64,000 nucleotides of DNA from Photorhabdus sp. CRCIA-P01 (GTDB lineage Bacteria; Pseudomonadota; Gammaproteobacteria; Enterobacterales; Enterobacteriaceae), in contig NZ_NMQR01000018.1 in assembly GCF_003545805.1 (NCBI RefSeq), positions 1-64,000 on the forward strand, read 5' to 3'. Position numbers and translations under genes: made by a program. Below are positions 1-64,000 of the stretch, one piece after another. Position 1 is the first letter of the stretch, and every line of letters starts with the position of its first letter. The notes beneath the pieces are model-generated. The model made no database searches and was not told where the DNA came from. It was given only the letters and a program-made list of their open reading frames with translations.

Positions 1-2
1 CC

Positions 3-115
3 AATGGGGAATATCACTGGAATGGAAGTACTGGTGATGTAAAAATCCATTGAATAAAAATGACATTCCTAATGAAGTCAAAAAACAACTTGGTTTGTCT
101 GGAAAATGGAGATAA
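3..115 (+). pseudogene. C-terminal remnant of a polymorphic toxin (frameshifted)
   Basis: Reading from base 3 gives a tail with the words EYHWNG and GDVK, then a stop. Moving one base in the A-run near 42-46 restores an open frame that continues through DIPNEVKKQL and ends at TAA 113-115. The His-Trp-Asn-Gly cluster followed by NPL and a DIP-type helix resembles the ends of CdiA/Rhs-style C-terminal toxin domains. The body of the gene lies to the left of the window. A one-base loss in the A tract is the simplest explanation of the break. The toxin family is inferred from pattern only and is not certain. Confidence 0.45.
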
Positions 116-117
116 AA

Positions 118-659
118 ATGATTTTTGGTGATCCATATCGTTTTGCAGTGTTAATACAACATCTTCCAGAATGGAGTGATGATACTTATAAAATGGACTT
201 TTCCATTTTTGTATTGATGGTTTTTTCTTCCCTGAAGAAATAAGGACATCTACCCTTTGGGTAGATGTCCTTTCGTTGAAAGACAATACTAATGCTTTAT
301 TTTCTTTTCAGGAAAATAAAGTGTTGTTTGAAAAAGGAACTAAAGATGCTTTTAACTTTATGTTAGGAATGATTTCCCCAGAGTTGATAGGACAAGATGA
401 GCCTGAAAATTTTGAGCAATCTTACCAATATCAAGCATCAACAGAAAATATTAATGATGCTGGTTTTATTGTTTTTGCTGTTTCTCATGGTGATATGGTT
501 AGGATACTCGGCGCTAAGTATAGTGAATTAAAACAAGACGAACATGGGAATGGTTTTTGGGAAACGATCACTAATCCTGATATCAGAGAGGCTATTCTTT
601 ATAAGAGTGAAGTTAATGAAATAATTTCAAAAGCATTTGAATATTATTCAACCATTTAA
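118..659 (+). pseudogene. Imm42-like immunity protein gene, frameshifted
   Basis: The ATG at 118 lies two bases after the stop of the toxin remnant. It opens a frame beginning MIFGDPYRFAV with a following EWSDDTYK, typical of the Imm42 immunity family. That frame stops at about 241. From about 192 a second frame continues with NGLFHFCIDGFFF and then LWVDVLSLKDN, and runs to the stop at 657-659. The two frames join if one A is added to the four-A run at 190-193. The combined product would be about 180 residues, a normal immunity-protein length. Its job would be to neutralise the toxin encoded immediately upstream. As written the gene is broken. A sequencing or assembly error in homopolymers is a real alternative, because the toxin tail shows the same kind of defect. 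Confidence 0.6.
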
Positions 660-711
660 TTCGCAGCCTTTTAACAGTATCAAAGTAAAATGGCTTATCA
701 GGCTCAAAAAT

Positions 712-1117
<406 letters not shown>

Positions 1118-1283
1118 TCAGAAATAGATATGTTAGCGATGGTTTAATCAAAATTCAGAAGTTAACCAGCAAAAAAATAACTCAAATGACAAGTAAACGC
1201 ACCGCGTTAGCGATCTGGCTGTTTAACTTGTCGTGGTGTTGTTTTAGGCAAAATATATCGAATAGATAAAAGGAATAGATGAA

Positions 1284-1844
1284 ATGAAAAAACAAATTTT
1301 GAAGACCTGTGCGATAGCAGCACTGTGTCTGGGGGGAATGTCGCAGGCTATGGCGGAGGAAGTGAGTGCCGGTACTCTGGCGATAAGCTCTTCAGTGACT
1401 GCGGAGACTTGTAAGTTTGCAGCAATAGAGCCTGTTAGTCTCACCGCTTTGGTATCTGATTTTACTGCGGTAGGAAATGGCGCAATCGTAGCTAACACGC
1501 AAAAATTCGTCACGATTAAAACAGAAAAATGCCCTCTGTGGAGTTCCGCGAAAAGCGTTAAATTGACGGTTGCCGGTACTGCATTAGCATCATCCGCTAA
1601 TTACTTTCAGCTTCTTAACGCTGCGGGTAATACTGCAATCACCGACCATGCGGTTGTGCTGACGATAAATGATAAGGTTGTACCAGCAAATGCAGGAATT
1701 AACCTAAAAGATCCCCAATACAGCCCCGCAATAGCCGGTGATAATGCCATCACGCTTAAGGTAGGGCTGGCTAAGATTGGTGCGGCGGCGATAAAAGCAG
1801 CTGACTCCAAAGCGAACCTGACCGTGAAAGTCGAGTATGACTAA
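1284..1844 (+). CDS. Major fimbrial subunit (pilin)
   Basis: Predicted protein of 186 residues with a Sec signal peptide (KK at the start, hydrophobic stretch, cleavage near AMAEE). The mature part has a cysteine pair (TAETCKF and EKCPLW) and ends in VKVEYD, with the penultimate-position tyrosine typical of pilins assembled by donor-strand exchange. It is small, rich in Ala/Ser/Thr/Val and lacks long charged segments. It is the first gene of a chaperone-usher cluster, the usual place for the major subunit, and is separated by about 100 bases from the first chaperone gene, which allows differential expression. It would be exported to the periplasm and polymerised through the usher encoded at 4946. 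The exact fimbrial class was not determined. Confidence 0.8.
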   Translation: MKKQILKTCAIAALCLGGMSQAMAEEVSAGTLAISSSVTAETCKFAAIEPVSLTALVSDFTAVGNGAIVANTQKFVTIKTEKCPLWSSAKSVKLTVAGTALASSANYFQLLNAAGNTAITDHAVVLTINDKVVPANAGINLKDPQYSPAIAGDNAITLKVGLAKIGAAAIKAADSKANLTVKVEYD

Positions 1845-1946
1845 TTCAACGCCGTTAGGCGTTTAGAAGCACATAGCCGTGGAATTGGACAGGGAGGCCC
1901 AATTCTTACTTACGCAATACTAAACCAGACATTTTCAGGTGAGTCA

Positions 1947-2663
1947 GTGAAAAGATTGATGACAGTAATGATAGTGACCGTTCTATTAGGTTGCTCGGTC
2001 ACTTCCGCGCAGGCGGGGGGAGTGGGAATTAATACTACCCGCATTATCTATCCAGCGGATAGCCGCGCGACAACCGCTTCAGTGAGCAATACCAGTAAAG
2101 AGGCGGTCTATTTGATACAGGCGACAGTCAGTTCTACTTCTGAGGGGGATAAAACGGCCCCATTTCTGGTGACGCCGCCCCTGTTTCGTATGGAACCCGA
2201 CAGCCAGAATCAGGTACGTATCATTAAAACCGGCCCGTCGCTGCCTGCCGACCGGGAATCCCTGTTCTGGTTTACTGCGAAGGCCATTCCGTTAAGTTCT
2301 GAATCCGATAATCACTCCCGGCAGAATGTCTCCGGCGGAATCCAGTTTGCTATAGCTAACACGATTAAGCTGATGTATCGCCCGTCAGGGCTATCGGTTT
2401 CGCCGGAGCAGGGATTTGGTTCACTGCGCTTCAAACCGACAACCGAGGGAATAACGGTTACCAATCCGTCACCTTATTACATCACCTTCACCTCCCTAAA
2501 GGTAGGCGGACAGGAGCTGATGACGCAGCAGAAAGCGAACATGGTCTCCCCATTCTCTGACCTCTCTTTATCACTAAAAGGAAGGCATTCTCCAGCCAAA
2601 GTGAGCTGGACGGTGATTAATGACCTCGGCGGAGAATCCACCTATCAAGGGGAGATACCGTAA
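1947..2663 (+). CDS. Periplasmic fimbrial chaperone (PapD-like), first of three
   Basis: A 238-residue protein with a signal peptide ending near SAQAGG. The mature N-terminus reads GVGINTTRIIYP, where the Arg matches PapD Arg8, and a later IKLMYRP supplies the equivalent of Lys112. These two residues anchor the C-terminus of the bound pilin in known chaperones. FLVTPPLFRMEP and PADRESLFWFTAKAIP are classic PapD-family blocks. It should fold pilins in the periplasm and deliver them to the usher. A cysteine in the signal segment (LLGCS) does not look like a real lipobox, because the cleavage site after AQA fits better. Its stop codon overlaps the ATG of the next gene (TAATG), indicating translational coupling. 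Confidence 0.9.
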   Translation: MKRLMTVMIVTVLLGCSVTSAQAGGVGINTTRIIYPADSRATTASVSNTSKEAVYLIQATVSSTSEGDKTAPFLVTPPLFRMEPDSQNQVRIIKTGPSLPADRESLFWFTAKAIPLSSESDNHSRQNVSGGIQFAIANTIKLMYRPSGLSVSPEQGFGSLRFKPTTEGITVTNPSPYYITFTSLKVGGQELMTQQKANMVSPFSDLSLSLKGRHSPAKVSWTVINDLGGESTYQGEIP

Positions 2664-3235
2664 TGCGAAAACCGTGGGCCCTTATCAGACGGACAACACT
2701 AGCCAGCCTGCTCTGTACCGCCCCCCCGCCCGGGGGAACGAGCTCCAACACGGCAGAACTGACGTTGGCGCTGACGCTGGAACAGCCAACCTGTGAGCTC
2801 AACATGCAAACATCATCCGTGGTGTTTTCATCCGTACCACTCACCGAGGTGTGGCGTAGCACGCAACATATTGATGCGGCGGGCAGTAAACCCATTACGC
2901 TGGCGTTGTCAGGTTGTGCGGGATCAGCCAGAGCGGGCCGTACCCCGGCCATTAAAATAGCTGGCCCCACGTCAGAAGACCACCCGACGCTATTTCGGGA
3001 TAAAGCTTCCACAGTAGCGGGAAATGTAGGCTTTGGCTTGCGCTATCAATTGCCCGAAGGTGGACTGGGGAGCTACCTGAAAAATGGCGATTATGTGAAT
3101 TTGGCGCCACCGGGTAACGCCGCTAAAGACAGTCAAATCACCTTCCTGATGGATATGCGACATGAATCCGGCACGGCTGTGCCGACCCCCGGTGAACTGA
3201 CCGCGCACATTCAATTTCAATTTGACTATCACTGA
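2663..3235 (+). CDS. Minor fimbrial subunit
   Basis: A 190-residue predicted pilin. The N-terminal 20-30 residues include a hydrophobic stretch followed by a proline/glycine-rich segment, so the signal peptide is not tidy. The mature part has the early cysteine of pilins (LEQPTCELN), a second cysteine (ALSGCAGS), and ends in IQFQFDYH with a near-terminal tyrosine, as expected for a donor-strand C-terminal beta strand. It overlaps the upstream chaperone stop codon by one base. Its place between two chaperones suggests a linker or minor subunit rather than the shaft protein. Assignment is by C-terminal signature and context. Confidence 0.7.
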   Translation: MRKPWALIRRTTLASLLCTAPPPGGTSSNTAELTLALTLEQPTCELNMQTSSVVFSSVPLTEVWRSTQHIDAAGSKPITLALSGCAGSARAGRTPAIKIAGPTSEDHPTLFRDKASTVAGNVGFGLRYQLPEGGLGSYLKNGDYVNLAPPGNAAKDSQITFLMDMRHESGTAVPTPGELTAHIQFQFDYH

Positions 3236-3268
3236 GTGTCTCTCAGATAACAGGTTTCAGGAGGCGTC

Positions 3269-4003
3269 GTGGAAACAGGTCGGATACGTCCGGTGCGGTA
3301 CCGGCTGGCGCCGCTGGTGTTTTGGCTAGGGTTAGGGATGACTAGCACAGAATCTTGTCAGGCCGCCGGTATCAGTCTGAATAAAACCAGGGTGATTTTT
3401 ACCCAAGGGGAACGGGCGCAAACGCTGACGGTGGTTAATACCACGCCTCAGGCGTGGCTGGTGCAGGTCAGGATAACGGAAGATCAGGATAAAGCCGCAC
3501 CGGCGTTTGTGGTGACGCCACCGCTGTTCAGGCTGGAGGCCAACAGTCAGAACAGCCTGCGTATTTTGCCTACGTTTAACCGGCCCCCTTTTCCGGTGGA
3601 TCGGGAATCGCTCGGGTATGTGCGGATGAACGCCATCCCTGCGACTCAGCCAGTGACGGATGAGCCTGTTCGGGATCAGGCATCGATGAGCGTAGGGATG
3701 CGGATCAAGTTTTTCTGGCGACCGCATGGCCTGCCGATGTTGCCGGAACAGGCGTATGGGCAGCTCCGCTTTCAATCGCAACCCGATGGCATCAAAGCGT
3801 GCAATCCCACCCCGTATTTTCTGTCGCTGGACAGCCTCATGCTGGACGGACAAGTGCTCGATCTGAACCGCTATCCCTCCATGATAGCGCCGCGGGATTG
3901 TGTGACCTATGCCGGGCTGGTGGGTAAAAACTCGGTGAGCTGGTCGATGATTAATGATTACGGCGGGGCTTCAAACCTATTTACCGTCAGGGTGGCGCGT
4001 TAA
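3269..4003 (+). CDS. Periplasmic fimbrial chaperone (PapD-like), second of three
   Basis: A 244-residue chaperone with a signal peptide ending near CQAAG. The mature start ISLNKTRVIF keeps the PapD Arg8 equivalent and IKFFWRPHGL keeps the Lys112 equivalent, so both subunit-anchoring residues are present. FVVTPPLFRLEAN and PVDRESLGYVRMNAIP are family blocks. The initiation codon here is the GTG at 3269, preceded by a good ribosome binding site (AGGAGG). The gene is nine bases upstream of the open frame of the third chaperone. Several chaperones in one cluster usually mean that different subunits have dedicated partners. Confidence 0.88.
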   Translation: METGRIRPVRYRLAPLVFWLGLGMTSTESCQAAGISLNKTRVIFTQGERAQTLTVVNTTPQAWLVQVRITEDQDKAAPAFVVTPPLFRLEANSQNSLRILPTFNRPPFPVDRESLGYVRMNAIPATQPVTDEPVRDQASMSVGMRIKFFWRPHGLPMLPEQAYGQLRFQSQPDGIKACNPTPYFLSLDSLMLDGQVLDLNRYPSMIAPRDCVTYAGLVGKNSVSWSMINDYGGASNLFTVRVAR

Positions 4004-4041
4004 ATCCGCCCTTGTTTTCTACTTTTCCACGGAGGTGGAGA

Positions 4042-4863
4042 ATGAAGAGAGTCAGTAACCGGCATGGGCGGACACACTGGGGGTTAATGCTTTACTCCCT
4101 CGGTTTCGCCCTGCTGCTAGGGAATATATTCAAGGCGCAGGCGGTTGATAATCAAGGGCTATCGTTCTCCCCGATGCAGTTGTCTTATGTGGCTAAAGAT
4201 AGCCCGGGTGGCGTGACACTCAGTATGACGAATCATACGGGGCAGAACTATCTGGTACAGGGATTTGTCAGCCCAATGGACCCCGATACGGGTCGCTTTG
4301 ACACCCAAGCCGAGCAAGTTCCCCCTTTTGTCGTCCTGCCGCCGTTAAAACGGGTCGAGGCTGGCGAGGAATTTTCGTTCCGTATTCGCCAGCTTGGCGG
4401 GCAATTACCGCCGGATCGGGAATCGGCCTTCGTGGTCTCGCTGCGGGCTATTCCGGGCGTTGCCGTACCGGACACTGTGGATACATCGGCATTAAGTCAC
4501 CGTATAGACAAAGTGTCGCAGGTGCAGATCGCCTTACAGATGAATATCCGGCTTTTTTATCGTCCTCTGGGAGTCCCTGACCGGGATAACGCCACGGTGG
4601 CTAAACAGGTGAAATTTTCTATTCAGGGAACACAGTTGCGGGTGGAAAACCCTACGCCCTATTTTCTGACCTTTTCTGCCCTGAAAGTCGGCAGCCAACA
4701 GGCGGATGATCACACCCGTCAGGCGATGGTGCCCCCGAAAGGCATACAAACCTATTCGTTTCAAACCCATTTGTTTCAAACCCATTCGTTTACCGCTGGG
4801 ATACCGGAGCCTCTGGTCTGGCGTTTTCCCGGCGATAGTCAGGATCGCCATGTTCCGTTATGA
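4042..4863 (+). CDS. Divergent PapD-like chaperone lacking both anchor residues, third of three
   Basis: The ATG at 4042 is preferred because GGAGGTGGAG ends just before it; an open frame reaches back to 4012 without a ribosome binding site. The 273-residue product has a hydrophobic leader and PapD blocks FVVLPPLKRVEAG and PPDRESAFVVSLRAIP. The strand that carries Arg8 in PapD reads LSFSPMQLSY, with Gln in that place. The Lys112 strand reads NIRLFYRP, with Arg. Both invariant subunit-anchoring residues are therefore changed. The C-terminus carries a short five-residue repeat (QT-Y/H-S/L-F, three copies). It may serve one specialised subunit such as the tip adhesin, or act as a non-canonical chaperone; this is inference. 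Confidence 0.82.
   Translation: MKRVSNRHGRTHWGLMLYSLGFALLLGNIFKAQAVDNQGLSFSPMQLSYVAKDSPGGVTLSMTNHTGQNYLVQGFVSPMDPDTGRFDTQAEQVPPFVVLPPLKRVEAGEEFSFRIRQLGGQLPPDRESAFVVSLRAIPGVAVPDTVDTSALSHRIDKVSQVQIALQMNIRLFYRPLGVPDRDNATVAKQVKFSIQGTQLRVENPTPYFLTFSALKVGSQQADDHTRQAMVPPKGIQTYSFQTHLFQTHSFTAGIPEPLVWRFPGDSQDRHVPL
4747..4791 (+). repeat. Three tandem 15-bp units inside the third chaperone
   Basis: Three consecutive 15-base units begin CAAACC and end in TTT (4747-4761, 4762-4776, 4777-4791) and differ at only a few positions. They encode QTYSF, QTHLF and QTHSF, and lie in the C-terminal domain of the chaperone. The period is a multiple of three, so copy-number change by slippage would keep the frame. 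Confidence 0.85.
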
Positions 4864-4945
4864 CCCGTCTTCACCTGCGGGTGGCGCCCGGCAAAGTGAC
4901 CTCAAGATTAACCGCATAGGCTTAAGTTAGAAGCAGAGATGAGCT

Positions 4946-7588
4946 ATGGCAATAAACATTTTATTTTCGTCTGCGCGGCCGGCGGGTAGCCAATGTGTGC
5001 CCGGTCAACCGGGCAGTTTCCGGCTCCGCCCTGTATATGTCTGTCTGCTATGTTCATTGATGGCGACAACCTTGTCCGCCTCTGCGCGGGAATACTTTAA
5101 TCCCGCTTTCCTAATGGGGGCGATGGGGGAGCAGGAGCATATCGATCTCTCGGCGTATGAGAACGCGGGGTATGTCGCACCGGGACGCTATCTGGTGGAT
5201 ATCTACATGAACCAGAATAAGGTAGACAACCGCGAAATTGAATTTAGGTTGATCAACGGCCATCTGCAACCGGTATTAACGGTTACACAGTTCGAAGAGT
5301 ATGGGGTTAATATTCGCGGATTACCGGCTTTTCAGGGAAAAGCGAGCGGCAGCCCCATCACGGATCTGACGAAACAGATCCCACACGCCCGCGCGATATT
5401 GGATTTCGCCCGTTTGCGTCTGGATTTGAGTGTCCCTCAGGCAGTCATGCAGCCTCACCATTCCGGGAGGGTCGATCCGTCACTGTGGGATAACGGTATT
5501 CCGGCCTTTTTGATGAATTACACCGTCAATGGTTCGGAAGGGCGTTATGATGGTCAGGAAACCGGCGGCGGATCACGCTCCCGTAATCTGTTTGCCTCTT
5601 TTCGTAATGGGTTGAATCTGGGGCCGTGGCGTCTGCGCAGTACGCAAACGTACAGTTACCATCGCCAGCGCAACGAAGGGCCTTCCGGTTTTTCCCCCTC
5701 TACGCAGACTCAATGGCAGGTGAGTAATACCTATCTGCAACGTAACGTTCAGTCACTGCGTGGTGAATTTACGGCCGGTGAAACCTATACCGGCGGGGAT
5801 ATTTTTGACAGTATCCCGTTGCGGGGCATGAAACTGGCTTCCGAGGAGGCTATGTTGCCTGACAGTCAGCGCGGTTTTGCCCCGGAGATAACTGGGGTGG
5901 CGAGCTCTAATGCGCAGGTGACCGTATCTCAGAATGGTTATACCGTGTATCAAACCACGGTAGCGCCGGGGCCGTTTCGTTTCACCGATTTGTACACCAT
6001 CGGGGACTCTGGCGACCTGACGGTCACGATCAAAGAGGCAGATGGCAGTACTCGTGTCTCTACTCTCTCCTCTTCGTCTGTCCCGATGATGCAGCGGCCC
6101 GGTGGCATTATATATGAGTTGACGGCTGGTCAATATCACGGCGGCAACCTCACCGACGGCAGCCGTTCCCCGGTATTTGCGCTGGGTACGTTGGTTTATG
6201 GTTTGCCACATAATATCACTCTGTACGGTGGGGGACTGATTGCAGGCAACTACCAGTCGGGTGTATTAGGTTCGGGCGTGTCACTGGGGGCATTTGGCGC
6301 ATTGTCTGCGGATGTGACGTTTGCACGGGCCCAGTTGCAAGGGGCTAAGGGGCAGGAAAATAACCGGCAACAGGGCCAAGCTTATCGGGTGAAATATGCC
6401 AAGAACCTGATCAGTACCGGCACCGGTATTGATCTGGCTGCCTATCGCTATTCCACTCCGCATTATTACAGTTTCAGTGATGTTAACAGCATGGGGTACA
6501 GCTTGAATGAATATCAGGTGCCGTGGGCGCTTGACCGACGTCAAAGCACCTGGCAGGTGAACCTGCACCAAACGCTAGGACGTTGGGGCAGTCTTTACGC
6601 CTCCGGGACGCGCAATGATTATTGGAATGGCCGTACCGACAACAATTTGAATTTGGGTTATAACGCGATGCTGATGGGGATCAGCTATAACCTGAGTTAT
6701 AACATTTATCGTATGGAAGGGGCAGGCCACTGGTCGGAGAATCGTCAGGTGTCATTCAATATGCAGGTCCCACTCAGTCTCTTTGGGTCATCGTCTGCGC
6801 TACGGGGTGCTTACACCCGCTATACGGTCTCGCGCGACTCGCAGGGTAACACCACGCAGCAGACCGGGATCAGTGGCATGTTATGGGATAACCGCCTGAA
6901 TTATAACCTCCAGCAAGGTTGGGGGAATAGCGGCCAGCAAAACAGCCGGGCTATGTCTCTGAGTTATCAAGGCAGTCAGGGGAACGTTAATCTGGGCTAC
7001 AACGACAGCGCTAATAGCCATCATTTCACCTACGGGGCTTCTGGTGCCCTCCTGATCCATCCTTACGGCATGACGCTATCACGTTCACTGGGTGATGAAG
7101 CGGTGTTGGTCCGTGCGCCCGGGGCGAAAGGGGTGACGGTCGGTGACGGCAATGTGCAGACCGACTGGCGTGGTTACGCCGTACTGCCGGGCGGATCGGT
7201 CTACCAAAAAAACACGATTAATCTGGATCCGTCCACCCTGCCGGAAGGTGTGGATATTGACCAGACCAGCAAGAACGTTTATCCGACCAGAGGAGCAGTG
7301 ACGCTGGCAAATTATCAGGTTCGCTCAGGCAGCCAGTTACTGTTGACGTTGACACATCATGGCAAACCGGTGCCCTTTGGCGCCACCGCGACGCTGGAAG
7401 AGAATGCCACTCAGGCCGGCGGTGGCATTGTGGGCGATAACGGCCGGGTTTATTTAAGCGGCATGCCCCCCGCTGGTCGCGTGAAAGTCAAATGGGGAAA
7501 CGGGGCAACGCAGCAATGTACCACCCGTTATCAGGTGCCGTCCGATACACCCGGGCAACTGGTGCAGGCAGATGCAGTGTGTCTGTAA
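4946..7588 (+). CDS. Outer-membrane fimbrial usher (PapC family)
   Basis: An 880-residue usher with a signal peptide ending near SASARE. The mature N-terminus reads YFNPAFL, the hallmark of the usher N-terminal chaperone-binding domain. The N-terminal domain is followed by a long beta-barrel region interrupted by a plug-like segment. The C-terminal domains contain a TRGAVTLANYQVRSG block and a Gly-rich stretch, and end with a cysteine pair (QCTTRY and DAVCL) seen in many ushers. It forms the translocation pore that receives chaperone-pilin complexes and secretes the growing fibre. It sits between three chaperones and the adhesin, completing an assembly-competent cluster. Length and domain order are normal; no frameshift was seen. 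Confidence 0.93.
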   Translation: MAINILFSSARPAGSQCVPGQPGSFRLRPVYVCLLCSLMATTLSASAREYFNPAFLMGAMGEQEHIDLSAYENAGYVAPGRYLVDIYMNQNKVDNREIEFRLINGHLQPVLTVTQFEEYGVNIRGLPAFQGKASGSPITDLTKQIPHARAILDFARLRLDLSVPQAVMQPHHSGRVDPSLWDNGIPAFLMNYTVNGSEGRYDGQETGGGSRSRNLFASFRNGLNLGPWRLRSTQTYSYHRQRNEGPSGFSPSTQTQWQVSNTYLQRNVQSLRGEFTAGETYTGGDIFDSIPLRGMKLASEEAMLPDSQRGFAPEITGVASSNAQVTVSQNGYTVYQTTVAPGPFRFTDLYTIGDSGDLTVTIKEADGSTRVSTLSSSSVPMMQRPGGIIYELTAGQYHGGNLTDGSRSPVFALGTLVYGLPHNITLYGGGLIAGNYQSGVLGSGVSLGAFGALSADVTFARAQLQGAKGQENNRQQGQAYRVKYAKNLISTGTGIDLAAYRYSTPHYYSFSDVNSMGYSLNEYQVPWALDRRQSTWQVNLHQTLGRWGSLYASGTRNDYWNGRTDNNLNLGYNAMLMGISYNLSYNIYRMEGAGHWSENRQVSFNMQVPLSLFGSSSALRGAYTRYTVSRDSQGNTTQQTGISGMLWDNRLNYNLQQGWGNSGQQNSRAMSLSYQGSQGNVNLGYNDSANSHHFTYGASGALLIHPYGMTLSRSLGDEAVLVRAPGAKGVTVGDGNVQTDWRGYAVLPGGSVYQKNTINLDPSTLPEGVDIDQTSKNVYPTRGAVTLANYQVRSGSQLLLTLTHHGKPVPFGATATLEENATQAGGGIVGDNGRVYLSGMPPAGRVKVKWGNGATQQCTTRYQVPSDTPGQLVQADAVCL

Positions 7589-7625
7589 GCGATTTGAACA
7601 GATGAGTAGTTTGGAGAGAAGAAGA

Positions 7626-8780
7626 ATGTTAAACACTGAACGTTTGTGGTGCGGTAATGTAGAAAACCCCGTTCCAACCCTCATGGGCCTGGGGGTATCA
7701 CTGCTTTTTTTATTGACCACTTTGCCACTCCAGGCGGCAGAGAGTTATCAGGACTGTGAGATTGAACTGGTGCAGAGGGCTCGCAACGTCACCGGTTATG
7801 CCATGGTGCCAAACAACAAAGATAAGCGTGATTACTCACGAGATAAGATAGTGGGTTATACCACCAGTGGCTCCCTTGACTGGTCGACAACCTGTCGCGT
7901 CCCCACCGGGACACAGTTTATGGCCTATACAGTGGGATCGGGAACGAGCCCATTGATCTCTTCGTCGTCACCGAGTAGCGTCCGGGTAGGAAGGGCCGGC
8001 GACTTTATGGTTGATATCGGGCAATCTTCACTCTCTTGCCAGACGCACGGTTCACCCAATACCTATCAATCAGCCAGTCTGACCAAGGGGAATGCCGGTG
8101 TTAGCATTCCCTGCGTTCCCGATGCCAACGGCTTGGTTGATGTCAGTGTCCGTACCGTGACAGGGGCGATTTACCCGGACAGTGACGGCAATTTTAATGC
8201 GAAGGTAGGAGGCAGCCCCCTGTCAGTGGGCGCGATCGGTTGGACTCCTGCGTCCATATCGGGTTCTAACGGCATGCTGAAACCCCTGTGGGCCACGGTT
8301 ATCCTTTCACCGGTCAAAAAGCCGTCCACCTGTGCGGTTGTCCTGACACCTTCATCGGTGGATTGGGGAACGGTGAAAAGAACGGGCAAACAGGCGGGAG
8401 ACCCACTGGCGTCGGCCAGACAGATCGGGATAAACAGCACCTGTTCCGGCGATGACGGGGTATTCCAAAATTCACGCCTGCTTTACCGGATCGATGGGCC
8501 ATTCGTGCCGGGCAAACTGAATGCATTGGCTTCGTCGATAGAGGAAGTCGCTTTCGCATTCTTCGATTCTGCCAATAAACCCTTATTACTCAGTACTGGG
8601 CACCGAGGTACAGGGGAGGACGCAAGATACGTTAAGTTCGGGGACGATAGTTATACCGCTTCAACGCAACTGTCTGTAGTGCCAATTCTGTTGAAGACTG
8701 ACGGTGCTGGCGGGCAAGCCAGGGCTGTTGCGGTGATTTCCGTGTGGTCGGATATTAACTTCGTCGAACCATCTGCTTAG
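7626..8780 (+). CDS. Fimbrial tip adhesin candidate
   Basis: The ATG at 7626 follows GAGAGAAGAAG and is the likely start; the open frame extends upstream into the usher gene without a ribosome binding site. The product is 384 residues with a signal peptide ending near LPLQAAES. Six or more cysteines are spread over the protein. A two-part layout is likely: an N-terminal receptor-binding half to about residue 215, then a pilin-like half starting around KPSTCAVVLTP. This is the size and position expected for a two-domain adhesin capping the fibre. The receptor is unknown. It is the last gene of the cluster and is followed by a hairpin. Confidence 0.7.
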   Translation: MLNTERLWCGNVENPVPTLMGLGVSLLFLLTTLPLQAAESYQDCEIELVQRARNVTGYAMVPNNKDKRDYSRDKIVGYTTSGSLDWSTTCRVPTGTQFMAYTVGSGTSPLISSSSPSSVRVGRAGDFMVDIGQSSLSCQTHGSPNTYQSASLTKGNAGVSIPCVPDANGLVDVSVRTVTGAIYPDSDGNFNAKVGGSPLSVGAIGWTPASISGSNGMLKPLWATVILSPVKKPSTCAVVLTPSSVDWGTVKRTGKQAGDPLASARQIGINSTCSGDDGVFQNSRLLYRIDGPFVPGKLNALASSIEEVAFAFFDSANKPLLLSTGHRGTGEDARYVKFGDDSYTASTQLSVVPILLKTDGAGGQARAVAVISVWSDINFVEPSA

Positions 8781-8829
8781 ATCGGGGAATTTGTCGAAAT
8801 GGTTTGGTGGCGATGTTGTTTTCTATTTC

Positions 8830-8864
8830 ACAGAAGCACCGATTTTAAGCTCAGGTGCTTCTGT
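8830..8864 (+). terminator. Terminator hairpin after the fimbrial operon
   Basis: An 11-bp perfect stem (8830-8840 with 8854-8864; arms ACAGAAGCACC and GGTGCTTCTGT) with a 13-base loop, followed by GTTTGTT. It lies about 50 bases after the adhesin stop codon. Confidence 0.7.
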
Positions 8865-8882
8865 GTTTGTTAGAATGCTTAA

Positions 8883-8913
8883 TTAGATACAGTATTCTTT
8901 ATACTGTATCTAA
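8883..8913. terminator. 13-bp inverted repeat between convergent operons
   Basis: Perfect arms of 13 bases (8883-8895 and 8901-8913, TTAGATACAGTAT and its complement) around a 5-base loop. The minus-strand Nudix stop codon lies inside the right arm. There is no clear U-tract on either side, so termination or RNA stabilisation for the minus-strand operon are both possible. Confidence 0.5.
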
Positions 8914-9338
8914 CCTCGCATTTCTGTTATTTCTATTTCTTTATCGAAGCGTAAATGCTCATCGGCCGCCATCGGGATCAACCAACGTAAATTATAGATC
9001 ACATTATCGGGTAATGAATTTGCTTCATAGATATTAACGATCTCTTTTTCAATAGAATCGACAGAATAGACACGATCATCATACATATAGAGAAAATTTA
9101 CCTGATAAACGTCAGGGCGGGTTAAAACAGTAAATAATCGCCACTCTTCGGGACGTGTTTCAATACCGGCTTCCTCAGCAAACTCCCTTGCCATTGCCTG
9201 TTGAGGGCTTTCACCAGCTTCTATTTTTCCACCAATCCCATTGAGCTTCCCTTTTTGCCAACTGGGTTGTAATTTTGAAATCAGGGAGACATGTTTTTTA
9301 TCTTTAGAAAACATAAACCCTGTTACATAATTAATCAT
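8910..9338 (-). CDS. Nudix hydrolase
   Basis: A 142-residue protein with a full Nudix box: GKIEAGES, seven residues, then REFAEEAGI, giving the metal-binding G-x5-E-x7-R-E-x2-E-E-x-G pattern. Nudix enzymes hydrolyse nucleoside diphosphates linked to another group. The start ATG has GGGGAGA a few bases upstream and lies 16 bases after the stop of the PurA-like gene, so the two are co-transcribed. As the last gene of a five-gene operon built of nucleotide-type enzymes, it may process a pyrophosphate-bearing intermediate or clean up a by-product. The substrate cannot be read from the sequence. Confidence 0.85.
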   Translation of the reverse strand: MINYVTGFMFSKDKKHVSLISKLQPSWQKGKLNGIGGKIEAGESPQQAMAREFAEEAGIETRPEEWRLFTVLTRPDVYQVNFLYMYDDRVYSVDSIEKEIVNIYEANSLPDNVIYNLRWLIPMAADEHLRFDKEIEITEMRG

Positions 9339-9354
9339 TATTTTCTCCCCGCTT

Positions 9355-10614
9355 TTATTTCATGACTAATGTTTGATTTCTGTCTGGCCCATAGGAAATA
9401 TATTTGATTGGGACTCCAGCATAGTCTTGAATAAAAGATAAGAAGTCAATCAGCTCAATAGGCAGTTCCGTTAAATGTGTATATGATGAGTTAAGTGCTC
9501 CCCAGGACTTAAATGTCTTATAGATAGGTTTAACTCTGTCGAACTGTAATAATGCGTCATTGCAACAGATGAGCTTGTCGTCCATTTCATAGGCAATAGC
9601 GACTTTTATTTCATGTAAATCAGCAAGAACATCAACATTCGTTATGGCGAGTTCTGTTACGCCATTGAGTTTCACTGCATGTTTAATCAGGGATAAATCC
9701 AACCAGCCACAACGCCTCGGCCTTTTTGAAACGGTGCCATACTCGTTCCCACGCTCCCGAATATAATCAGCCTGTTCTGTCGATAATTCGGTGGGGAATG
9801 GCCCATTACCGACACGGATCATATAGGATTTCATTACACCAACAATATGCATTTTCTGTGCCGGTATACCTATCATTGCAAAGCAGGTTTGCACTAATGT
9901 CTGATATGCCACGGTATAGGGATAAGTACCAAAACTATTATCTAAGAAAGTGGCTTGTGATGTCTCAAGTAAAACATCTTCTCCAGCATTAAGTAAATCA
10001 CCGATAACTTCATTAGTGAACGTGAAATAGGGTTCTATCCTCTTGCCATATTGATGCGTTGTTTCTAACATCTCTTCAAAATCTAATGTGGTTTGTGCAT
10101 TAAAAACATGGTTAATCTGCTTTTTTCTGATATTCCAAAGAAATTCTAATTTACTCCTTAATTTTTCTTTATCAAGGGTATCAATAAGCCGAATGCCATG
10201 ACGGTTGGCTTTGTCTTCAACACAGGCCCCCACGCCGACACCAACTGAACCTATCTTCTGTTTACCTTTATATTTTTCTGACGCTCTATTTAACTCAGAA
10301 TGTAATGGTAAGACGATATGGCATCGCGGATCGATAAATATATTAGAATCAATTTTTTCTTTTTGTATAAAATCGATCTCTTTAACCAGCACGGGAAGAC
10401 TGATTAAAGCACCTTGGCAGATATATAAATTCTTTTTGTTGAGTGACGCCGGTAATTGAGAAAATGAGCTTCTTAGATCACCATGTTGCACACAATGACC
10501 CGCATTAGCGCCGCCATTGAATCGAGCAATGTTATTAATGTTGCCAGATAAATAGTCAACAAATTTTCCTTTACCTTCATCTCCAAATTGGAGTCCAACT
10601 ACAGCAGTTAACAT
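9355..10614 (-). CDS. Divergent adenylosuccinate-synthetase-like ligase (PurA paralogue)
   Basis: A 419-residue protein with the PurA N-terminal signature VVGLQFGDEGKGKFVD (P-loop-like, with the catalytic Asp) and NGGANAGHCV (catalytic His), so GTP-dependent phosphoryl activation looks intact. Two substrate loops differ from housekeeping PurA. The IMP-binding stretch usually read as GTTGRGIGPAYEDK is GSVGVGVGACVEDK here. The aspartate-binding loop usually read as TTGR-x-RR-TGW is TVSKRPRRCGW. TNVDVL keeps the Asp of the guanine-recognition motif. PurA condenses IMP with aspartate; here a different acceptor, a different amino acid, or resistance to a PurA inhibitor is inferred. AAGGA precedes the ATG. 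It is fourth in the operon, after a 190-base gap. Confidence 0.85.
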   Translation of the reverse strand: MLTAVVGLQFGDEGKGKFVDYLSGNINNIARFNGGANAGHCVQHGDLRSSFSQLPASLNKKNLYICQGALISLPVLVKEIDFIQKEKIDSNIFIDPRCHIVLPLHSELNRASEKYKGKQKIGSVGVGVGACVEDKANRHGIRLIDTLDKEKLRSKLEFLWNIRKKQINHVFNAQTTLDFEEMLETTHQYGKRIEPYFTFTNEVIGDLLNAGEDVLLETSQATFLDNSFGTYPYTVAYQTLVQTCFAMIGIPAQKMHIVGVMKSYMIRVGNGPFPTELSTEQADYIRERGNEYGTVSKRPRRCGWLDLSLIKHAVKLNGVTELAITNVDVLADLHEIKVAIAYEMDDKLICCNDALLQFDRVKPIYKTFKSWGALNSSYTHLTELPIELIDFLSFIQDYAGVPIKYISYGPDRNQTLVMK

Positions 10615-10804
10615 AAATCTATTCCTTATTATTTATTGATTTAGTTTGAGTAGTAGTTAAGTCATTATCTTTGATAATTTTTTAAATGAATAATCTGTTT
10701 TTAAATACTAAGCTGTTCTTTTAAAACTAATGTGCTAAATATCTATTCGTACACCGTTATAAATTATCCTTTATCTTATCGGATTATATTGAACAGCCTC
10801 TTTA

Positions 10805-11467
10805 TTACTGTTGATGGACCAAAGAGTCCGCTATTAATAGAGCTTCTCTTAATGTATCAACAATGGGAACACCGGCAGTTTCAAGACTGACACGGCTGTG
10901 GGTTCCTCCGGTATAAAGAATGGCATGAGCTCCTGTTGCTAATGCGGCAATTGCGTCATCGGTAGCGTCTCCAATAACCACACTTTGCTCAGGAGCAACA
11001 TTGAGTTTTTTGAGATGGTTAGCTAACTGCTCTGATTTGCCGGTTATCAATAATGGCGTATTTCTACCATCTATTTGGGTAAAGAATTTACCAATACCAT
11101 GATTATCAAGCATAGGGACCAATTCATTATGCTCCATCAATGAACATAATGACTGAGTTGCCCCTGTTTCATAGCGGGAAGCGAGGAGTTGGCTCACACC
11201 TTCCGTTAAACTGGCTTTCTGAATACCTGGGCGATAGTGAAAATTAAACGTTTTTCCGATCACTGACCATTCAGAAGATGAAGGTTCACGGCCAATCACT
11301 TGTTTATAGAAAGTTTGTACTGGAACACAATAATATTCCCGATATTGTTCCAGCGTCAGCGGTTCAATACCAATTTCCGCCAATGCGAAATTGGTTGCAC
11401 TCAATGAAACATTGACATCATTAAGTAATGTACCATTCCAATCCCAAATAATATGTGCTGTTGTCAT
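10805..11467 (-). CDS. HAD-superfamily hydrolase (phosphatase-like)
   Basis: A 220-residue HAD protein. The first motif is WDWNGTLLND: the nucleophile Asp is present, and the second acidic residue of the usual DxD is Asn, a variation seen in one group of HAD enzymes. Motif II falls in the CSLMEHN region. Motif III/IV is the VVIGDATDDAIAALATGA block with paired aspartates, followed by the typical Gly-rich loop (ILYTGGTHSR). A helical cap insert lies at about residues 15-80. Most relatives are phosphatases of sugar phosphates or nucleotides. It lies 26 bases after the phosphoribosyltransferase gene, so dephosphorylation of a phosphoribosylated intermediate is a reasonable guess. Confidence 0.85.
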   Translation of the reverse strand: MTTAHIIWDWNGTLLNDVNVSLSATNFALAEIGIEPLTLEQYREYYCVPVQTFYKQVIGREPSSSEWSVIGKTFNFHYRPGIQKASLTEGVSQLLASRYETGATQSLCSLMEHNELVPMLDNHGIGKFFTQIDGRNTPLLITGKSEQLANHLKKLNVAPEQSVVIGDATDDAIAALATGAHAILYTGGTHSRVSLETAGVPIVDTLREALLIADSLVHQQ

Positions 11468-11493
11468 AATTAATTAACTCTCCCTTTTCCAAA

Positions 11494-12675
11494 CTAACTT
11501 TTGCGAACTGAACATTCAGGACATTGATATGCCAGGGCTTTAAATGCATCGATCGGTTGTTCATAATTCAGCGGTATTTGTGCTTTTAGATTTAATAAAA
11601 AGCGCAATAATTTGGCAGCCCATGTTGGGTCTGTCAGGGTGTCATGAAGGATAGACAATAAACTGTATGAATAGGCAACCCAATCCGCCGTGGTTGTGTG
11701 AGCATATTTATCATCCGCGAAAGGCTGATTAACTAAACGATCCAAAACCTGATGATGCCTGAAACACCAAGGCGTCAAGACATCCAAGGTTTCAGGGCTG
11801 AATACACGATCAGCATGCCCATAAACGCGGGTACGTAATAATTTTTCCCAATGCAGTTCGACGGCACGGGCCTTTGGACGTTGTCCGGTTTGGGCCATGA
11901 CCAGATCGATTGCCTGACGTAAGGTATCTCCTGTTCCGCAATTATCATCAATAATTGTCACGGTTCGCCCGGATGGAATATTGCGCCCCCAGAGATGATT
12001 GCTCTTGCAAGACGTATCATCGTAACGTGAAACTTTCACTAAATTGAGCTCACTATCCCATGCTGCGGCTGTGACTGCCGCTGCCGCTGATCCTCCCAAC
12101 ATGATGCCAACAACAGAGGAGTCGCGGCATATGTCAATTTGGGCAGCGGCCAAAGTTAACAGATGATTATCCCCTTCAATAAACGGTCTGGGCACTTTGT
12201 GTTCCGTGGATGAAGGCAATTTCAGGTCATGGATCGGAGAGGATGAAAAAGTAAATGGTGTGCCCATCAGTGTTGAGCTGACGACTTTTGCACACTCTTT
12301 TATCCCATCGATGAATGGCACAATATCTTCATTAACCGTCTGCGGAGAACTTAATAAGCTATCAACAATTCTGAGCAATTTTGCCAGGCTATGATCGGCC
12401 AATATATATTTTGATGGGGCAGAACACAGCTTGTCGGTACACTCAAGTTGAGAGAGGTATTCCGTGTAATATTTCGCCGCCATCAATAGTTCGTGACAAG
12501 GTTTTTGTTGGTAATAGGCCGCACCGCGAGAACCTACAAATGCTGGCTTCTCTGTGAGTAAACCTGGCAATGCCATGACTTTTTTAGTTAAATAGCGTGT
12601 TTCAGGTACGCTACGCAATTCGCCCAGTAAACCAATAGAGCGAAGATCCAAAGCAGGAGATAAAGATTCAGACAT
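11494..12675 (-). CDS. Phosphoribosyltransferase-fold protein with a long N-terminal extension
   Basis: A protein of about 393 residues. The PRPP-binding signature is VTIIDDNCGTGDTLRQA at about residues 240-256 (paired acids, then G-T-G-x-T). An upstream GIMLGGSAAAAVTAAAW block corresponds to the first loop of the type I PRTase fold, and an RYDD stretch lies between them. The N-terminal 170 residues are mostly helical and match nothing I recognise. A C-terminal PECSVRKS tail has a CxxC-like feel with an earlier cysteine. The ATG at 12675 is preferred; a TTG at 12681 overlaps the stop of the upstream isomerase gene, so translation is coupled. It probably joins ribose-5-phosphate to a small acceptor. 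The acceptor is unknown. Confidence 0.7.
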   Translation of the reverse strand: MSESLSPALDLRSIGLLGELRSVPETRYLTKKVMALPGLLTEKPAFVGSRGAAYYQQKPCHELLMAAKYYTEYLSQLECTDKLCSAPSKYILADHSLAKLLRIVDSLLSSPQTVNEDIVPFIDGIKECAKVVSSTLMGTPFTFSSSPIHDLKLPSSTEHKVPRPFIEGDNHLLTLAAAQIDICRDSSVVGIMLGGSAAAAVTAAAWDSELNLVKVSRYDDTSCKSNHLWGRNIPSGRTVTIIDDNCGTGDTLRQAIDLVMAQTGQRPKARAVELHWEKLLRTRVYGHADRVFSPETLDVLTPWCFRHHQVLDRLVNQPFADDKYAHTTTADWVAYSYSLLSILHDTLTDPTWAAKLLRFLLNLKAQIPLNYEQPIDAFKALAYQCPECSVRKS

Positions 12676-12677
12676 AT

Positions 12678-13454
12678 TCAACGTCTCGGTGATTGTGTTG
12701 CAGCAAGGGCATCTTCGAGAGGAACCTTACCAATATGTAGAGCTTGGCCAAGGATTGCCCCTTCGACACCGATAGTGGACATATCCGCTAAAGCGCGGAG
12801 ATCATCCAGGCTCGATACTCCGCCGCCGGCAATAACGGGTGATGACGTTTTCGCGCAGACTTCCTGTAATAGCGTGAAATTTGGCGAATTCATCATGCCC
12901 CCCCGCTCAATATCGGTTACGACGTAGCGTTGGCAACCCTGTTTGTCGAGGCGCTCAAGGACATCCCAGAGATTGCCTTTGCTGATATTCCATCCATGCG
13001 TTGCCAGTTGATAACCTTCTGATGTGCTTTTTACGTCCAGAGCAATGGCGATCTTATCGCCATATTCTGCAATGGCTCGGGCACACCAATCTGGATTTTC
13101 TAATGCCGCGGTCCCCAAATTAACTCGCTGGCATCCAGTTGCTAATACTTTGCACAAGATGGTTTCATCTCTGATTCCGCCACAGACCTGTACATTAATA
13201 TCGACCGCAGCCAGGACATCGGCAATAAGATGGCTGTTTGAGCCCCGTCCTGATGCAGCATCAAGATCAACAACATGGATCCATTTTGCTCCGGCATTTT
13301 GCCAGGCTAGTGCGACTTCCGCCGGGGTACCTAAAGGTCTCCGTAATGTTGAGCTTTCACCACGGGTTAATCGAATTGCGGAATTCGATGTCATTGCTAT
13401 TCCGTCAACAATATCCACGGAGGGAAATATCTCGAATGTTTTCTTACTTATCAT
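12678..13454 (-). CDS. HisA/PriA-type Amadori isomerase, actinobacterial flavour
   Basis: A 258-residue (beta/alpha)8 barrel protein. It keeps FPSVDIVDG (first catalytic Asp), RLTRGES, VCGGIRDE, the block RVNLGTAALENP, IALDVKS, YVVTDIE (second catalytic Asp) and the phosphate-binding GGGVSSLDDLRAL with VEGAILGQAL. Several of these stretches read more like the actinobacterial dual-function PriA than enterobacterial HisA. The first loop carries about five extra residues (IAMTSNSAIRL) and the usual DGT after the second Asp is GGM, so specificity is probably altered. The ATG at 13454 has AGGTG seven bases upstream; an in-frame GTG lies at 13463. It is the first gene of the five-gene operon. The reaction is likely an aminoaldose-to-aminoketose rearrangement of a phosphoribosyl intermediate. 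Confidence 0.82.
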   Translation of the reverse strand: MISKKTFEIFPSVDIVDGIAMTSNSAIRLTRGESSTLRRPLGTPAEVALAWQNAGAKWIHVVDLDAASGRGSNSHLIADVLAAVDINVQVCGGIRDETILCKVLATGCQRVNLGTAALENPDWCARAIAEYGDKIAIALDVKSTSEGYQLATHGWNISKGNLWDVLERLDKQGCQRYVVTDIERGGMMNSPNFTLLQEVCAKTSSPVIAGGGVSSLDDLRALADMSTIGVEGAILGQALHIGKVPLEDALAATQSPRR

Positions 13455-13486
13455 TGAATACACCTAAATGATCCCAATTTAATGGT

Positions 13487-13612
13487 TTATACCCTTCATC
13501 TTTCAAGCTGCTGCTTTGTTGGCTGCTTTCACTCACCCCAGTCACATCGTTATCTATGCTCCTGGGGATTCGTTCACTTGCCGCCGCGCTGCAACTCGAA
13601 ATCTATTAGGTT
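13487..13612 (-). repeat. ERIC element, copy 1
   Basis: About 126 bases from TATACCCTTCATC to CTATTAGGT, carrying the ERIC core (CCCAGTCAC with its complement-like CCTGGGGATTCG partner, and GGCTGCTTTC). Orientation is opposite to copies 2, 4 and 5. It lies directly upstream of the PriA-like operon, so it may sit between promoter and first gene or form the boundary of the transcript. Confidence 0.9.
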
Positions 13613-14337
13613 TAAAAATTAATAACGATTGTGATTAATAAAATTAAAACTTTTAACGCAATAAACAAATATGCTTAAAAATAAACGAATTAATTTAATG
13701 AACTTAATAACCGTTCATCGATTCATAATAGTGGAAAGAAAAAATTTCTCAACAGGGTTATTAGCTAAATATAACAATTTGGATAACTTTGTTAAGCCAG
13801 TTAATCTTATATTTACTTAAGAAGAGTTAATTTAGGGGGAGGTAAATAGAGATTCAGTTTAAATATATAGGAAATGAATTCTGCTAATGTTGATAGGGAA
13901 AATTTTGTGTTATTTATCTAATATTTTAATTACTTTAAATAATATAATTCTATTTTTTTAGGTAGTGACTTTAATATATTCTTGTTTATTTTAAATAAAC
14001 AATATTAATAATTTAATTTGTTAGGGTGGTTAATTTTAATTATAAGGGAAATATAATTACCGAGAATTTAAAATAGTAACGATGATGAATAAATAACTTT
14101 CCAAAATGGTGCTACACCTTATCTACCAACAACCCTATGTATAACAATGAGTTGAATAAAACCATGTGTAGCGGAATTATGAAACCTTATTTATACAATT
14201 ACATTCTATTCATCTGTGGAATTATTTGTTTATATTATATATAAACCTATTGCATAGGTGGTTTTTATAAAAATAGTTTGTTTTTATTATCGGCAACAAT
14301 AACTTATAATATAATTTCATTGGTTATTTTGTATGAA
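13613..14337. other. AT-rich gene-free stretch between two ERIC copies
   Basis: About 725 bases of very AT-rich DNA with no open frame worth calling on either strand. It probably holds the promoter of the minus-strand PriA-like operon. A small hairpin (ACCTAT, TGC, ATAGGT at 14245-14259) is followed by GGTTTTTA on the plus strand and could end a short plus-strand transcript. It is bounded by ERIC copies in opposite orientation. Confidence 0.5.
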
Positions 14338-14466
14338 TATACCTAATAGATTTCGAGTTGCAGCGCGGCGGCAAGTGAACGAATCCCCAGGAGCATAGAT
14401 AACGATGTGACTGGGGTGAGTGAAAGCAGCCAACAAAGCAGCAGCTTGAAAGATGAAGGCTATATA
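14338..14466 (+). repeat. ERIC element, copy 2
   Basis: About 129 bases from TATACCTAATAG to the ATGAAGGCTATA end, with GTGACTGGGGTGAG and GCAGCCAACAAAG in the core. It is nearly identical to copy 5 and an inverted match of copy 1. Confidence 0.9.
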
Positions 14467-14593
14467 TATTTACAATGATATTGATCGTAATGTTTAGAAT
14501 GTAGAATTTCGCTTATTAGCAATATTCCTTAATTTAAATAGGTGATTAAGCATAAATGCAGTCTGTTACCAGACTGCGTTCCACTCGATCATT

Positions 14594-14625
14594 AACAAGA
14601 GGCACCTATTTGGGCACCTCTTGTT
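14594..14625 (-). terminator. Hairpin after the MATE gene
   Basis: A 9-bp stem (AACAAGAGG at 14594-14602 with CCTCTTGTT at 14617-14625). It lies about 60 bases past the stop of the minus-strand transporter. No strong U-tract follows on the minus strand, so the call is moderate. Confidence 0.45.
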
Positions 14626-14685
14626 GTGGGGAGTAACTGGAAGAAACTACTTTAAGGAGACTGGCTGAACAGTTATTTTAATCAT

Positions 14686-16026
14686 TCAAATATCGAGTCG
14701 CTTAGTTTGCCATTTTTTAGATTTCCAACGCCAGATATTAGTGAGCCCACGCAACCATTCGTCACAGAAGAAACCGATCCAGATACCTAAAATGCCCATT
14801 TCCATTTTGATCCCCAAAAAGTACCCTACCGGAACAGCAATACACCACATAAAGAATATGGCCGCATATAGTGGGAAACGCGCATCACCGGAAGCACGCA
14901 ACGCGTTTACCATAACGATATTTGCGGTACGGATTGGCTCCAGAAAAACGGATAGCAAGAATAGTGGTAACAACAATTTGATAATAGCTTCATCTTGCGT
15001 CAGAAAATGCAGAATCGGCATTCTGAACAGCCAGAAAGCAGTGACCACGCCAATAGTGACGATACAGCCGATTTTCAGACTATTAATGCCACGAATATAA
15101 GCATCTTCAAACCGTTTCGCACCGACCAGATGGCCAACCATAATTTCGTTACCAATGCTGGTGGCAATGCCAAACAACATCACAAATAGTGATAGCTGGA
15201 AATAGAGTGTTTGTGCCGCCAGTGAAATTTCACCCATCAGTCCAATGAATGCTATGGCCGCCATATATTGCAGTATCCACACTACGTTTTCACCCGCTGC
15301 GGGTAAACCGATATATAAGATTTTGCCCAACATACCTTGTGACCAGCGCAGGAAACCTGCCAGCGTAAATTTGATCCGCAGGCCATAACTGAGTAGACAG
15401 AATAATAGGATCACGGCAACAATCCGGCCAAAGACCGTAGACCAGGCAACACCTTCCAGACCATATTTAGGTAATCCGAAGAAACCATACAGGACGATCA
15501 TATTACCTAGCACTGTCAGCACGTTAGCAATCAAAGTAACATACATTGCCGGTTTTGATTTCCCATAAACCCGCAAACAAGCAGCCAGAATAATCGAAAT
15601 AGCTTCGGGGATCAGACAGATACCCAGAATGTGCAGATAGTTAAAACCATCTTCCATCAGATGTTCCGGCATATTCATGATATATAAGATCTTATAGCCG
15701 AAGAAGATAGGAATCAGTGCACAGATAAACCCAAGCAAAAAGTTGAATGCAATAGAAATATGGATTGCCTGGCTAGCCTTATCCCGTTTGCCTGCACCAA
15801 TATATTGAGCAATAACGACACTGCAACCAACACTGATAAAGTTGAAGATAGTGATAAACAGATCAAATACCTGATTACCTACGGCCATGGCAGCCAGATA
15901 AGAAGTAGAAACATGGCTCACCATATAAGTATTAATTAATAAAGTGGCCAGATGGAGAAGAATATCAATAAAAATCGGCCAGCTTAACGAAAAGAGCGAG
16001 CGCTCAGTAACATCAGTTTGATGCAT
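14686..16026 (-). CDS. MATE-family multidrug/metabolite efflux transporter
   Basis: A 446-residue integral membrane protein with about twelve hydrophobic segments in two similar halves, the MATE layout. The first helix block contains SLSWPIFIDILLHL, helix 2 GNQVFDLF, and the second half begins after LGKILYIGLPAAGENV. MATE proteins export cationic or amphipathic small molecules using Na+ or H+ gradients. It stands alone between two ERIC copies, with its own upstream region. It lies on the same strand as the PriA/PurA-like operon and about 1.2 kb upstream of it, so it could be the exporter of that operon's product. That link is inference from position. Confidence 0.88.
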   Translation of the reverse strand: MHQTDVTERSLFSLSWPIFIDILLHLATLLINTYMVSHVSTSYLAAMAVGNQVFDLFITIFNFISVGCSVVIAQYIGAGKRDKASQAIHISIAFNFLLGFICALIPIFFGYKILYIMNMPEHLMEDGFNYLHILGICLIPEAISIILAACLRVYGKSKPAMYVTLIANVLTVLGNMIVLYGFFGLPKYGLEGVAWSTVFGRIVAVILLFCLLSYGLRIKFTLAGFLRWSQGMLGKILYIGLPAAGENVVWILQYMAAIAFIGLMGEISLAAQTLYFQLSLFVMLFGIATSIGNEIMVGHLVGAKRFEDAYIRGINSLKIGCIVTIGVVTAFWLFRMPILHFLTQDEAIIKLLLPLFLLSVFLEPIRTANIVMVNALRASGDARFPLYAAIFFMWCIAVPVGYFLGIKMEMGILGIWIGFFCDEWLRGLTNIWRWKSKKWQTKRLDI

Positions 16027-16138
16027 TTGAAAAACCTGCTTATTGAAAAAGGTAAATGAATTATTTCTTGAGATGCCGCATACTCAGAAAATATTCAGGT
16101 ATTGTACATGGTTTATTTATCCGTTAACAGGGATGAGA

Positions 16139-16266
16139 TATATACCCTTCATCTTTCAAACTGCTGCTTTGTTGGCTGCTTTCACTCACCCCAGTCACAT
16201 AGTTATCTATGCTCTTGGGGATTCGTTCACTTGCCGCCGCGCTGCAACTCGAAATCTATTAGGTAT
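16139..16266 (-). repeat. ERIC element, copy 3
   Basis: About 128 bases, same orientation as copy 1, from ATATACCCTTCATC to CTATTAGGTATA. It differs from copy 1 at scattered bases (for example CTCTTGGGG in place of CTCCTGGGG). It lies about 110 bases upstream of the MATE start. Confidence 0.9.
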
Positions 16267-16744
16267 AGAAAGATAAAAAGATGAATTCTGTGATTGGATT
16301 TTTTCTGCTTGAACAACGCCTTGTGGTACGAATCAAATAACGATCAATGAGCATCATAAAGGAAATGATTAGCAGCAAATATTAGCATTACTATTTGTCG
16401 GATGTATTAGCGGAATTGATAAAAAATTCAAATACCCGGGTTAAAAATATTTTACACAATTTTTTAATGTATTAGTGGTGCTTATGAAATATCAAATTGG
16501 TCAATATATGGGTATCTATATATGCCTAATGAATTATTATGGGATATTGTTTATGGTTTGATATTGATGAATAATTTTGTTGGATTGTAGAGATTCTTCA
16601 AATCGGGTCATTAAGTTTTTCATGATAACTTAAACGATTTATCAACAAAGTGATAGAAAAATCTTTGTGGTTAAATTTTGTCCTATAATTAATTTAAAGG
16701 AGTCGAACATAAGGAAATGAAAATATACCATTCAGTGAGGTGAT
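16267..16744. other. AT-rich intergenic region
   Basis: About 480 bases without a supportable gene. It separates the divergent MATE and small-peptide genes and must contain the promoter of the latter. No convincing operator was recognised. Confidence 0.5.
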
Positions 16745-16978
16745 ATGATGATAAATAGATTACAACACCAGTTACTTTGGTCCCTTTTAACGTTGACTTT
16801 TTTTTCTGCTTTTTCCACATCTACTTATGCTTGTGTGCTACAACCACATTTTCCTATATGTGCTATAAAATGTATCGTTTTTTCATCTCATACTGCAACA
16901 TGTATTATCGGTTCTCACGTTCCTAATCATTTAACCTCTGATTATCCAACGCCTGTTGTAGTTGAAAAAAATAGTTAA
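16745..16978 (+). CDS. Small secreted four-cysteine peptide, unknown function
   Basis: A 77-residue product (an ATG three bases later is equally possible) preceded by GTGAGGTGAT, a good ribosome binding site. Residues 1-29 form a clear Sec signal peptide with a hydrophobic core (LLWSLLTLTFFSAFS) and a cleavage site near STYA. The mature part of about 48 residues has cysteines at positions 30, 39, 43 and 53 of the precursor (spacing 8, 3, 9), allowing two disulfides, and a His/Pro-rich tail. A strong terminator follows at 17060, so this is a self-contained transcription unit. I do not recognise the family. Signal peptide, paired cysteines and own terminator together support a real gene. Confidence 0.6.
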   Translation: MMINRLQHQLLWSLLTLTFFSAFSTSTYACVLQPHFPICAIKCIVFSSHTATCIIGSHVPNHLTSDYPTPVVVEKNS

Positions 16979-17059
16979 TCGAGAGGGGAATTATATTGAT
17001 ATTCAGCTAGTGCAATTATTGTATTATGCGGAATTACACCTATGTTTTTCTCTATTTTC

Positions 17060-17086
17060 CGCCCTTTATTAAAGGGCGATTTTTTG
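17060..17086 (+). terminator. Rho-independent terminator after the small peptide gene
   Basis: An 8-bp perfect stem (CGCCCTTT at 17060-17067, AAAGGGCG at 17071-17078) with a 3-base loop, followed by ATTTTTTG. It insulates the tna leader from upstream transcription. Confidence 0.9.
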
Positions 17087-17252
17087 TAAATTATATTCGT
17101 GGTTTATTGTGTTAGTAGTTTATTTAATTAATGATGCTTAATTGCATTGTTATATTTTTTTATTAAATCCGTTGTCTGTTTATCTTGATAATTTATCTGA
17201 TTAACTAAATTGAATCTATATATAAAATTATATTTTTGATGCTTTCTATTTT

Positions 17253-17268
17253 TGTGGAATTGGTCACG
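17253..17268 (+). promoter_or_regulatory. CRP binding site of the tna promoter
   Basis: TGTGG, six bases, TCACG closely matches the CRP consensus TGTGA-N6-TCACA. Its centre lies about 70 bases before the tnaC start codon. Catabolite control of tnaCAB is established in E. coli, so the position makes sense here. Confidence 0.75.
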
Positions 17269-17329
17269 GATAATTTAAATATTATCTATATCTTAATGAT
17301 TGATTTTAATCAGGGAATAAATTCATTTT

Positions 17330-17428
17330 ATGATTTCTATATTTGTACGTTATCATCTTATTTGTTCTTGTAATATGCAAGCATGGTTTAATGTCGATCA
17401 CCGTATTTCTCATTTTTTCCCTGATTAG
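17330..17428 (+). CDS. tnaC: TnaC leader peptide
   Basis: A 32-codon open frame from ATG 17330 to TAG 17426-17428, too short for routine calling. Residues 19-31 read WFNVDHRISHFFP. Trp19, Asp23 and Pro31 keep exactly the spacing of Trp12, Asp16 and Pro24 in E. coli TnaC, the residues that make the ribosome stall when free tryptophan is bound. A single Asp codon follows the critical Pro before the stop, whereas E. coli TnaC ends at the Pro. AGGGA lies about 13 bases before the ATG. The stalled ribosome should block Rho access and let transcription continue into tnaA. The roughly 120-base spacer to tnaA fits this model. Confidence 0.92.
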   Translation: MISIFVRYHLICSCNMQAWFNVDHRISHFFPD

Positions 17429-17552
17429 TTGTTCTGGTTATATTTAAAATTAAATCTTGTAATCACTATATTTATTCTGGCGTATTTCTGGTTGTTTTTG
17501 GAAATTTGTCTGAATTATGCAGTATAGCCAACTATTGGATAAAAAAATATAT

Positions 17553-18953
17553 ATGAAACGTATTCCAGAACCTTTCCGTATTAAAATGGTAGAAAATATT
17601 CGTATGACTACCCGTGCCGAACGTGAAAAAGCATTAGCAGAAGCCGGATATAATCCATTCCTATTACCCAGTGACGCGGTTTATATTGATTTGCTGACAG
17701 ATTCTGGCACTGGAGCAATGAGTGATCGCCAGTGGGCGGGGATGATGATGGGGGATGAAGCTTATGCAGGTTCCCGTAACTATTATCATCTATGTGATAA
17801 AGTTAATGAATTAATTGGCTACCAATATACTATTCCGACCCATCAAGGGCGTGGAGCGGAGCAGATTTTATTTCCGACATTAATTGCTCGGAAAAAAGCA
17901 CAAGGTGGTGCAACGCATCCGGTGTTTATTTCTAATTTCCATTTTGATACGACAGCGGCTCATGTTGAATTAAATGGCGCGAAAGCGATTAATGTTGTTA
18001 CACCAAAAGCCTTTGATACCACCACCTATTATGAGTGGAAAGGCGATTTTGATATTGATGAATTGAAAAAAACGATAGCGGAACATGGCGCTGATAATAT
18101 TGTTGCGATTATTACAACCGTTACCTGTAACAGCTCCGGTGGTCAGCCTATCTCTATTGCTAATATGAGCGCTGTGTATGAAATAGCAAAGCAACATGAT
18201 ATTCCTGTGGTGATTGATTCAGCCCGTTTCTGTGAAAATGCTTGGTTTATTAAGCAAAGAGAAAAGGGCTATGAAAATAAATCTGTTAAGCAGATTGTCA
18301 AGGAGATGTATCAATATGGCGATATGTTAACAATGTCAGCTAAAAAAGACCCCTTGGTCAATATTGGTGGTCTTTGCTGTTTCCGTGATGATGAAGAGCT
18401 CTTTAATGAAGTGCGTACCCGCTGTGTGCCAATGGAAGGATTTGTGACTTATGGCGGTCTCGCCGGACGCGATATGGAGGCATTGGCAATTGGTCTTGAA
18501 GAGGGGATGAATGAGGATTATCTGGCATATCGTATTAATCAGGTGGCTTATTTAGGTAATAGATTAAGAGATGCAGGTATTCCCATTCAATATCCAACCG
18601 GTGGTCATGCTGTATTTGTTGATGCTAAATTATTATTACCGCATATTCCGGGGGAACAATTCCCTGCTCATGCATTGAATAATGAATTATATTTGGAGGC
18701 GGGAATAAGAAGTGTGGAAATTGGTTCTTTGTTATTAGGTCGTGATCCAAAAACGGGAAAACAGAAACCATCACCAATGGAACTTTTGCGATTAACTATT
18801 CCTCGACGCGTCTATACTAATGATCATATGGATTATGTTGTAGAAGCTTTTATTTCTTTAAAGGAGCGAATTCCTCAGATTAAAGGATTAATGTTTACTT
18901 ATGAGCCATCCGTATTACGACATTTTGTTGCAAGATTAAAACCAATTAAATAA
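17553..18953 (+). CDS. tnaA: Tryptophanase
   Basis: A PLP-dependent lyase that splits tryptophan into indole, pyruvate and ammonia in the cytoplasm. The [14 protein letters not shown] start at 17553 matches known TnaA; an in-frame ATG at 17517 lacks support. Length is 466 residues against about 471 in E. coli. THQGRGAEQ, the FHFDTT region and the [13 protein letters not shown] block (PLP-binding lysine region) are diagnostic, and the C-terminal RLTIPRRVY is conserved. It is controlled by the TnaC leader and the CRP site upstream, and is followed by an ERIC copy and the permease gene. Indole made here could serve as a signal in the insect or nematode host; that is inference. Confidence 0.97.
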
Positions 18954-19008
18954 TAATAATCGGGGTGCTCCTTATTTAAGAGCATCCCAAATTTTACTGC
19001 TTATCATA

Positions 19009-19135
19009 TATACCCTATGGATTTCAAGATGCATCGCGACGGCAAGGGAGTGAATTCCCGGGAGCATAGCTAACTATGTGACCGGGGTGAATGAGCGCAG
19101 CCAACAAAGAGGCAACTTGAAGGATAACGGGTATA
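19009..19135 (+). repeat. ERIC element, copy 4, between tnaA and tnaB
   Basis: About 127 bases from TATACCCTATGG to GGGTATA. This copy is more diverged than the other four (GATGCATCGCGACGG, ACCGGGGTGAATGAGCGCAGCC) and is closer to the general ERIC consensus. It ends 22 bases before the tnaB start codon, so it is transcribed inside the operon. Confidence 0.9.
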
Positions 19136-19157
19136 AAGCCACGCTAGGGTAACATAT

Positions 19158-20402
19158 ATGGCTACTTTGCCGATAAAAAAATCGTCTCCATCTTTATTTG
19201 GCGGCGCTATGATCATTGGTGGAACGATTATTGGTGCGGGCATGTTTTCCTTACCGGTTGTCATGTCAGGAGCATGGTTTTTCTGGTCAATTGCCACTTT
19301 GATTTTTACCTGGTTTTGCATGTTGCATTCAGGATTAATGATATTGGAAGCCAATCTTAATTATCGAATTGGTTCAAGTTTCAGTACCATCACAAAAGAT
19401 CTGTTGGGCAATGGCTGGAATATCATTAATGGTATTACCCTTGCTTTTGTTTTATATATACTGACTTACGCTTATATTTCCGCTAGTGGATCGATTATTC
19501 AACATGCTATGCGGGAGGTATCGATAGATTTTTCACCTGGGTTTGCTGGTTTTTTATTTGCTTTTGTTGTTGCATTTATTGTTTGGTTAAGTACGAAAAC
19601 TGTCAGCCGGATAACATCAATTATTCTTGGTGCTAAGGTATTAACTTTCTTTATGACGTTTGGTGGTTTGGTTTATAACGTTAAACCAACGGTATTGTTT
19701 AATACAATTGAAGTAAATCCGACTTACTGGCCTTATGTATTAATGACTTTACCTTTCTGCCTGGCCTCCTTTGGATATCATGGCAATGTTCCTAGCCTGA
19801 TGAAATATTATGGAAAAGAGCCAGAAAAAATAAAGAGATGCCTGTTTATTGGGACATCAATGGCCTTGGTGCTTTATTTGATTTGGTTGATTGGAACAAT
19901 GGGAAATATTTCCCGGCATGATTTTGTCGAAATCATAGCAAAAGGAGGCAATATTGATGTTTTGGTTCAATCATTAAGTGGAGGATTGAACAGTTCTGCT
20001 CTGGGCTTATTATTGACTCTTTTTTCTAACTTTGCGGTTGCCAGCTCATTCCTTGGTGTCACGCTTGGATTGTTCGATTACTTGGCTGATCTGCTTAAAT
20101 TTGATGATACCAAGCTAGGGCGCTTTAAAACGGCATTAGTGACATTTCTTCCGCCAATGGTTGGTGGAATGATTTATCCGAATGGTTTTATTCATGCGAT
20201 TGGTTTTGCTGGCCTTGCTGCAACAGTTTGGGCTGCTATCGTTCCCGTATTACTTGCCAGAGCATCCCGTAAACGATTTGGTAGCCCTATGTATCGAGTT
20301 TGGGGAGGTAATGTGATGCTCGGCTTGATTTTGCTATTTGGCGTACTCAATGCTGCTGCCCATATCTTATCAAGTTTTAACCTGCTGCCCGTTTATTCAT
20401 AA
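19158..20402 (+). CDS. tnaB: Low-affinity tryptophan permease
   Basis: A 414-residue inner-membrane carrier of the aromatic amino acid permease family (TnaB/Mtr/TyrP). The N-terminal [24 protein letters not shown] is the family signature, and about eleven hydrophobic segments follow. [15 protein letters not shown] is another conserved block. It imports tryptophan for TnaA. It lies about 200 bases after tnaA, with an ERIC copy in the gap. Position after tnaA supports TnaB rather than Mtr or TyrP. It is followed directly by a GC-rich hairpin. Confidence 0.92.
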
Positions 20403-20431
20403 AAAAACTCCTGCGGTGGGGGCCGCAGGAG
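20401..20431. terminator. GC-rich hairpin after tnaB
   Basis: Stem CTCCTGCGG (20408-20416) with CCGCAGGAG (about 20423-20431). A run of seven A precedes it on the plus strand, so on the minus strand it is a textbook terminator with a U-tract. No intact minus-strand gene lies just upstream of it on that strand, so it probably works for tnaB from the plus side or is a leftover of an older minus-strand gene. Confidence 0.7.
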
Positions 20432-20749
20432 CCTGGTGTTGACGGAAATAAGCTCCGAAAGGGAGAAAACAAAGCCGGTATGTTTATGTTTTAATTTAGT
20501 TTGTTAACTCCTAACGTCTTACAGCAGGGTTATTAACAGGAAGTTCTTATGGCTTCCCTTTAGAACACGAATAGTTAACTGCTTTAATTTCTTTTAGTAC
20601 AACGTCCTGACAGACACATCGTAAATTCATCACTGATAGAACAATAGCATTAGAATGCCCTCTTTTGGCAACTTTTTGCCTAGTCATTAATTAGTTGTAT
20701 ATAATCTTTCAGTGTCAGTGTTGTTTTTGCAACGGTATTATCGCCGGTG
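20432..20749. other. Gene-free stretch downstream of the tna operon
   Basis: About 320 bases with no supportable gene or clear RNA. It may hold debris of the decaying minus-strand locus that follows. Confidence 0.4.
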
Positions 20750-21236
20750 CTAAGCCATCATTTGCCGGTACTCGTCAATCACCTGTTGGCAAAAATCAAG
20801 TGAATTCACATGATGAGGGCTTTTAATGAGTTGTCTATTTTCCGTTTTTATCAAGGTAGCGTCAAAGGCATTGATAAGTGCTTGATTAGGTGCGCATCAA
20901 TGTTACTTGCGAATTGTGACGGTAAAATTGCCTGTATTTGTAGCGTTCCGGGATAGAATTCAGATGACCGAAATTCACTATATCCAACGCTTCGTAAGAG
21001 CTGATATAAGGTATCCGCGTGCGAGCTATTGTCCCCAGACGGTCAGCGTCACAGGCAAGAACACAAGCCAAACAGATAGTCACGGATTTCAATGGTAGTG
21101 AGCCAGGTTGAGTAGTCAAACCCACAGTTCGAACGGCAAGGCCAGCTTTTTTGATCAGATCCTTGACGTAGAAAACTTCTGCGCGCTTGGTATCAAAAAT
21201 AGTCGCGATATAAACATAGCCTTGACTTTTTTTCAT
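20750..21236 (-). pseudogene. Tm-1-like/UPF0261 gene with internal deletions
   Basis: The frame starting at 21236 begins KKSQGYVYIAT and DTKRAEVFYVKDLIKKAG, the N-terminus of Tm-1-like ATP-binding (UPF0261) proteins of about 400 residues. After about 50 residues it jumps to IPYISSYEALDIVNFGH and FYRHNSQVTLMRT, which belong near the C-terminal third of full-length members. A second break in another frame leads to NQALINAFDATL and PHHVNSLDFCQQVIDEY, the normal C-terminal end, stopping at 20750. So an in-frame deletion of roughly 200 codons and a second smaller deletion with a frameshift have removed most of the gene. The family is usually linked with a phosphoenolpyruvate-hydrolase-like partner and a TetR gene; only the TetR gene survives here. 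Confidence 0.72.
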
Positions 21237-21466
21237 TATAATTATGGATACTTCCCTGATGCCGACTACTCATTCATGGACAGATTATAGTCAACATGAG
21301 ATTCAAGTATCACTGTTATATTACCAAATTGAGACTGTCATCTCATTTTATCCATAAATAAATTGAATCAATTTGGTCGTTTTGTAGATGGTTGAGTAGA
21401 GTGATGATAGCGAAAAAATATTTTAACCATAAGTGTTAATGTTGCGATTTTTATTGTGAAAGAGTT

Positions 21467-22096
21467 ATGGCAATGATGGACTCGAAGACGAAAACTCATT
21501 TTACTGGTACTCGGAAAAAAACTTATACATTGTTAATAAATGCGGCGCTGGAACTTTTTGAACAGAGAGCGATACCTTCGGTTTCTGAATTGGCAATGCA
21601 TACTGGTGTTTCCAGAGCAACGGCATATCGCTATTTTCCGACTCAAAGTGATTTAATTGATGCCATTGTTGGCGCCAGCCTTGGGCCGATCCTCACCTGG
21701 AAGCCTGCTAGTGAAAAGACCGAGGAGCGGATTACTGAGTTGTTGGATTTTGCCTATCCTCGAATGTTTCAACACGAAGGCGTATTGCGAGCTGCTCTGT
21801 TAGTTTCCTTGCAACAATGGGTTCAGGGATGTTTATCCGAGGATAAGCAGGAAAAGAAACTGGTACGTGGGCATCGTAAAGATATCCTGGCAATGGTTGT
21901 TGAACCATTAAAAGGGCATTTTCCGCCGGATACTTTGGAAAATGTTATTCGGTCTTTTTCCTTGATTTATGGCTCGGAAGTCTTTTTGGTGATGAAAGAT
22001 ATCTGGCGGATGGATAATGCGGAAATTATTGAAATCACTAAATGGATGGCAAAAGCGATAATTAATCAAGCGCACAGAGATTCTGAGTCAGCCTGA
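21467..22096 (+). CDS. TetR-family transcriptional regulator
   Basis: A 209-residue protein with an N-terminal helix-turn-helix: LLINAALELFEQ, SVSELAMHTGVSRATAYRYFPTQSDLIDAIV is the standard TetR DNA-binding pattern. The C-terminal 140 residues form a helical ligand-binding domain without a recognised signature. It is divergent from the broken UPF0261 gene, which was probably its target, so it may now be an orphan. The start ATG at 21467 follows AAAGAG, and the frame is intact. Confidence 0.88.
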   Translation: MAMMDSKTKTHFTGTRKKTYTLLINAALELFEQRAIPSVSELAMHTGVSRATAYRYFPTQSDLIDAIVGASLGPILTWKPASEKTEERITELLDFAYPRMFQHEGVLRAALLVSLQQWVQGCLSEDKQEKKLVRGHRKDILAMVVEPLKGHFPPDTLENVIRSFSLIYGSEVFLVMKDIWRMDNAEIIEITKWMAKAIINQAHRDSESA

Positions 22097-22187
22097 TTTT
22101 TGTCATTCGTTTAGTCATAAGGCGTTATTTACTGACTTTCTTAGAATGGATATTTGTCTATGTTTTATATAACTTGCGGTTATTCCT

Positions 22188-22334
22188 ATGCAAAATATTC
22201 CTGTTTATGATGATGTCATTGCTGCCGACCACCAAATAAGTCAATCACTGCGAGGCCAAAGGGTGGGGATTATTATCAGTGGCGGTGATATGGATATCGA
22301 ACGTTACTGCACTTTGCTAGCAAAACAACCTTAG
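22188..22334 (+). pseudogene. C-terminal fragment of a threonine-dehydratase-like PLP enzyme
   Basis: A 48-codon stretch reading IPVYDDVIAAD, then LRGQRVGIIISGGDMDIERY and LLAKQP before a stop. VGIIISGGN/D with the following D-x-x-R/E is the end of fold-type II PLP enzymes such as catabolic threonine dehydratase. The first 270 or so residues are absent, so this is a remnant. It adds to the picture of a decayed locus on both sides of the TetR gene. Confidence 0.65.
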
Positions 22335-22743
22335 ATGTAGTAGTCACGCAGAAAGGGCTATTGGTATTTGCAGAACTTATAATAGATGTTTTGCAGTGTA
22401 ATTATTGTTTTTCAGTTATTGATTTTTGTATTTAAATATTAACTGTGGGGCTAATATTATATATTATCCACTACATATTTTATGTTAATATTTAGCTATG
22501 TTATATTTCAATTAATATATGTTATGCTTATCATATCTATCCTAATTGATTGTTAATCCATCAGAATGGATTGTGTAATATATATTTTTTTCTGCATTTT
22601 ATCGCTAAGCTAGAAATATAGAGCATAAATATCTACTATTCTGATTATTACTTTCACGTTGAGGTAATATAATAGCAGTAGCTATTGTTTAAAATTTTTT
22701 CTCTAATAACATAACTTTTATGACGTCTAAAATAGGTAATTAT
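22335..22743. other. AT-rich region upstream of the toxin locus
   Basis: About 400 bases of AT-rich sequence with no supportable gene. It must contain the promoter of the P47-like gene; no specific operator was recognised. Confidence 0.45.
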
Positions 22744-25056
22744 ATGACCACAGAAAATAGCATTATTGATGATTTTGACGGTAAAACGAAGACTCTTGGA
22801 TGGGATATTATTGCTGCCTATGATAGAGATAAAATAAATATGCTGTTTGAACAGCAATATGTGCGAAAAGTGAGTGAAGGTACACATTTTTCGCCTATTT
22901 TCTGGGAAAATAAAAAGATAAAATTTGACAACTTGATATTAGGAGTGCCATTAATTTCCTTTGAAAATTCATCAATTGAAAGTTCTCAGGCAATGGTAAA
23001 ATTAAATTTTATTTCTGGCACGATAGTAGAGTTTTATGATGATGGTAGAGTAAAGAATTACCAAAGAATTACGCCGAATAATGATTACCATATAACCATA
23101 ACTGTTGACTTGATTGCGGCAACAGGATCTGTTGGTGATGATGGTAAAGTTGTCGTTGAGTTTAAAAAAGGGACTTTGGGGGAAGTTAATGTTATTGACA
23201 ATGCGCCAGCAGAAGTAAAAGAGTATTTCCGTAATTTGCTCAAGGATAGTAATGTCACTTATGAGTTAGGTATCTTGAAGTTGAATAATTCGGATGAGTT
23301 AGTGCCGAAAATGTTTAAAATCAGAACGCAACCTGCACCCGGTGCTAATTTATATGGTTCTGATAATTATGGTCATGGTGCGGTGTTGTTATTTATTGCA
23401 ACAAACTATAATCCTAATGGCGGAGCATTGCCAACTAACTCAAGTAATTTTCCTTATTTGATACCGGATAATCGTTCTGCGGTGTTAATTATCAGTAATA
23501 AGACACTTTTTGAGAATATCCTTAAGCCCCAATATGAATATTTATTACCTAGCCCAACGGGTGTAAATTTAGAATTGGTCAAGATTGATAGCCAGAAAGA
23601 TGACTCAGCTAGCTATTTGAATATAACAAGCGGGCATGCTGAGAGCAAGGAACCTGTAAAATATGAAGGAGGGGGGTATACAGTATGGACGGGATTGGTG
23701 AAATATCATGATAACAGTAATATGTGGTTAGAGAACGCCAAGATCCCCTATTCAGGAATGCATATTAAACCAAGCAAGGAAAAAATTGTCTTTGCTGGGG
23801 CGGATAATGATGGCCACTCTCATCATTTTACCCAACCAGTTGGTATTCTTTACAGTTCTCCAATAAGCGGTGGTTGGTACGAGTCTAAAATTAATTTTTA
23901 TATTGATGGCTCGATAGATATTACGCCTTATGTAAAATCTAATGATGAGATTGAATTAACGTTAAATAATAGAATGAGCGTCAGATATGACAAACAAGAT
24001 GAACCTGTTTGGACAATACACTTTTACCCTAAAGAAAAGTTTATTAATATAACAGCAGAAACTATTAAAGGTGTTGTTGAGGATAATTTATCCAATGTTG
24101 CAAAGATTAAATTAGACAGCATTAGTCTATTTGCAGTTAATCACCTTCTATTCCCTGAAAGCAATTATCTTGAGTTTGATAAAGTGTATGTGCCCGGAGA
24201 TATGGTGCTATTTGGTGATATTTCTCCAACATCAACCGCTTTTAAAATCAATGATCTTCAATTAACGATGTCAGTGAAGACTAAGCATAAATTTACAACC
24301 AATACCAATGCAACGGTAAATTGGTCTATTACTCCAGCGGAATTGGGGAGTATTGATGCGAATACGGGGGATTACACAGCACCGACTAAGATAAAAGGGA
24401 ATAGCCAAGTTGTGACAATTACTGCGACAGACGCTAAAACAAACGCTAAAGCTTCAGCGGTTGTAACTCTGTTGCCTTCCTCAGTATCGGTTAGCCCTTC
24501 TTTCGTTGTTATCAATGAAAATGATGTTAATAAGAATGTCAATTTTACTGTTTATGGTAATAAGAAAGTGAATTGGAGTGTGGAAACGGGTACTGTCTAT
24601 GGTGTTGTTGATGCGAATGGCAAATATACTCCTCCGGCTTCTTTTCCGGCCGGATATAATATGGTTACGGTGACGGCTGTTGCTGATAATGGCGATTTAG
24701 ATAAAGTGAATATTTTGCTTATCAGTAAAAACACGCAAGCTGAGTTCAGGATTGATCCTAGCTATAGCAGAGATTCATTAATACCAGATGGAAATATAGA
24801 TTTTTCTTCTACAGGTAACTCAGATTTTTCTCCAAGTGAATGGAGCCTTATGCCAGAAAGAGGAGATATTAAGGTAGGGAAACCCGAAATTGTAGGAAAA
24901 GATGAGTTTGATAATCCTATCGAAAAATATACTGCAACTTATACTGCGCCAAGTGATATTACGCGTTCAGAAATTGTTTTACTCAGAGTGACACATAAAA
25001 ATAAACCCAATCGTGCGGGATATGCTCTGATTACACTTGAGCCGAAAATCAGTTAA
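22744..25056 (+). CDS. P47/OrfX-like (TULIP-type) protein with C-terminal Ig-like repeats
   Basis: ATG 22744 is preferred over 22720 because AGGT lies about eight bases before it; the product is 770 residues. There is no signal peptide. The N-terminus contains LGWDIIAAYDRDKINMLFEQ, the opening expected of P47/OrfX proteins, whose TULIP fold binds lipids. That match is by eye and moderate. The last 260 residues look like three Ig-like (Big-type) modules, each with a WS-I/V or WSL strand followed by a TYTAP, DYTAP or KYTPP turn, such as VNWSITPAELGSIDANTG. The central part is beta-rich and unrecognised. It sits 260 bases before a Tc-type A subunit with an ERIC copy between. P47/OrfX genes accompany toxin genes elsewhere, so a role in toxin action or delivery is plausible. 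Confidence 0.55.
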   Translation: MTTENSIIDDFDGKTKTLGWDIIAAYDRDKINMLFEQQYVRKVSEGTHFSPIFWENKKIKFDNLILGVPLISFENSSIESSQAMVKLNFISGTIVEFYDDGRVKNYQRITPNNDYHITITVDLIAATGSVGDDGKVVVEFKKGTLGEVNVIDNAPAEVKEYFRNLLKDSNVTYELGILKLNNSDELVPKMFKIRTQPAPGANLYGSDNYGHGAVLLFIATNYNPNGGALPTNSSNFPYLIPDNRSAVLIISNKTLFENILKPQYEYLLPSPTGVNLELVKIDSQKDDSASYLNITSGHAESKEPVKYEGGGYTVWTGLVKYHDNSNMWLENAKIPYSGMHIKPSKEKIVFAGADNDGHSHHFTQPVGILYSSPISGGWYESKINFYIDGSIDITPYVKSNDEIELTLNNRMSVRYDKQDEPVWTIHFYPKEKFINITAETIKGVVEDNLSNVAKIKLDSISLFAVNHLLFPESNYLEFDKVYVPGDMVLFGDISPTSTAFKINDLQLTMSVKTKHKFTTNTNATVNWSITPAELGSIDANTGDYTAPTKIKGNSQVVTITATDAKTNAKASAVVTLLPSSVSVSPSFVVINENDVNKNVNFTVYGNKKVNWSVETGTVYGVVDANGKYTPPASFPAGYNMVTVTAVADNGDLDKVNILLISKNTQAEFRIDPSYSRDSLIPDGNIDFSSTGNSDFSPSEWSLMPERGDIKVGKPEIVGKDEFDNPIEKYTATYTAPSDITRSEIVLLRVTHKNKPNRAGYALITLEPKIS

Positions 25057-25160
25057 TAATTAGCTACTCTTAATAACTACCAGATGATGCAATAAACTCC
25101 TTATTGTTTATTGCATCTCTATTTTTAAATCTATTATTTTTGTTAGACAAAATACCCATC

Positions 25161-25289
25161 TATACCTAATAGATTTCGAGTTGCAGCGCGGCGGCAAGTG
25201 AACGAATCCCCAGGAGCATAGACAACTATGTGACTGGGGTGAGTGAAAGCAGCCAACAAAGCAGCAGCTTGAAAGATGAAGGGTATATA
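25161..25289 (+). repeat. ERIC element, copy 5
   Basis: About 129 bases from TATACCTAATAG to AGGGTATATAT, nearly identical to copy 2. It ends 27 bases before the start codon of the Tc A1 gene. Confidence 0.92.
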
Positions 25290-25315
25290 TATTTCAAATA
25301 AATAAAGGCGATTCT

Positions 25316-28204
25316 ATGAATCATGATATCAGCCCATTGCTAGAGAAATTAGGTAATAAATATAACTTTACGGATAAGATAATTGAATTAGGATATAAAT
25401 CTGTTTTTGATATTATAAGAACACCTCGTAATCTATTTTTAGCGAAGTATAATCCAGAACATCAGGCGGAAGATATTTATGATACAGCAAACAGCTATGC
25501 CATACAAATAGCGCGTAAATTTCGCCAGCAGCATTACACTCATTATACATATGCCAGGAGTTATTCTTCTCTTTCATTAAAAGAAAATCCTCAATATCAA
25601 TCTTTATTTCAGGATAACTGGCAGCAATATTGCCAAAATGGCGCACCGGAAGCAAATAATTCACCGGTTGCTTATTTAGCAGAGATTTATAAATTAGCTA
25701 TGGATATTGAAATCAATGCCGAAGCTGAAGCAATTAAAATTGATAAACGCCGACCTGATTTAGCTCACTTAATTCTGGATGATGTCAGTATTAATCAGGA
25801 AATTACAACACTGTCATTGGTTAATACCATGCTCAGTCAGCGTTTGGAAGATATGCTAAAACAGCAAGGAAAGACCAATTTATCCAGTTATGATCTTTTG
25901 GCTAATGTACGTTATCCATTTCAACTCCCTTATGATTATGCACAAAACCAAATTAACCTAACATTTGATAATAAAAAACTTTGTTGTTTGGCAATGATGC
26001 AACAAACAGATAAGAGTTATCCTTATTTTCTTAAATCCAATTTGAATACTGCTAATGGAGAATTTGTAACACCTTTAGTAAACCAGTTAGGTATTTCTCA
26101 GCAAAAAATAATTAGTGAACCATTGAATCCATCTAATAACCAATTCTATCAGGATAATTACGGTGTTAATAATGCAGCATTGCTCGAATTGTTATCAAAT
26201 TTTACTACACAAACCTCTCTTTCAGTGTCGGAAATTGAGCAATTATTATGTATAAAAGGAATATCTACCAATAAAGGAGCGGCATTAGAGCAAAATAATG
26301 TGAGATTATCCAGCAATGTACCCAAATTGAATATACCTGCGGCGCCTTATAGTTATGGAGCAGTTTTTATTAATGGGCCAAATGCAAAAGAGAATGATTT
26401 TTTACATTTGTATCGTGAATTTGTCTCAAGCGGTCATTTGCCACAAGAGGTAAATAAATTATCAGGTGTGAGTCATGAACGCTTTGATAGATTAAATCGC
26501 ATGATACGGTTGTGGAAATGGGTTAATTTGCCGGTAGATAAAATTGATTTATTGGTGACTGCAACTATGCGGGCAGAAGGGGATACAAATAAAAAATTAC
26601 AAATGAATGATAATACTTTACGTATGTTAGGTATTTTCCATCATTGGAGCAAAAAATATCATATCTCACCTGATGATTTTGCCGCGTTGATATATCAAAT
26701 TACCCCTTTTTCGACGGGTGCCGCTATTCCTTTCTTTGATCAGATATTCAATTCATCTTCGTTATTTGCTGCGCCCTTGGTGATTGATGATAGTGAGTTT
26801 TATTCGGAGACAAAACAGGATGATACTATTATTAGTAAGTTATGTGCTGGATTAAAGATTGAAGAGAGTACTTTTGCTCTATTAGCGCCATTAGTTGCCG
26901 AATCGATTGGCAAAAAGAGTTTAACGTGTTCACTTCCTGTTGTTTCTGCGTTTTATCGCATTGTGCAATTATCGAGAATTTTGGGGTTAACACCACAGGA
27001 AGGTGTGGTTCTTTTAACGCTGATAGGTGGAAATAAAGTATTAAAACAGGTCACTGGTACGCCTTATTTATTTCCATCAGGAAATAATAGGCAAACAGAT
27101 ATACTGGATATTATGATTGCAATGGAGCAAACCACAGAATGGTTGGCAAAAAATAAATTATCTGTTGGTACTCTCCAGTTATTTTTATTATCGGCTAACG
27201 AAGTTGTTATGACCGGAAATGCAGCGCAGGTGGCCTTTATTAATCAAGTCGGATTGCATCTTAATTCAGAAAACTTAACCCTAGAAAGTTTATCATCAAA
27301 TATCTTACCAGCATTAGATAATAATGGTGATTTGATTGATTGGTTAACTCCACGCCAAGCTGTTTTAAATGCAGTATCGCATCAAAAATATGGTTTAGTT
27401 AAACCTGATGTTAATATCACTGATGAAATTAATAAAGCGATAAAAAGTATATTACTGGACGAGAAAGTCAAACTATCTATTGCTGAGCAATGGACTGCAA
27501 TTATCACGCAAACTCAATCCGCACAAAATGCAATATCAGCCAGTATGTTGGCAAATGCATTTCAGTTATCACAACCATTTCCGTTATTTATTTTAAATTG
27601 GATTGGTTCAAATAGTTATGATTTTTTGTTGAAGTCATTTGAACTGTTTGATAACAATAATTTACAGCCAGAGGTGATCGGTCAGGATTATTTGATACTG
27701 ATGTATGATTTATCACGATATATTGCAGTGATTAAGACTTTCCAACTGAGCACTGTGATGTTGAATCATTTTTCTGAACATCCTGAAAGGTTTGGCTGCC
27801 AAAATACACAACTTTCTTTATCAGTTATTTATTATTTTAGTCGCTACCGGGATTGGATGCAATTAGCTGCTTCTTTAGATAACGCGGAAGATAAAATATT
27901 GCGTTATTTGCAGCTAGCCAATACGGATAATCAAAGTCACGATAAAGCTAATATGGTGAAAATATTAACTGAACTATTGTCATGGCAGAGTGATGAAGTG
28001 CTATTAGCTCATTCATATATTCTTGGCAATAAAGATAATAGAGTAAAAACATTGGCCGAAATAGATATCATGATGAGACTTAAAGTTTGGTCTGAGGAGA
28101 TGGCGATTTCCATGCGTTTATTGTTAGCGACGATAAATATTAATACTCATTCCTCTTATGATGTTTATAAACAAGTTGGTACAGCAATGGTAGCAACTTT
28201 GTAA
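25316..28204 (+). CDS. Tc-type insecticidal toxin A subunit, N-terminal half (TcaA/VRP1 type)
   Basis: A 962-residue protein without a signal peptide. The N-terminal 300 residues carry the VRP1-type region (SPVAYLAEIYKLAMDIE, RRPDLAHLILDD, LLANVRYPFQLPYD), shared by TcaA, the start of TcdA and the SpvA-related family. LSVSEIEQLLCIKG and YSYGAVFINGP are further TcA landmarks. The rest is the large alpha-helical shell region. AAGGCGAT precedes the ATG. It ends where the next gene begins the ABC-toxin N domain, so the two genes together equal a full TcA of about 2430 residues. TcA forms the cell-binding, membrane-piercing pentamer. The split resembles TcaA/TcaB and YenA1/YenA2. Confidence 0.9.
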   Translation: MNHDISPLLEKLGNKYNFTDKIIELGYKSVFDIIRTPRNLFLAKYNPEHQAEDIYDTANSYAIQIARKFRQQHYTHYTYARSYSSLSLKENPQYQSLFQDNWQQYCQNGAPEANNSPVAYLAEIYKLAMDIEINAEAEAIKIDKRRPDLAHLILDDVSINQEITTLSLVNTMLSQRLEDMLKQQGKTNLSSYDLLANVRYPFQLPYDYAQNQINLTFDNKKLCCLAMMQQTDKSYPYFLKSNLNTANGEFVTPLVNQLGISQQKIISEPLNPSNNQFYQDNYGVNNAALLELLSNFTTQTSLSVSEIEQLLCIKGISTNKGAALEQNNVRLSSNVPKLNIPAAPYSYGAVFINGPNAKENDFLHLYREFVSSGHLPQEVNKLSGVSHERFDRLNRMIRLWKWVNLPVDKIDLLVTATMRAEGDTNKKLQMNDNTLRMLGIFHHWSKKYHISPDDFAALIYQITPFSTGAAIPFFDQIFNSSSLFAAPLVIDDSEFYSETKQDDTIISKLCAGLKIEESTFALLAPLVAESIGKKSLTCSLPVVSAFYRIVQLSRILGLTPQEGVVLLTLIGGNKVLKQVTGTPYLFPSGNNRQTDILDIMIAMEQTTEWLAKNKLSVGTLQLFLLSANEVVMTGNAAQVAFINQVGLHLNSENLTLESLSSNILPALDNNGDLIDWLTPRQAVLNAVSHQKYGLVKPDVNITDEINKAIKSILLDEKVKLSIAEQWTAIITQTQSAQNAISASMLANAFQLSQPFPLFILNWIGSNSYDFLLKSFELFDNNNLQPEVIGQDYLILMYDLSRYIAVIKTFQLSTVMLNHFSEHPERFGCQNTQLSLSVIYYFSRYRDWMQLAASLDNAEDKILRYLQLANTDNQSHDKANMVKILTELLSWQSDEVLLAHSYILGNKDNRVKTLAEIDIMMRLKVWSEEMAISMRLLLATININTHSSYDVYKQVGTAMVATL

Positions 28205-28252
28205 ATGTCATTGTCATGATGGAATAAAAAATTTCTAATAGAGGTTCAGGAT

Positions 28253-31200
28253 ATGAAAAATATTGTTTCTAAAAAATTAGCTGAGAATATTCGTGATGGA
28301 TTGGTTAGTTATTACTTGGGGCATATTGCGAAAACAGCTAATGTACCCGATTTAAAAACGCCGGATGATTTGTATCAGTATTTACTTATTGATAATCAGG
28401 TATCCAGTCAGGTTAATACCAGTGTCGCTGCACAAGCGATTTCCAGTGTTCAGCAATATATTAATGGCATTATGCTTAACATGGAATCAGGGTATGATTA
28501 TCAACATGAAGATAAAGTAGAGAAATGGAATGATGTTTTAAGCCAATATAATATTTGGGCTGGTTTTCAACAATTATGGAATTATCCAGAAAATTATATT
28601 AGTCCTATATTGCGTCAGAATAAAACAAGTGATTTTAAAGAGTTGGAGGATAATTTAAATAAAGGTAAATTGAGTGATGAGGTTGTGCAGGAAGTCATAT
28701 TGAATTATTTAAATAAATTTGAAGAAATAAGTAATTTAGAGTTAATGAGCGGCTATATCAGTACGACTAAGGAATTAGCACCTGCTCAGGCTGAATATTA
28801 TTTCATTGGTAAGATGAATATTACGCCAGGTCAATATTATTGGCGATCGCTGAATATGGCGAATCGAAATATGCAAGATATCATTAATCCTACCGCTTGG
28901 AAAGAATGGGAAAAAATTGGTATTCCTGCTACCGGGGAAATCATTAAGATCCGTCCAGTTGTTATTGATGGCCGTCTTCACATCGTTTGGTTGGCGCATG
29001 AGCTTGATAATAATAGTGAAGAGAAAAATCATTATAGTATTAATCTGATATATCGAAAATTTAATGGTGAATGGAGTCTTCCAAATAAATTACGTACTTT
29101 TACTGGTGATAAGAGTAAAGTTAATAATGATTTTGAACTAATTGCATTAATGGATTTGCGAGCTGAACCTGTATTAGTTATTTCTGCTATTTATAAAACA
29201 GAAAAATCAAATGATAATATATCAGAAGAAGATCATCATCCTTACTCTTGTAATTTACTATTTAGTAAAGTTCCTATGCCTAAGGTTGGTGACCAGTTAT
29301 TAGATATTTATATTTATCAACAGATTAAATCTAATTCTACAAAAGATCTTGCACAGTATAATATGTTGTCAGCTTATTTTGGCGATGCCTACAAATTAGT
29401 TGATAAACCGGTTTATCAGGAGTCGGGAAGTCATCCTGGGCTTGCGACAGGGAAAATGACATTATTTGCTGAAATGGGTAATGGAAAACTACGCCTTAGA
29501 GGTAATAATAGTTTATCAATTGGGAAAGAGATTATTAAATCTGTAGAATGTAATGTTGACCTTAAAAGTAAATCGAGTGAAAAAGGGAAGGTTAATATTT
29601 CACTCTCCGGTGGTGCTAAAGAGAATAATGGGAAAATAACGGTTTCTGTCGCGGTGACTATTAATGATAATGGTTATGCGGCAGGTGACTATTTTTATAT
29701 TATGTTTAATTCTAGTCAGAGTGGTTATCCTGAGCTAAATGTTAATTTTTCTGAATGGGGAGAAAAGCAAGGTAATGCCTATCATTTTACCAAAGAAATG
29801 GAAGTGCCACTGTCTGGATTACAAGAGGCTAAAGTATTCAGTTCAGAGCTTAATAAATCTGGCGGTAAACTTGTTGCGTCTGGAGATGGAGCGCCAAAAG
29901 TAGATATTGACCATTCAGGTTATAGAGAAGCTGATTTCTGTTTATGGAATACTAAGAATGGTAGCGATAATCTGTTATATTCAAAAGGTCAATTACTCAA
30001 TGGAAGTAGTATTATTCCTCCGGTAGAACTTGATCTCAATGAAATAAATGGTAATGATTCGAGTGTATTTTTAAAGTTAGGTTATAAGAAAGCAGGGGAA
30101 GATGCGGATTTAGGTTATAACTATTATGAAGTTAAACTCAGTAAAACTCCCTATCCTAATTTTCTGTTAGCCTATGATAAAAAAACGCAAGCACAGTATC
30201 TGGATATTACTGAATTGCAATTTAAGTATCGATCTATCAGATTAAATACCTTATTTGGCAAGGAGCTTATTGCGCGGGCTAACCATTCTATTACTGATGT
30301 ACTGAATTGGGAGGCGCAACATATTAAAGAGCCGCCTATTCCAGGTAGTGATGAAAATAATGACTCAGCGCTTAACGGGGCAAATAGTATTTATTTTTGG
30401 GAGCTCTTCTTCCATGTTCCTTATTTAGTCGCATATCAACTCAATGCCTCACAACAATATCAGGATGCCCAAAACTGGTTGCATTATATTTTCAATCCAG
30501 GGGGTAAAAATAAGAATAATGGTAGTCCAAACTATTGGAATTGCAGCCTGTTAGAGGTTTCTCGAGATAGCTCGGTACAACTAAAAGGATTACAAGATCC
30601 AGATGCAATAGCTTATGCGGAACCGGTACATTATAAGAAAGCCATATTCCAAATGTATGTGCAAAACTTAATTGATTTTGGTGATAGCTTTTATCGCTTT
30701 CTGACCAATGATGGATTGAATAATGCTAAATTACGCTATCTTCAAGCACAGCAATTACTGGGTCCCAGACCCGATTTTGATTTGGTCAGTCATTGGCTAC
30801 CTGTTGAATTGGCAGATATCACCTCTTCAAAGAATAATAAATTACGCGAATTTGAGAGTAATATTATTCCTGATATGTTCATTGATCTTCCCGCCACTAA
30901 AGTCGGTGCTCATGCGGCGGTGGATAATGCTATTTTCCGAGTGCCTTTGAACAATGATTTATTGCGGTATTGGGATATTTTATCCAGCAGATTTTATAAT
31001 TTGCGCCATAACTTAACTTTAGATGGTAAACCGTTGTCGTTACCATTATATGCAACACCGGTTGATCCAAAAAACTTGCTCGCTTTACTGGCAAACGGAG
31101 GATCATTATTGTCAGCAGGTAGCACGGGTATTTTGAATATACCGCCTTATCGTTTCCGGGCGCTATTACCCAGTGTTTATCATGCGGTAGATACATTAAG

Positions 31201-32671
31201 TCATTTTGGTGATTTACTCTTAAGTGCGCAAGAACGTAAAGATCGCGCGGAACAGGAAGAGTTGAATCAATTACATTTAAAAGATTTAGCGATTTTCACT
31301 ATTGCATTGCAGAAAGATGCTGTCGCAATTGCTGAAAAAGGAAAAGAGGCATTATTAAAAAGTCAGCAGACATTACAACAGCGGATTGATCATTATAAGG
31401 CGCTTTATGATGAAAACATTTCTACGGATGAAACCAATGCGCTGAATTTACAAGGTACGGCAAAAATTATTTCTTCTGTTGAGGAAGGAATGTTAACCGC
31501 CGCTGGCGCCGCTTCGCTGATACCTAGTATTGCGGGAACATCATTTGGTGGACAGCGATGGCATATGCCGCTTGTTTGTTCCGCGGGTATTACACGTACT
31601 GCATCATTAATTATGCAAATGGCGAGTGATACGTTGAGTGTTAAAGCAGGTTATAACCGGCGACGTGAAGAGTGGGAGATTCAATATAAACAGGCGGAAA
31701 GTGAACTGGAAATGTTGAAAAAACAGCTTGAACAACAAGAGGCACAAATCTCCGCCGCAAATACGACGCTACAGCAATCTCAGGCACAACTGCAAAAAGA
31801 GCAAGATATGTATCAATTTTTTACTGTGACCAGAGTAACGAAATCTTCTCTTTATCAATGGTTGAATGATCAGATGATGTCATTATATCGTCAGGCTTAC
31901 GATGCAGTGCTTTCGTTATGTTTAAATGCACAAGCATGCTGGCAATATGAAATGGGGGATTTTGCCACACAATTCATTGTGCAAAATGGTTGGGACGATA
32001 ACCATAATGGTTTATTGGTAGGTGAAAAGATTAAATTGAATCTACTGAAAATGGAATCAGCTTATTTGAATCGTAATGAACGTCGCTTAGAGTTGACTAA
32101 AACGATCTCGTTAAAAAATTTATTATCTGGTACTAAAAAATGGGCAGAGATTCAATCTGAACTTAAAACCGGTGAAGGAATGACATTTATACTGAATGAA
32201 AAATTATTTGATCAAGATTATGCCGGGCATTATTTACGTCAAATCACTTCTGTATCGGTCACGCTGCCGACATTAATGGGTCCTTATCAGGATATTAAAG
32301 CGACTTTAACTCAGACGAAAAGTTATACGTTGAAAACGCCGGATATTAATGGCGTGAAATATTTACTGTCAAATAAGGAGGGCGATAATAAGCAAATTGT
32401 CACGAATTTGAGAGCGAGTCAACAAATCGCACTTTCATCAGGTATTAATGATAGCGGTACATTTAATCTTAATTTCGGTGATGATCGTTATTTACCTTTT
32501 GAAGGAACCGGGGCGGTTTCTGATTGGAAACTCACCTTCCCATCAGCGGCAACAGACAGTATACAACGAGATATTCTGGATAATTTAACCGATATTATTT
32601 TGCATGTACGTTATACCGCGAAAGATGGCGGTGAGGGATTTTCCAATCAGGTAAAAGAACTACTTAAATAA
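28253..32671 (+). CDS. Tc-type insecticidal toxin A subunit, C-terminal half (TcaB type)
   Basis: A 1472-residue protein. It starts with the ABC-toxin N region (RDGLVSYYLGHIAK, DDLYQYLLIDNQV, YINGIMLNMESGYD). The middle contains beta-rich receptor-binding-like inserts (about residues 400-620). The last 800 residues hold the pore-forming and TcB-binding parts: FWELFFHVPYLVAYQLN, LPLYATPVDPKNLLALLANGG, a coiled-coil at about 1140-1190 rich in E/Q/L, and the terminal RYLPFEGTGAVSDWKL and VRYTAKDGGEGF. AGGTTCAGGAT lies directly before the ATG, 48 bases after the A1 gene. No TcB or TcC gene follows, so this A component would need partners encoded elsewhere to deliver a toxic C-terminal cargo. Confidence 0.93.
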   Translation: MKNIVSKKLAENIRDGLVSYYLGHIAKTANVPDLKTPDDLYQYLLIDNQVSSQVNTSVAAQAISSVQQYINGIMLNMESGYDYQHEDKVEKWNDVLSQYNIWAGFQQLWNYPENYISPILRQNKTSDFKELEDNLNKGKLSDEVVQEVILNYLNKFEEISNLELMSGYISTTKELAPAQAEYYFIGKMNITPGQYYWRSLNMANRNMQDIINPTAWKEWEKIGIPATGEIIKIRPVVIDGRLHIVWLAHELDNNSEEKNHYSINLIYRKFNGEWSLPNKLRTFTGDKSKVNNDFELIALMDLRAEPVLVISAIYKTEKSNDNISEEDHHPYSCNLLFSKVPMPKVGDQLLDIYIYQQIKSNSTKDLAQYNMLSAYFGDAYKLVDKPVYQESGSHPGLATGKMTLFAEMGNGKLRLRGNNSLSIGKEIIKSVECNVDLKSKSSEKGKVNISLSGGAKENNGKITVSVAVTINDNGYAAGDYFYIMFNSSQSGYPELNVNFSEWGEKQGNAYHFTKEMEVPLSGLQEAKVFSSELNKSGGKLVASGDGAPKVDIDHSGYREADFCLWNTKNGSDNLLYSKGQLLNGSSIIPPVELDLNEINGNDSSVFLKLGYKKAGEDADLGYNYYEVKLSKTPYPNFLLAYDKKTQAQYLDITELQFKYRSIRLNTLFGKELIARANHSITDVLNWEAQHIKEPPIPGSDENNDSALNGANSIYFWELFFHVPYLVAYQLNASQQYQDAQNWLHYIFNPGGKNKNNGSPNYWNCSLLEVSRDSSVQLKGLQDPDAIAYAEPVHYKKAIFQMYVQNLIDFGDSFYRFLTNDGLNNAKLRYLQAQQLLGPRPDFDLVSHWLPVELADITSSKNNKLREFESNIIPDMFIDLPATKVGAHAAVDNAIFRVPLNNDLLRYWDILSSRFYNLRHNLTLDGKPLSLPLYATPVDPKNLLALLANGGSLLSAGSTGILNIPPYRFRALLPSVYHAVDTLSHFGDLLLSAQERKDRAEQEELNQLHLKDLAIFTIALQKDAVAIAEKGKEALLKSQQTLQQRIDHYKALYDENISTDETNALNLQGTAKIISSVEEGMLTAAGAASLIPSIAGTSFGGQRWHMPLVCSAGITRTASLIMQMASDTLSVKAGYNRRREEWEIQYKQAESELEMLKKQLEQQEAQISAANTTLQQSQAQLQKEQDMYQFFTVTRVTKSSLYQWLNDQMMSLYRQAYDAVLSLCLNAQACWQYEMGDFATQFIVQNGWDDNHNGLLVGEKIKLNLLKMESAYLNRNERRLELTKTISLKNLLSGTKKWAEIQSELKTGEGMTFILNEKLFDQDYAGHYLRQITSVSVTLPTLMGPYQDIKATLTQTKSYTLKTPDINGVKYLLSNKEGDNKQIVTNLRASQQIALSSGINDSGTFNLNFGDDRYLPFEGTGAVSDWKLTFPSAATDSIQRDILDNLTDIILHVRYTAKDGGEGFSNQVKELLK

Positions 32672-32714
32672 TATGTTTATTTGTCGCTGTTTTTGTATTT
32701 AATATTTAATCAGG

Positions 32715-32760
32715 AATCTGGTAAATTTATTCCCATTATTTGCCAGGTTCTTGCTGTTTT
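32715..32760 (+). terminator. Probable terminator of the Tc operon
   Basis: AATCTGGTAAAT (32715-32726) pairs with ATTTGCCAGGTT (32738-32749) with two G-U pairs, followed by CTTGCTGTTTT. It lies about 45 bases past the toxin stop. Confidence 0.55.
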
Positions 32761-32806
32761 AATTGGGGATGAAGCCATGATGGACAATATATTAAAAAGG
32801 GAATCA

Positions 32807-33073
32807 CTACCTATGCCGGATATACACACCTGCATGAGCCATCATCGCAATCAGTTTATCCACACTGAAAAGCTGTATTTTCCCCCTGGCAAGCTCTGAA
32901 ACACGGGGCTGGGTAACCCCTAGCATTCTGGCGGCTTCAGCTTGGGTAAATTCCCGTTTTGCAATCCATTCATTGAGCATATTCATTAGCTGCGCTCGGA
33001 TCTTCATGTTTTCGGCTTGTTCCGGTGTATCACTGATCGCGTCCCATACGTTTTCAAAAGTCTGCATTCTCAT
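32807..33073 (-). CDS. XRE-family antitoxin-like regulator
   Basis: An 88-residue protein with a C-terminal helix-turn-helix: EFTQAEAARMLGVTQPRVSELARGKIQLFSVDKL is typical of HigA/XRE antitoxins paired with Gp49-type (HigB-like) toxins. The N-terminal NVWDAISDTPEQAENMKIRAQLM is the usual lead-in. The upstream toxin gene is only a fragment, so this is probably a solitary antitoxin. It is convergent with the Tc operon. Confidence 0.85.
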   Translation of the reverse strand: MRMQTFENVWDAISDTPEQAENMKIRAQLMNMLNEWIAKREFTQAEAARMLGVTQPRVSELARGKIQLFSVDKLIAMMAHAGVYIRHR

Positions 33074-33170
33074 GATTTCCGTTCCTGTATAAGTGCTTTA
33101 AGCGTTTTCTGGCGAGCACTGCATCCTGCTTACTGGTTGTCTGTTTTTTCTTTTGGAAGCAGTGCAGTAC
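33054..33170 (-). pseudogene. C-terminal remnant of a Gp49/HigB-type toxin
   Basis: A reading frame with VLHCFQKKKQTTSKQD and LARKRLKHLY, the C-terminal signature of phage-derived Gp49-like RelE-superfamily toxins, ends at a stop inside the first codons of the antitoxin gene, as in normal toxin-antitoxin pairs. The frame is closed by a stop just before the VLHCF block and the catalytic N-terminal part is missing, so the toxin is dead. Confidence 0.7.
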
Positions 33171-33285
33171 TTAAATTGCGAATTTGAATTCTAGCTTCAA
33201 GTTTTTTGGTTAAATCACCGTTAGAAATACCAGTTTCTTCCAGCTCTTTGGCAAAGTTAAGCATTTCGTTCAATTTAGTGTTCAT
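33130..33285 (-). CDS. Small hypothetical protein
   Basis: A 51-codon frame starting at ATG 33285 with AGGAGAAAG immediately upstream. The product is charged and helical (LNEMLNFAKELEETG, DLTKKLEARI), with no signal peptide and no recognised family. It overlaps the dead toxin fragment in another frame, so it may be a junction product of the deletion that destroyed the toxin. The strong ribosome binding site is the main support. Confidence 0.4.
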   Translation of the reverse strand: MNTKLNEMLNFAKELEETGISNGDLTKKLEARIQIRNLSTALLPKEKTDNQ

Positions 33286-33427
33286 CTTTCTCCTCTACCA
33301 AAAGTCCTAGTTAGAGCATTTTTTTATCATCATACTTCAAAAGTTCTACGGCAATGTCTTTTTTTCATTATACAGGCCACCACTTGGCGGCCTCTTGATC
33401 GGAAAGTCAGGATTTTTTGCAATCAAA

Positions 33428-34483
33428 TTAACTGCTGCTTTGTTCTGCCAAAATAAACATCCCAAACGGATGAATTTCCAGATAGTAATTATCGCCGACA
33501 TTGGGTTGCAATTGGGTGGCGTTAATCTGTAATAACAGCGTTTGCCCTTGCCAATCTACGGTGACTTCATATTGTGGCCCCATGTAAGCCACATGGCTGA
33601 TGGTGCAGCGTTGGCTGATATTTCCATCCCGGTTCAGGGTAATGGCTTCCGGTCTGACGCCTACCGTTACCGATTGTCGGTTGGTGGTAAAGTTTGCTGG
33701 TCGTGGCAGGCGATATTGGAAAATCTCGACATAATCAGCACCTAAAGTCGCCGGGAAGATATTGGCATCTCCCATAAAACTTGCCATAAACTCAGATGCC
33801 GGCTGGCGATAGAGTGTTTGTGGCGTGCCAATTTGCATGATTTTACCTTTATTCATCACCAGTACCGCATCGGAAACGGCAAATGCTTCACTTTGATCAT
33901 GAGTAACATATAGCGAGGTGATATTAAATTGTTGCTGTAATTCGCGGATTTTCTCGCGCATACTGCGGCGCAGATTGGCATCAAGGTTACTCAGCGGTTC
34001 ATCGAAAAGTAAGACTTTTGGTTTGAGAATCAATGCGCGAGCGAGAGCGACACGCTGTTGTTGACCACCGGAGATTTGGTCTACATAACGATCTTCAAAG
34101 CCACCCAAATCCACCAGCTCCAGTGCTTCTTTAACCCGATCGCGTATCTCCGCTTTAGGCCGCCCTAGCATTTTCAGCCCGTAGCCAATATTTTCCCCTA
34201 GCGACATATGCGGGAACAGGGCGTAGGACTGAAATACCATGCAGATATCCCGTTGCTGGATAGAGCGATCCGTAACGTCTTCACCGTCAATGAAAATCTT
34301 ACCTTCACTCGGTTTTTCCAGCCCGGCAACCAGACGCAATACGGTGGTTTTACCACAGCCGGATGGCCCTAACAGTGTGACCATATGTCCCTGTGGAATA
34401 GACAGCTCCAGATTATCGATCACGGTGTTGCTACCGAACCGTTTGGTTACATTTTTCAGTTCGACAAAATTTTGTTGTGTCAT
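33428..34483 (-). CDS. afuC: ABC importer ATP-binding subunit (AfuC/FbpC type)
   Basis: A 351-residue ATPase. Walker A is GPSGCGKTT, the Q-loop is in [13 protein letters not shown], the signature is SGGQQQR, and Walker B is [13 protein letters not shown] with the His switch in [14 protein letters not shown]-like regulatory domain makes up the last 110 residues. It powers import with the AfuB permease, encoded 15 bases upstream. The family includes ferric-iron transporters (FbpC) and the hexose-phosphate transporter AfuABC. Linkage to uhpABC argues for sugar-phosphate uptake. Last gene of the operon. Confidence 0.85.
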
Positions 34484-34498
34484 ATCGTCACTCCGTGA

Positions 34499-36577
34499 TT
34501 ACTGTGCATTTTTGGCTTTGGAACGAGAGATCCGTGCTTCGCCAATCAGGTAGTCAAATAAGAAAATAATGGCCAGCATAACTACAATCAGGATCGAGCC
34601 ATAAGCGATAGCAACCCCGTATTCACCATCTTCCACTCGATTCAGAATATAAGAGGTTGCTACGCGGGTGTCTGGCGTCACCAGGAAGACAATGGCGCTG
34701 ACGGTGGTAATCGCACGAACGAAGCTGTAGATCAGTGCGGATAAAATCGCCGGGCGCAGTAAGGGTAGCAGAACATGGAAGATGGTTTTCATCGACCCGG
34801 CGCGCAGGCTGAGTGAAGCTTCATCCAGTGATTTATCAATTTGCCCAAGGCCGGCAATACCGGCACGGATACCTACCGGCACATTGCGCATGGTCATGGA
34901 GATAATGACGATGGCCGCGGTTCCGGTGAGATAAAAAGGTGAATCGTTGAAGGCCAGAATGTAGGAAACCCCGGCGACGGTACCCGGTACAGCAAAGCAC
35001 AGCATGGTAGTGAATTCGATAGTTTTTTTACCGCGAAATTCCTGGCGTACAACAATGTAGGCAATTAGCAAACCAAGTATAGCGGTAATGGGGGCAGCGA
35101 TACCGGCGTAGAGCAGGGTATCCAGTAATGATGGCCATGCGCCATCGTGCATACCTTGACCGAACAGTTTGATGAAGTTATCCAAGGTCAGTGTGTAATC
35201 CACTCCCCAGTTGACGGTGAAACTGCCGTAGAAGATGCTGCCGTATAACAGAATGTTGAACACAACCCAGATAAATAGGATGGCACAGACGCCCCAAACC
35301 AGCGAAGTTGGCAACGGTTGTACGTCACCACGGTAGGATTTGCCGGAAACCGTGACGTAGGAGCGTTTACCAATCCACATATACTGAACGCAGAATATCA
35401 GCAGAGAGAAAACCAGCAGCGAAGCGCCTAGCGTACTGGCTGCCTGATAATCAAGCTGGGAACCGGTGATATAAAAATAAATCTGGGTCGCCAGTACGTC
35501 AAAGCTACCGCCTAGTACCAGTGGGTTACTGAAATCCGCCAGCGACTGGACAATGACAATCAGGAAAGCGTTCGCCAGTGCCGGTTTCAACAGCGGAATA
35601 AAAACATGGAAGAAAGTTTGATAGCGATTAGCGCGTAGAGTGTAAGCGGCTTCTTCCAATGAGGGGTGGATGGTTTTGATGGCGCCATCAAGGATCATAA
35701 ATGCCATTGGTGTGAAAGCCAAAACTTGAGCCAGCCAGATCCCGGTAAAACCATATAGCCAGTTGGTATTGGTTAAACCAAACCAGGTTGCCATAAATTC
35801 AGTGATATAACCGGAACGACCCATCATTAGGGTGACGCCTAAACCGACCACAAACGGCGGGGTGACGATGGGTAAGATAGAGAAGACCCGGCCAATAATG
35901 GCGGAACGTCGAGCGATTCTGGCGGTATAAATTGCCAGTACCAACCCGAAGAAAGTGCAACCTACACCAACCGCCAGAGAGAGTAGAATGGAGTTGATGA
36001 TAACCTGAATAATATGTGCCTGCCCCAGGATCGATATAAAAGCCAATGGGGCAAACTGACCGGCATCATCCGTGAACATCGGAATAAAGATGGCAATACT
36101 CGGATAAAGGATAAATATACCGATTAGGGCAATAACCGCGACCAATGAGCCGATAACAAAACTATCACCACCTAGCCACTCAAGGCGAGACAGGGCCAGA
36201 GTAATAATCGCGCCTAGCGAGATAAACAGGAGAATCGTAGAGTAGCCCAGTCCACGACCGATAATGGCTGCACTGATAACCACAAACAGAGCGCATAATA
36301 AGGCATAACCAGCGTCAAAATAGTGGCGGTGAGGTTGATTGCGGTTTGCTGGTGTGAGTGGACGTAGTAGTAGCGCTGAGGGTAACAGGAACCACAGTAA
36401 GCTGATGTTTAATCCGTTCCAGCCATAGGCGGTGAGAAGTTCATCTTGAGTAGAGTCGAAAAGGCCGTAGTCCAGGCTCCATGATGGCAGAAGCGCGAAG
36501 GCCAGCCACATCAGGGCAATCCACCAGAACACGGCATCCTGCTTCTGTCTGATAGGCAAGGTAAAAACGTGAGACAT
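34499..36577 (-). CDS. afuB: ABC importer permease, two fused transmembrane halves (AfuB type)
   Basis: A 692-residue inner-membrane permease with about 16 hydrophobic segments and two copies of the EAA motif. One is LEEAAYTLRANRYQTFFHVFIPLLKPA, the other is LDEASLSLRAGSMKTIFHVLLPLLRPA. This marks two fused permease halves, each contacting the ATPase. That length and fusion are typical of FbpB/AfuB-type proteins. It is preceded by a hairpin at 36683-36705 that may protect the binding-protein transcript. Confidence 0.85.
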   Translation of the reverse strand: MSHVFTLPIRQKQDAVFWWIALMWLAFALLPSWSLDYGLFDSTQDELLTAYGWNGLNISLLWFLLPSALLLRPLTPANRNQPHRHYFDAGYALLCALFVVISAAIIGRGLGYSTILLFISLGAIITLALSRLEWLGGDSFVIGSLVAVIALIGIFILYPSIAIFIPMFTDDAGQFAPLAFISILGQAHIIQVIINSILLSLAVGVGCTFFGLVLAIYTARIARRSAIIGRVFSILPIVTPPFVVGLGVTLMMGRSGYITEFMATWFGLTNTNWLYGFTGIWLAQVLAFTPMAFMILDGAIKTIHPSLEEAAYTLRANRYQTFFHVFIPLLKPALANAFLIVIVQSLADFSNPLVLGGSFDVLATQIYFYITGSQLDYQAASTLGASLLVFSLLIFCVQYMWIGKRSYVTVSGKSYRGDVQPLPTSLVWGVCAILFIWVVFNILLYGSIFYGSFTVNWGVDYTLTLDNFIKLFGQGMHDGAWPSLLDTLLYAGIAAPITAILGLLIAYIVVRQEFRGKKTIEFTTMLCFAVPGTVAGVSYILAFNDSPFYLTGTAAIVIISMTMRNVPVGIRAGIAGLGQIDKSLDEASLSLRAGSMKTIFHVLLPLLRPAILSALIYSFVRAITTVSAIVFLVTPDTRVATSYILNRVEDGEYGVAIAYGSILIVVMLAIIFLFDYLIGEARISRSKAKNAQ

Positions 36578-36682
36578 AATTTCCCTCTGTTTTATTATTA
36601 TTGTGAGATGGCAGCAGTAGGAAGCTATCCTCTAGGGCATTATTGGTGCGGGAAAAATAAGGCAGCCTGATGGATAGTTTCC

Positions 36683-36705
36683 AAGGGCGGAGGTGATCCG
36701 CCCTT
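36683..36705 (-). other. Intercistronic hairpin between afuA and afuB
   Basis: Perfect 9-bp stem (AAGGGCGGA with TCCGCCCTT, 36683-36691 and 36697-36705) with a GGTGA loop and no U-tract. Such hairpins after binding-protein genes often stabilise the upstream message or partly stop transcription. Confidence 0.6.
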
Positions 36706-36713
36706 GACTGACT

Positions 36714-37745
36714 TTATTTAGCCATTTTCACTTCTGTTACCCATTTGGTAATTAACTCTTTGCGTACATCATTGGCGCCATATTTATCCATGTCGTAATT
36801 GATCAGTTTCAGATCGGATAATTTAAGTGCCAAAGGCGAAGCTTTCGCCTTGGTATTGGTCAGGATCTGGTAAGCTTTCCCTTTCTTCCAACTTAGTTCC
36901 TGTGCTTCTTTGGATAACACCCAGTCAACAAACAGTTTGGCGTTGTCCATATTGCGGGCATTTTTGATGATACTTACGCCGCCGATTTCATAACCGGTAC
37001 TTTCACATGGCGCGATGAGTTTTAGTGGGGCGCCATTTTCTACTTCCAATGAGTAATCATGCAGGAAACCGATACCAATCGCGGATTCGCCACGGGCGGC
37101 ATTTCGTGCCGGTGCAATGCCGGATTTAGTGTACTGAGAAATATTGACGTTCAGTTTTTTCAGGTAATCAAATGCCTGATCCTTGCCCCATAGCTGAACA
37201 AAAGTTGCTAACGCGGTGTAAGCGGTGCCTGAACTTTGAGGATCGGCAATCTGAATTTCGCCTTTATATATTGGTTTGGTGAGATCTTTCCAGCAGGTTG
37301 GAATTGGCAGATTTTTCTCTTTTAGACGTTCAGTGTTGACGCCATAGCCGAGAATGCCGACGTAAACGGCGGAGCTGTAGTTGCCTTTACGTTTGGCCGG
37401 GTCGCGGAACCGCGGCATGATTTGCGCCAGATTAGGGGATTTATAAGGTTCTAGCAGATCCATCTCTCCCGCCTGAGATTGTGGGTCCAGGGTGCCGCCG
37501 TACCAGACATCAGCTTGTGGGTTGCGTTTTTCGGCTTCAATTTTTGCCAGAGTACTGCCTGAACCGTTACGGACAAAAGTAGTTTTTACATTATATTTTT
37601 CACCGAATGCTCTGGTTTCAGCTTCACACAAGGCGTTAGTCGCGCTGCAATAAACGATCAAACGTCCGGCGGCCTGAGCACTGTGGGTAAATGCAGCAAC
37701 GGCCAGACCGGCTGCGATAAGTGTAGAGAGAGGTTTCAGTTTCAT
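36714..37745 (-). CDS. afuA: Periplasmic binding protein of the importer (AfuA type)
   Basis: A class of periplasmic binding protein of about 343 residues. ATG 37745 is preferred (AAGGA eight bases before); an upstream ATG at 37766 would overlap uhpC. The signal peptide ends near SAQAAG. GRLIVYCSATNALCEAE and VWYGGTLDPQSQAG are family blocks, and IGIGFLHDYSLEVENGAP carries the His-Asp pair that, as I recall, contacts sugar phosphate in the Actinobacillus AfuA structure. No ferric-binding tyrosine pair like that of FbpA was seen. With UhpA, UhpB and UhpC encoded in the same operon, hexose-6-phosphate is the likely ligand; the symbol is by analogy. Confidence 0.82.
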   Translation of the reverse strand: MKLKPLSTLIAAGLAVAAFTHSAQAAGRLIVYCSATNALCEAETRAFGEKYNVKTTFVRNGSGSTLAKIEAEKRNPQADVWYGGTLDPQSQAGEMDLLEPYKSPNLAQIMPRFRDPAKRKGNYSSAVYVGILGYGVNTERLKEKNLPIPTCWKDLTKPIYKGEIQIADPQSSGTAYTALATFVQLWGKDQAFDYLKKLNVNISQYTKSGIAPARNAARGESAIGIGFLHDYSLEVENGAPLKLIAPCESTGYEIGGVSIIKNARNMDNAKLFVDWVLSKEAQELSWKKGKAYQILTNTKAKASPLALKLSDLKLINYDMDKYGANDVRKELITKWVTEVKMAK

Positions 37746-37762
37746 TATTTTATCCTTAGTAT

Positions 37763-39094
37763 TCAAAGCTGCTTATTATTGGAAAGTAGTGAGGCTACCC
37801 CTGCCATATGTTCCCTTTTACCAACGTCTGCCATTAACAGTGGCATCAACAGCAAACCCATCATGGCGGCTGCGGCCGTGAGCAGGGCAAACATTCCTGA
37901 CCAGCCATAGTGGGCAACTACCTGACTTAGTGGCCAGCCTGCGATTGCTGCGCCCAGATAGGCGTACAATCCTAGATAACCCGTGACCGTTCCGGCGGCT
38001 TGTTTATGGCAATATTCTGTTGCTGCCAGCCCAATCAGCATTTGCGGGCCAAATACAAAAAAACCGATACTGAAAAAACAGACTGCCAGCAGCGCGTAGT
38101 GATGAATGGGTGTGAGCCACAATGCGGTGACAGCCATAAATAGTCCAAGCGCAAACAGGAGAATCATTGGGGCGCGTTGACCACGGAACAGTAAATCAGA
38201 TCCCCAACCGGAAAACAGAGCACCGGTTAAACCACCGAGTTCAAACAGCGAGAGTGTCGCATTGGCACTGAGCAGATTGGCGCCATGTGTTTCTGACAGC
38301 CACAGGTTTCCCCAATCGTTAATCGCCATTCTGATGAGATAGATCAGAATGTAGGAGAATCCTAGCAGCCAGATAGTTCTGTTAGTTAAGATCGTATCTC
38401 GCAGTATTTGCATCATCGGCATGGGTGGCGATAGCTGTTCGTGTCGAAGCTCCAATGAGTCCTGCCGCCACTGTCCCACACTGGGCAAACCGTGCTGTTG
38501 TGGTATGTCGCATAACTGATGGCAGAGCCAGATGCCTAATAGAATGCCGATAATTCCCGGCATCATCAGCGCTGTTTGCCAGCCATAAGTTGTTGCCAGA
38601 AAAGCGGACAACATCGGGACAGTGATGCCGACAATATTAATGGAGATATTCCAGTATCCCCACCAGAAACCCCGTTCATTGCGAGAGTACCAGTGTGTCA
38701 GCAATCTGGCGCAGGGGGGCCATCCCCATCCTTGAAAGAAGCCGTTCAGTGTCCAGATGATCAGCAGTGCGGAAAATGATGAACAGAAAGCGAAGATAAT
38801 GTTTAACACACCTGTCATCACTAATCCGGCACCCATAAACCAGCGATAGCCGGTGCGATCATGAAATACGCCGGAAATAAATTTTGAGCTGCCGTAGGCC
38901 AGATAGAACAGCGTGGTTATCCAGCCAATATGCCCTTTGTCCAGTCCCAGTTCCGACTGCATAACCGGCATGACAAAGTTGAAGCTTTTTCGTGTCAGAT
39001 AAAATGCGGCATAGCCAATGATCATGGAAATCAGCAAACGGCTGCGCCAACGGCGATAGTGTTGTGAAATCTGTTCCTGGCTGGTGGTTTGCAT
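37763..39094 (-). CDS. uhpC: Hexose-phosphate sensor/transporter-like protein UhpC
   Basis: A 443-residue major-facilitator protein with twelve hydrophobic segments. The start at 39094 is chosen because GGAGG lies just upstream; an earlier ATG at 39109 reads through that site. YYRW-like RRWRSRLLISMIIGYAAFYLTRKSFNF and DKGHIGWITTLFYLAYGSSKF are the organophosphate:phosphate antiporter signature. In E. coli UhpC binds external glucose-6-phosphate and signals to UhpB. Its place between uhpB and the importer genes fits that role. UhpT, the usual transporter target, is not in this window. Confidence 0.88.
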   Translation of the reverse strand: MQTTSQEQISQHYRRWRSRLLISMIIGYAAFYLTRKSFNFVMPVMQSELGLDKGHIGWITTLFYLAYGSSKFISGVFHDRTGYRWFMGAGLVMTGVLNIIFAFCSSFSALLIIWTLNGFFQGWGWPPCARLLTHWYSRNERGFWWGYWNISINIVGITVPMLSAFLATTYGWQTALMMPGIIGILLGIWLCHQLCDIPQQHGLPSVGQWRQDSLELRHEQLSPPMPMMQILRDTILTNRTIWLLGFSYILIYLIRMAINDWGNLWLSETHGANLLSANATLSLFELGGLTGALFSGWGSDLLFRGQRAPMILLFALGLFMAVTALWLTPIHHYALLAVCFFSIGFFVFGPQMLIGLAATEYCHKQAAGTVTGYLGLYAYLGAAIAGWPLSQVVAHYGWSGMFALLTAAAAMMGLLLMPLLMADVGKREHMAGVASLLSNNKQL

Positions 39095-39182
39095 ACCCGA
39101 CTCCTCCATGAAAGGAAAATATAAAGAAAAATTAATGAAAATGGATGGGATAAGGTTTTAGGCAACTAGGAATAATGCTTAG

Positions 39183-40727
39183 TTATGCCTGATTTTCATC
39201 GGAATTTGTGGGCAGCTTAACAATTATGCGCGTGCCGTTATCATTGCTTAACTGCCAATCTCCACCTAACGCACGGATACGTTCTTCAATACCCTGGAGG
39301 CCAAATCCGCCTTTTCTTTTATCTTCTGTAATGCCGATGCCGTTATCACTGATTCTGAGCTCAATCACATCCCTGTTCTGTTGCAGGATGATAGCGATTT
39401 GAGTCGCTTTCGCGTGTTTGCTGATATTGTTCAGTAACTCCTGAACCAGACGGTAAAGGGTAAAAACCACCGTTTCATCGGTTGGATTTTGAGGAAGCTG
39501 GTAATTCAACTGGCAATCAATATCTCGTTCTTTAAACGCAAATTCATGGATCAGATGGTGAAGCGCTTTTTCTAAAGACATCTCTTCCAGAACTGGTGGG
39601 CGCAATTGGCGTAATAATTGACGGGTGGATTGATGGATCTGTTGGGCTAGGTTATTGATCTGTTCTGCGATCATTTTTGTTGCCGGGGCGCTGGTGGTAC
39701 GTTTTATCAGCGTTGCTTGAATTTGAATGGCAGTAATATTCTGGCCAATTTCATCATGTAACTCGCGGGCAATACTTTTACAAACGTCTTCTTCTGTGTG
39801 AACCAGTTTCTTCATCAGGTTATGGCGGGCGGTTAACTCCCGCTCTAAGAGTTCACGGTAACGTTGCAAATTTTCAGCGAGCTGTTGTTGACGGCTGATT
39901 GCTATCCCCAGACCTATGCCTAACAGGGCCTGAATAGTCAGGAACATTTCCAGTTCTCCTAAATCATTAAAAGCGCCACTAAATTGCCGAGCTGACGTGA
40001 TCATTAGGCTCCCTAGCAAAGCCGCCAGTACTCCACCTTGCCAGCCATAACGGTAGGCCATAAAGACATTAGGGATAAATATTAGAATCACCAAAAGATT
40101 CTCAATTTCTGGTGACATAAAGATCTGGGCGCTCAACCCTAGTAAGCAAAATAGACAGCACCACATCAACAAAGAAGGACGTAACTGTGGATCAGGGTCG
40201 CTCGGTTGCAGCATATTTTTTAGATGTTGCTGACGTAGATATTCATAGATCAGATAAACAAAAGGTGACAGTAAAACACCACCGGTTAATGAAGTGAGAA
40301 ATAGGTGGCTGGCGCTGGCAGTCAGCGTAAATCCCAGACAAACAGCCTGCAACATGCTATTGGCGGCTACGCCAGCCAGCAGAATTGAGAGCCGTTGCCA
40401 ATATAGGGGATAGTGCTCCCAGAATTGTTGCACGATAAGGGTGGGTATTAGGCTGAGAAAGGGGGATAACAGAATGATATTGTGAGTAATAAGTTGTTCA
40501 CTGCCAAGCCATGGCAAAATGATAATCTCAGTGGCTAATAAGGTTGGTAAGTAACGACGCCCCAGCAGGATAAACAGCGCCAGCCGTAACCCTTGTGGCA
40601 GAAGTAGTGTAGCTTGTTGCCCATTGTCATTCAGGTAGAAGCTGATGGTCCACAGAGCAAGCCAGCTCAGAGAATAAAAAATCAGCAGAAAGAGTGATAA
40701 CAGGCCGAATCGTGATCTTCTGTTCAT
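39183..40727 (-). CDS. uhpB: Membrane sensor histidine kinase UhpB
   Basis: A 514-residue kinase with eight or more N-terminal hydrophobic segments (MASE1-like, to about residue 280). Then comes a short coiled linker and the dimerisation/phospho-acceptor block CKSIARELHDEIGQNITAIQ with the conserved His. The ATPase domain has ELLNNISKHAKATQ, ISDNGIG and GFGLQGIEERIRALGG. It receives the signal from UhpC and phosphorylates UhpA. Its ATG overlaps the uhpA stop (ATGA). Confidence 0.92.
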   Translation of the reverse strand: MNRRSRFGLLSLFLLIFYSLSWLALWTISFYLNDNGQQATLLLPQGLRLALFILLGRRYLPTLLATEIIILPWLGSEQLITHNIILLSPFLSLIPTLIVQQFWEHYPLYWQRLSILLAGVAANSMLQAVCLGFTLTASASHLFLTSLTGGVLLSPFVYLIYEYLRQQHLKNMLQPSDPDPQLRPSLLMWCCLFCLLGLSAQIFMSPEIENLLVILIFIPNVFMAYRYGWQGGVLAALLGSLMITSARQFSGAFNDLGELEMFLTIQALLGIGLGIAISRQQQLAENLQRYRELLERELTARHNLMKKLVHTEEDVCKSIARELHDEIGQNITAIQIQATLIKRTTSAPATKMIAEQINNLAQQIHQSTRQLLRQLRPPVLEEMSLEKALHHLIHEFAFKERDIDCQLNYQLPQNPTDETVVFTLYRLVQELLNNISKHAKATQIAIILQQNRDVIELRISDNGIGITEDKRKGGFGLQGIEERIRALGGDWQLSNDNGTRIIVKLPTNSDENQA

Positions 40728-41356
40728 GGATTCCCTATCAAAATCTGGTGTTGCAGGGCGTAATGAACCAGATCAATGGTGCTATTGCACTGGAGTTTGC
40801 TGAGAATATTGGCACGATGAACATGAACCGTTTTATGGCTGAGATAGAGTTGTTCTGCGATAGTTTTAACATTAATGCCATTGATAAGTAGATCAAATAT
40901 TTCCCGTTCTCTGGGGGTTAGAACTTGCAGTGCTGTAACTTTCTGTGATGTTTGACGCAGCGCTTTGAGTGCATCAGCACACAAATAGCATCCCCCTTGA
41001 TGTACGGAGCGTACCGCCTGTACTAATTCTTCTGGACCACATCGTTTGGTGAGATAGCCGCAGGCACCGGCATCCAGCGCACTTTGGACAAATGCGGTGG
41101 TGTCATAAATGCTGAGAATAATGGTGCGAAAATTAGGCCGTTTTTGCCGTAACCGGGTGAGCAGGTGTAAACCACTTTCATCCGGCATAGCGATATCCAT
41201 CACGGCAACATCAATCGGGTTTCTGAGTAAACCCGACCAGGCTTCGCTGGCACTGGCGTATTGCCCGGCAATTTCAAGATCATTTTCAAGCGTGAGTAAT
41301 TGGGCAAAACCGGAACGAACGACTACGTGGTCATCAATAAGTGCAACTCTAATCAT
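40724..41356 (-). CDS. uhpA: Response regulator UhpA (NarL/FixJ type)
   Basis: A 210-residue regulator. The receiver domain has the acidic pair in VALIDDH, the phospho-acceptor Asp54 in VAVMDIAMP, and the Lys of the GYLTK block. The C-terminal LuxR-type helix-turn-helix is LTPREREIFDLLINGINVKTIAEQLYLSHKTVHVHRANI. In E. coli UhpA activates uhpT. Here the downstream importer genes are the likely target, probably from a promoter that drives the whole operon. First gene of the operon; about 250 bases upstream to the next gene. Confidence 0.93.
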   Translation of the reverse strand: MIRVALIDDHVVVRSGFAQLLTLENDLEIAGQYASASEAWSGLLRNPIDVAVMDIAMPDESGLHLLTRLRQKRPNFRTIILSIYDTTAFVQSALDAGACGYLTKRCGPEELVQAVRSVHQGGCYLCADALKALRQTSQKVTALQVLTPREREIFDLLINGINVKTIAEQLYLSHKTVHVHRANILSKLQCNSTIDLVHYALQHQILIGNP

Positions 41357-41605
41357 AATTTTTTAATGAATAATTCTAAATACAATAAGTTGCATGATGT
41401 GCAGGAAAGGCAGGTTGTGCAAATTAATAAGCTGAATTTGTAAGAAAGTTAACAAATTTAGGGAGTTGATGGAGGGAAAGATTGTTTGTTAACTATGAAT
41501 TTATGAGCCACCTTTATGCTCTGAGTATTGGTGGAGGCCGGAAAGATGGAGATTAAAATATCTGTCACAATGACAACGCGCCCGTTTTGGCGCGTTGAAG
41601 TAACA

Positions 41606-41902
41606 TCAGGTAGATTTAATTTGGTTAATAATAAAAGGATTAACCTGCAATAAAATAAGTAGCTTTCTTGCTGCGCCAGTTGGATGGCGACGTTTACTTT
41701 CCCAGCTTTTTACCAAGTCATAGCTTACGCCAACTGCTACGGCAAACTCCTGTTGTTTCAGGCCAGTTGCTTCGCGTATTGCTTTCACGTCAATTTCCGT
41801 GAAAGTGTGAACGTGTTCCGGTTTTGGCGTCAGTTCACCTTTTTCAATTTTCACCATTTCTTCCGCACTGGCTAGCAGATCGGCAAACAATTCATGTTTC
41901 AT
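41606..41902 (-). CDS. NadS/HigA2-type antitoxin
   Basis: A 98-residue protein with FTEIDVKAIREATGLKQQEFAVAVGVSYDLVKSWESKRRHPTGAARKLL, an XRE-type helix-turn-helix of the NadS/HigA2 group. The N-terminal LLASAEEMVKIEKGEL is the toxin-binding segment. It follows the toxin gene by about 85 bases, the usual toxin-first order of HigBA pairs. It should repress its own promoter and neutralise the toxin. Confidence 0.88.
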   Translation of the reverse strand: MKHELFADLLASAEEMVKIEKGELTPKPEHVHTFTEIDVKAIREATGLKQQEFAVAVGVSYDLVKSWESKRRHPTGAARKLLILLQVNPFIINQIKST

Positions 41903-41987
41903 AAATACCTCAGCCGGCTATTTCAGTAAATCATATATGATATTTTCATCACACCGTTTAACCTTGCTTGTTGTTTCAACAAGTAAT

Positions 41988-42305
41988 TTAATCCAAGAGA
42001 GTAGACATTTTCTTTAATGCTTTCTTCTGCCCTTCCGTTAAATTATCTAGCTCACTTTTTGGGTAAATTAATGCTAAATAAATACGACCTTTACGGGTGA
42101 CATTATAGTAAATAACTCTAATACCACCTCGTTTTCCTGTTCCCTGACGGCTCCAACGTATTTTGCGAAATCCGCCAGTATCAGAGATAGTATCTCCTTC
42201 TTCGGGGTTATTAATCAGAACTTCTTGAAACTTTCGATATTCATCATCAGTTAGCAGCGTTTGCCGTCTTTTACTGAAACCTTGTAGTTCAATGAACGTA
42301 AACAT
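41988..42305 (-). CDS. HigB2/RelE-superfamily toxin
   Basis: A 105-residue protein with FIELQGFSKRR, LTDDEYRKFQ, GFRKIRWSRQGTGKRGGIRVIYY and IYLALIYPKSELDNLTEGQKKALKK, the full signature of HigB2-type ribosome-dependent mRNA interferases. The frame is complete and the catalytic Arg/Lys/Tyr positions appear intact. Expressed with the antitoxin encoded just after it. Confidence 0.9.
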   Translation of the reverse strand: MFTFIELQGFSKRRQTLLTDDEYRKFQEVLINNPEEGDTISDTGGFRKIRWSRQGTGKRGGIRVIYYNVTRKGRIYLALIYPKSELDNLTEGQKKALKKMSTLLD

Positions 42306-42339
42306 TGAGTCCCCTGATTAGTTATCGTTTATGTAGATT

Positions 42340-42386
42340 GTACGTGTACTGTGTACTCTTTTCAATCATATTGGTGTACGTAGTAC
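42340..42386 (-). promoter_or_regulatory. Candidate operator of the higBA locus
   Basis: Five GTAC tetramers occur in 47 bases (42340, 42346, 42353, 42376, 42383), 35-80 bases upstream of the toxin start. GTAC is self-complementary, so this makes clustered dyads typical of antitoxin operators. Confidence 0.5.
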
Positions 42387-42411
42387 ATATTTAACCTACG
42401 GAATAACAAAC

Positions 42412-42630
42412 TTGCTTGTGATCCTCATTTTTACAAACCAATTTACTTCCTTCTTTATGCCAAAATCATCAATGATTCCCTATGTAATAGTTGTCTCTGT
42501 GCTGGTAATTTTGATAGCAGTGCAAGCGTTGGCAGAAAACGAGTTAGTAAGATTGGTAAAAAATCCTATGTCTATCTATAACTTAATTGCCACCGAATCA
42601 TCATTTGTCAATACTTGCTGGCTGAACTGA
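42412..42630 (+). CDS. Hypothetical single-helix membrane protein, doubtful
   Basis: A frame of about 72 codons that can be read from 42412, with one hydrophobic segment (YVIVVSVLVILIAV) and a charged C-terminal part. No ribosome binding site of note and no family recognised. It lies in the 430-base gap between the higBA operator and the type III chaperone gene, which otherwise contains nothing I can name. It may be a remnant. Confidence 0.25.
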   Translation: MLVILIFTNQFTSFFMPKSSMIPYVIVVSVLVILIAVQALAENELVRLVKNPMSIYNLIATESSFVNTCWLN

Positions 42631-42819
42631 GCGCGGTGGATTCAAGCCGTACTTTCACGGTGCAACCCAACTGCTGATCAGTCACTATTTCGACGTCGAT
42701 ATAAAAAACTTCGCCCCAGAGATAAATCATGGCTTGCCTGTGATTGTTAACATGCTCCCACTTCCTATTGCGTGCGAAACCCTTCCGTTTGCAAGGGATA
42801 ATGAGCGGAGAACATCATA

Positions 42820-43299
42820 GTGAAAGCATATCAGCAGACAGTATCGGAATGGTTGCGCCTTGTTGGTGAACGCCAAGGCGTGGCTTTGAGCCTCGGCGGC
42901 GATGGTCACTGTACCGTGCCTTTCGGACAAGGTGGAGAGTGCATCGTTGAAGTACCGGATAACGACGATATTCAGGCATTTTATCTCTATATTCCTTTGT
43001 TGCGATTGCCTGTGGATGAATCGGGCCAGTTGATGCTGACTCGGGCTGCCCTTGAGCTGAATATGTTCGGTCTCACCACGGGCGGTAGTCAGATCAGTTT
43101 GGACAGTCGCACCAATTATCTGGTGTTGAGTTTCTCTGCGTTGATCGAGATGTTCGACGAAACTGCATTTATGCAGACTCTGGGTGAGTTTCTCGATCTT
43201 GGGATCAGCTTGCAGTCTCAGTTTCAGGTGATCAACACCCAGCAGAACGGAACATCATCTGCGCTGCATCCATTACCCGGATCGGCCATCGTATGCTAA
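42820..43299 (+). CDS. CesT-like type III secretion chaperone
   Basis: A 159-residue acidic protein starting at GTG 42820, with GCGGAG about ten bases upstream. The layout fits class I type III secretion chaperones: an N-terminal helix (YQQTVSEWLRLVGERQG), beta strands carrying LSLGGDGHCTVPF and ECIVEVPD, then IPLLRLP, AALELNMFGLTTGG (a CesT-family hallmark is a similar ALxLN stretch) and a C-terminal helix MFDETAFMQTLGEFL. It is encoded 36 bases upstream of the lipase-like gene, the normal arrangement for a chaperone and its effector. The patch is visibly more GC-rich than its neighbours, suggesting acquisition. Confidence 0.72.
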   Translation: MKAYQQTVSEWLRLVGERQGVALSLGGDGHCTVPFGQGGECIVEVPDNDDIQAFYLYIPLLRLPVDESGQLMLTRAALELNMFGLTTGGSQISLDSRTNYLVLSFSALIEMFDETAFMQTLGEFLDLGISLQSQFQVINTQQNGTSSALHPLPGSAIVC

Positions 43300-43335
43300 G
43301 TAGCGGTTATCTGAATAACTAAGGAGAATAATAAG

Positions 43336-44634
43336 ATGTCTATTCAAGGTATTGGGCATACTCCCAGCGCCACGGCATTGGCGCCCCTTTCGAACGGAGA
43401 AGTACAGACACCGTCTCGCAATAACAATGTTCATCATCAGCTTGCCTCCCATTACACCAGTACTGGTCTTGGTACTCAGGTGTCTCCGGGTAAGGTGCTG
43501 ACTACCACACTGAAATACCTGACCCTGAGTGCTCCCGCTCGCAAGATTGGCACTGCCATACAGGGAGGACATGACTCCCATGCACAGAGTGCCAAAGGTA
43601 AGGCGCGTTACTGGACCGGGGCCATTGTCAAGGGTTTGGCTAATATCACTGGCGGTGCCAGTAGCGTAACGAGTGGTGCGATTACGGTCGGTGTTGCAGG
43701 CGTTAAAAACCTGGCGGAATCCACAGGGCGTTTGCTGGCATCCTCTACCTTGGGGCTGGCTGGCGCGGGCATGAAAGGAGTCTCACATCTACCGCTTGGT
43801 GCGTCCGATCGTTTGCAGGCTGGAACCCGTGCCGAGCAATTGCTGAATTCCGCCAAGGTGATCGCCAAACCAGCCTTTGTGGCTAAAGCGGAACAAGAGC
43901 CGTTGAATGCTGTCGGAGCCAAAGCAGTGATGGATGAGGCTCAATTGGCGAGAGTCAGTTGCTCCAGTAGTTATCGGGATATGCCGGCAGGTTACAGTCA
44001 TGCCACTTTGGCCGATATCCCGTCCTCGATACTGGCTCGCCGGGAGGATGGCAGTGGCGGTACCGGCAGTGAGTTAACCCTGCATGTTCGCCCCGGCAAG
44101 GGGGAGAATGATCCTTTGATCCTTGAGGGGGATCGCTGGTCTGCGCTCAAGGTTGCTGTCTACAAGCGTGACGATACGATGGTGCTTTCTTTCGTGGGTA
44201 CCCAGCCAACCAAGCGTCCTGGTACGGTGAAGAGTGATGTCGGCGCTGCTTTAGGGATCAAGGACAGTGCGTTTCAGGATGCTGATCGCTTGGTCAAGGC
44301 TTTTACCAAACAATATGGCGGCAAAGTTGAGGTTCTGGGCCACTCTTTAGGCGGTGGGTTGGCGCAATATGCGGGCATCAAACATGGGATCAAGGTCACC
44401 GCATTCAATAGCATGGGGTTGCATGTAGGATTGCGGGATCGGCTGGCTGACAAGTTGGATAGTGCCAATGTCACCCACATCAACACCAGTAGCGATCCGC
44501 TGAGTCAGAAGGCCGAACATGGTATTTTTGGCCTGGATGCCTCTTCTCAGGTAGGCAAGCGTTATGTGATTGAGCACTCAGGTGGTCACCGCATGGAGGC
44601 GGTGACCGCGGGTCTGGAAGCTTTACTTGCTTAA
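43336..44634 (+). CDS. Lipase-fold protein, candidate type III secreted effector
   Basis: A 432-residue protein with AAGGAG before the ATG. The first 60 residues are rich in Ser/Thr/Asn/Gln/Pro without a Sec signal, as in type III effectors. Residues 95-150 are Gly/Ala/Ser-rich and amphipathic (VKGLANITGGASSVTSG), perhaps chaperone- or membrane-binding. The C-terminal half is a class 3 lipase-like alpha/beta hydrolase: a strand MVLSFVGTQP, the nucleophile elbow EVLGHSLGGGLAQY (GxSxG), a likely acid in NTSSDPLS and a likely His in HSGGHRME. Intact triad candidates suggest phospholipase or lipase activity inside host cells. The chaperone gene directly upstream is the main evidence for type III export. 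Confidence 0.7.
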   Translation: MSIQGIGHTPSATALAPLSNGEVQTPSRNNNVHHQLASHYTSTGLGTQVSPGKVLTTTLKYLTLSAPARKIGTAIQGGHDSHAQSAKGKARYWTGAIVKGLANITGGASSVTSGAITVGVAGVKNLAESTGRLLASSTLGLAGAGMKGVSHLPLGASDRLQAGTRAEQLLNSAKVIAKPAFVAKAEQEPLNAVGAKAVMDEAQLARVSCSSSYRDMPAGYSHATLADIPSSILARREDGSGGTGSELTLHVRPGKGENDPLILEGDRWSALKVAVYKRDDTMVLSFVGTQPTKRPGTVKSDVGAALGIKDSAFQDADRLVKAFTKQYGGKVEVLGHSLGGGLAQYAGIKHGIKVTAFNSMGLHVGLRDRLADKLDSANVTHINTSSDPLSQKAEHGIFGLDASSQVGKRYVIEHSGGHRMEAVTAGLEALLA

Positions 44635-44651
44635 TGACTCGATATGTCATG

Positions 44652-44679
44652 GACAACGCCTCCTGTGGGAGGCGTTGTC
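44652..44679 (+). terminator. Hairpin after the effector gene
   Basis: A 12-bp perfect stem (GACAACGCCTCC at 44652-44663 with GGAGGCGTTGTC at 44668-44679) and a 4-base loop, lying between the convergent effector and beta-lactamase genes. No U-tract, but very stable. Confidence 0.65.
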
Positions 44680-44715
44680 GCTGCTAACAGACATTGTATC
44701 TAACGTAATTGCACG

Positions 44716-45873
44716 TTATTTCAGCGCATTGAGGATTTGCCAGGCCGCTTTGATGCGCGCCTCGTTGGGGTAGTTTTTATTGGCTAGCAGCACAATACCC
44801 ATTTGCTCTTGCGGCACAAACGCGACATACGCGCCGAAGCCATTGGTGGAGCCGGTTTTATTGATAAAAAGCGCATCCGTTGGCGGCTCCGGCTGCGACA
44901 GTTCCGTGGTTTTGTTGGCCTGATAAGCGATCTGCGCCGAGTTGCCGCTCAGTACCTGCTCAAGGGTAACAGGCCAGTGATAAAGCTCCCAGCCCAGCCC
45001 TTGTGTCATTTCCCCCACCCGGTAATAGCCGGTATGGGTTGCCCGAATGGCCTGTGCCAACTTGCTATCACTTATGCGGGAAGGATCGATATTTGCTTCA
45101 ACGAAGCCGATCATATCCTGCGCACTGGCTTTCAGACCATAGGCTTCCTCATCCAGCACGCCGGGGTTTATACGAATCGGTTTATTCTCTTTTGAATAAC
45201 CCCAGGCATAATTCTTCATCTCCTGCGCGGGCACGTTAAACCAGGCATGATGCAGACCAAGCGGTGAAAGAACCTGGTTTGCTACCAGTATTGAGTAAGG
45301 TTTTCCAAGGCGTTGGGCAGCGATATAGCCCGCCAGGCCAATGCTGGGATTGGAGTACTGGCGGTAGGTTCCGGGCGTATACTTCGACTGCCAGTGCTGA
45401 TACCAGTTCACCATTTTGCTATTGCCGTCGATCTCATCAGGGAACTGTAACGGTAGGCCGCCTGCGGTGTAGGTGGCAATATTTAGCAGGCTTATGTTGT
45501 CAAAGGCGCTGCCTGCAAGCGGTTGAAAATGCTGGCTGGCCTTATCGGAGAGGGAAATGGCTCCCGTCACCTGCGCCCAAGAAATCAGGCTGCCGGCAAA
45601 GGTTTTGCTGACCGAGCCTAATTCAAAGATTGTCTCTTTGGTGACCGGCGTGTTGCTCTCTTTTGATGCGTCACCGTATTGATAGAAAAAATGTTGACCG
45701 TGGAAAGTCACCGCAATCGCCATTCCTGGAATGTCATATTCCTGCATCAGGGAGTGTATGGTCTTATCAACAGTATTTGTCAGACGGGTCTGATCAGGTG
45801 TATTCGAGGCTTGAGCGCCGAGAGAAGCGGCAAGCAGCAGCCCGCCAGTCAGCACCAAAAATCGTTTTGTCAT
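44716..45873 (-). CDS. ampC: Class C beta-lactamase (AmpC type)
   Basis: A 385-residue periplasmic serine hydrolase with a signal peptide ending near AQASN. The three class C motifs are present: FELGSVSKTF (SxxK, nucleophile Ser), QYSNPSIG (YxN) and INKTGSTNGFGAYV (KTG). TYTAGGLPLQFPD and GWELYHWP are AmpC blocks. It hydrolyses cephalosporins and penicillins. No ampR is encoded divergently, so the classical induction circuit is absent at this site. The gene is GC-rich like the neighbouring type III pair, so the whole patch 42820-45873 may have come in together or by separate transfers. Confidence 0.93.
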   Translation of the reverse strand: MTKRFLVLTGGLLLAASLGAQASNTPDQTRLTNTVDKTIHSLMQEYDIPGMAIAVTFHGQHFFYQYGDASKESNTPVTKETIFELGSVSKTFAGSLISWAQVTGAISLSDKASQHFQPLAGSAFDNISLLNIATYTAGGLPLQFPDEIDGNSKMVNWYQHWQSKYTPGTYRQYSNPSIGLAGYIAAQRLGKPYSILVANQVLSPLGLHHAWFNVPAQEMKNYAWGYSKENKPIRINPGVLDEEAYGLKASAQDMIGFVEANIDPSRISDSKLAQAIRATHTGYYRVGEMTQGLGWELYHWPVTLEQVLSGNSAQIAYQANKTTELSQPEPPTDALFINKTGSTNGFGAYVAFVPQEQMGIVLLANKNYPNEARIKAAWQILNALK

Positions 45874-45936
45874 GTGGCGTGTCCTTAATTACAGTGAGAG
45901 CGTTCAGGCTGGATTTTATCAGGATTTGTACATCCA

Positions 45937-45963
45937 ATCACAAAATTTGTGATCTCTATCACC
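45937..45963 (+). promoter_or_regulatory. CRP-like site and overlapping 17-base palindrome
   Basis: TGTGA, six bases, TCACC at 45948-45963 is a near-consensus CRP site. It overlaps ATCACAAAATTTGTGAT (45937-45953), a perfect palindrome around one base. It lies in the 390-base gap between the divergent ampC and aga operons; catabolite control of the aga genes is the natural reading. Confidence 0.65.
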
Positions 45964-46006
45964 TGACAAAATAAAACTTTGTGGTTGCTGATTGAAAACC
46001 CAAGGC

Positions 46007-46110
46007 TTTCGTTTCTTTATATCAATTTCTACTAAAAAAGCGGATGAAAGCTGATTTTGGGGTAAATAGTCAGTAACAATAGAGCCTAATATTTTCTTTC
46101 GTTTTGTTTC
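46007..46110 (+). promoter_or_regulatory. Two AgaR-type operator candidates
   Basis: TTTCGTTTTGTTTC at 46097-46110 fits the core of the E. coli AgaR site as I remember it (TTTCRTTTYRTTTY). TTTCGTTTCTTTAT at 46007-46020 is a weaker match. Both lie upstream of the DeoR-type regulator gene, which would autoregulate the operon. Confidence 0.55.
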
Positions 46111-46269
46111 TAATCGAAACTTTTTTCACCTTATTTTGCCTATATAATAGACTGCAACACCGATCACAATTTCATTTCATAGCTTTTGTTGTAATTTAAT
46201 CGAAAGAGAGAGAAAGCAATTCATCACAGGCGACGTGAGCTTGTCGCTGGAAATCTGAGGAGCATGACA

Positions 46270-47037
46270 ATGGACACGGTAAAAAGACGTGAACAGATTA
46301 TCGACCTGCTGTGTCATGAGGGCAGCGTGCGTGTTGAGCATCTGAGCACTCATTTTGGGGTTTCCAGCGTCACTATCCGTAATGACCTGCGTTATCTGGA
46401 ACAAAAAGGCTGTGCATTACGTTCCTATGGTGGCGCTATGTTGAATCAGCAATTCGCCTTTGATCGCCCCTTGCAAGATAAAGGCCGGATGAATCGTGAT
46501 GTGAAATCGCGCATTGCGGCCAGAGCAGCACAGTTTGTTCAGGATGGTGATGCCTTGATCCTTGATTCCGGTTCGACTACCACGCAAATAGTACCATTTC
46601 TTAAAGAACGGCGTGATTTAGTCGTCATGACCAACGCGTTGAATATCGCCTATGAACTGGCGGGGTTTGACCGGATGGAGGTGATGGTGCTTGGCGGGAG
46701 TGTGCGTCAGAACTCCTACTCGCTCTATGGTCCGGCTGCGGAACAGCAATTGCGTCAATATCGTTTTGATACCCTATTTCTTGGCGTCGATGGTTTTGAT
46801 CTGGAAGCAGGGATAACCACGCCACACCCCGGTGAAGCCCGCCTTAATCGCGTAATGTGTGAGGTGGCGCATGAAATTATCGCGGTGGCGGATGCCAGTA
46901 AATTTGGGCGCAGAAGTTTTTGCCTGATCCGTCAGGCCGGACAGATTCATCGGCTGATTACTGACAGCCGGATCCCCGATAACTACAGGCGGGCATTAAT
47001 TGAACTCGGCGTGGATGTGATTATTGCCGACGAATAG
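46270..47037 (+). CDS. agaR: DeoR-family repressor (AgaR type)
   Basis: A 255-residue regulator. ATG 46270 is preferred, with GAGGAG seven bases upstream; ATG 46264 overlaps that site. The N-terminal helix-turn-helix is RREQIIDLLCHEGSVRVEHLSTHFGVSSVTIRNDL. The C-terminal sugar-phosphate sensing domain has the DALILDSGSTTTQIVPFL and VMTNALNIA blocks and LFLGVDGFD. It heads the galactosamine operon and probably represses it until an amino-sugar phosphate is present. Confidence 0.85.
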   Translation: MDTVKRREQIIDLLCHEGSVRVEHLSTHFGVSSVTIRNDLRYLEQKGCALRSYGGAMLNQQFAFDRPLQDKGRMNRDVKSRIAARAAQFVQDGDALILDSGSTTTQIVPFLKERRDLVVMTNALNIAYELAGFDRMEVMVLGGSVRQNSYSLYGPAAEQQLRQYRFDTLFLGVDGFDLEAGITTPHPGEARLNRVMCEVAHEIIAVADASKFGRRSFCLIRQAGQIHRLITDSRIPDNYRRALIELGVDVIIADE

Positions 47038-47072
47038 TTCTTACCGAGATTCTTGCCCGCATGGGAGACACC

Positions 47073-48368
47073 ATGCAGTCACTATTACAACTTATCCGTC
47101 GTCACAAATCAGGTGAAGCAGTGGGGATCTATTCGGTCTGTTCTGCTCATCCCTGGGTATTGGAGAGTGCTTTGCGCGTCGCTAAAGAGCGTAAGACCTC
47201 GGTACTGATTGAAGCAACGTCTAATCAGGTCAATCAGTTTGGTGGTTATACCGGGATGAAACCTGCTCAATTCCGGGATGCCGTCTGGCAACAGGCCGAT
47301 CGCATTGGTTTGCCGCGTGATCGTGTCTGGCTAGGAGGCGATCATCTTGGACCAAATGCCTGGCAGGATCGTCCCGCTGAACAGGCAATGAAACTGGCTG
47401 AAACGTTGATACACGATTATGTGGCGGCGGGGTTTCGTAAGATACATCTCGATTGCTCAATGTCCTGCTTGGATGATCCAACGCCGCTGGGTGACAAGGA
47501 GGTTGCGGTACGTGCAGCTCGTTTGTGTCAGGTGGCAGAACGTTGTTGGCAGTTGGTGGGGGGAGAACCGCCGGTTTATGTGATAGGTACCGAAGTGCCG
47601 GTCCCGGGCGGCGCTAAAGAAGCGTTGGAAGGAATGCAAGTCACGACACCGCAGGCAGCGGCCACAACGTTGAATGTACATCAACAAGCTTGGAGATTGG
47701 CCGGGCTGGAACCGGTATGGCCGCGAGTGATTGCGCTGGTGGTGCAACCGGGTGTGGAGTTCGATCACCATCATATCGAACATTATCAACCTGAACGTGC
47801 CATGGCACTCAGTCAATATATCGAATCTCAGCCCTATCTAGTTTATGAAGCCCATTCCACTGATTATCAAACGGCGCAAGCTTACCGTGAATTGGTACGC
47901 GATCACTTTGCCATTCTGAAAGTCGGTCCAGCGTTGACTTTTGCTCTGCGTGAGGCGCTTTTCGCACTTGATAAGATCGATGGTGAATGGAATGGGGAAC
48001 AGGGAGCGGCTCATCTGTGTGCCACGCTAGAACAGGTTATGCTTGAGCAGCCGGAGCACTGGAACCGCTATTACCACGGTACACCGCATCAACAGTTTAT
48101 TGATCGTCAATACAGTTTGAGTGATCGCGCTCGTTACTATTGGCCGCATCCGCGGATACAACAGGCAGTGAATACCTTGATGGATAACCTGCGTTGTCGC
48201 CCGGTTTCTCTTTCTCTGTTGAGTCAATACCTACCAGAGCAGGCGCAGGCGGTTAACGCGGGAAGGTTGGATAATGACCCATACGCTTGGGTATTGGATA
48301 AAATTCGTTCTGTGCTCTTGAGCTACGCGCAGGCTTGTGAGCCAGAGGTACAAGGAGCTTTAGCATGA
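47073..48368 (+). CDS. agaZ: Tagatose-1,6-bisphosphate aldolase accessory subunit
   Basis: A 431-residue protein of the GatZ/KbaZ family, needed for full activity and stability of the catalytic aldolase subunit. ATG 47073 has GGGAG six bases upstream. AVGIYSVCSAHPWVLESAL, SVLIEATSNQVNQFGGYTGM and GGDHLGPNAWQ are diagnostic. Its partner is encoded at 52177. The last codons overlap the start of the isomerase gene by four bases, so the operon is tightly packed. Confidence 0.92.
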   Translation: MQSLLQLIRRHKSGEAVGIYSVCSAHPWVLESALRVAKERKTSVLIEATSNQVNQFGGYTGMKPAQFRDAVWQQADRIGLPRDRVWLGGDHLGPNAWQDRPAEQAMKLAETLIHDYVAAGFRKIHLDCSMSCLDDPTPLGDKEVAVRAARLCQVAERCWQLVGGEPPVYVIGTEVPVPGGAKEALEGMQVTTPQAAATTLNVHQQAWRLAGLEPVWPRVIALVVQPGVEFDHHHIEHYQPERAMALSQYIESQPYLVYEAHSTDYQTAQAYRELVRDHFAILKVGPALTFALREALFALDKIDGEWNGEQGAAHLCATLEQVMLEQPEHWNRYYHGTPHQQFIDRQYSLSDRARYYWPHPRIQQAVNTLMDNLRCRPVSLSLLSQYLPEQAQAVNAGRLDNDPYAWVLDKIRSVLLSYAQACEPEVQGALA

Positions 48369-49546
48369 ATGAGCTATTTTCCTATACCAAAGTCTGGTTG
48401 CGTGAGCATCATGCATTGCATACTGCCAGAGAAATTCATCAACAACCTGAGCTTTGGCGTCAGTTATATCAAAATCTGCAATGTGAGGAAGCGTTGTGGC
48501 GACCCTTTTTGCAGCCTTTATTATCTGATCCAGAGTTACAGATAGTGTTGTGTGGCGCAGGTTCCTCCGCGTTTATCGGGCGCACGCTGGCGCCTTGGTT
48601 GCGTGAGCAGTGTGGACTGAATGTAGTCGCGTACAGCACCACGGACATTGTGCCTTCTCCTTTGCAATACCTCGATCCAACACGTTCAACCTTGCTGATT
48701 TCTTATGGGCGATCGGGCAATAGTCCGGAGAGCGTGGCAGCGGTAAAACTGGCGGATCAGATATTACCACGCTGTTATCACCTGATGCTGACCTGCAATC
48801 CCGATGGTGCACTGGCACGTTATGCCGAAGGACGCGCTCATGTCTGCTCATTGAATATGCCGCAGGATTCTCATGACCAGAGTTTTGCCATGACGTCCAG
48901 TTTCAGTTGTATGACGCTGGCGACAGGGTTGCTGCTGGGGCCGTTAACGTTGGAACAGAGTGGTGCGTCACTGATGGCGATGGCTGAGTTGTGCGAGCGT
49001 GAGTGGAGACAGTGGCAGGTACAGACTAAACGGCTGGCACGCAGCGGTTTTAAGCGCATGATGTGTCTGGGCTCCAGTTGTTTTACCGGTATAGCCGAAG
49101 AAGGGGCGCTCAAGATGCTGGAGCTGACCGCCGGGTATATCGCCACCCGTTACGATTCATCGATGGGAGTGCGTCATGGGCCGAAGTTTATGATCGAACG
49201 CGATACGCTGGTGGTCATGATGCTTTCTGCTGATAAGTATCGCCGTCGTTATGATCTCGATTTGTGGCATGAACTGAATCATGACGGACTGGCGCGTCAG
49301 GTTGTTGCTCTGAGTGGCACGCCGGGGGAAGGATTTACAGCGATTAACAGTGAACAAGATGATCTCTGGCTGCTTTTTCCCTATTTGATGTTTTTGCAGA
49401 TGTTAGCGTTTGAAACCTCGCTGGCATTGGGTATCACGCCAGACAATCCATGCCCAACAGGGGAGGTCAACCGTGTGGTGAAGGGGGTGGAAATTTATCC
49501 TTATCTCCCATCTTATTCACAAAGAACAGCATGTAAGCAGGAGTGA
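48365..49546 (+). CDS. agaS: Galactosamine-6-phosphate deaminase/isomerase (AgaS family)
   Basis: A 393-residue SIS-domain protein. Two sugar-phosphate isomerase folds contain VLCGAGSSAFIGRTLAPWL, LLISYGRSGNSPESVAAV and LELTAGYIATRYDSSMGVRHGPKFMI. AgaS converts galactosamine-6-phosphate to tagatose-6-phosphate with release of ammonia. The gene overlaps agaZ by four bases. No agaA deacetylase gene occurs in the cluster, so if GalNAc is the substrate, NagA from elsewhere must remove the acetyl group. Confidence 0.9.
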   Translation: MNELFSYTKVWLREHHALHTAREIHQQPELWRQLYQNLQCEEALWRPFLQPLLSDPELQIVLCGAGSSAFIGRTLAPWLREQCGLNVVAYSTTDIVPSPLQYLDPTRSTLLISYGRSGNSPESVAAVKLADQILPRCYHLMLTCNPDGALARYAEGRAHVCSLNMPQDSHDQSFAMTSSFSCMTLATGLLLGPLTLEQSGASLMAMAELCEREWRQWQVQTKRLARSGFKRMMCLGSSCFTGIAEEGALKMLELTAGYIATRYDSSMGVRHGPKFMIERDTLVVMMLSADKYRRRYDLDLWHELNHDGLARQVVALSGTPGEGFTAINSEQDDLWLLFPYLMFLQMLAFETSLALGITPDNPCPTGEVNRVVKGVEIYPYLPSYSQRTACKQE

Positions 49547-49548
49547 TT

Positions 49549-50031
49549 ATGTCGATACCGAATATTTTAATGACCCGAATTGATAACCGGTTGGTGCATG
49601 GTCAAGTCGGTGTGACTTGGACCAATTCACTGGGGGCCAATTTGGTATTGGTGGCTAACGATCACGTTGCCGGTGATTTGATGCAGCAAAATCTGATGGA
49701 TATGGTGGTTTCCGATGGGGTTCAGACTCGTTATTTCACCCTGCAAAAAACCATTGATGTGATCCATAAAGCGGCGGAACGCCAGAAAATTTTTATCGTC
49801 TGTAAAACACCGCAAGATGTACTGACGCTGGTTAAGGGGGGAGTGCCGATCCGATTTGTTAACGTGGGCAATATGCATTTTGCGGAAGGGAAGCGCCAGA
49901 TCCATAAGACTGTTTCGGTTGATGATAGTGACGTAGTGGTATTTCGTGAACTAGAGCAACTGGGTGTTACCTGCGAGATACGGCGGGTACCAGATGAAGC
50001 GGGAGAGCTTATCGATAAATTGTTGTTCTAA
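49549..50031 (+). CDS. agaB: PTS system mannose-family IIB subunit (galactosamine type)
   Basis: A 160-residue cytoplasmic phosphotransfer protein. ATG 49549 follows AGGAG by five bases. ILMTRIDNRLVHGQVGVTW contains the phosphorylated His of the mannose-family IIB domain. It takes phosphate from IIA (51733) and hands it to the sugar during transport through IIC/IID. Subunit naming (AgaB or AgaV) cannot be decided by eye. Confidence 0.88.
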   Translation: MSIPNILMTRIDNRLVHGQVGVTWTNSLGANLVLVANDHVAGDLMQQNLMDMVVSDGVQTRYFTLQKTIDVIHKAAERQKIFIVCKTPQDVLTLVKGGVPIRFVNVGNMHFAEGKRQIHKTVSVDDSDVVVFRELEQLGVTCEIRRVPDEAGELIDKLLF

Positions 50032-50042
50032 AGAGGTGAGTT

Positions 50043-50828
50043 ATGCTGATTGATGCGATATTGATTGGATTACTGGCCGGGTTGGCGGGAGTGGATCTGT
50101 TTGATGGATTGACCCATTTTCACCGCCCTGTGGTGATTGGCCCGCTGGTTGGGTTGATTTTAGGGGATGTACAGACGGGTTTGCTGGTGGGTGGGACACT
50201 GGAGCTGGTCTGGATGGGAATGGTGCCACTGGCTGGCGCTCAACCGCCAAATGTGGTGATTGGCGGGGTGATTGGTACCGCATTTGCCATTTTGACTCAG
50301 GCCGATCCTAAAGTGGCGATTGGTATAGCGGTACCATTTTCCATTGCGGTACAAGGCTGCATTACGCTGCTGTTTACCCTGTTCTCACCCATGATGCATA
50401 AATGCGATCAGATGGTGAAAGCGTTGAATTGGCGCGGTGTGGAACGTGTGAACTATCTGGGTATCACCATTCTGTTTTGCTTCTACTTTATTGTGGCGTT
50501 TTTGCCGGTCTATTTTGGTGCCGACGCCGCCAGCGTCATGGTGCGGAAAGCGCCGCAGTGGTTGTTGGATGGGTTGGCCGTTGCCGGCGGAATGATGCCT
50601 GCCATCGGTTTTTCCATGCTGATGAAAATCATGATGAAAAAGACCTATATAGCCTATTTCATTCTGGGCTTTATTTCGGTCACGTTCCTTAATATGCCGA
50701 TTATCGCTGTAGCACTTGGCGCATTGGCGATCGCATTAATTGATTTCTTTAACCGTTCCCGTATAGAAGATGCGACTGAACGCGGCGCACCTACCCCCCA
50801 GTCTCAGGAGATGGAAGATGGCATTTAA
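50043..50828 (+). CDS. agaC: PTS system mannose-family IIC subunit
   Basis: A 261-residue membrane protein with six to eight hydrophobic segments. AILIGLLAGLAGVDLFDGLTHFHRPVVIGPLVGLILGD and GGTLELVWMGMVPLAGAQPPN are signature IIC blocks. With IID it forms the sugar channel in the inner membrane. AGAGGTGAG precedes the ATG. It overlaps the IID start by eleven bases. AgaC or AgaW are equally possible names. Confidence 0.9.
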   Translation: MLIDAILIGLLAGLAGVDLFDGLTHFHRPVVIGPLVGLILGDVQTGLLVGGTLELVWMGMVPLAGAQPPNVVIGGVIGTAFAILTQADPKVAIGIAVPFSIAVQGCITLLFTLFSPMMHKCDQMVKALNWRGVERVNYLGITILFCFYFIVAFLPVYFGADAASVMVRKAPQWLLDGLAVAGGMMPAIGFSMLMKIMMKKTYIAYFILGFISVTFLNMPIIAVALGALAIALIDFFNRSRIEDATERGAPTPQSQEMEDGI

Positions 50829-51711
50829 CGACACCGATGCGGCTATGGCGGCTAAAGCTGAGAAAAGGATGGCGCAGGCACTGGCAACCAGTCAGGTTGA
50901 GCAGGATGATTATCAGGACAGTACACCGGGTGAAGAGCTGACTAACCGCGATCTGAATCGTATGGCGTGGCGCTCCCTGTTGTTACAGGCATCATTTAAC
51001 TATGAGCGTATGCAGGCGGGGGGATGGTTGTACACCTTGATCCCTGGTCTGCGTAAGATCCATAAAGATCCGCAAGATCTGGCGAATTCTATGAAGATGC
51101 ATATGGAATTTATCAATGTGCATCCGTTTGATGTCACCTTCCTGTCCGGGTTGGTGCTGGCAATGGAACGGAATAAAGAGAAAATTTCTACTATCCGTGC
51201 CGTGAAAGTCGCGTTGATGGGGCCGCTGGGCGGGATTGGTGATGCGTTGTTCTGGCTGACGTTGTTACCCATCTGCGCTGGGATTGGGGCATCTCTGGCG
51301 CTACAAGGCAGTCTGTTTGGCCCCCTCGTATTTCTGTTGCTGTTCAATATAGTACATTTTGGCTTGCGTTTTGGTCTGGCGCATTATGGTTATCGTACCG
51401 GAACCAGTGCGTTGGTATTGCTAAAAAAACATACCAAAAAGATCTCCCATGCAGCATCAATCGTGGGAATGACGGTGATCGGAGCATTGGTGGCTTCCTA
51501 TGTTCATCTCTCGACACCGGTGGTGGTCAACGCCGGTAAGGCCAGTGTGGCGTTGCAAAAGGATGTGCTGGATAAACTGATGCCGAATTTATTGCCGTTG
51601 TGTTTCACCCTGCTGGTGTTTTGGTTGATGAAAAGAGGATTTTCCCCGGTCAAGTTGATTGGTTTGACGGTGGTGATCGGCATTGTGGGTAAATTTGTTG
51701 GTTTTCTTTAA
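50818..51711 (+). CDS. agaD: PTS system mannose-family IID subunit
   Basis: A 297-residue membrane component. The start at 50818 has CAGGAG in front, inside the last codons of the IIC gene; the open frame begins earlier at 50770 without support. LTNRDLNRMAWRSLLLQASFNYERMQAGG is the conserved IID opening, followed by VALMGPLGGIGDALFWLTLLPI. It completes the permease. About fifty extra residues before the conserved block are charged and probably disordered. Confidence 0.9.
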   Translation: MAFNDTDAAMAAKAEKRMAQALATSQVEQDDYQDSTPGEELTNRDLNRMAWRSLLLQASFNYERMQAGGWLYTLIPGLRKIHKDPQDLANSMKMHMEFINVHPFDVTFLSGLVLAMERNKEKISTIRAVKVALMGPLGGIGDALFWLTLLPICAGIGASLALQGSLFGPLVFLLLFNIVHFGLRFGLAHYGYRTGTSALVLLKKHTKKISHAASIVGMTVIGALVASYVHLSTPVVVNAGKASVALQKDVLDKLMPNLLPLCFTLLVFWLMKRGFSPVKLIGLTVVIGIVGKFVGFL

Positions 51712-51732
51712 CAAGCGCACTGAGGAGATGGC

Positions 51733-52167
51733 ATGTTAGGTATTGTAATCACCGGTCATGGGCATTTCGCCAGTAGTTTGTTGCAGGCGGTGGAGCAGGT
51801 CGTAGGACAACAGCCCCAGTGTTGTGCCGTCGATTTTCCTGAAGGGATCAGTTCTGAAAAATTGTTGGTGTTGTTGGAAGCGGCCTGTACTGCCTGTAAT
51901 AGTGGTGAGGGTGTCATTATTCTCAGTGACTTACTGGGTGGATCACCATTTCGGCAGGCAGCGCAACTGGCAATAGCTAATCCATGTTATGAAGTTATCA
52001 CCGGGACTAATATGCAATTGGCGGTAGAGATGATGCTGGATCGTGAAGATATAACCTTGGAAACCTTTCGTGATATGGCGTTGGAATGTGGGCGGCGGGG
52101 ATTGACCAGCCTGTGGCATGAACAACAGAAACGGCGATATGACAGCCTGAATCTGGATGGCATTTAA
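51733..52167 (+). CDS. agaF: PTS system mannose-family IIA subunit
   Basis: A 144-residue protein with LGIVITGHGHFASSLLQAVEQVVG, in which the His of GHG is phosphorylated by HPr, and VIILSDLLGGSPFRQAAQLA. It delivers phosphate to IIB. GAGGAG lies just before the ATG. As in the E. coli aga cluster, IIA is a separate small protein, unlike ManX where IIA and IIB are fused. Confidence 0.9.
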   Translation: MLGIVITGHGHFASSLLQAVEQVVGQQPQCCAVDFPEGISSEKLLVLLEAACTACNSGEGVIILSDLLGGSPFRQAAQLAIANPCYEVITGTNMQLAVEMMLDREDITLETFRDMALECGRRGLTSLWHEQQKRRYDSLNLDGI

Positions 52168-53037
<870 letters not shown>

Positions 53038-53075
53038 AGATTCTGTTTTTTCATTCTGACTATAAGGAAACTGCT

Positions 53076-54980
53076 GTGAAAATAAGAACGTTAAATAAAA
53101 TTACGTTGAGTTTATTAGCCAGTTCCGTGTTGTATGGCGCTCCAGCCTGGGCAGATAGCTGGCGATTGGTGGGTGACAATTACCATGTCGCGGTTAGCGA
53201 TGAACACGGTAAAGTGACGCAACTAAAATTTGAAAATCCTAAAAACCACGATCAAATCATTATTGACAGTCTGTTTGAAATCACGTTGAAATCAGGAGAA
53301 AAGCTCACGGCTAAAGATTTTCAGATTACTGATATCAGCAAAAAGCACAATCGTATTGTTGTTTCCTTGAAACATGGCGACATTCAGGTAAGCAATATAA
53401 TTACTGTGGAGGGTAAAGATAAGTACGGCTCGTTTGAAATCACCATTACACCGCAGGAAAACGCGTTGGAGCTCAGTGCCGTCTCGTTGATACCATTTCA
53501 CACTAAAACCGCTTTTGTTCACGGCTCTATCGTCAGTTCACCGATTATCAGCGATAGCTTTTTTATTGTTCCCGGTAATCCATTGATTAACACTGAGGCT
53601 TATAAAGGGAACACTTCGCAAAAAATTGCACTCTCTATCCCGTTAGAAGCGGGGAAAACGTTAAGTTATAAGACGTATATTGGTGTTTATCAGGAAGGGC
53701 AATTGCGGCGCAACGTCAATGAATTTTTGAACAACGCTCGTCCGCGTGAATATAGTCCTTACCTACATTACAACTCTTGGTACGATATTGGTTTCTTCAC
53801 TCCTTATACTGAACAAGAGGCGTTGACCCGTATCAATCAGTTTGGACAGGAGTTGGTGACTAAGCGCGGTGTGAAGTTGGGTGGTTATCTGTTTGATGAT
53901 GGTTGGGATAACCTCAAAGGAGATTGGGGTTTTAGTCAGGCATTTCCTCATGAATTCAAAAATCTTAAATTGGCAGCAGATCAATATCGTGCTCGTTTAG
54001 GTATTTGGCTTTCTCCTTGGGGCGGTTATGGTAAACCTGGTGAGCAACGTGTTTCCCATGCGGAGGAGTTTGGTTATGAAGTGATAGATGGCAGATTTGC
54101 GCTTTCAGGCCCTAATTACTACGCCAATTTCCACAAACGGGTACTCAACCTGATTCAACAACAAAATGTATCCATGTTTAAGCTAGATGGTACCGGCAAT
54201 GCTGATCGCGTGATTAAAGGGAGTTCATTCACCAGTGATTTTGATGCCGCTATCCATCTTATTGAAGATATGCGCGGTACAGGAAATGATCTGTTTATCA
54301 ACTTGACCACGGGCACCAAAGCTACGCCTTCCTGGCTATTTTTCGCCGATTCTATTTGGCGTGGTGGCTATGATGTGGGGTTTTACGGTAAAGGTTCCAA
54401 AGTGCAGCAGTGGCTTACCTATCGTGATGCGGAAACTTATCGTAATGTCGTAAGAAATGGGCCGCTGTTCCCACTGAATTCGTTGATGCTGCATGGTATT
54501 GTTTATGCTAAACAGGCTAAGCATCTGGATAAACAGTCACCTAAAGATTTTGCCGATCAGGTTTGGAGCTATTTTGGCAGTGGCACTCAGTTACAGGAGA
54601 TGTATGTTACGCCTGAACTGTTGACCACAGAGGATTGGGATACGCTGGCAAATGCGGCGAAATGGTCAGAGGAAAATAAAGATGTGCTGTTTGATACCCA
54701 TTGGATTGGTAAAGATCCCACCGATCTAGTGGTGTATGGTTGGGGAGCCTGGAGTCCGAAAAAGTCGATTATTACTTTGCGCAATCCATCTGATGAAGTG
54801 AAACAATATTATCTGGATCTGCAAAGCGATCTTGAATTACCGGATAATCAACCTTCGGTATATGACGTTAATATCGATTATGGCGAGAACAGCTCGGTAC
54901 CGAAGTTTGTCAATAAAACAGCGTTGATTACCCTCCAGCCGTTGGAGACGTTGACCTTTTCTTTGACACCATCGAAATAA
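53076..54980 (+). CDS. Secreted alpha-galactosidase-like glycoside hydrolase
   Basis: A protein of 634 residues read from GTG 53076 (AAGGA eight bases before); the open frame extends back into agaY. A signal peptide ends near APAWADS. The N-terminal beta domain is followed by a TIM barrel with YLFDDGWDNLKGDWGF, RLGIWLSPWGGYG, VSMFKLDGTGNAD (Asp in FKLDG is the likely nucleophile) and a WRGGYDVGF block, then a C-terminal beta domain. This fits clan GH-D (alpha-galactosidase or alpha-N-acetylgalactosaminidase). Some relatives carry the misleading label enterotoxin. It closes the aga operon, and likely frees terminal alpha-linked GalNAc or Gal from host glycans in the periplasm or outside the cell. 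Confidence 0.75.
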   Translation: MKIRTLNKITLSLLASSVLYGAPAWADSWRLVGDNYHVAVSDEHGKVTQLKFENPKNHDQIIIDSLFEITLKSGEKLTAKDFQITDISKKHNRIVVSLKHGDIQVSNIITVEGKDKYGSFEITITPQENALELSAVSLIPFHTKTAFVHGSIVSSPIISDSFFIVPGNPLINTEAYKGNTSQKIALSIPLEAGKTLSYKTYIGVYQEGQLRRNVNEFLNNARPREYSPYLHYNSWYDIGFFTPYTEQEALTRINQFGQELVTKRGVKLGGYLFDDGWDNLKGDWGFSQAFPHEFKNLKLAADQYRARLGIWLSPWGGYGKPGEQRVSHAEEFGYEVIDGRFALSGPNYYANFHKRVLNLIQQQNVSMFKLDGTGNADRVIKGSSFTSDFDAAIHLIEDMRGTGNDLFINLTTGTKATPSWLFFADSIWRGGYDVGFYGKGSKVQQWLTYRDAETYRNVVRNGPLFPLNSLMLHGIVYAKQAKHLDKQSPKDFADQVWSYFGSGTQLQEMYVTPELLTTEDWDTLANAAKWSEENKDVLFDTHWIGKDPTDLVVYGWGAWSPKKSIITLRNPSDEVKQYYLDLQSDLELPDNQPSVYDVNIDYGENSSVPKFVNKTALITLQPLETLTFSLTPSK

Positions 54981-54997
54981 TCACCGTGTTATTAAGT

Positions 54998-55027
54998 GGC
55001 CCTGGATAAACTATTTTATTCAGGGCC
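54998..55027 (+). terminator. Terminator of the aga operon
   Basis: A 13-bp stem with one G-U pair (54998-55010 with 55015-55027; GGCCCTG and CAGGGCC at the base), 4-base loop, followed by GTGATTATTTG. It lies 18 bases after the hydrolase stop. Confidence 0.75.
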
Positions 55028-55110
55028 GTGATTATTTGTGGAAACTATTATGGCGGTGTTTTATTAGAATAAAGTCAGCATATTGTCAATAATTTGACAC
55101 TTCAGATGTA

Positions 55111-55521
55111 TTAGATTTTGGCTCTACCAATAACTTTTTCTGCTGCTATATGTGATAAAAAACCTGAACGACTCCCGTATTCTGGATGGCTTGCGACGAA
55201 TTGATCGATACGGCGGATCAGCAATGATGGAAGAGTGACGTTGATTTTTTCTGACTTCCCCAATAATCGGGTAATATCTACATCAACTAATGCCCATATT
55301 GCCCCCATATATTCAGGGTTTGTCAGGTAGTTTTCCACGCTGGTCGCTTCTGGTACTACTTCGTTATCATCAACCAGCAATTCGATATGCGCTTCAATTG
55401 CTTCACGGGCGCTTTCTATCGCGTCTGTAAAATTATCTCCGCCAGAAAAGCAACCTGGGATATCTGGGACACGGACGCCGAAGGATGAATTACCTTTGTC
55501 AATGGCAACTGGATATAACAT
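55111..55521 (-). CDS. hicB: HicB-family antitoxin, first HicAB module
   Basis: A 136-residue protein. The N-terminal part has the partly degraded RNase-H-like fold of HicB (YPVAIDKGNSSFGVRVPDIPGCFSGGDNFTDAIESAREAI). The C-terminal part is a ribbon-helix-helix-like DNA-binding segment (KINVTLPSLLIRRIDQFVASHPEYGSRSGFLSHIA). It neutralises the HicA toxin encoded 20 bases upstream on the same strand. Confidence 0.92.
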   Translation of the reverse strand: MLYPVAIDKGNSSFGVRVPDIPGCFSGGDNFTDAIESAREAIEAHIELLVDDNEVVPEATSVENYLTNPEYMGAIWALVDVDITRLLGKSEKINVTLPSLLIRRIDQFVASHPEYGSRSGFLSHIAAEKVIGRAKI

Positions 55522-55541
55522 TTACACCTCCAAGAAGTGGG

Positions 55542-55721
55542 CTAAAGCCCCGTCTGTTTTTGGATACTTTTTAATGTTGGTAAAGGTATGTCCTTTTGTG
55601 GGTGTTTTACCGTTACCAGTCCTTTCTTGGTCGGATGTTTGAACTGATGATGACTGCCTTTAACCTTCACCAGATACCATCCGTCAGCTTCTATCATTGC
55701 TATCGCGTTTCTGCTATCCAT
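55542..55721 (-). CDS. hicA: HicA-family mRNA interferase toxin, first module
   Basis: A 59-residue double-stranded-RNA-binding-fold toxin. The start at 55721 (MDSRNAIAMIEADGW) matches the usual HicA length; an open frame goes back to 55775. GSHHQFKHP contains the catalytic His, and VTVKHPQKDIPLPTLKSIQKQTGL is the conserved end. Toxin-first order with HicB directly after it. Frame intact. Confidence 0.92.
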   Translation of the reverse strand: MDSRNAIAMIEADGWYLVKVKGSHHQFKHPTKKGLVTVKHPQKDIPLPTLKSIQKQTGL

Positions 55722-55959
55722 CCTCCCGTTCTCTTGTTTTGTCTTTGTGGAGTTATAATAACCCTGTAATGTCATGTGTCAAGATAATAGGGGTTATTGG
55801 CGTTATTATTAGCTGCTAGAACAGCTAAAAAGTCGGCCATCCCAGTTTCATGAGCTAATATTAATCATAAGAAAATCTTGTCAGAATTGTCTGTAACTTA
55901 GTGGTGGAAGCAAGTCACTGCAATTGTTTTTGTACAAATAAATTTAAAGGACAAAACGA

Positions 55960-56121
55960 ATGAAAGCGTTGATCGTAATTGACATGCTGAACGATTTTGT
56001 CACAGGATTACTCGCCAATGAGGCGGATGCGATGAAGATCGTACCGGTAATTAAACGGCTGATTGATCATGCCCGGCGTCAACCGGATTGGCTGGTGGTT
56101 TATGCTAATGATGCTCAATGA
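55960..56121 (+). pseudogene. Isochorismatase-family hydrolase, truncated by an IS fragment
   Basis: From ATG 55960 the frame reads KALIVIDMLNDFVTGLLAN, IVPVIKRLIDHARRQ and DWLVVYANDA, the N-terminal quarter of isochorismatase-like cysteine hydrolases, then stops after 53 codons. The stop and all following sequence belong to an IS982-type fragment on the other strand. AAAGGAC precedes the ATG. Normal family length is about 180 residues, so the active-site Lys and Cys regions are missing and the gene is dead. Confidence 0.8.
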
Positions 56122-56357
56122 GGAGCGTCATGACTTCACTGAGAGAAAGGGAAGCGTCGCGGCGACGTTTGAGCAAGCCATTTTTAATTAACTGTTGATG
56201 CCAGAGAGGAATAAATTGTTGGCAAAAGTCATCGACGCCGCAGTAAAGTTCTTCTAAATTAGATATGCCTGAGGATCTCCACGATTCTGTTTTATTTGAC
56301 AAAAACTTTGATCGTGCCTCAGGCACTTAGTTCCCTTCTTAAGCAAACCTCAGGTTA
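56105..56357 (-). mobile_element. IS982-family remnant, copy 1
   Basis: The minus strand encodes NLEELYCGVDDFCQQFIPLWHQQLI and SLSLSEVMTLLI, the N-terminus of IS982-family transposases; the catalytic core is missing. The outer end reads ACCTGAGG when viewed on the minus strand. Bases 56186-56357 repeat at 58147-58318 with only a few differences, in the same orientation. It cuts off the isochorismatase gene. Confidence 0.75.
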
Positions 56358-56823
56358 CTTGATTAAAAGACCATGGACGATAGCCAGCAGGATCAGGATC
56401 AGCAGAAAGACAAATTCTATGACGCTCCTTAATAGGATCATATACAATAATAATATATTCATTGTCTAATGAATATAAGTCATAACTTTGTCCAAATCCA
56501 AATCCTGATTTCTTTAGTCTTACTTGTAATTTTGATTTTGTGGGAGGTTGATACGCGAGCTCAATGCCCATATAACTTTTCCTTCCAGCAGTAAAAACAC
56601 CTCCGTGTACCCAATACAAATCTGTATCCAGTTGAGAAATAGTTGTAATCATTCCATCCACAGGCACAGAAGTATTATTGAATACCCATTTAAATGAAGG
56701 GTCTGTAGATGCAGGTGTTTGCGTATGATCAGCTGTTAATATACTTACCTGATTAACGGGCACTCCAGCTTTCGCATATCTGGTAGTAAAGCCTTCCTGT
56801 CTATAAATATGATATGTAGCCAT
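56350..56823 (-). CDS. Unknown beta-rich protein
   Basis: A 157-residue protein with GGAGG shortly before the ATG at 56823. No signal peptide and no family I recognise. It opens ATYHIYRQEGFTTRYA and contains a Trp-rich central part (FKWVFNNTS, DLYWVHGGVF), a Gly/Phe stretch (KKSGFGFGQSYDLY) and a DPDPAGYRPW tail, suggesting a compact beta fold such as a lectin or secreted-type module. The last codons and stop fall inside the end of IS982 copy 1, so the natural C-terminus may have been replaced. Its AT content matches the surrounding island. Confidence 0.55.
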   Translation of the reverse strand: MATYHIYRQEGFTTRYAKAGVPVNQVSILTADHTQTPASTDPSFKWVFNNTSVPVDGMITTISQLDTDLYWVHGGVFTAGRKSYMGIELAYQPPTKSKLQVRLKKSGFGFGQSYDLYSLDNEYIIIVYDPIKERHRICLSADPDPAGYRPWSFNQVT

Positions 56824-57340
56824 TTTTTAAAACCTCCAATTAAAATTAACAATTATATACTAGATCATAAAAATTTTTTTCACATTCTTATTTTTATATA
56901 TGACTCAATAATAAACATAATATTTCGACATTATTTTTAAAATTTCTATAAATAGGGAGAATATAGATGAACAGCGTGGTTTTACTTCAATGAAATTATT
57001 TTTTCTGGTATTTTTCCTTCAATGAAAAAGACTGCGTTGACCATTCAGGAAATATATGACTGTGATGTTCTACATATTCCATGGAACGAGTTTAAAGTTG
57101 GAAAAAATTAGTCGTGAGAATATTTTTAAAGCATCTTCTTACTATAAAAAAGGGTGATAATAGTCAATTTCGTAACAGAGCACCAAGTAACCCGCGCTTC
57201 CGGAATTAAGCTAGGGAGAATTGGTTTAAATGCCATCAATTGAGCTAGGTCTTAATCCAGGTTTATAATGAGTAATGCTAGTTATTCGCGTTCTAAACCT
57301 GTGAGTGACAAAATAGTCGGCTACCCGAACAATATTTCTT
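56824..57340. other. AT-rich stretch with possible gene debris
   Basis: No supportable gene over about 500 bases. A 29-codon frame at 57022-57111 (KKTALTIQEIYDCDVLHIPW) looks like the end of a small protein but lacks a convincing start context, so it is treated as debris. Confidence 0.35.
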
Positions 57341-57357
57341 ATACCCATCATGGGTAT
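57341..57357 (+). promoter_or_regulatory. Candidate HicB operator
   Basis: ATACCCATCATGGGTAT is a perfect palindrome around one base, 64 bases before the second hicA start. Further TGGGTAT half sites follow within 20 bases. HicB proteins bind such dyads to repress their own operon. Confidence 0.6.
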
Positions 57358-57420
57358 TGGTGTTGATGGTGGGTATGATGGGTGCTATCATTCTCTTGGT
57401 TTTGATTAAAGAGAGGGATA

Positions 57421-57603
57421 ATGTCTAGCGATGAACTAATAAAGCAAATCAAAGCGGTTGGCTGGAATTTTGTGCGAGCCAATGGTTCGCATCATGTTTT
57501 CGATAAATCAGGGGAACCCAGCCCGATAGTAATTCCGCATCCGCGCAAAGATTTGGCGGTCGGGACGCTCAATAAAATACTTAAACAAGCAGGACTGAAA
57601 TAA
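57421..57603 (+). CDS. hicA: HicA-family toxin, second module
   Basis: A 60-residue HicA with ELIKQIKAVGWNFVRANGSHHVFDK (catalytic His in GSHH) and IPHPRKDLAVGTLNKILKQAGL. It has AGAGAGGG before the ATG. It is clearly different in sequence from the first HicA, so the two modules are not a recent duplication. HicB follows by 51 bases. Confidence 0.93.
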   Translation: MSSDELIKQIKAVGWNFVRANGSHHVFDKSGEPSPIVIPHPRKDLAVGTLNKILKQAGLK

Positions 57604-57654
57604 CTTAATTAAGCGGTTGAAAGGCCGCTCTTTAATCAAAGAGAAGGTGTAAGC

Positions 57655-58062
57655 ATGAGATATCCTATTTATTTACATCAGGCTGACGACGGATCGTTTT
57701 CCGGTTTTGTGCCAGACGTGATCGGATGTTACTTTGCTGGCGATACCATTGACGACGCTATTAGCGATGCTCAAAACGCATTAGATACTTATTTTGAATA
57801 CATGAGCGAAAAGGGTGAGGCTCCAGTACAAGCCAGAACTGTTGCTGACCATCTAAGCAATGAAGATTGCACCGGCGGCAGTTGGGCTTATGTTGACATG
57901 GATTTAACTAAATACGATGGAAAAGCCATCAAGCTAAACATTACTATGCCCCAACTTTTGTTGGGTAGAATTGATGAATACGTGAACTCACATCGTGAGT
58001 ATCATAGCCGCAGCGGATTCTTGGCTGAATTGGCTCGGCGTGAGCTGTCGAAACACTCGTAA
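57655..58062 (+). CDS. hicB: HicB-family antitoxin, second module
   Basis: A 135-residue antitoxin with MRYPIYLHQADDGSFSGFVPDVIGCYFAGD and DAISDAQNALDTYFE in the HicB N-domain. The C-terminal ribbon-helix-helix-like segment is KLNITMPQLLLGRIDEYVNSHREYHSRSGFLAELAR. GAGAAGGTG precedes the ATG. It shares the general layout but not close sequence with the first HicB. A strong terminator follows 30 bases on. Confidence 0.94.
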   Translation: MRYPIYLHQADDGSFSGFVPDVIGCYFAGDTIDDAISDAQNALDTYFEYMSEKGEAPVQARTVADHLSNEDCTGGSWAYVDMDLTKYDGKAIKLNITMPQLLLGRIDEYVNSHREYHSRSGFLAELARRELSKHS

Positions 58063-58089
58063 GATAATCCCTCTATCAAAACCATGAAA

Positions 58090-58116
58090 AGCCCGCTAAC
58101 AGCGGGTTTTTTCTTT
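58090..58116 (+). terminator. Rho-independent terminator of the second hicAB
   Basis: Stem CCCGCT (58092-58097) with AGCGGG (58101-58106), 3-base loop, then TTTTTTC. Confidence 0.92.
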
Positions 58117-58146
58117 TAAGAATACCAAAGTGACATGACTAACTTC

Positions 58147-58318
58147 AATTAACTGTTGATGCCAGAGAGGAATAAATTGTTGGCAAAAGTCATCGACGCC
58201 GCAGTAAAGTTCTTCTAAATTAGATATGCCTGAGGATCTCCACGATTTTGTTTTATCTAGCAAAAACTTTGATCGTGCCTCAGGCACTGAGTCCCCTTCT
58301 TAAGCAAACCTCAGGTTA
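58147..58318 (-). mobile_element. IS982-family remnant, copy 2
   Basis: 172 bases nearly identical to 56186-56357 and in the same orientation, encoding the same transposase N-terminus (NLEELYCGVDDFCQQFIPLW). It is shorter than copy 1, because the SLSLSEVMTLLI part is gone. The two copies bracket the unknown gene and the second hicAB. Confidence 0.78.
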
Positions 58319-58337
58319 AATAATAAGTTAGTGAAAG

Positions 58338-59132
58338 TTAAACAGCAGGTAAATTACGTCCATAATAGATTTCTTGTATCTCTTTTTTCAAGAGATGGGT
58401 AATTTCCAGCTTTTCAGCTTCACTGAGTTGCTCTGGTGTGGCATTAAATAGGTAATCATTCAGGTCAAATCTTTTCAGCATCATTTTTGTATGAAATAGA
58501 TTTTCTTGATAAATATTAACATCCATCATGTAATACTGTGATTGCACTTCTTCGGTCATATAATTCTGAATAGAACTGATTTCATGATCGATATAGTGTT
58601 TCATGCCATTCACATCTCTGGTGAAACCACGGACGCGGTAATCCATCGTGACAATATCTGATTCTAATTCGTGGATCAGATAGTTCAGTGCTTTGAGAGG
58701 TGAAATAACACCGCAGGTTGATACTTCAATATCAGCCCGGAAAGTGCATATGCCGCCGCCCGGATGGCTTTCTGGATAAGTGTGAACGCAAATATGGCTC
58801 TTATCCAAATGAGCAACGACGGAATCGGGTAACGGACCTGGATTTTCAGTATTGTCTACATCCTTGGGGTCCATCGGCTCTTCGCTGACGAGTATGGTAA
58901 CGCTCGCCCCTTGTGGCTCATAGTCCTGGCGGGCGATATTCAAAATATTTGCACCAATGATCGAACATGTTTCGCTAAGAATTTCCGTTAAACGGTTAGC
59001 GTTATATTGTTCGTCAATATAAGCGATATAACTATCCCGATCAGCTTGGCTTTTTGCATAACAGATATCGTAAATACAAAAACTCAGGCTTTTTGTCAGG
59101 TTATTAAAGCCGTGCAATTTCAGCTTGTGCAA
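58338..59132 (-). CDS. speD: S-adenosylmethionine decarboxylase proenzyme
   Basis: A 264-residue proenzyme of the enterobacterial type. [24 protein letters not shown] is the conserved start. Self-cleavage occurs between Lys111 and Ser112 in [15 protein letters not shown], creating the pyruvoyl group. [19 protein letters not shown] is a further active-site block. It supplies decarboxylated SAM for spermidine synthesis by SpeE, encoded 28 bases upstream in the same operon. Length matches E. coli SpeD. Confidence 0.97.
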
Positions 59133-59160
59133 TTTATTTCACCTCCTGGCTAATGGGTGA

Positions 59161-60021
59161 TTATGGGTTCTCAGATAGTGCATCCAGCAGATATTGTGGT
59201 AAAGCAAAGCTACCTACATGAACGGCTGGATTGTAGTAACGGCAGGTAAAACTTGTGTTGTCAAAGCGCTGTTGCAATATTGCCAGATCCATATGGCGTA
59301 GTGCCGGGTTCTGGCTCGCCCAGGCAAAGGTCATTATTCCGCCGTAATAGGTTGGAATAGCAGCCTGATAGAAACTGCTGTCGGCAAAATAGTTGCTCAA
59401 TTTTTTATGGCTGGTTACCGCTTCATCCTGTTGTAGAAAACAGACGCCATTCTGGGCAACAAAAATGCCACCTTCATTTAGACAACGTTGGCAACCTTGA
59501 TAGAATTCAGATGTGAATAATCCTTCACCAGGTCCGATCGGGTCCGTGCAGTCGGAGATAATGACATCGAATTTCTGATCGGTGGTATTAACGAAATTAA
59601 CACCATCGTCAATGATCAGATTGAAGCGTAGATCATCATAAGCACCGGCATTATGGTTAGGCAGATACTGACGGCAGAATTCAACTACGCCAGCATCGAT
59701 TTCAACCATAGTGATGTTTTCGAGGTATTGATGACGGCGGACTTCGCGCAGCATACCGCCATCACCACCGCCGATAATCAGTACTCGTTTAGCGTTCCCG
59801 TGGGCGAACAAAGGAACATGAGCCATCATTTCGTGGTAGATAAATTCATCACGTTCAGTCGTTTGTACTGTGCCATCCAGCGCCATGATGCGGCCTAACT
59901 CCGCATTTTCAAAGATAATCAAATCCTGATGCTCAGTTTTATCGTGATAAAGCACTTTATCGACCGAAAAATACTGACCAAAATTGGCGTGAAGGGTTTC
60001 GTACCAAGTTTCTTTTTGTGA
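59161..60021 (-). CDS. speE: Spermidine synthase
   Basis: A 286-residue aminopropyltransferase. The [19 protein letters not shown] start at 60021 has GAGGAAAG upstream; the open frame extends to 60090 without support. [34 protein letters not shown] (SAM-type binding) and [17 protein letters not shown] are hallmarks. It joins the aminopropyl group of decarboxylated SAM to putrescine. First gene of speED. Confidence 0.97.
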
Positions 60022-60135
60022 CATGCCGCAGCTTTCCTCCACTGTGATGGCCGTGAAAATTGGGCTTACATAATAGCCAACAATCCTCACAGTTGCACGG
60101 TGAAATTTACCCCTAAAGGGGTATGAGGGGCGGAA

Positions 60136-60483
60136 CTACTTCACGTAGGCAAATAAGCTCAACGAATCTCTGGCGAGGGCATGGCACTTTATCGCATTGG
60201 AGAGGTAAATACCTTTCAGATCCTGATAGCTTTCTTCATTGAGTCTATCCATCAATTGGCTGTTGTAATTGGTCAAATCCCACTTATTACGTTGAGCGAA
60301 ATAGATAATGGCCCGCTTAATTTCCCGGTCAGGGATTTGGCTGTAACCACAGTCATATTTCAGATAGATAAACACCGCTGTCAGATCGGCCAGATCTTCA
60401 GCTTCATTTTCTGTCAGCGCTTTTGCGGGGTGGGAAAAACCGAAAAGAACCAGTATGTAAGTCAAGAGAGCTAATTTTCGCAT
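60136..60483 (-). CDS. yacC: YacC-like exported protein
   Basis: A 115-residue protein with a signal peptide (RKLALLTYILVLFGFSHPAKA). LTENEAEDLADLTAVFIYLKYDCGY, REIKRAIIYFAQRNKWDL and KCHALARDSLSLFAYVK match the enterobacterial YacC family, which is encoded beside speE in E. coli as well. Function unknown. The mature part contains two cysteines likely joined in the periplasm. ATG 60483 gives the correct N-terminus. Confidence 0.9.
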   Translation of the reverse strand: MRKLALLTYILVLFGFSHPAKALTENEAEDLADLTAVFIYLKYDCGYSQIPDREIKRAIIYFAQRNKWDLTNYNSQLMDRLNEESYQDLKGIYLSNAIKCHALARDSLSLFAYVK

Positions 60484-60598
60484 TTGTATTATTATAATCA
60501 ATCAATGTCATATTACGTTAACATATTAATATCTTTGTCCGGAAAAATATATTTTTTTAAATTACTGTAAAGATCGATTTAAATCACATTCCCATCGC

Positions 60599-60629
60599 TT
60601 GACCTTCCTGTAAGGGTAGCCCTTACGTT
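60599..60629 (+). promoter_or_regulatory. CueR-type promoter of cueO
   Basis: TTGACC (60599-60604) and TACGTT (60624-60629) are separated by 19 bases, the over-long spacer of MerR-family promoters. The spacer starts TTCC and holds a TAAGGG/CCCTTA dyad (60611-60625). It lies about 60 bases before the oxidase start. Confidence 0.78.
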
Positions 60630-60689
60630 TCCTTTATGAGATGTTTTTTTGTTGTCTATTTTTTGGGTTGATTTAACCAGGAGGTGAAT

Positions 60690-62234
60690 ATGCAACGACG
60701 TGATTTTATCAGATTAAGTGCCGTTATGGGTGTATCCAGTATGTTGCCTGCATGGAGTCGTTTCTCCTTTGCTGAATCTTATCCGGTATTACCTATCCCT
60801 CCACAACTAGAGCCAGATGCGACAGGTAAAATCGCTATTGAAATCAAAGCGGGAAAATCCAGTTTTAAAGTAGGAACGGTGACTAAAACTTGGGGTTACA
60901 ACGGTGATTTACTAGGTCCGGCACTGAAATTGATTTCAGGTAAACCTGTCACTATTGATATTCGTAATCATCTACCAGAAGAGACCACGGTTCATTGGCA
61001 TGGCTTGGAAATTACTGGCGAAGCCGATGGTGGCCCGCATGCGATGATTACGCCAGGAGGGAACCGGACGGTCAGTTTTACGCCTGAACAACCGGAAGCG
61101 ACTTGTTGGTTCCATCCGCATACGCATGGCAAGACGGGTTATCAGGTTGCAATGGGGCTTGGTGGATTAGTACTGATTGAAGATAAGAACAGTATTAATA
61201 CAGGTTTACCAAACCAATGGGGTGTGGATGATATTCCGGTGATGTTGCAGGATAAACGCTTGAATAACGCTGGTCAGATTGATTATCAACTGGATGTAAT
61301 GAGTGCTGCTGTTGGTTGGTTTGGCGATATGATGCTGACTAACGGTGTTATTTTGCCCCAACATACTGCACCGCGCGGCTGGTTACGTCTGCGTTTACTA
61401 AATGGCTGTAATGCTCGTAGCCTTAATATTGCGACCAGTGATGGCCGTCAATTGTATGTTATTGCCAGTGATGGTGGTTTATTAGCGGAACCGGTTGCGG
61501 TTAATGAGTTATCGATTCTGGCGGGAGAACGTTTTGAGGTAGTAATAGATGCTTCGGATGGCAAATCTTTCGATCTGGTGACGTTGCCTGTGGTTCAGAT
61601 AGGAATGACATTACCGCCGTTCGATCAACCACTGCCGGTTTTACGTATTCAGCCTCAGCTTTTTTCTAGCCGCACAATACTGTCGGAACAGCTTGCCACG
61701 CTTCCTGCATTGCCTTCTTTTAGTGGTTTGAATCGGCGTCGTTTACATCTGGCGATGGATAGTCGTCTGGATATGCAGGGAATGATGTTGCTGTCTGAGC
61801 GCTACGGTGAGCGAGCTATGGCGGGTATGGTCATGGATCATGGGAATATGAACCACGGAGATATGCATCATGGTGGTGAATTAAATTTCCATCATGCGAA
61901 CACCATTAATGGACAGGCTTTCTCCATAACAGAACCTGCTTTTGATGTGAAACAGGGGCAGTATGAGCGTTGGGTGATTTCGGGAGTTGGCGACATGATG
62001 TTGCATCCGTTCCATATTCACGGCACTCGTTTTCGCATTTTGAGTGAAAATGGCCGCAAACCTGCCACTCACCGCAGTGGTTGGAAAGACATTGTTCATG
62101 TGGAAGGTAAAGAGAGTGAAGTGTTGGTTCAGTTCAATCATACGGCGGGAGCTAAACATCCATTTATGGCGCATTGTCATCTGCTGGAGCATGAGGATAC
62201 CGGGATGATGCTGGGTTTTACTGTTAGTAAATAA
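60690..62234 (+). CDS. cueO: Periplasmic multicopper oxidase CueO
   Basis: A 514-residue copper oxidase that detoxifies Cu(I). AGGAGG lies five bases before ATG 60690. The Tat signal is [12 protein letters not shown]. Copper ligands are in [34 protein letters not shown] and [16 protein letters not shown], so all four copper sites look intact. A short Met/His-rich segment ([17 protein letters not shown]) near residue 370 replaces the longer insert of E. coli. It is probably induced by CueR through the promoter above. Confidence 0.96.
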
Positions 62235-62399
62235 TCTTGCTCACATTGCCTCTGATTTTGTTTTATTGTGTTTTTTAGGCCATGGTGGTGGTCGGCATCA
62301 TATAGAACACCACAAAGCGTTGTACAGTGATTGCTGTAGGCACTAACATAGACGCAGATTTTTGAGTGTTATTTGTCCTGTTTAAATGAAGGTGTTGAG

Positions 62400-63047
62400 A
62401 TGCTTAATGTAAGGTTTGACTCAGAAAAGGCTGTAGAGGCTATTCTGTATGTTGCCTCTGTAGCGCCAATCCCTGATATTTATCATGTGGGTAAAATTCT
62501 GTATTTTGCTGACAGGCTCCATTTAGAACATTATGGACGGCTTATTACCGGTGATAATTATCTTGCGATGAAAGATGGGCCTGTCGCAGAAAATGCTTAT
62601 GACATTATAAAGATAGCCAGAGGTGATGGACGTTTTATCCCGAATGGGTGTGACATTGATGTTATTCGGTCATCTCTGTCAGTAGACGGCAGTAATGGAA
62701 ATCATCAAGTACGTGCTTTACGTAATTTCGATGAAGATGTATTCAGTGATTCAGATATTGATTGCATAAATGAAGCAATTGAGAAGTATGGGAATCTTTC
62801 TTTTAAAGAAATACGTGATATCAGTCACGATAGTGTTTGGATGGCCGCTGACCAGAATGGTGAGATTCCATTGGAAGTGATAGCGGCCAGTTGCAAAGAT
62901 GGTGACAAATTAGTTGCTCATGCGGCATTTAATATTAGCGATATTAAGGGAAGGATTAGCACTGATTATCATAATATTGTTAAGGGTAAAGTCGCTGATT
63001 ATTGTTGCGTGAAGTTTATAAGGCGGTTAAGTGTTCCCCAACAATGA
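62400..63047 (+). CDS. Panacea-domain (SocA/GepA-like) protein
   Basis: A 215-residue protein. ATG 62400 has AAGGTG upstream; the open frame starts at 62373. VAPIPDIYHVGKILYFADRLHLEHYGRLITGDNYLAMKDGPV is the Panacea (DUF4065) signature, found in SocA-like and many other antitoxins. The C-terminal half has CINEAIEKYGNLSFKEIRDISHDSVWMAA. Such proteins neutralise very varied toxins encoded next to them. The only possible partner here is a tiny overlapping frame at 63031. Confidence 0.8.
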   Translation: MLNVRFDSEKAVEAILYVASVAPIPDIYHVGKILYFADRLHLEHYGRLITGDNYLAMKDGPVAENAYDIIKIARGDGRFIPNGCDIDVIRSSLSVDGSNGNHQVRALRNFDEDVFSDSDIDCINEAIEKYGNLSFKEIRDISHDSVWMAADQNGEIPLEVIAASCKDGDKLVAHAAFNISDIKGRISTDYHNIVKGKVADYCCVKFIRRLSVPQQ

Positions 63048-63123
63048 AACGTGGTCAGAAGCGCAACATATTGGTATCGTTAGAGCAATTTCTCGGTTAA
63101 TGGTGAGCTATATTACTGAATAA
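63031..63123 (+). CDS. Possible small overlapping gene after the Panacea gene
   Basis: A 30-codon frame from GTG 63031 overlaps the last 17 bases of the Panacea gene, with AAGGCGG ten bases upstream. The product has no recognised family. It may be a truncated toxin partner or chance; the overlap and ribosome binding site are the only support. Confidence 0.3.
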   Translation: MFPNNETWSEAQHIGIVRAISRLMVSYITE

Positions 63124-63339
63124 TAGTTTTGGTGTATGATCTATAGATTGGTTTCTCTTCTAAATACTATAAACATCCTTATCTTATGCCATACTTGCCT
63201 TTAGATATCCTAGGGAAAAGGAATTATTCAATAATATTGATTGCTAGAAGAATGTCGTATTAATTGGCATATCAACTGGTTATAATATTTTATTGATTTT
63301 CATATATTTATTCATTAAAAACAATTGGTTAACTTTATA

Positions 63340-63876
63340 ATGAAACACACTGTAGAAGTTATGATCTCCGAACAGGAGGTTAAACAACGTATTGCTGAAC
63401 TGGGAAAACAGATTACTGAACACTATCGTGAAGGCGGTAGTGAGCTGGTGTTGGTCGGATTACTGAGAGGTTCATTTATTTTTATGGCTGATTTATGCCG
63501 TGAAATTCAGATTCCTCATGAAGTCGATTTTATGACGGCTTCCAGTTACGGTAGCGGTATGAATTCCACCCGCGATGTGAAAATCCTTAAAGATCTGGAC
63601 GAGGATATTCGCGGTAAGCATGTACTGATTGTGGAAGATATTATTGATTCAGGTAATACCCTGAATAAAGTGCGTGAAATTTTGGCGCTGCGTGAGCCAA
63701 AATCACTGGCAATTTGTACCTTGCTGGATAAACCTTCCCGCCGTGAAGTTAATGTTCCGGTTGAGTGGATTGGTTACTCAATTGAGGATAAATTTGTGGT
63801 GGGTTATGGTATCGATTATGCGCAACTTTACCGTCATCTGCCTTATATTGGCCATGTGACTTTGCTAGAAGAGTAA
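63340..63876 (+). CDS. hpt: Hypoxanthine phosphoribosyltransferase
   Basis: A 178-residue purine salvage enzyme that makes IMP (and GMP) from the free base and [14 protein letters not shown] at 63340 matches the E. coli start; the frame opens at 63325. [29 protein letters not shown] and the PRPP loop [17 protein letters not shown] are diagnostic. It is a conserved backbone gene. Confidence 0.97.
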
Positions 63877-63893
63877 TTTTTATCGCATTTGAA

Positions 63894-63920
63894 AACGGCA
63901 ACTTTTGGGTTGCCGTTTTT
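63894..63920 (+). terminator. Rho-independent terminator of hpt
   Basis: Stem AACGGCAAC (63894-63902) with GTTGCCGTT (63909-63917), 6-base loop, then TTT. Confidence 0.92.
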
Positions 63921-64000
63921 GGCTTTGTGATTCAGGCATGGTGTGTAGTGTTGCGGTTGGCTAAATAAAGCCTCCTTATTACGCTATCAGGGGTGAGCTA

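Follow-up and report, generated by a model that had tools for sequence, protein, structure and literature searches.

Five neighbouring genes on the minus strand of a Photorhabdus contig form a real and conserved unit. Probably it is a self-contained operon that makes a specialised metabolite from PRPP, its enzymes being paralogues of histidine- and purine-pathway enzymes that have taken on new substrates. The genes lie within a stretch of 64,000 nucleotides that was analysed as a whole (the window). An operon of five genes had been proposed at this place in a sequence-only reading; the five ORFs were found there, the source of the DNA is Photorhabdus, and the five family assignments were upheld by matches to Pfam and curated models. 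The features are:

12678..13454, minus strand: first gene, for a HisA-family phosphoribosyl isomerase of the PriA/AdeK type; Pfam His_biosynth, 1.6e-59
11494..12681, minus strand: PRTase-fold protein; Pfam Pribosyltran, 9.9e-7; type I PRTase core at about 190-295
10805..11467, minus strand: HAD-family phosphatase; Pfam HAD_2, 2.3e-16
9355..10614, minus strand: PurA-like ligase; Pfam Adenylsucc_synt, 9.3e-131
8910..9338, minus strand: Nudix hydrolase with canonical Nudix-box residues; Pfam NUDIX, 4.9e-11
13725..13752, minus strand: candidate promoter TTGAGA-16-TATTAT; similar motif upstream in 11 of 18 sequences checked
10615..10804: intergenic gap of 190 nt between the HAD and purA-like genes; sequence mostly unconserved among relatives

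The priA-like and PRTase genes overlap by 4 nt, and the following junctions are gaps of 26 nt (PRTase to HAD), 190 nt (HAD to purA-like) and 16 nt (purA-like to Nudix). Some gap between the HAD and purA-like genes is retained in relatives, at about 137-326 nt. For the priA-like gene the ATG at 13454 was preferred over the GTG that the ORF list gives at 13463, and it is the likeliest start because it is kept in most aligned relatives; the PRTase gene starts with TTG, with an alternative ATG at 12675. Promoter-like sites in the operon region are no more frequent than expected by chance. The GC content declines from 0.49 in the priA-like gene, the first of the operon, to 0.38 in the purA-like and Nudix genes (window 0.43), as if the genes at 12678-13454 and at 8910-10614 came from different sources. 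At 8886-8912 a perfect-looking inverted repeat overlaps the stop codon of the Nudix gene and is possibly a terminator common to this gene and the convergent fimbrial gene. In the operon leader, a repeat-like stretch (13486-13600) has scattered matches in 292 records of a plasmid collection, enterobacterial and others, with identities of about 74-84% among the matches listed; it resembles an ERIC element and is absent at the same place in aligned Photorhabdus relatives. An RNA element was considered and rejected, with no Rfam match within the 64-kb window. Elsewhere in the window, three long ORFs (22720-25056, 43336-44634 and 53007-54980; 778, 432 and 657 aa) had no Pfam match at 1e-5, and a tryptophanase gene adjoins one for an Mtr-type tryptophan permease at 17517-20402.

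The order priA/hisA-like, PRTase, HAD, purA-like and Nudix was identical in all 16 loci fetched from relatives (11 Photorhabdus, four Xenorhabdus and one MAG) and was found again in L088, a further Xenorhabdus-genus genome. Flanking genes vary between groups of loci: as read from N-termini, Photorhabdus has fimbrial, formate-dehydrogenase-like or permease genes there, and three Xenorhabdus-genus loci have formaldehyde-detoxification-like ones. Co-occurrence of the five genes in other genomes, which the sequence-only reading had asked to be checked, thus holds for one unit with differing neighbours. Only the fimbrial usher and a MATE gene were traced from the window, the flanks otherwise being compared among themselves. 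No lyase, exporter or regulator gene accompanies the unit across all loci in this comparison of flanks, which counts against the pathway reading; a MATE gene lay within the three nearest upstream ORFs in 4/16 loci, two loci having no upstream ORF in the fetched stretch. A fimbrial-usher-like gene and the one next to it (4946-8780) converge on the operon and adjoin it in only some Photorhabdus loci.

The genes are under purifying selection and are conserved beyond chance, with dN/dS values of 0.010-0.173 in all 25 gene-by-locus comparisons (five Photorhabdus loci). Among the 16 relatives, 76 of 80 gene copies are intact. The purA-like gene is split over two frames in L020 (10061-11316), the had gene carries a stop in L023 (9212-9871), and L028 from X. 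budapestensis (7363-9170) has both a stop in prt and a 45-residue gap in the priA-like gene, which removes a catalytic Asp. Since four copies are damaged, two of them in X. budapestensis, the function of the operon is not needed everywhere.

A search of genome contigs with one PRTase sequence as the query, which picks up close relatives only, found the closest relatives of the operon in Photorhabdus. Among 58 genomes searched, the PRTase was present in 12/12 Photorhabdus (the genome under study and 11 others) and in 0/46 others. It also occurred in six of 30 genomes of the Xenorhabdus genus, to which L029 (X. stockiae) belongs; one of these six carriers has an in-frame TAG in the gene, and the MAG behind L032 appears within this list of genomes. 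In samples drawn from the order (394) and the phylum (398), which overlap and evidently hold no other carrier, only the query genome was recovered. The PRTase matched no plasmid record at E 0.01, no relatives of it were found in viral contigs, and as DNA it had no match in E. coli genomes. Outside Photorhabdus the operon is therefore patchy, with one other genus among the genomes sampled.

This distribution bears on a different use of the five enzymes, namely that they dispose of damaged nucleotides and sugar phosphates, ribosylated or glycated, or return them to use, with nothing being secreted. HAD and Nudix proteins are typical house-cleaners, the unit retains no exporter and it occurs in all 12 Photorhabdus genomes, as such a salvage, repair or detoxification route would have it. 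We nevertheless regard this as unlikely, as a PRTase and a PurA-type ligase build molecules at an energy cost and as the unit is patchy beyond Photorhabdus, in one other genus of the genomes sampled. A defence system was rejected, PADLOC having given only a Nudix match (2.2e-8) and weak PRTase matches (0.01 and 0.068). A phage origin was likewise rejected; the PHROGs matches were to a PurA family (7.1e-99), to Nudix families and, more weakly, to others, with none for the PRTase.

To the sequence-only reading none of the genes looked like the housekeeping copy for histidine or purine synthesis, and this was upheld by an ordinary purA on contig C110 (32% identity to the PurA-like protein) and hisA-family genes on contig C165 (33% and 25% identity to the isomerase). 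Of the two outcomes that it had named as fatal to a pathway, namely that the purA- and hisA-like genes are the sole copies or that the neighbours never co-occur, neither was found.

The isomerase scored 295.6 bits on the PriA model TIGR01919, below the cut-off of 306.45, and 185.8 bits on the HisA model TIGR00007. In a tree that carries a long-branch warning it groups with three PriA proteins (support 100/98), apart from 14 HisA; for two of these PriA the records lack annotation, and the name PriA was given by us. A profile of the isomerase reached 562.5 bits in its own genome and 142 bits at best elsewhere among 299 Pseudomonadota genomes. Ser81 and Arg143 of PriA are both replaced in the isomerase. 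The first is Cys in 17/17 loci, the comparison proteins having Ser (PriA, 3/3) or Gly (HisA, 14/14) at this position, and the second is His in 16/17, the exception being a gap in L028. The arginine position was placed by PDB 2x30, which itself differs there and which we take to be a designed mutant. Compared with these PriA and HisA proteins, the isomerase carries an insertion of six residues near loop 1, and three positions that are the same in 17/17 PriA/HisA are changed in the family (Asp to Gly, Gly to Ser and Ser to Gly); the two catalytic Asp are retained in 17/17 and 16/17 loci. The insertion and the three changed positions suggest a substrate other than ProFAR.

According to the available part of a 2026 paper, Ser81 and Arg143 are required for the TrpF-type activity of PriA, and the PriA paralogue AdeK from the adechlorin cluster carries Ser81 to Cys and Arg143 to His (PMC13055916). 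As 4/14 ordinary HisA also have His at the arginine position, the change there is a weaker sign of likeness to AdeK than that of Ser81. In the same part of the paper AdeK complements hisA and not trpF (PMC13055916). With the same two reported changes in both enzymes, this would favour a second histidine- or purine-type route, whose product would be a primary metabolite (for example AICAR or an imidazole compound) that serves insect or nematode growth. Such a route is nonetheless improbable, given that the five genes include no hisI, hisH, hisF or purB-type gene by Pfam and that the three otherwise constant PriA/HisA positions are altered.

In the PurA-like ligase, Asp13, Lys16, Asn38, His41, Arg143, Gln224, Arg303, Arg305 and Asp333 are retained in all eight family members compared, and the catalytic Asp13, Lys16, His41, Gln224, Arg303 and Arg305 in 17/17 loci. 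Thr129 and Thr239, which we take to be the IMP 5'-phosphate site of PurA, are both Val in 17/17 loci and Thr in all 30 ordinary PurA used as controls (the 29 best-scoring matches to the PurA-like family and the genome's own PurA). Asp231, Ser240, Ser241, Thr301, Gly302 and Lys331 of ordinary PurA are also changed in the family, and at 53 positions where 29 or all 30 of the controls agree, all eight PurA-like proteins differ, one position being a gap. In a tree built without phage proteins, a very long branch separates the family from 31 ordinary PurA. The protein scored 379.8 on TIGR00184, below the cut-off of 395.55, and 411.9 on NF002223, above the cut-off of 402; the latter counts against a pathway with new substrates. 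The simplest reading of these residues is that catalysis is kept and the substrate is different, perhaps one that lacks a phosphate at the usual position; alternatively, Asn38 and Arg143 may hold a phosphate in the pocket. Phage PurZ-type synthetases are PurA paralogues too; in the three compared, T300 and K331 are altered as well, but T239 (3/3) and T129 (2/3) are kept, where the PurA-like family has Val at both. For the isomerase and the PurA-like ligase alike, new specificity thus appears well supported at the level of sequence.

Self-resistance by a hydantocidin-like logic, with the PurA-like protein as an adenylosuccinate synthetase insensitive to an inhibitor made by the other four genes, would fit the kept catalytic residues and the one curated cut-off that is passed, but it is the least probable of these alternatives and was rejected, since an enzyme that works as a backup should have retained good IMP binding and the altered pocket, with 53 constant PurA positions changed including both phosphate-binding threonines, argues against a working second AdSS. 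No hydantocidin cluster appeared in the titles or abstract openings of the open-licence PMC papers listed for this compound. The gene plu4577 is taken here as the housekeeping purA. Expression of purA in Xenorhabdus koppenhoeferi concerns, in the available part of the report, a relative of plu4577 and was set aside (PMC4706420).

In the PRTase-fold protein only the core (about 190-295) is recognisable, with unmatched flanks and a Pribosyltran score of 28.6 bits against the Pfam cut-off of 26.3. Its PRPP-binding loop reads DDNCGTGDTL. Seven cysteines are invariant in 17/17 loci, including a C-terminal CPxC pair that might bind a metal. AlphaFold models were poor (pLDDT 58.9, and 48.7 for a second with 15 rows); with the first model, Foldseek matched chains of the UPRT, APRT, OPRT and HGPRT types, all of them above E 0.001, and a profile of the protein had no match among PDB sequences up to E 5. 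As the core is weakly matched and the models are poor, PRTase activity is a guess.

For the dedicated pathway, the following chemistry can be drawn up, with less confidence than is given to the pathway as such. PRTases couple PRPP with a base or amine, and the one encoded here would place ribose-5-phosphate onto an amine or base. HisA and PriA make aminoketoses from N-ribosyl adducts; the PriA/AdeK-type isomerase would convert the N-ribosyl adduct by an Amadori rearrangement to a 1-amino-1-deoxyribulose-5-phosphate adduct. PurA uses GTP to phosphorylate an oxo group and then adds aspartate, and in its PurA-like relative a nucleotide (GTP by family) could phosphorylate an oxo or amide group, at which aspartate or another amine would be joined. 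HAD and Nudix enzymes remove phosphate and would here take phosphates off the intermediate or product. Since the operon has no lyase, either a host lyase would complete the PurA-like step or the adduct would stay; the genome has four Lyase_1 genes, none inside the operon. The proposal of a dedicated pathway in the sequence-only reading is strengthened by the co-occurrence as a unit, the separate purA and hisA genes and the two changed pockets, while its antibiotic or signal stays conjectural. Genes, motifs, unit conservation and altered pockets can be read from the sequences themselves, and from these we infer the step order, the acceptor, the product and its role. Somewhat more tentatively, the operon could stand for a biosynthetic class of its own. 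A PRPP-derived aminoketose would then be activated and coupled with an amine by a PurA-fold ligase acting on a substrate that has no IMP-like 5'-phosphate at the customary position, and the product would be a compound of a new type. This class would be fixed in Photorhabdus, and some Xenorhabdus would have it too.

Three known systems resemble the operon in part, each described here from the available part of its source; the recruited priA of the first and the pairing of a PRTase with a dephosphorylating Nudix enzyme in the second are precedents for the proposed pathway. The ade cluster of Nonomuraea, Microbispora and Streptosporangium, for adechlorin and 2'-amino-2'-deoxyadenosine (PMC13055916), likewise has a PriA paralogue recruited beside nucleoside-type enzymes, and its AdeK has the two replacements of the Photorhabdus isomerase, a comparison made by reported residues only; the six-residue insertion and the further motif changes are relative to the PriA and HisA proteins and not to AdeK itself. 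It also has a hisG homologue (adeC) and a SAICAR synthetase (adeA), whereas the five genes here match no HisG, SAICAR-synthetase or halogenase family in Pfam. The tubercidin cluster has the PRTase TubE and a dephosphorylating Nudix enzyme, TubG, and PurA and PurB were proposed to be borrowed from primary metabolism (PMC6112128). It thus shares PRTase, Nudix and PurA chemistry with the operon but has deazapurine-forming genes, of which the five include none, and only here does the PurA-like gene lie inside the operon. The operon for 3'-amino-3'-deoxyguanosine (ADG) in Photorhabdus luminescens came to light by its homology to the puromycin cluster; adgB-E are described as homologues of pur10, pur4, pur7 and pur3, and their steps include an oxidation and an amination (PMC9239236). 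It is a small nucleoside operon of the same genus with phosphate-removing enzymes; identity with it was rejected, the five genes matching no pur10/pur4-type families when Pfam results were set against the published gene description. In the open-licence PMC literature, mostly at the level of titles and hence as a weak negative, no paper was recognisable as describing this operon.

The operon joins PriA- and PurA-type enzymes in one unit. PriA is described as exclusive to Actinomycetota in the available part of the 2026 paper (PMC13055916), and the PriA-type enzyme found here lies outside this phylum. Small nucleoside operons are easily overlooked in Photorhabdus, even though this antibiotic producer has been screened intensively. 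The presence of the operon in 12/12 Photorhabdus genomes, together with the purifying selection on its genes, points to a function that is important in insect or nematode life.
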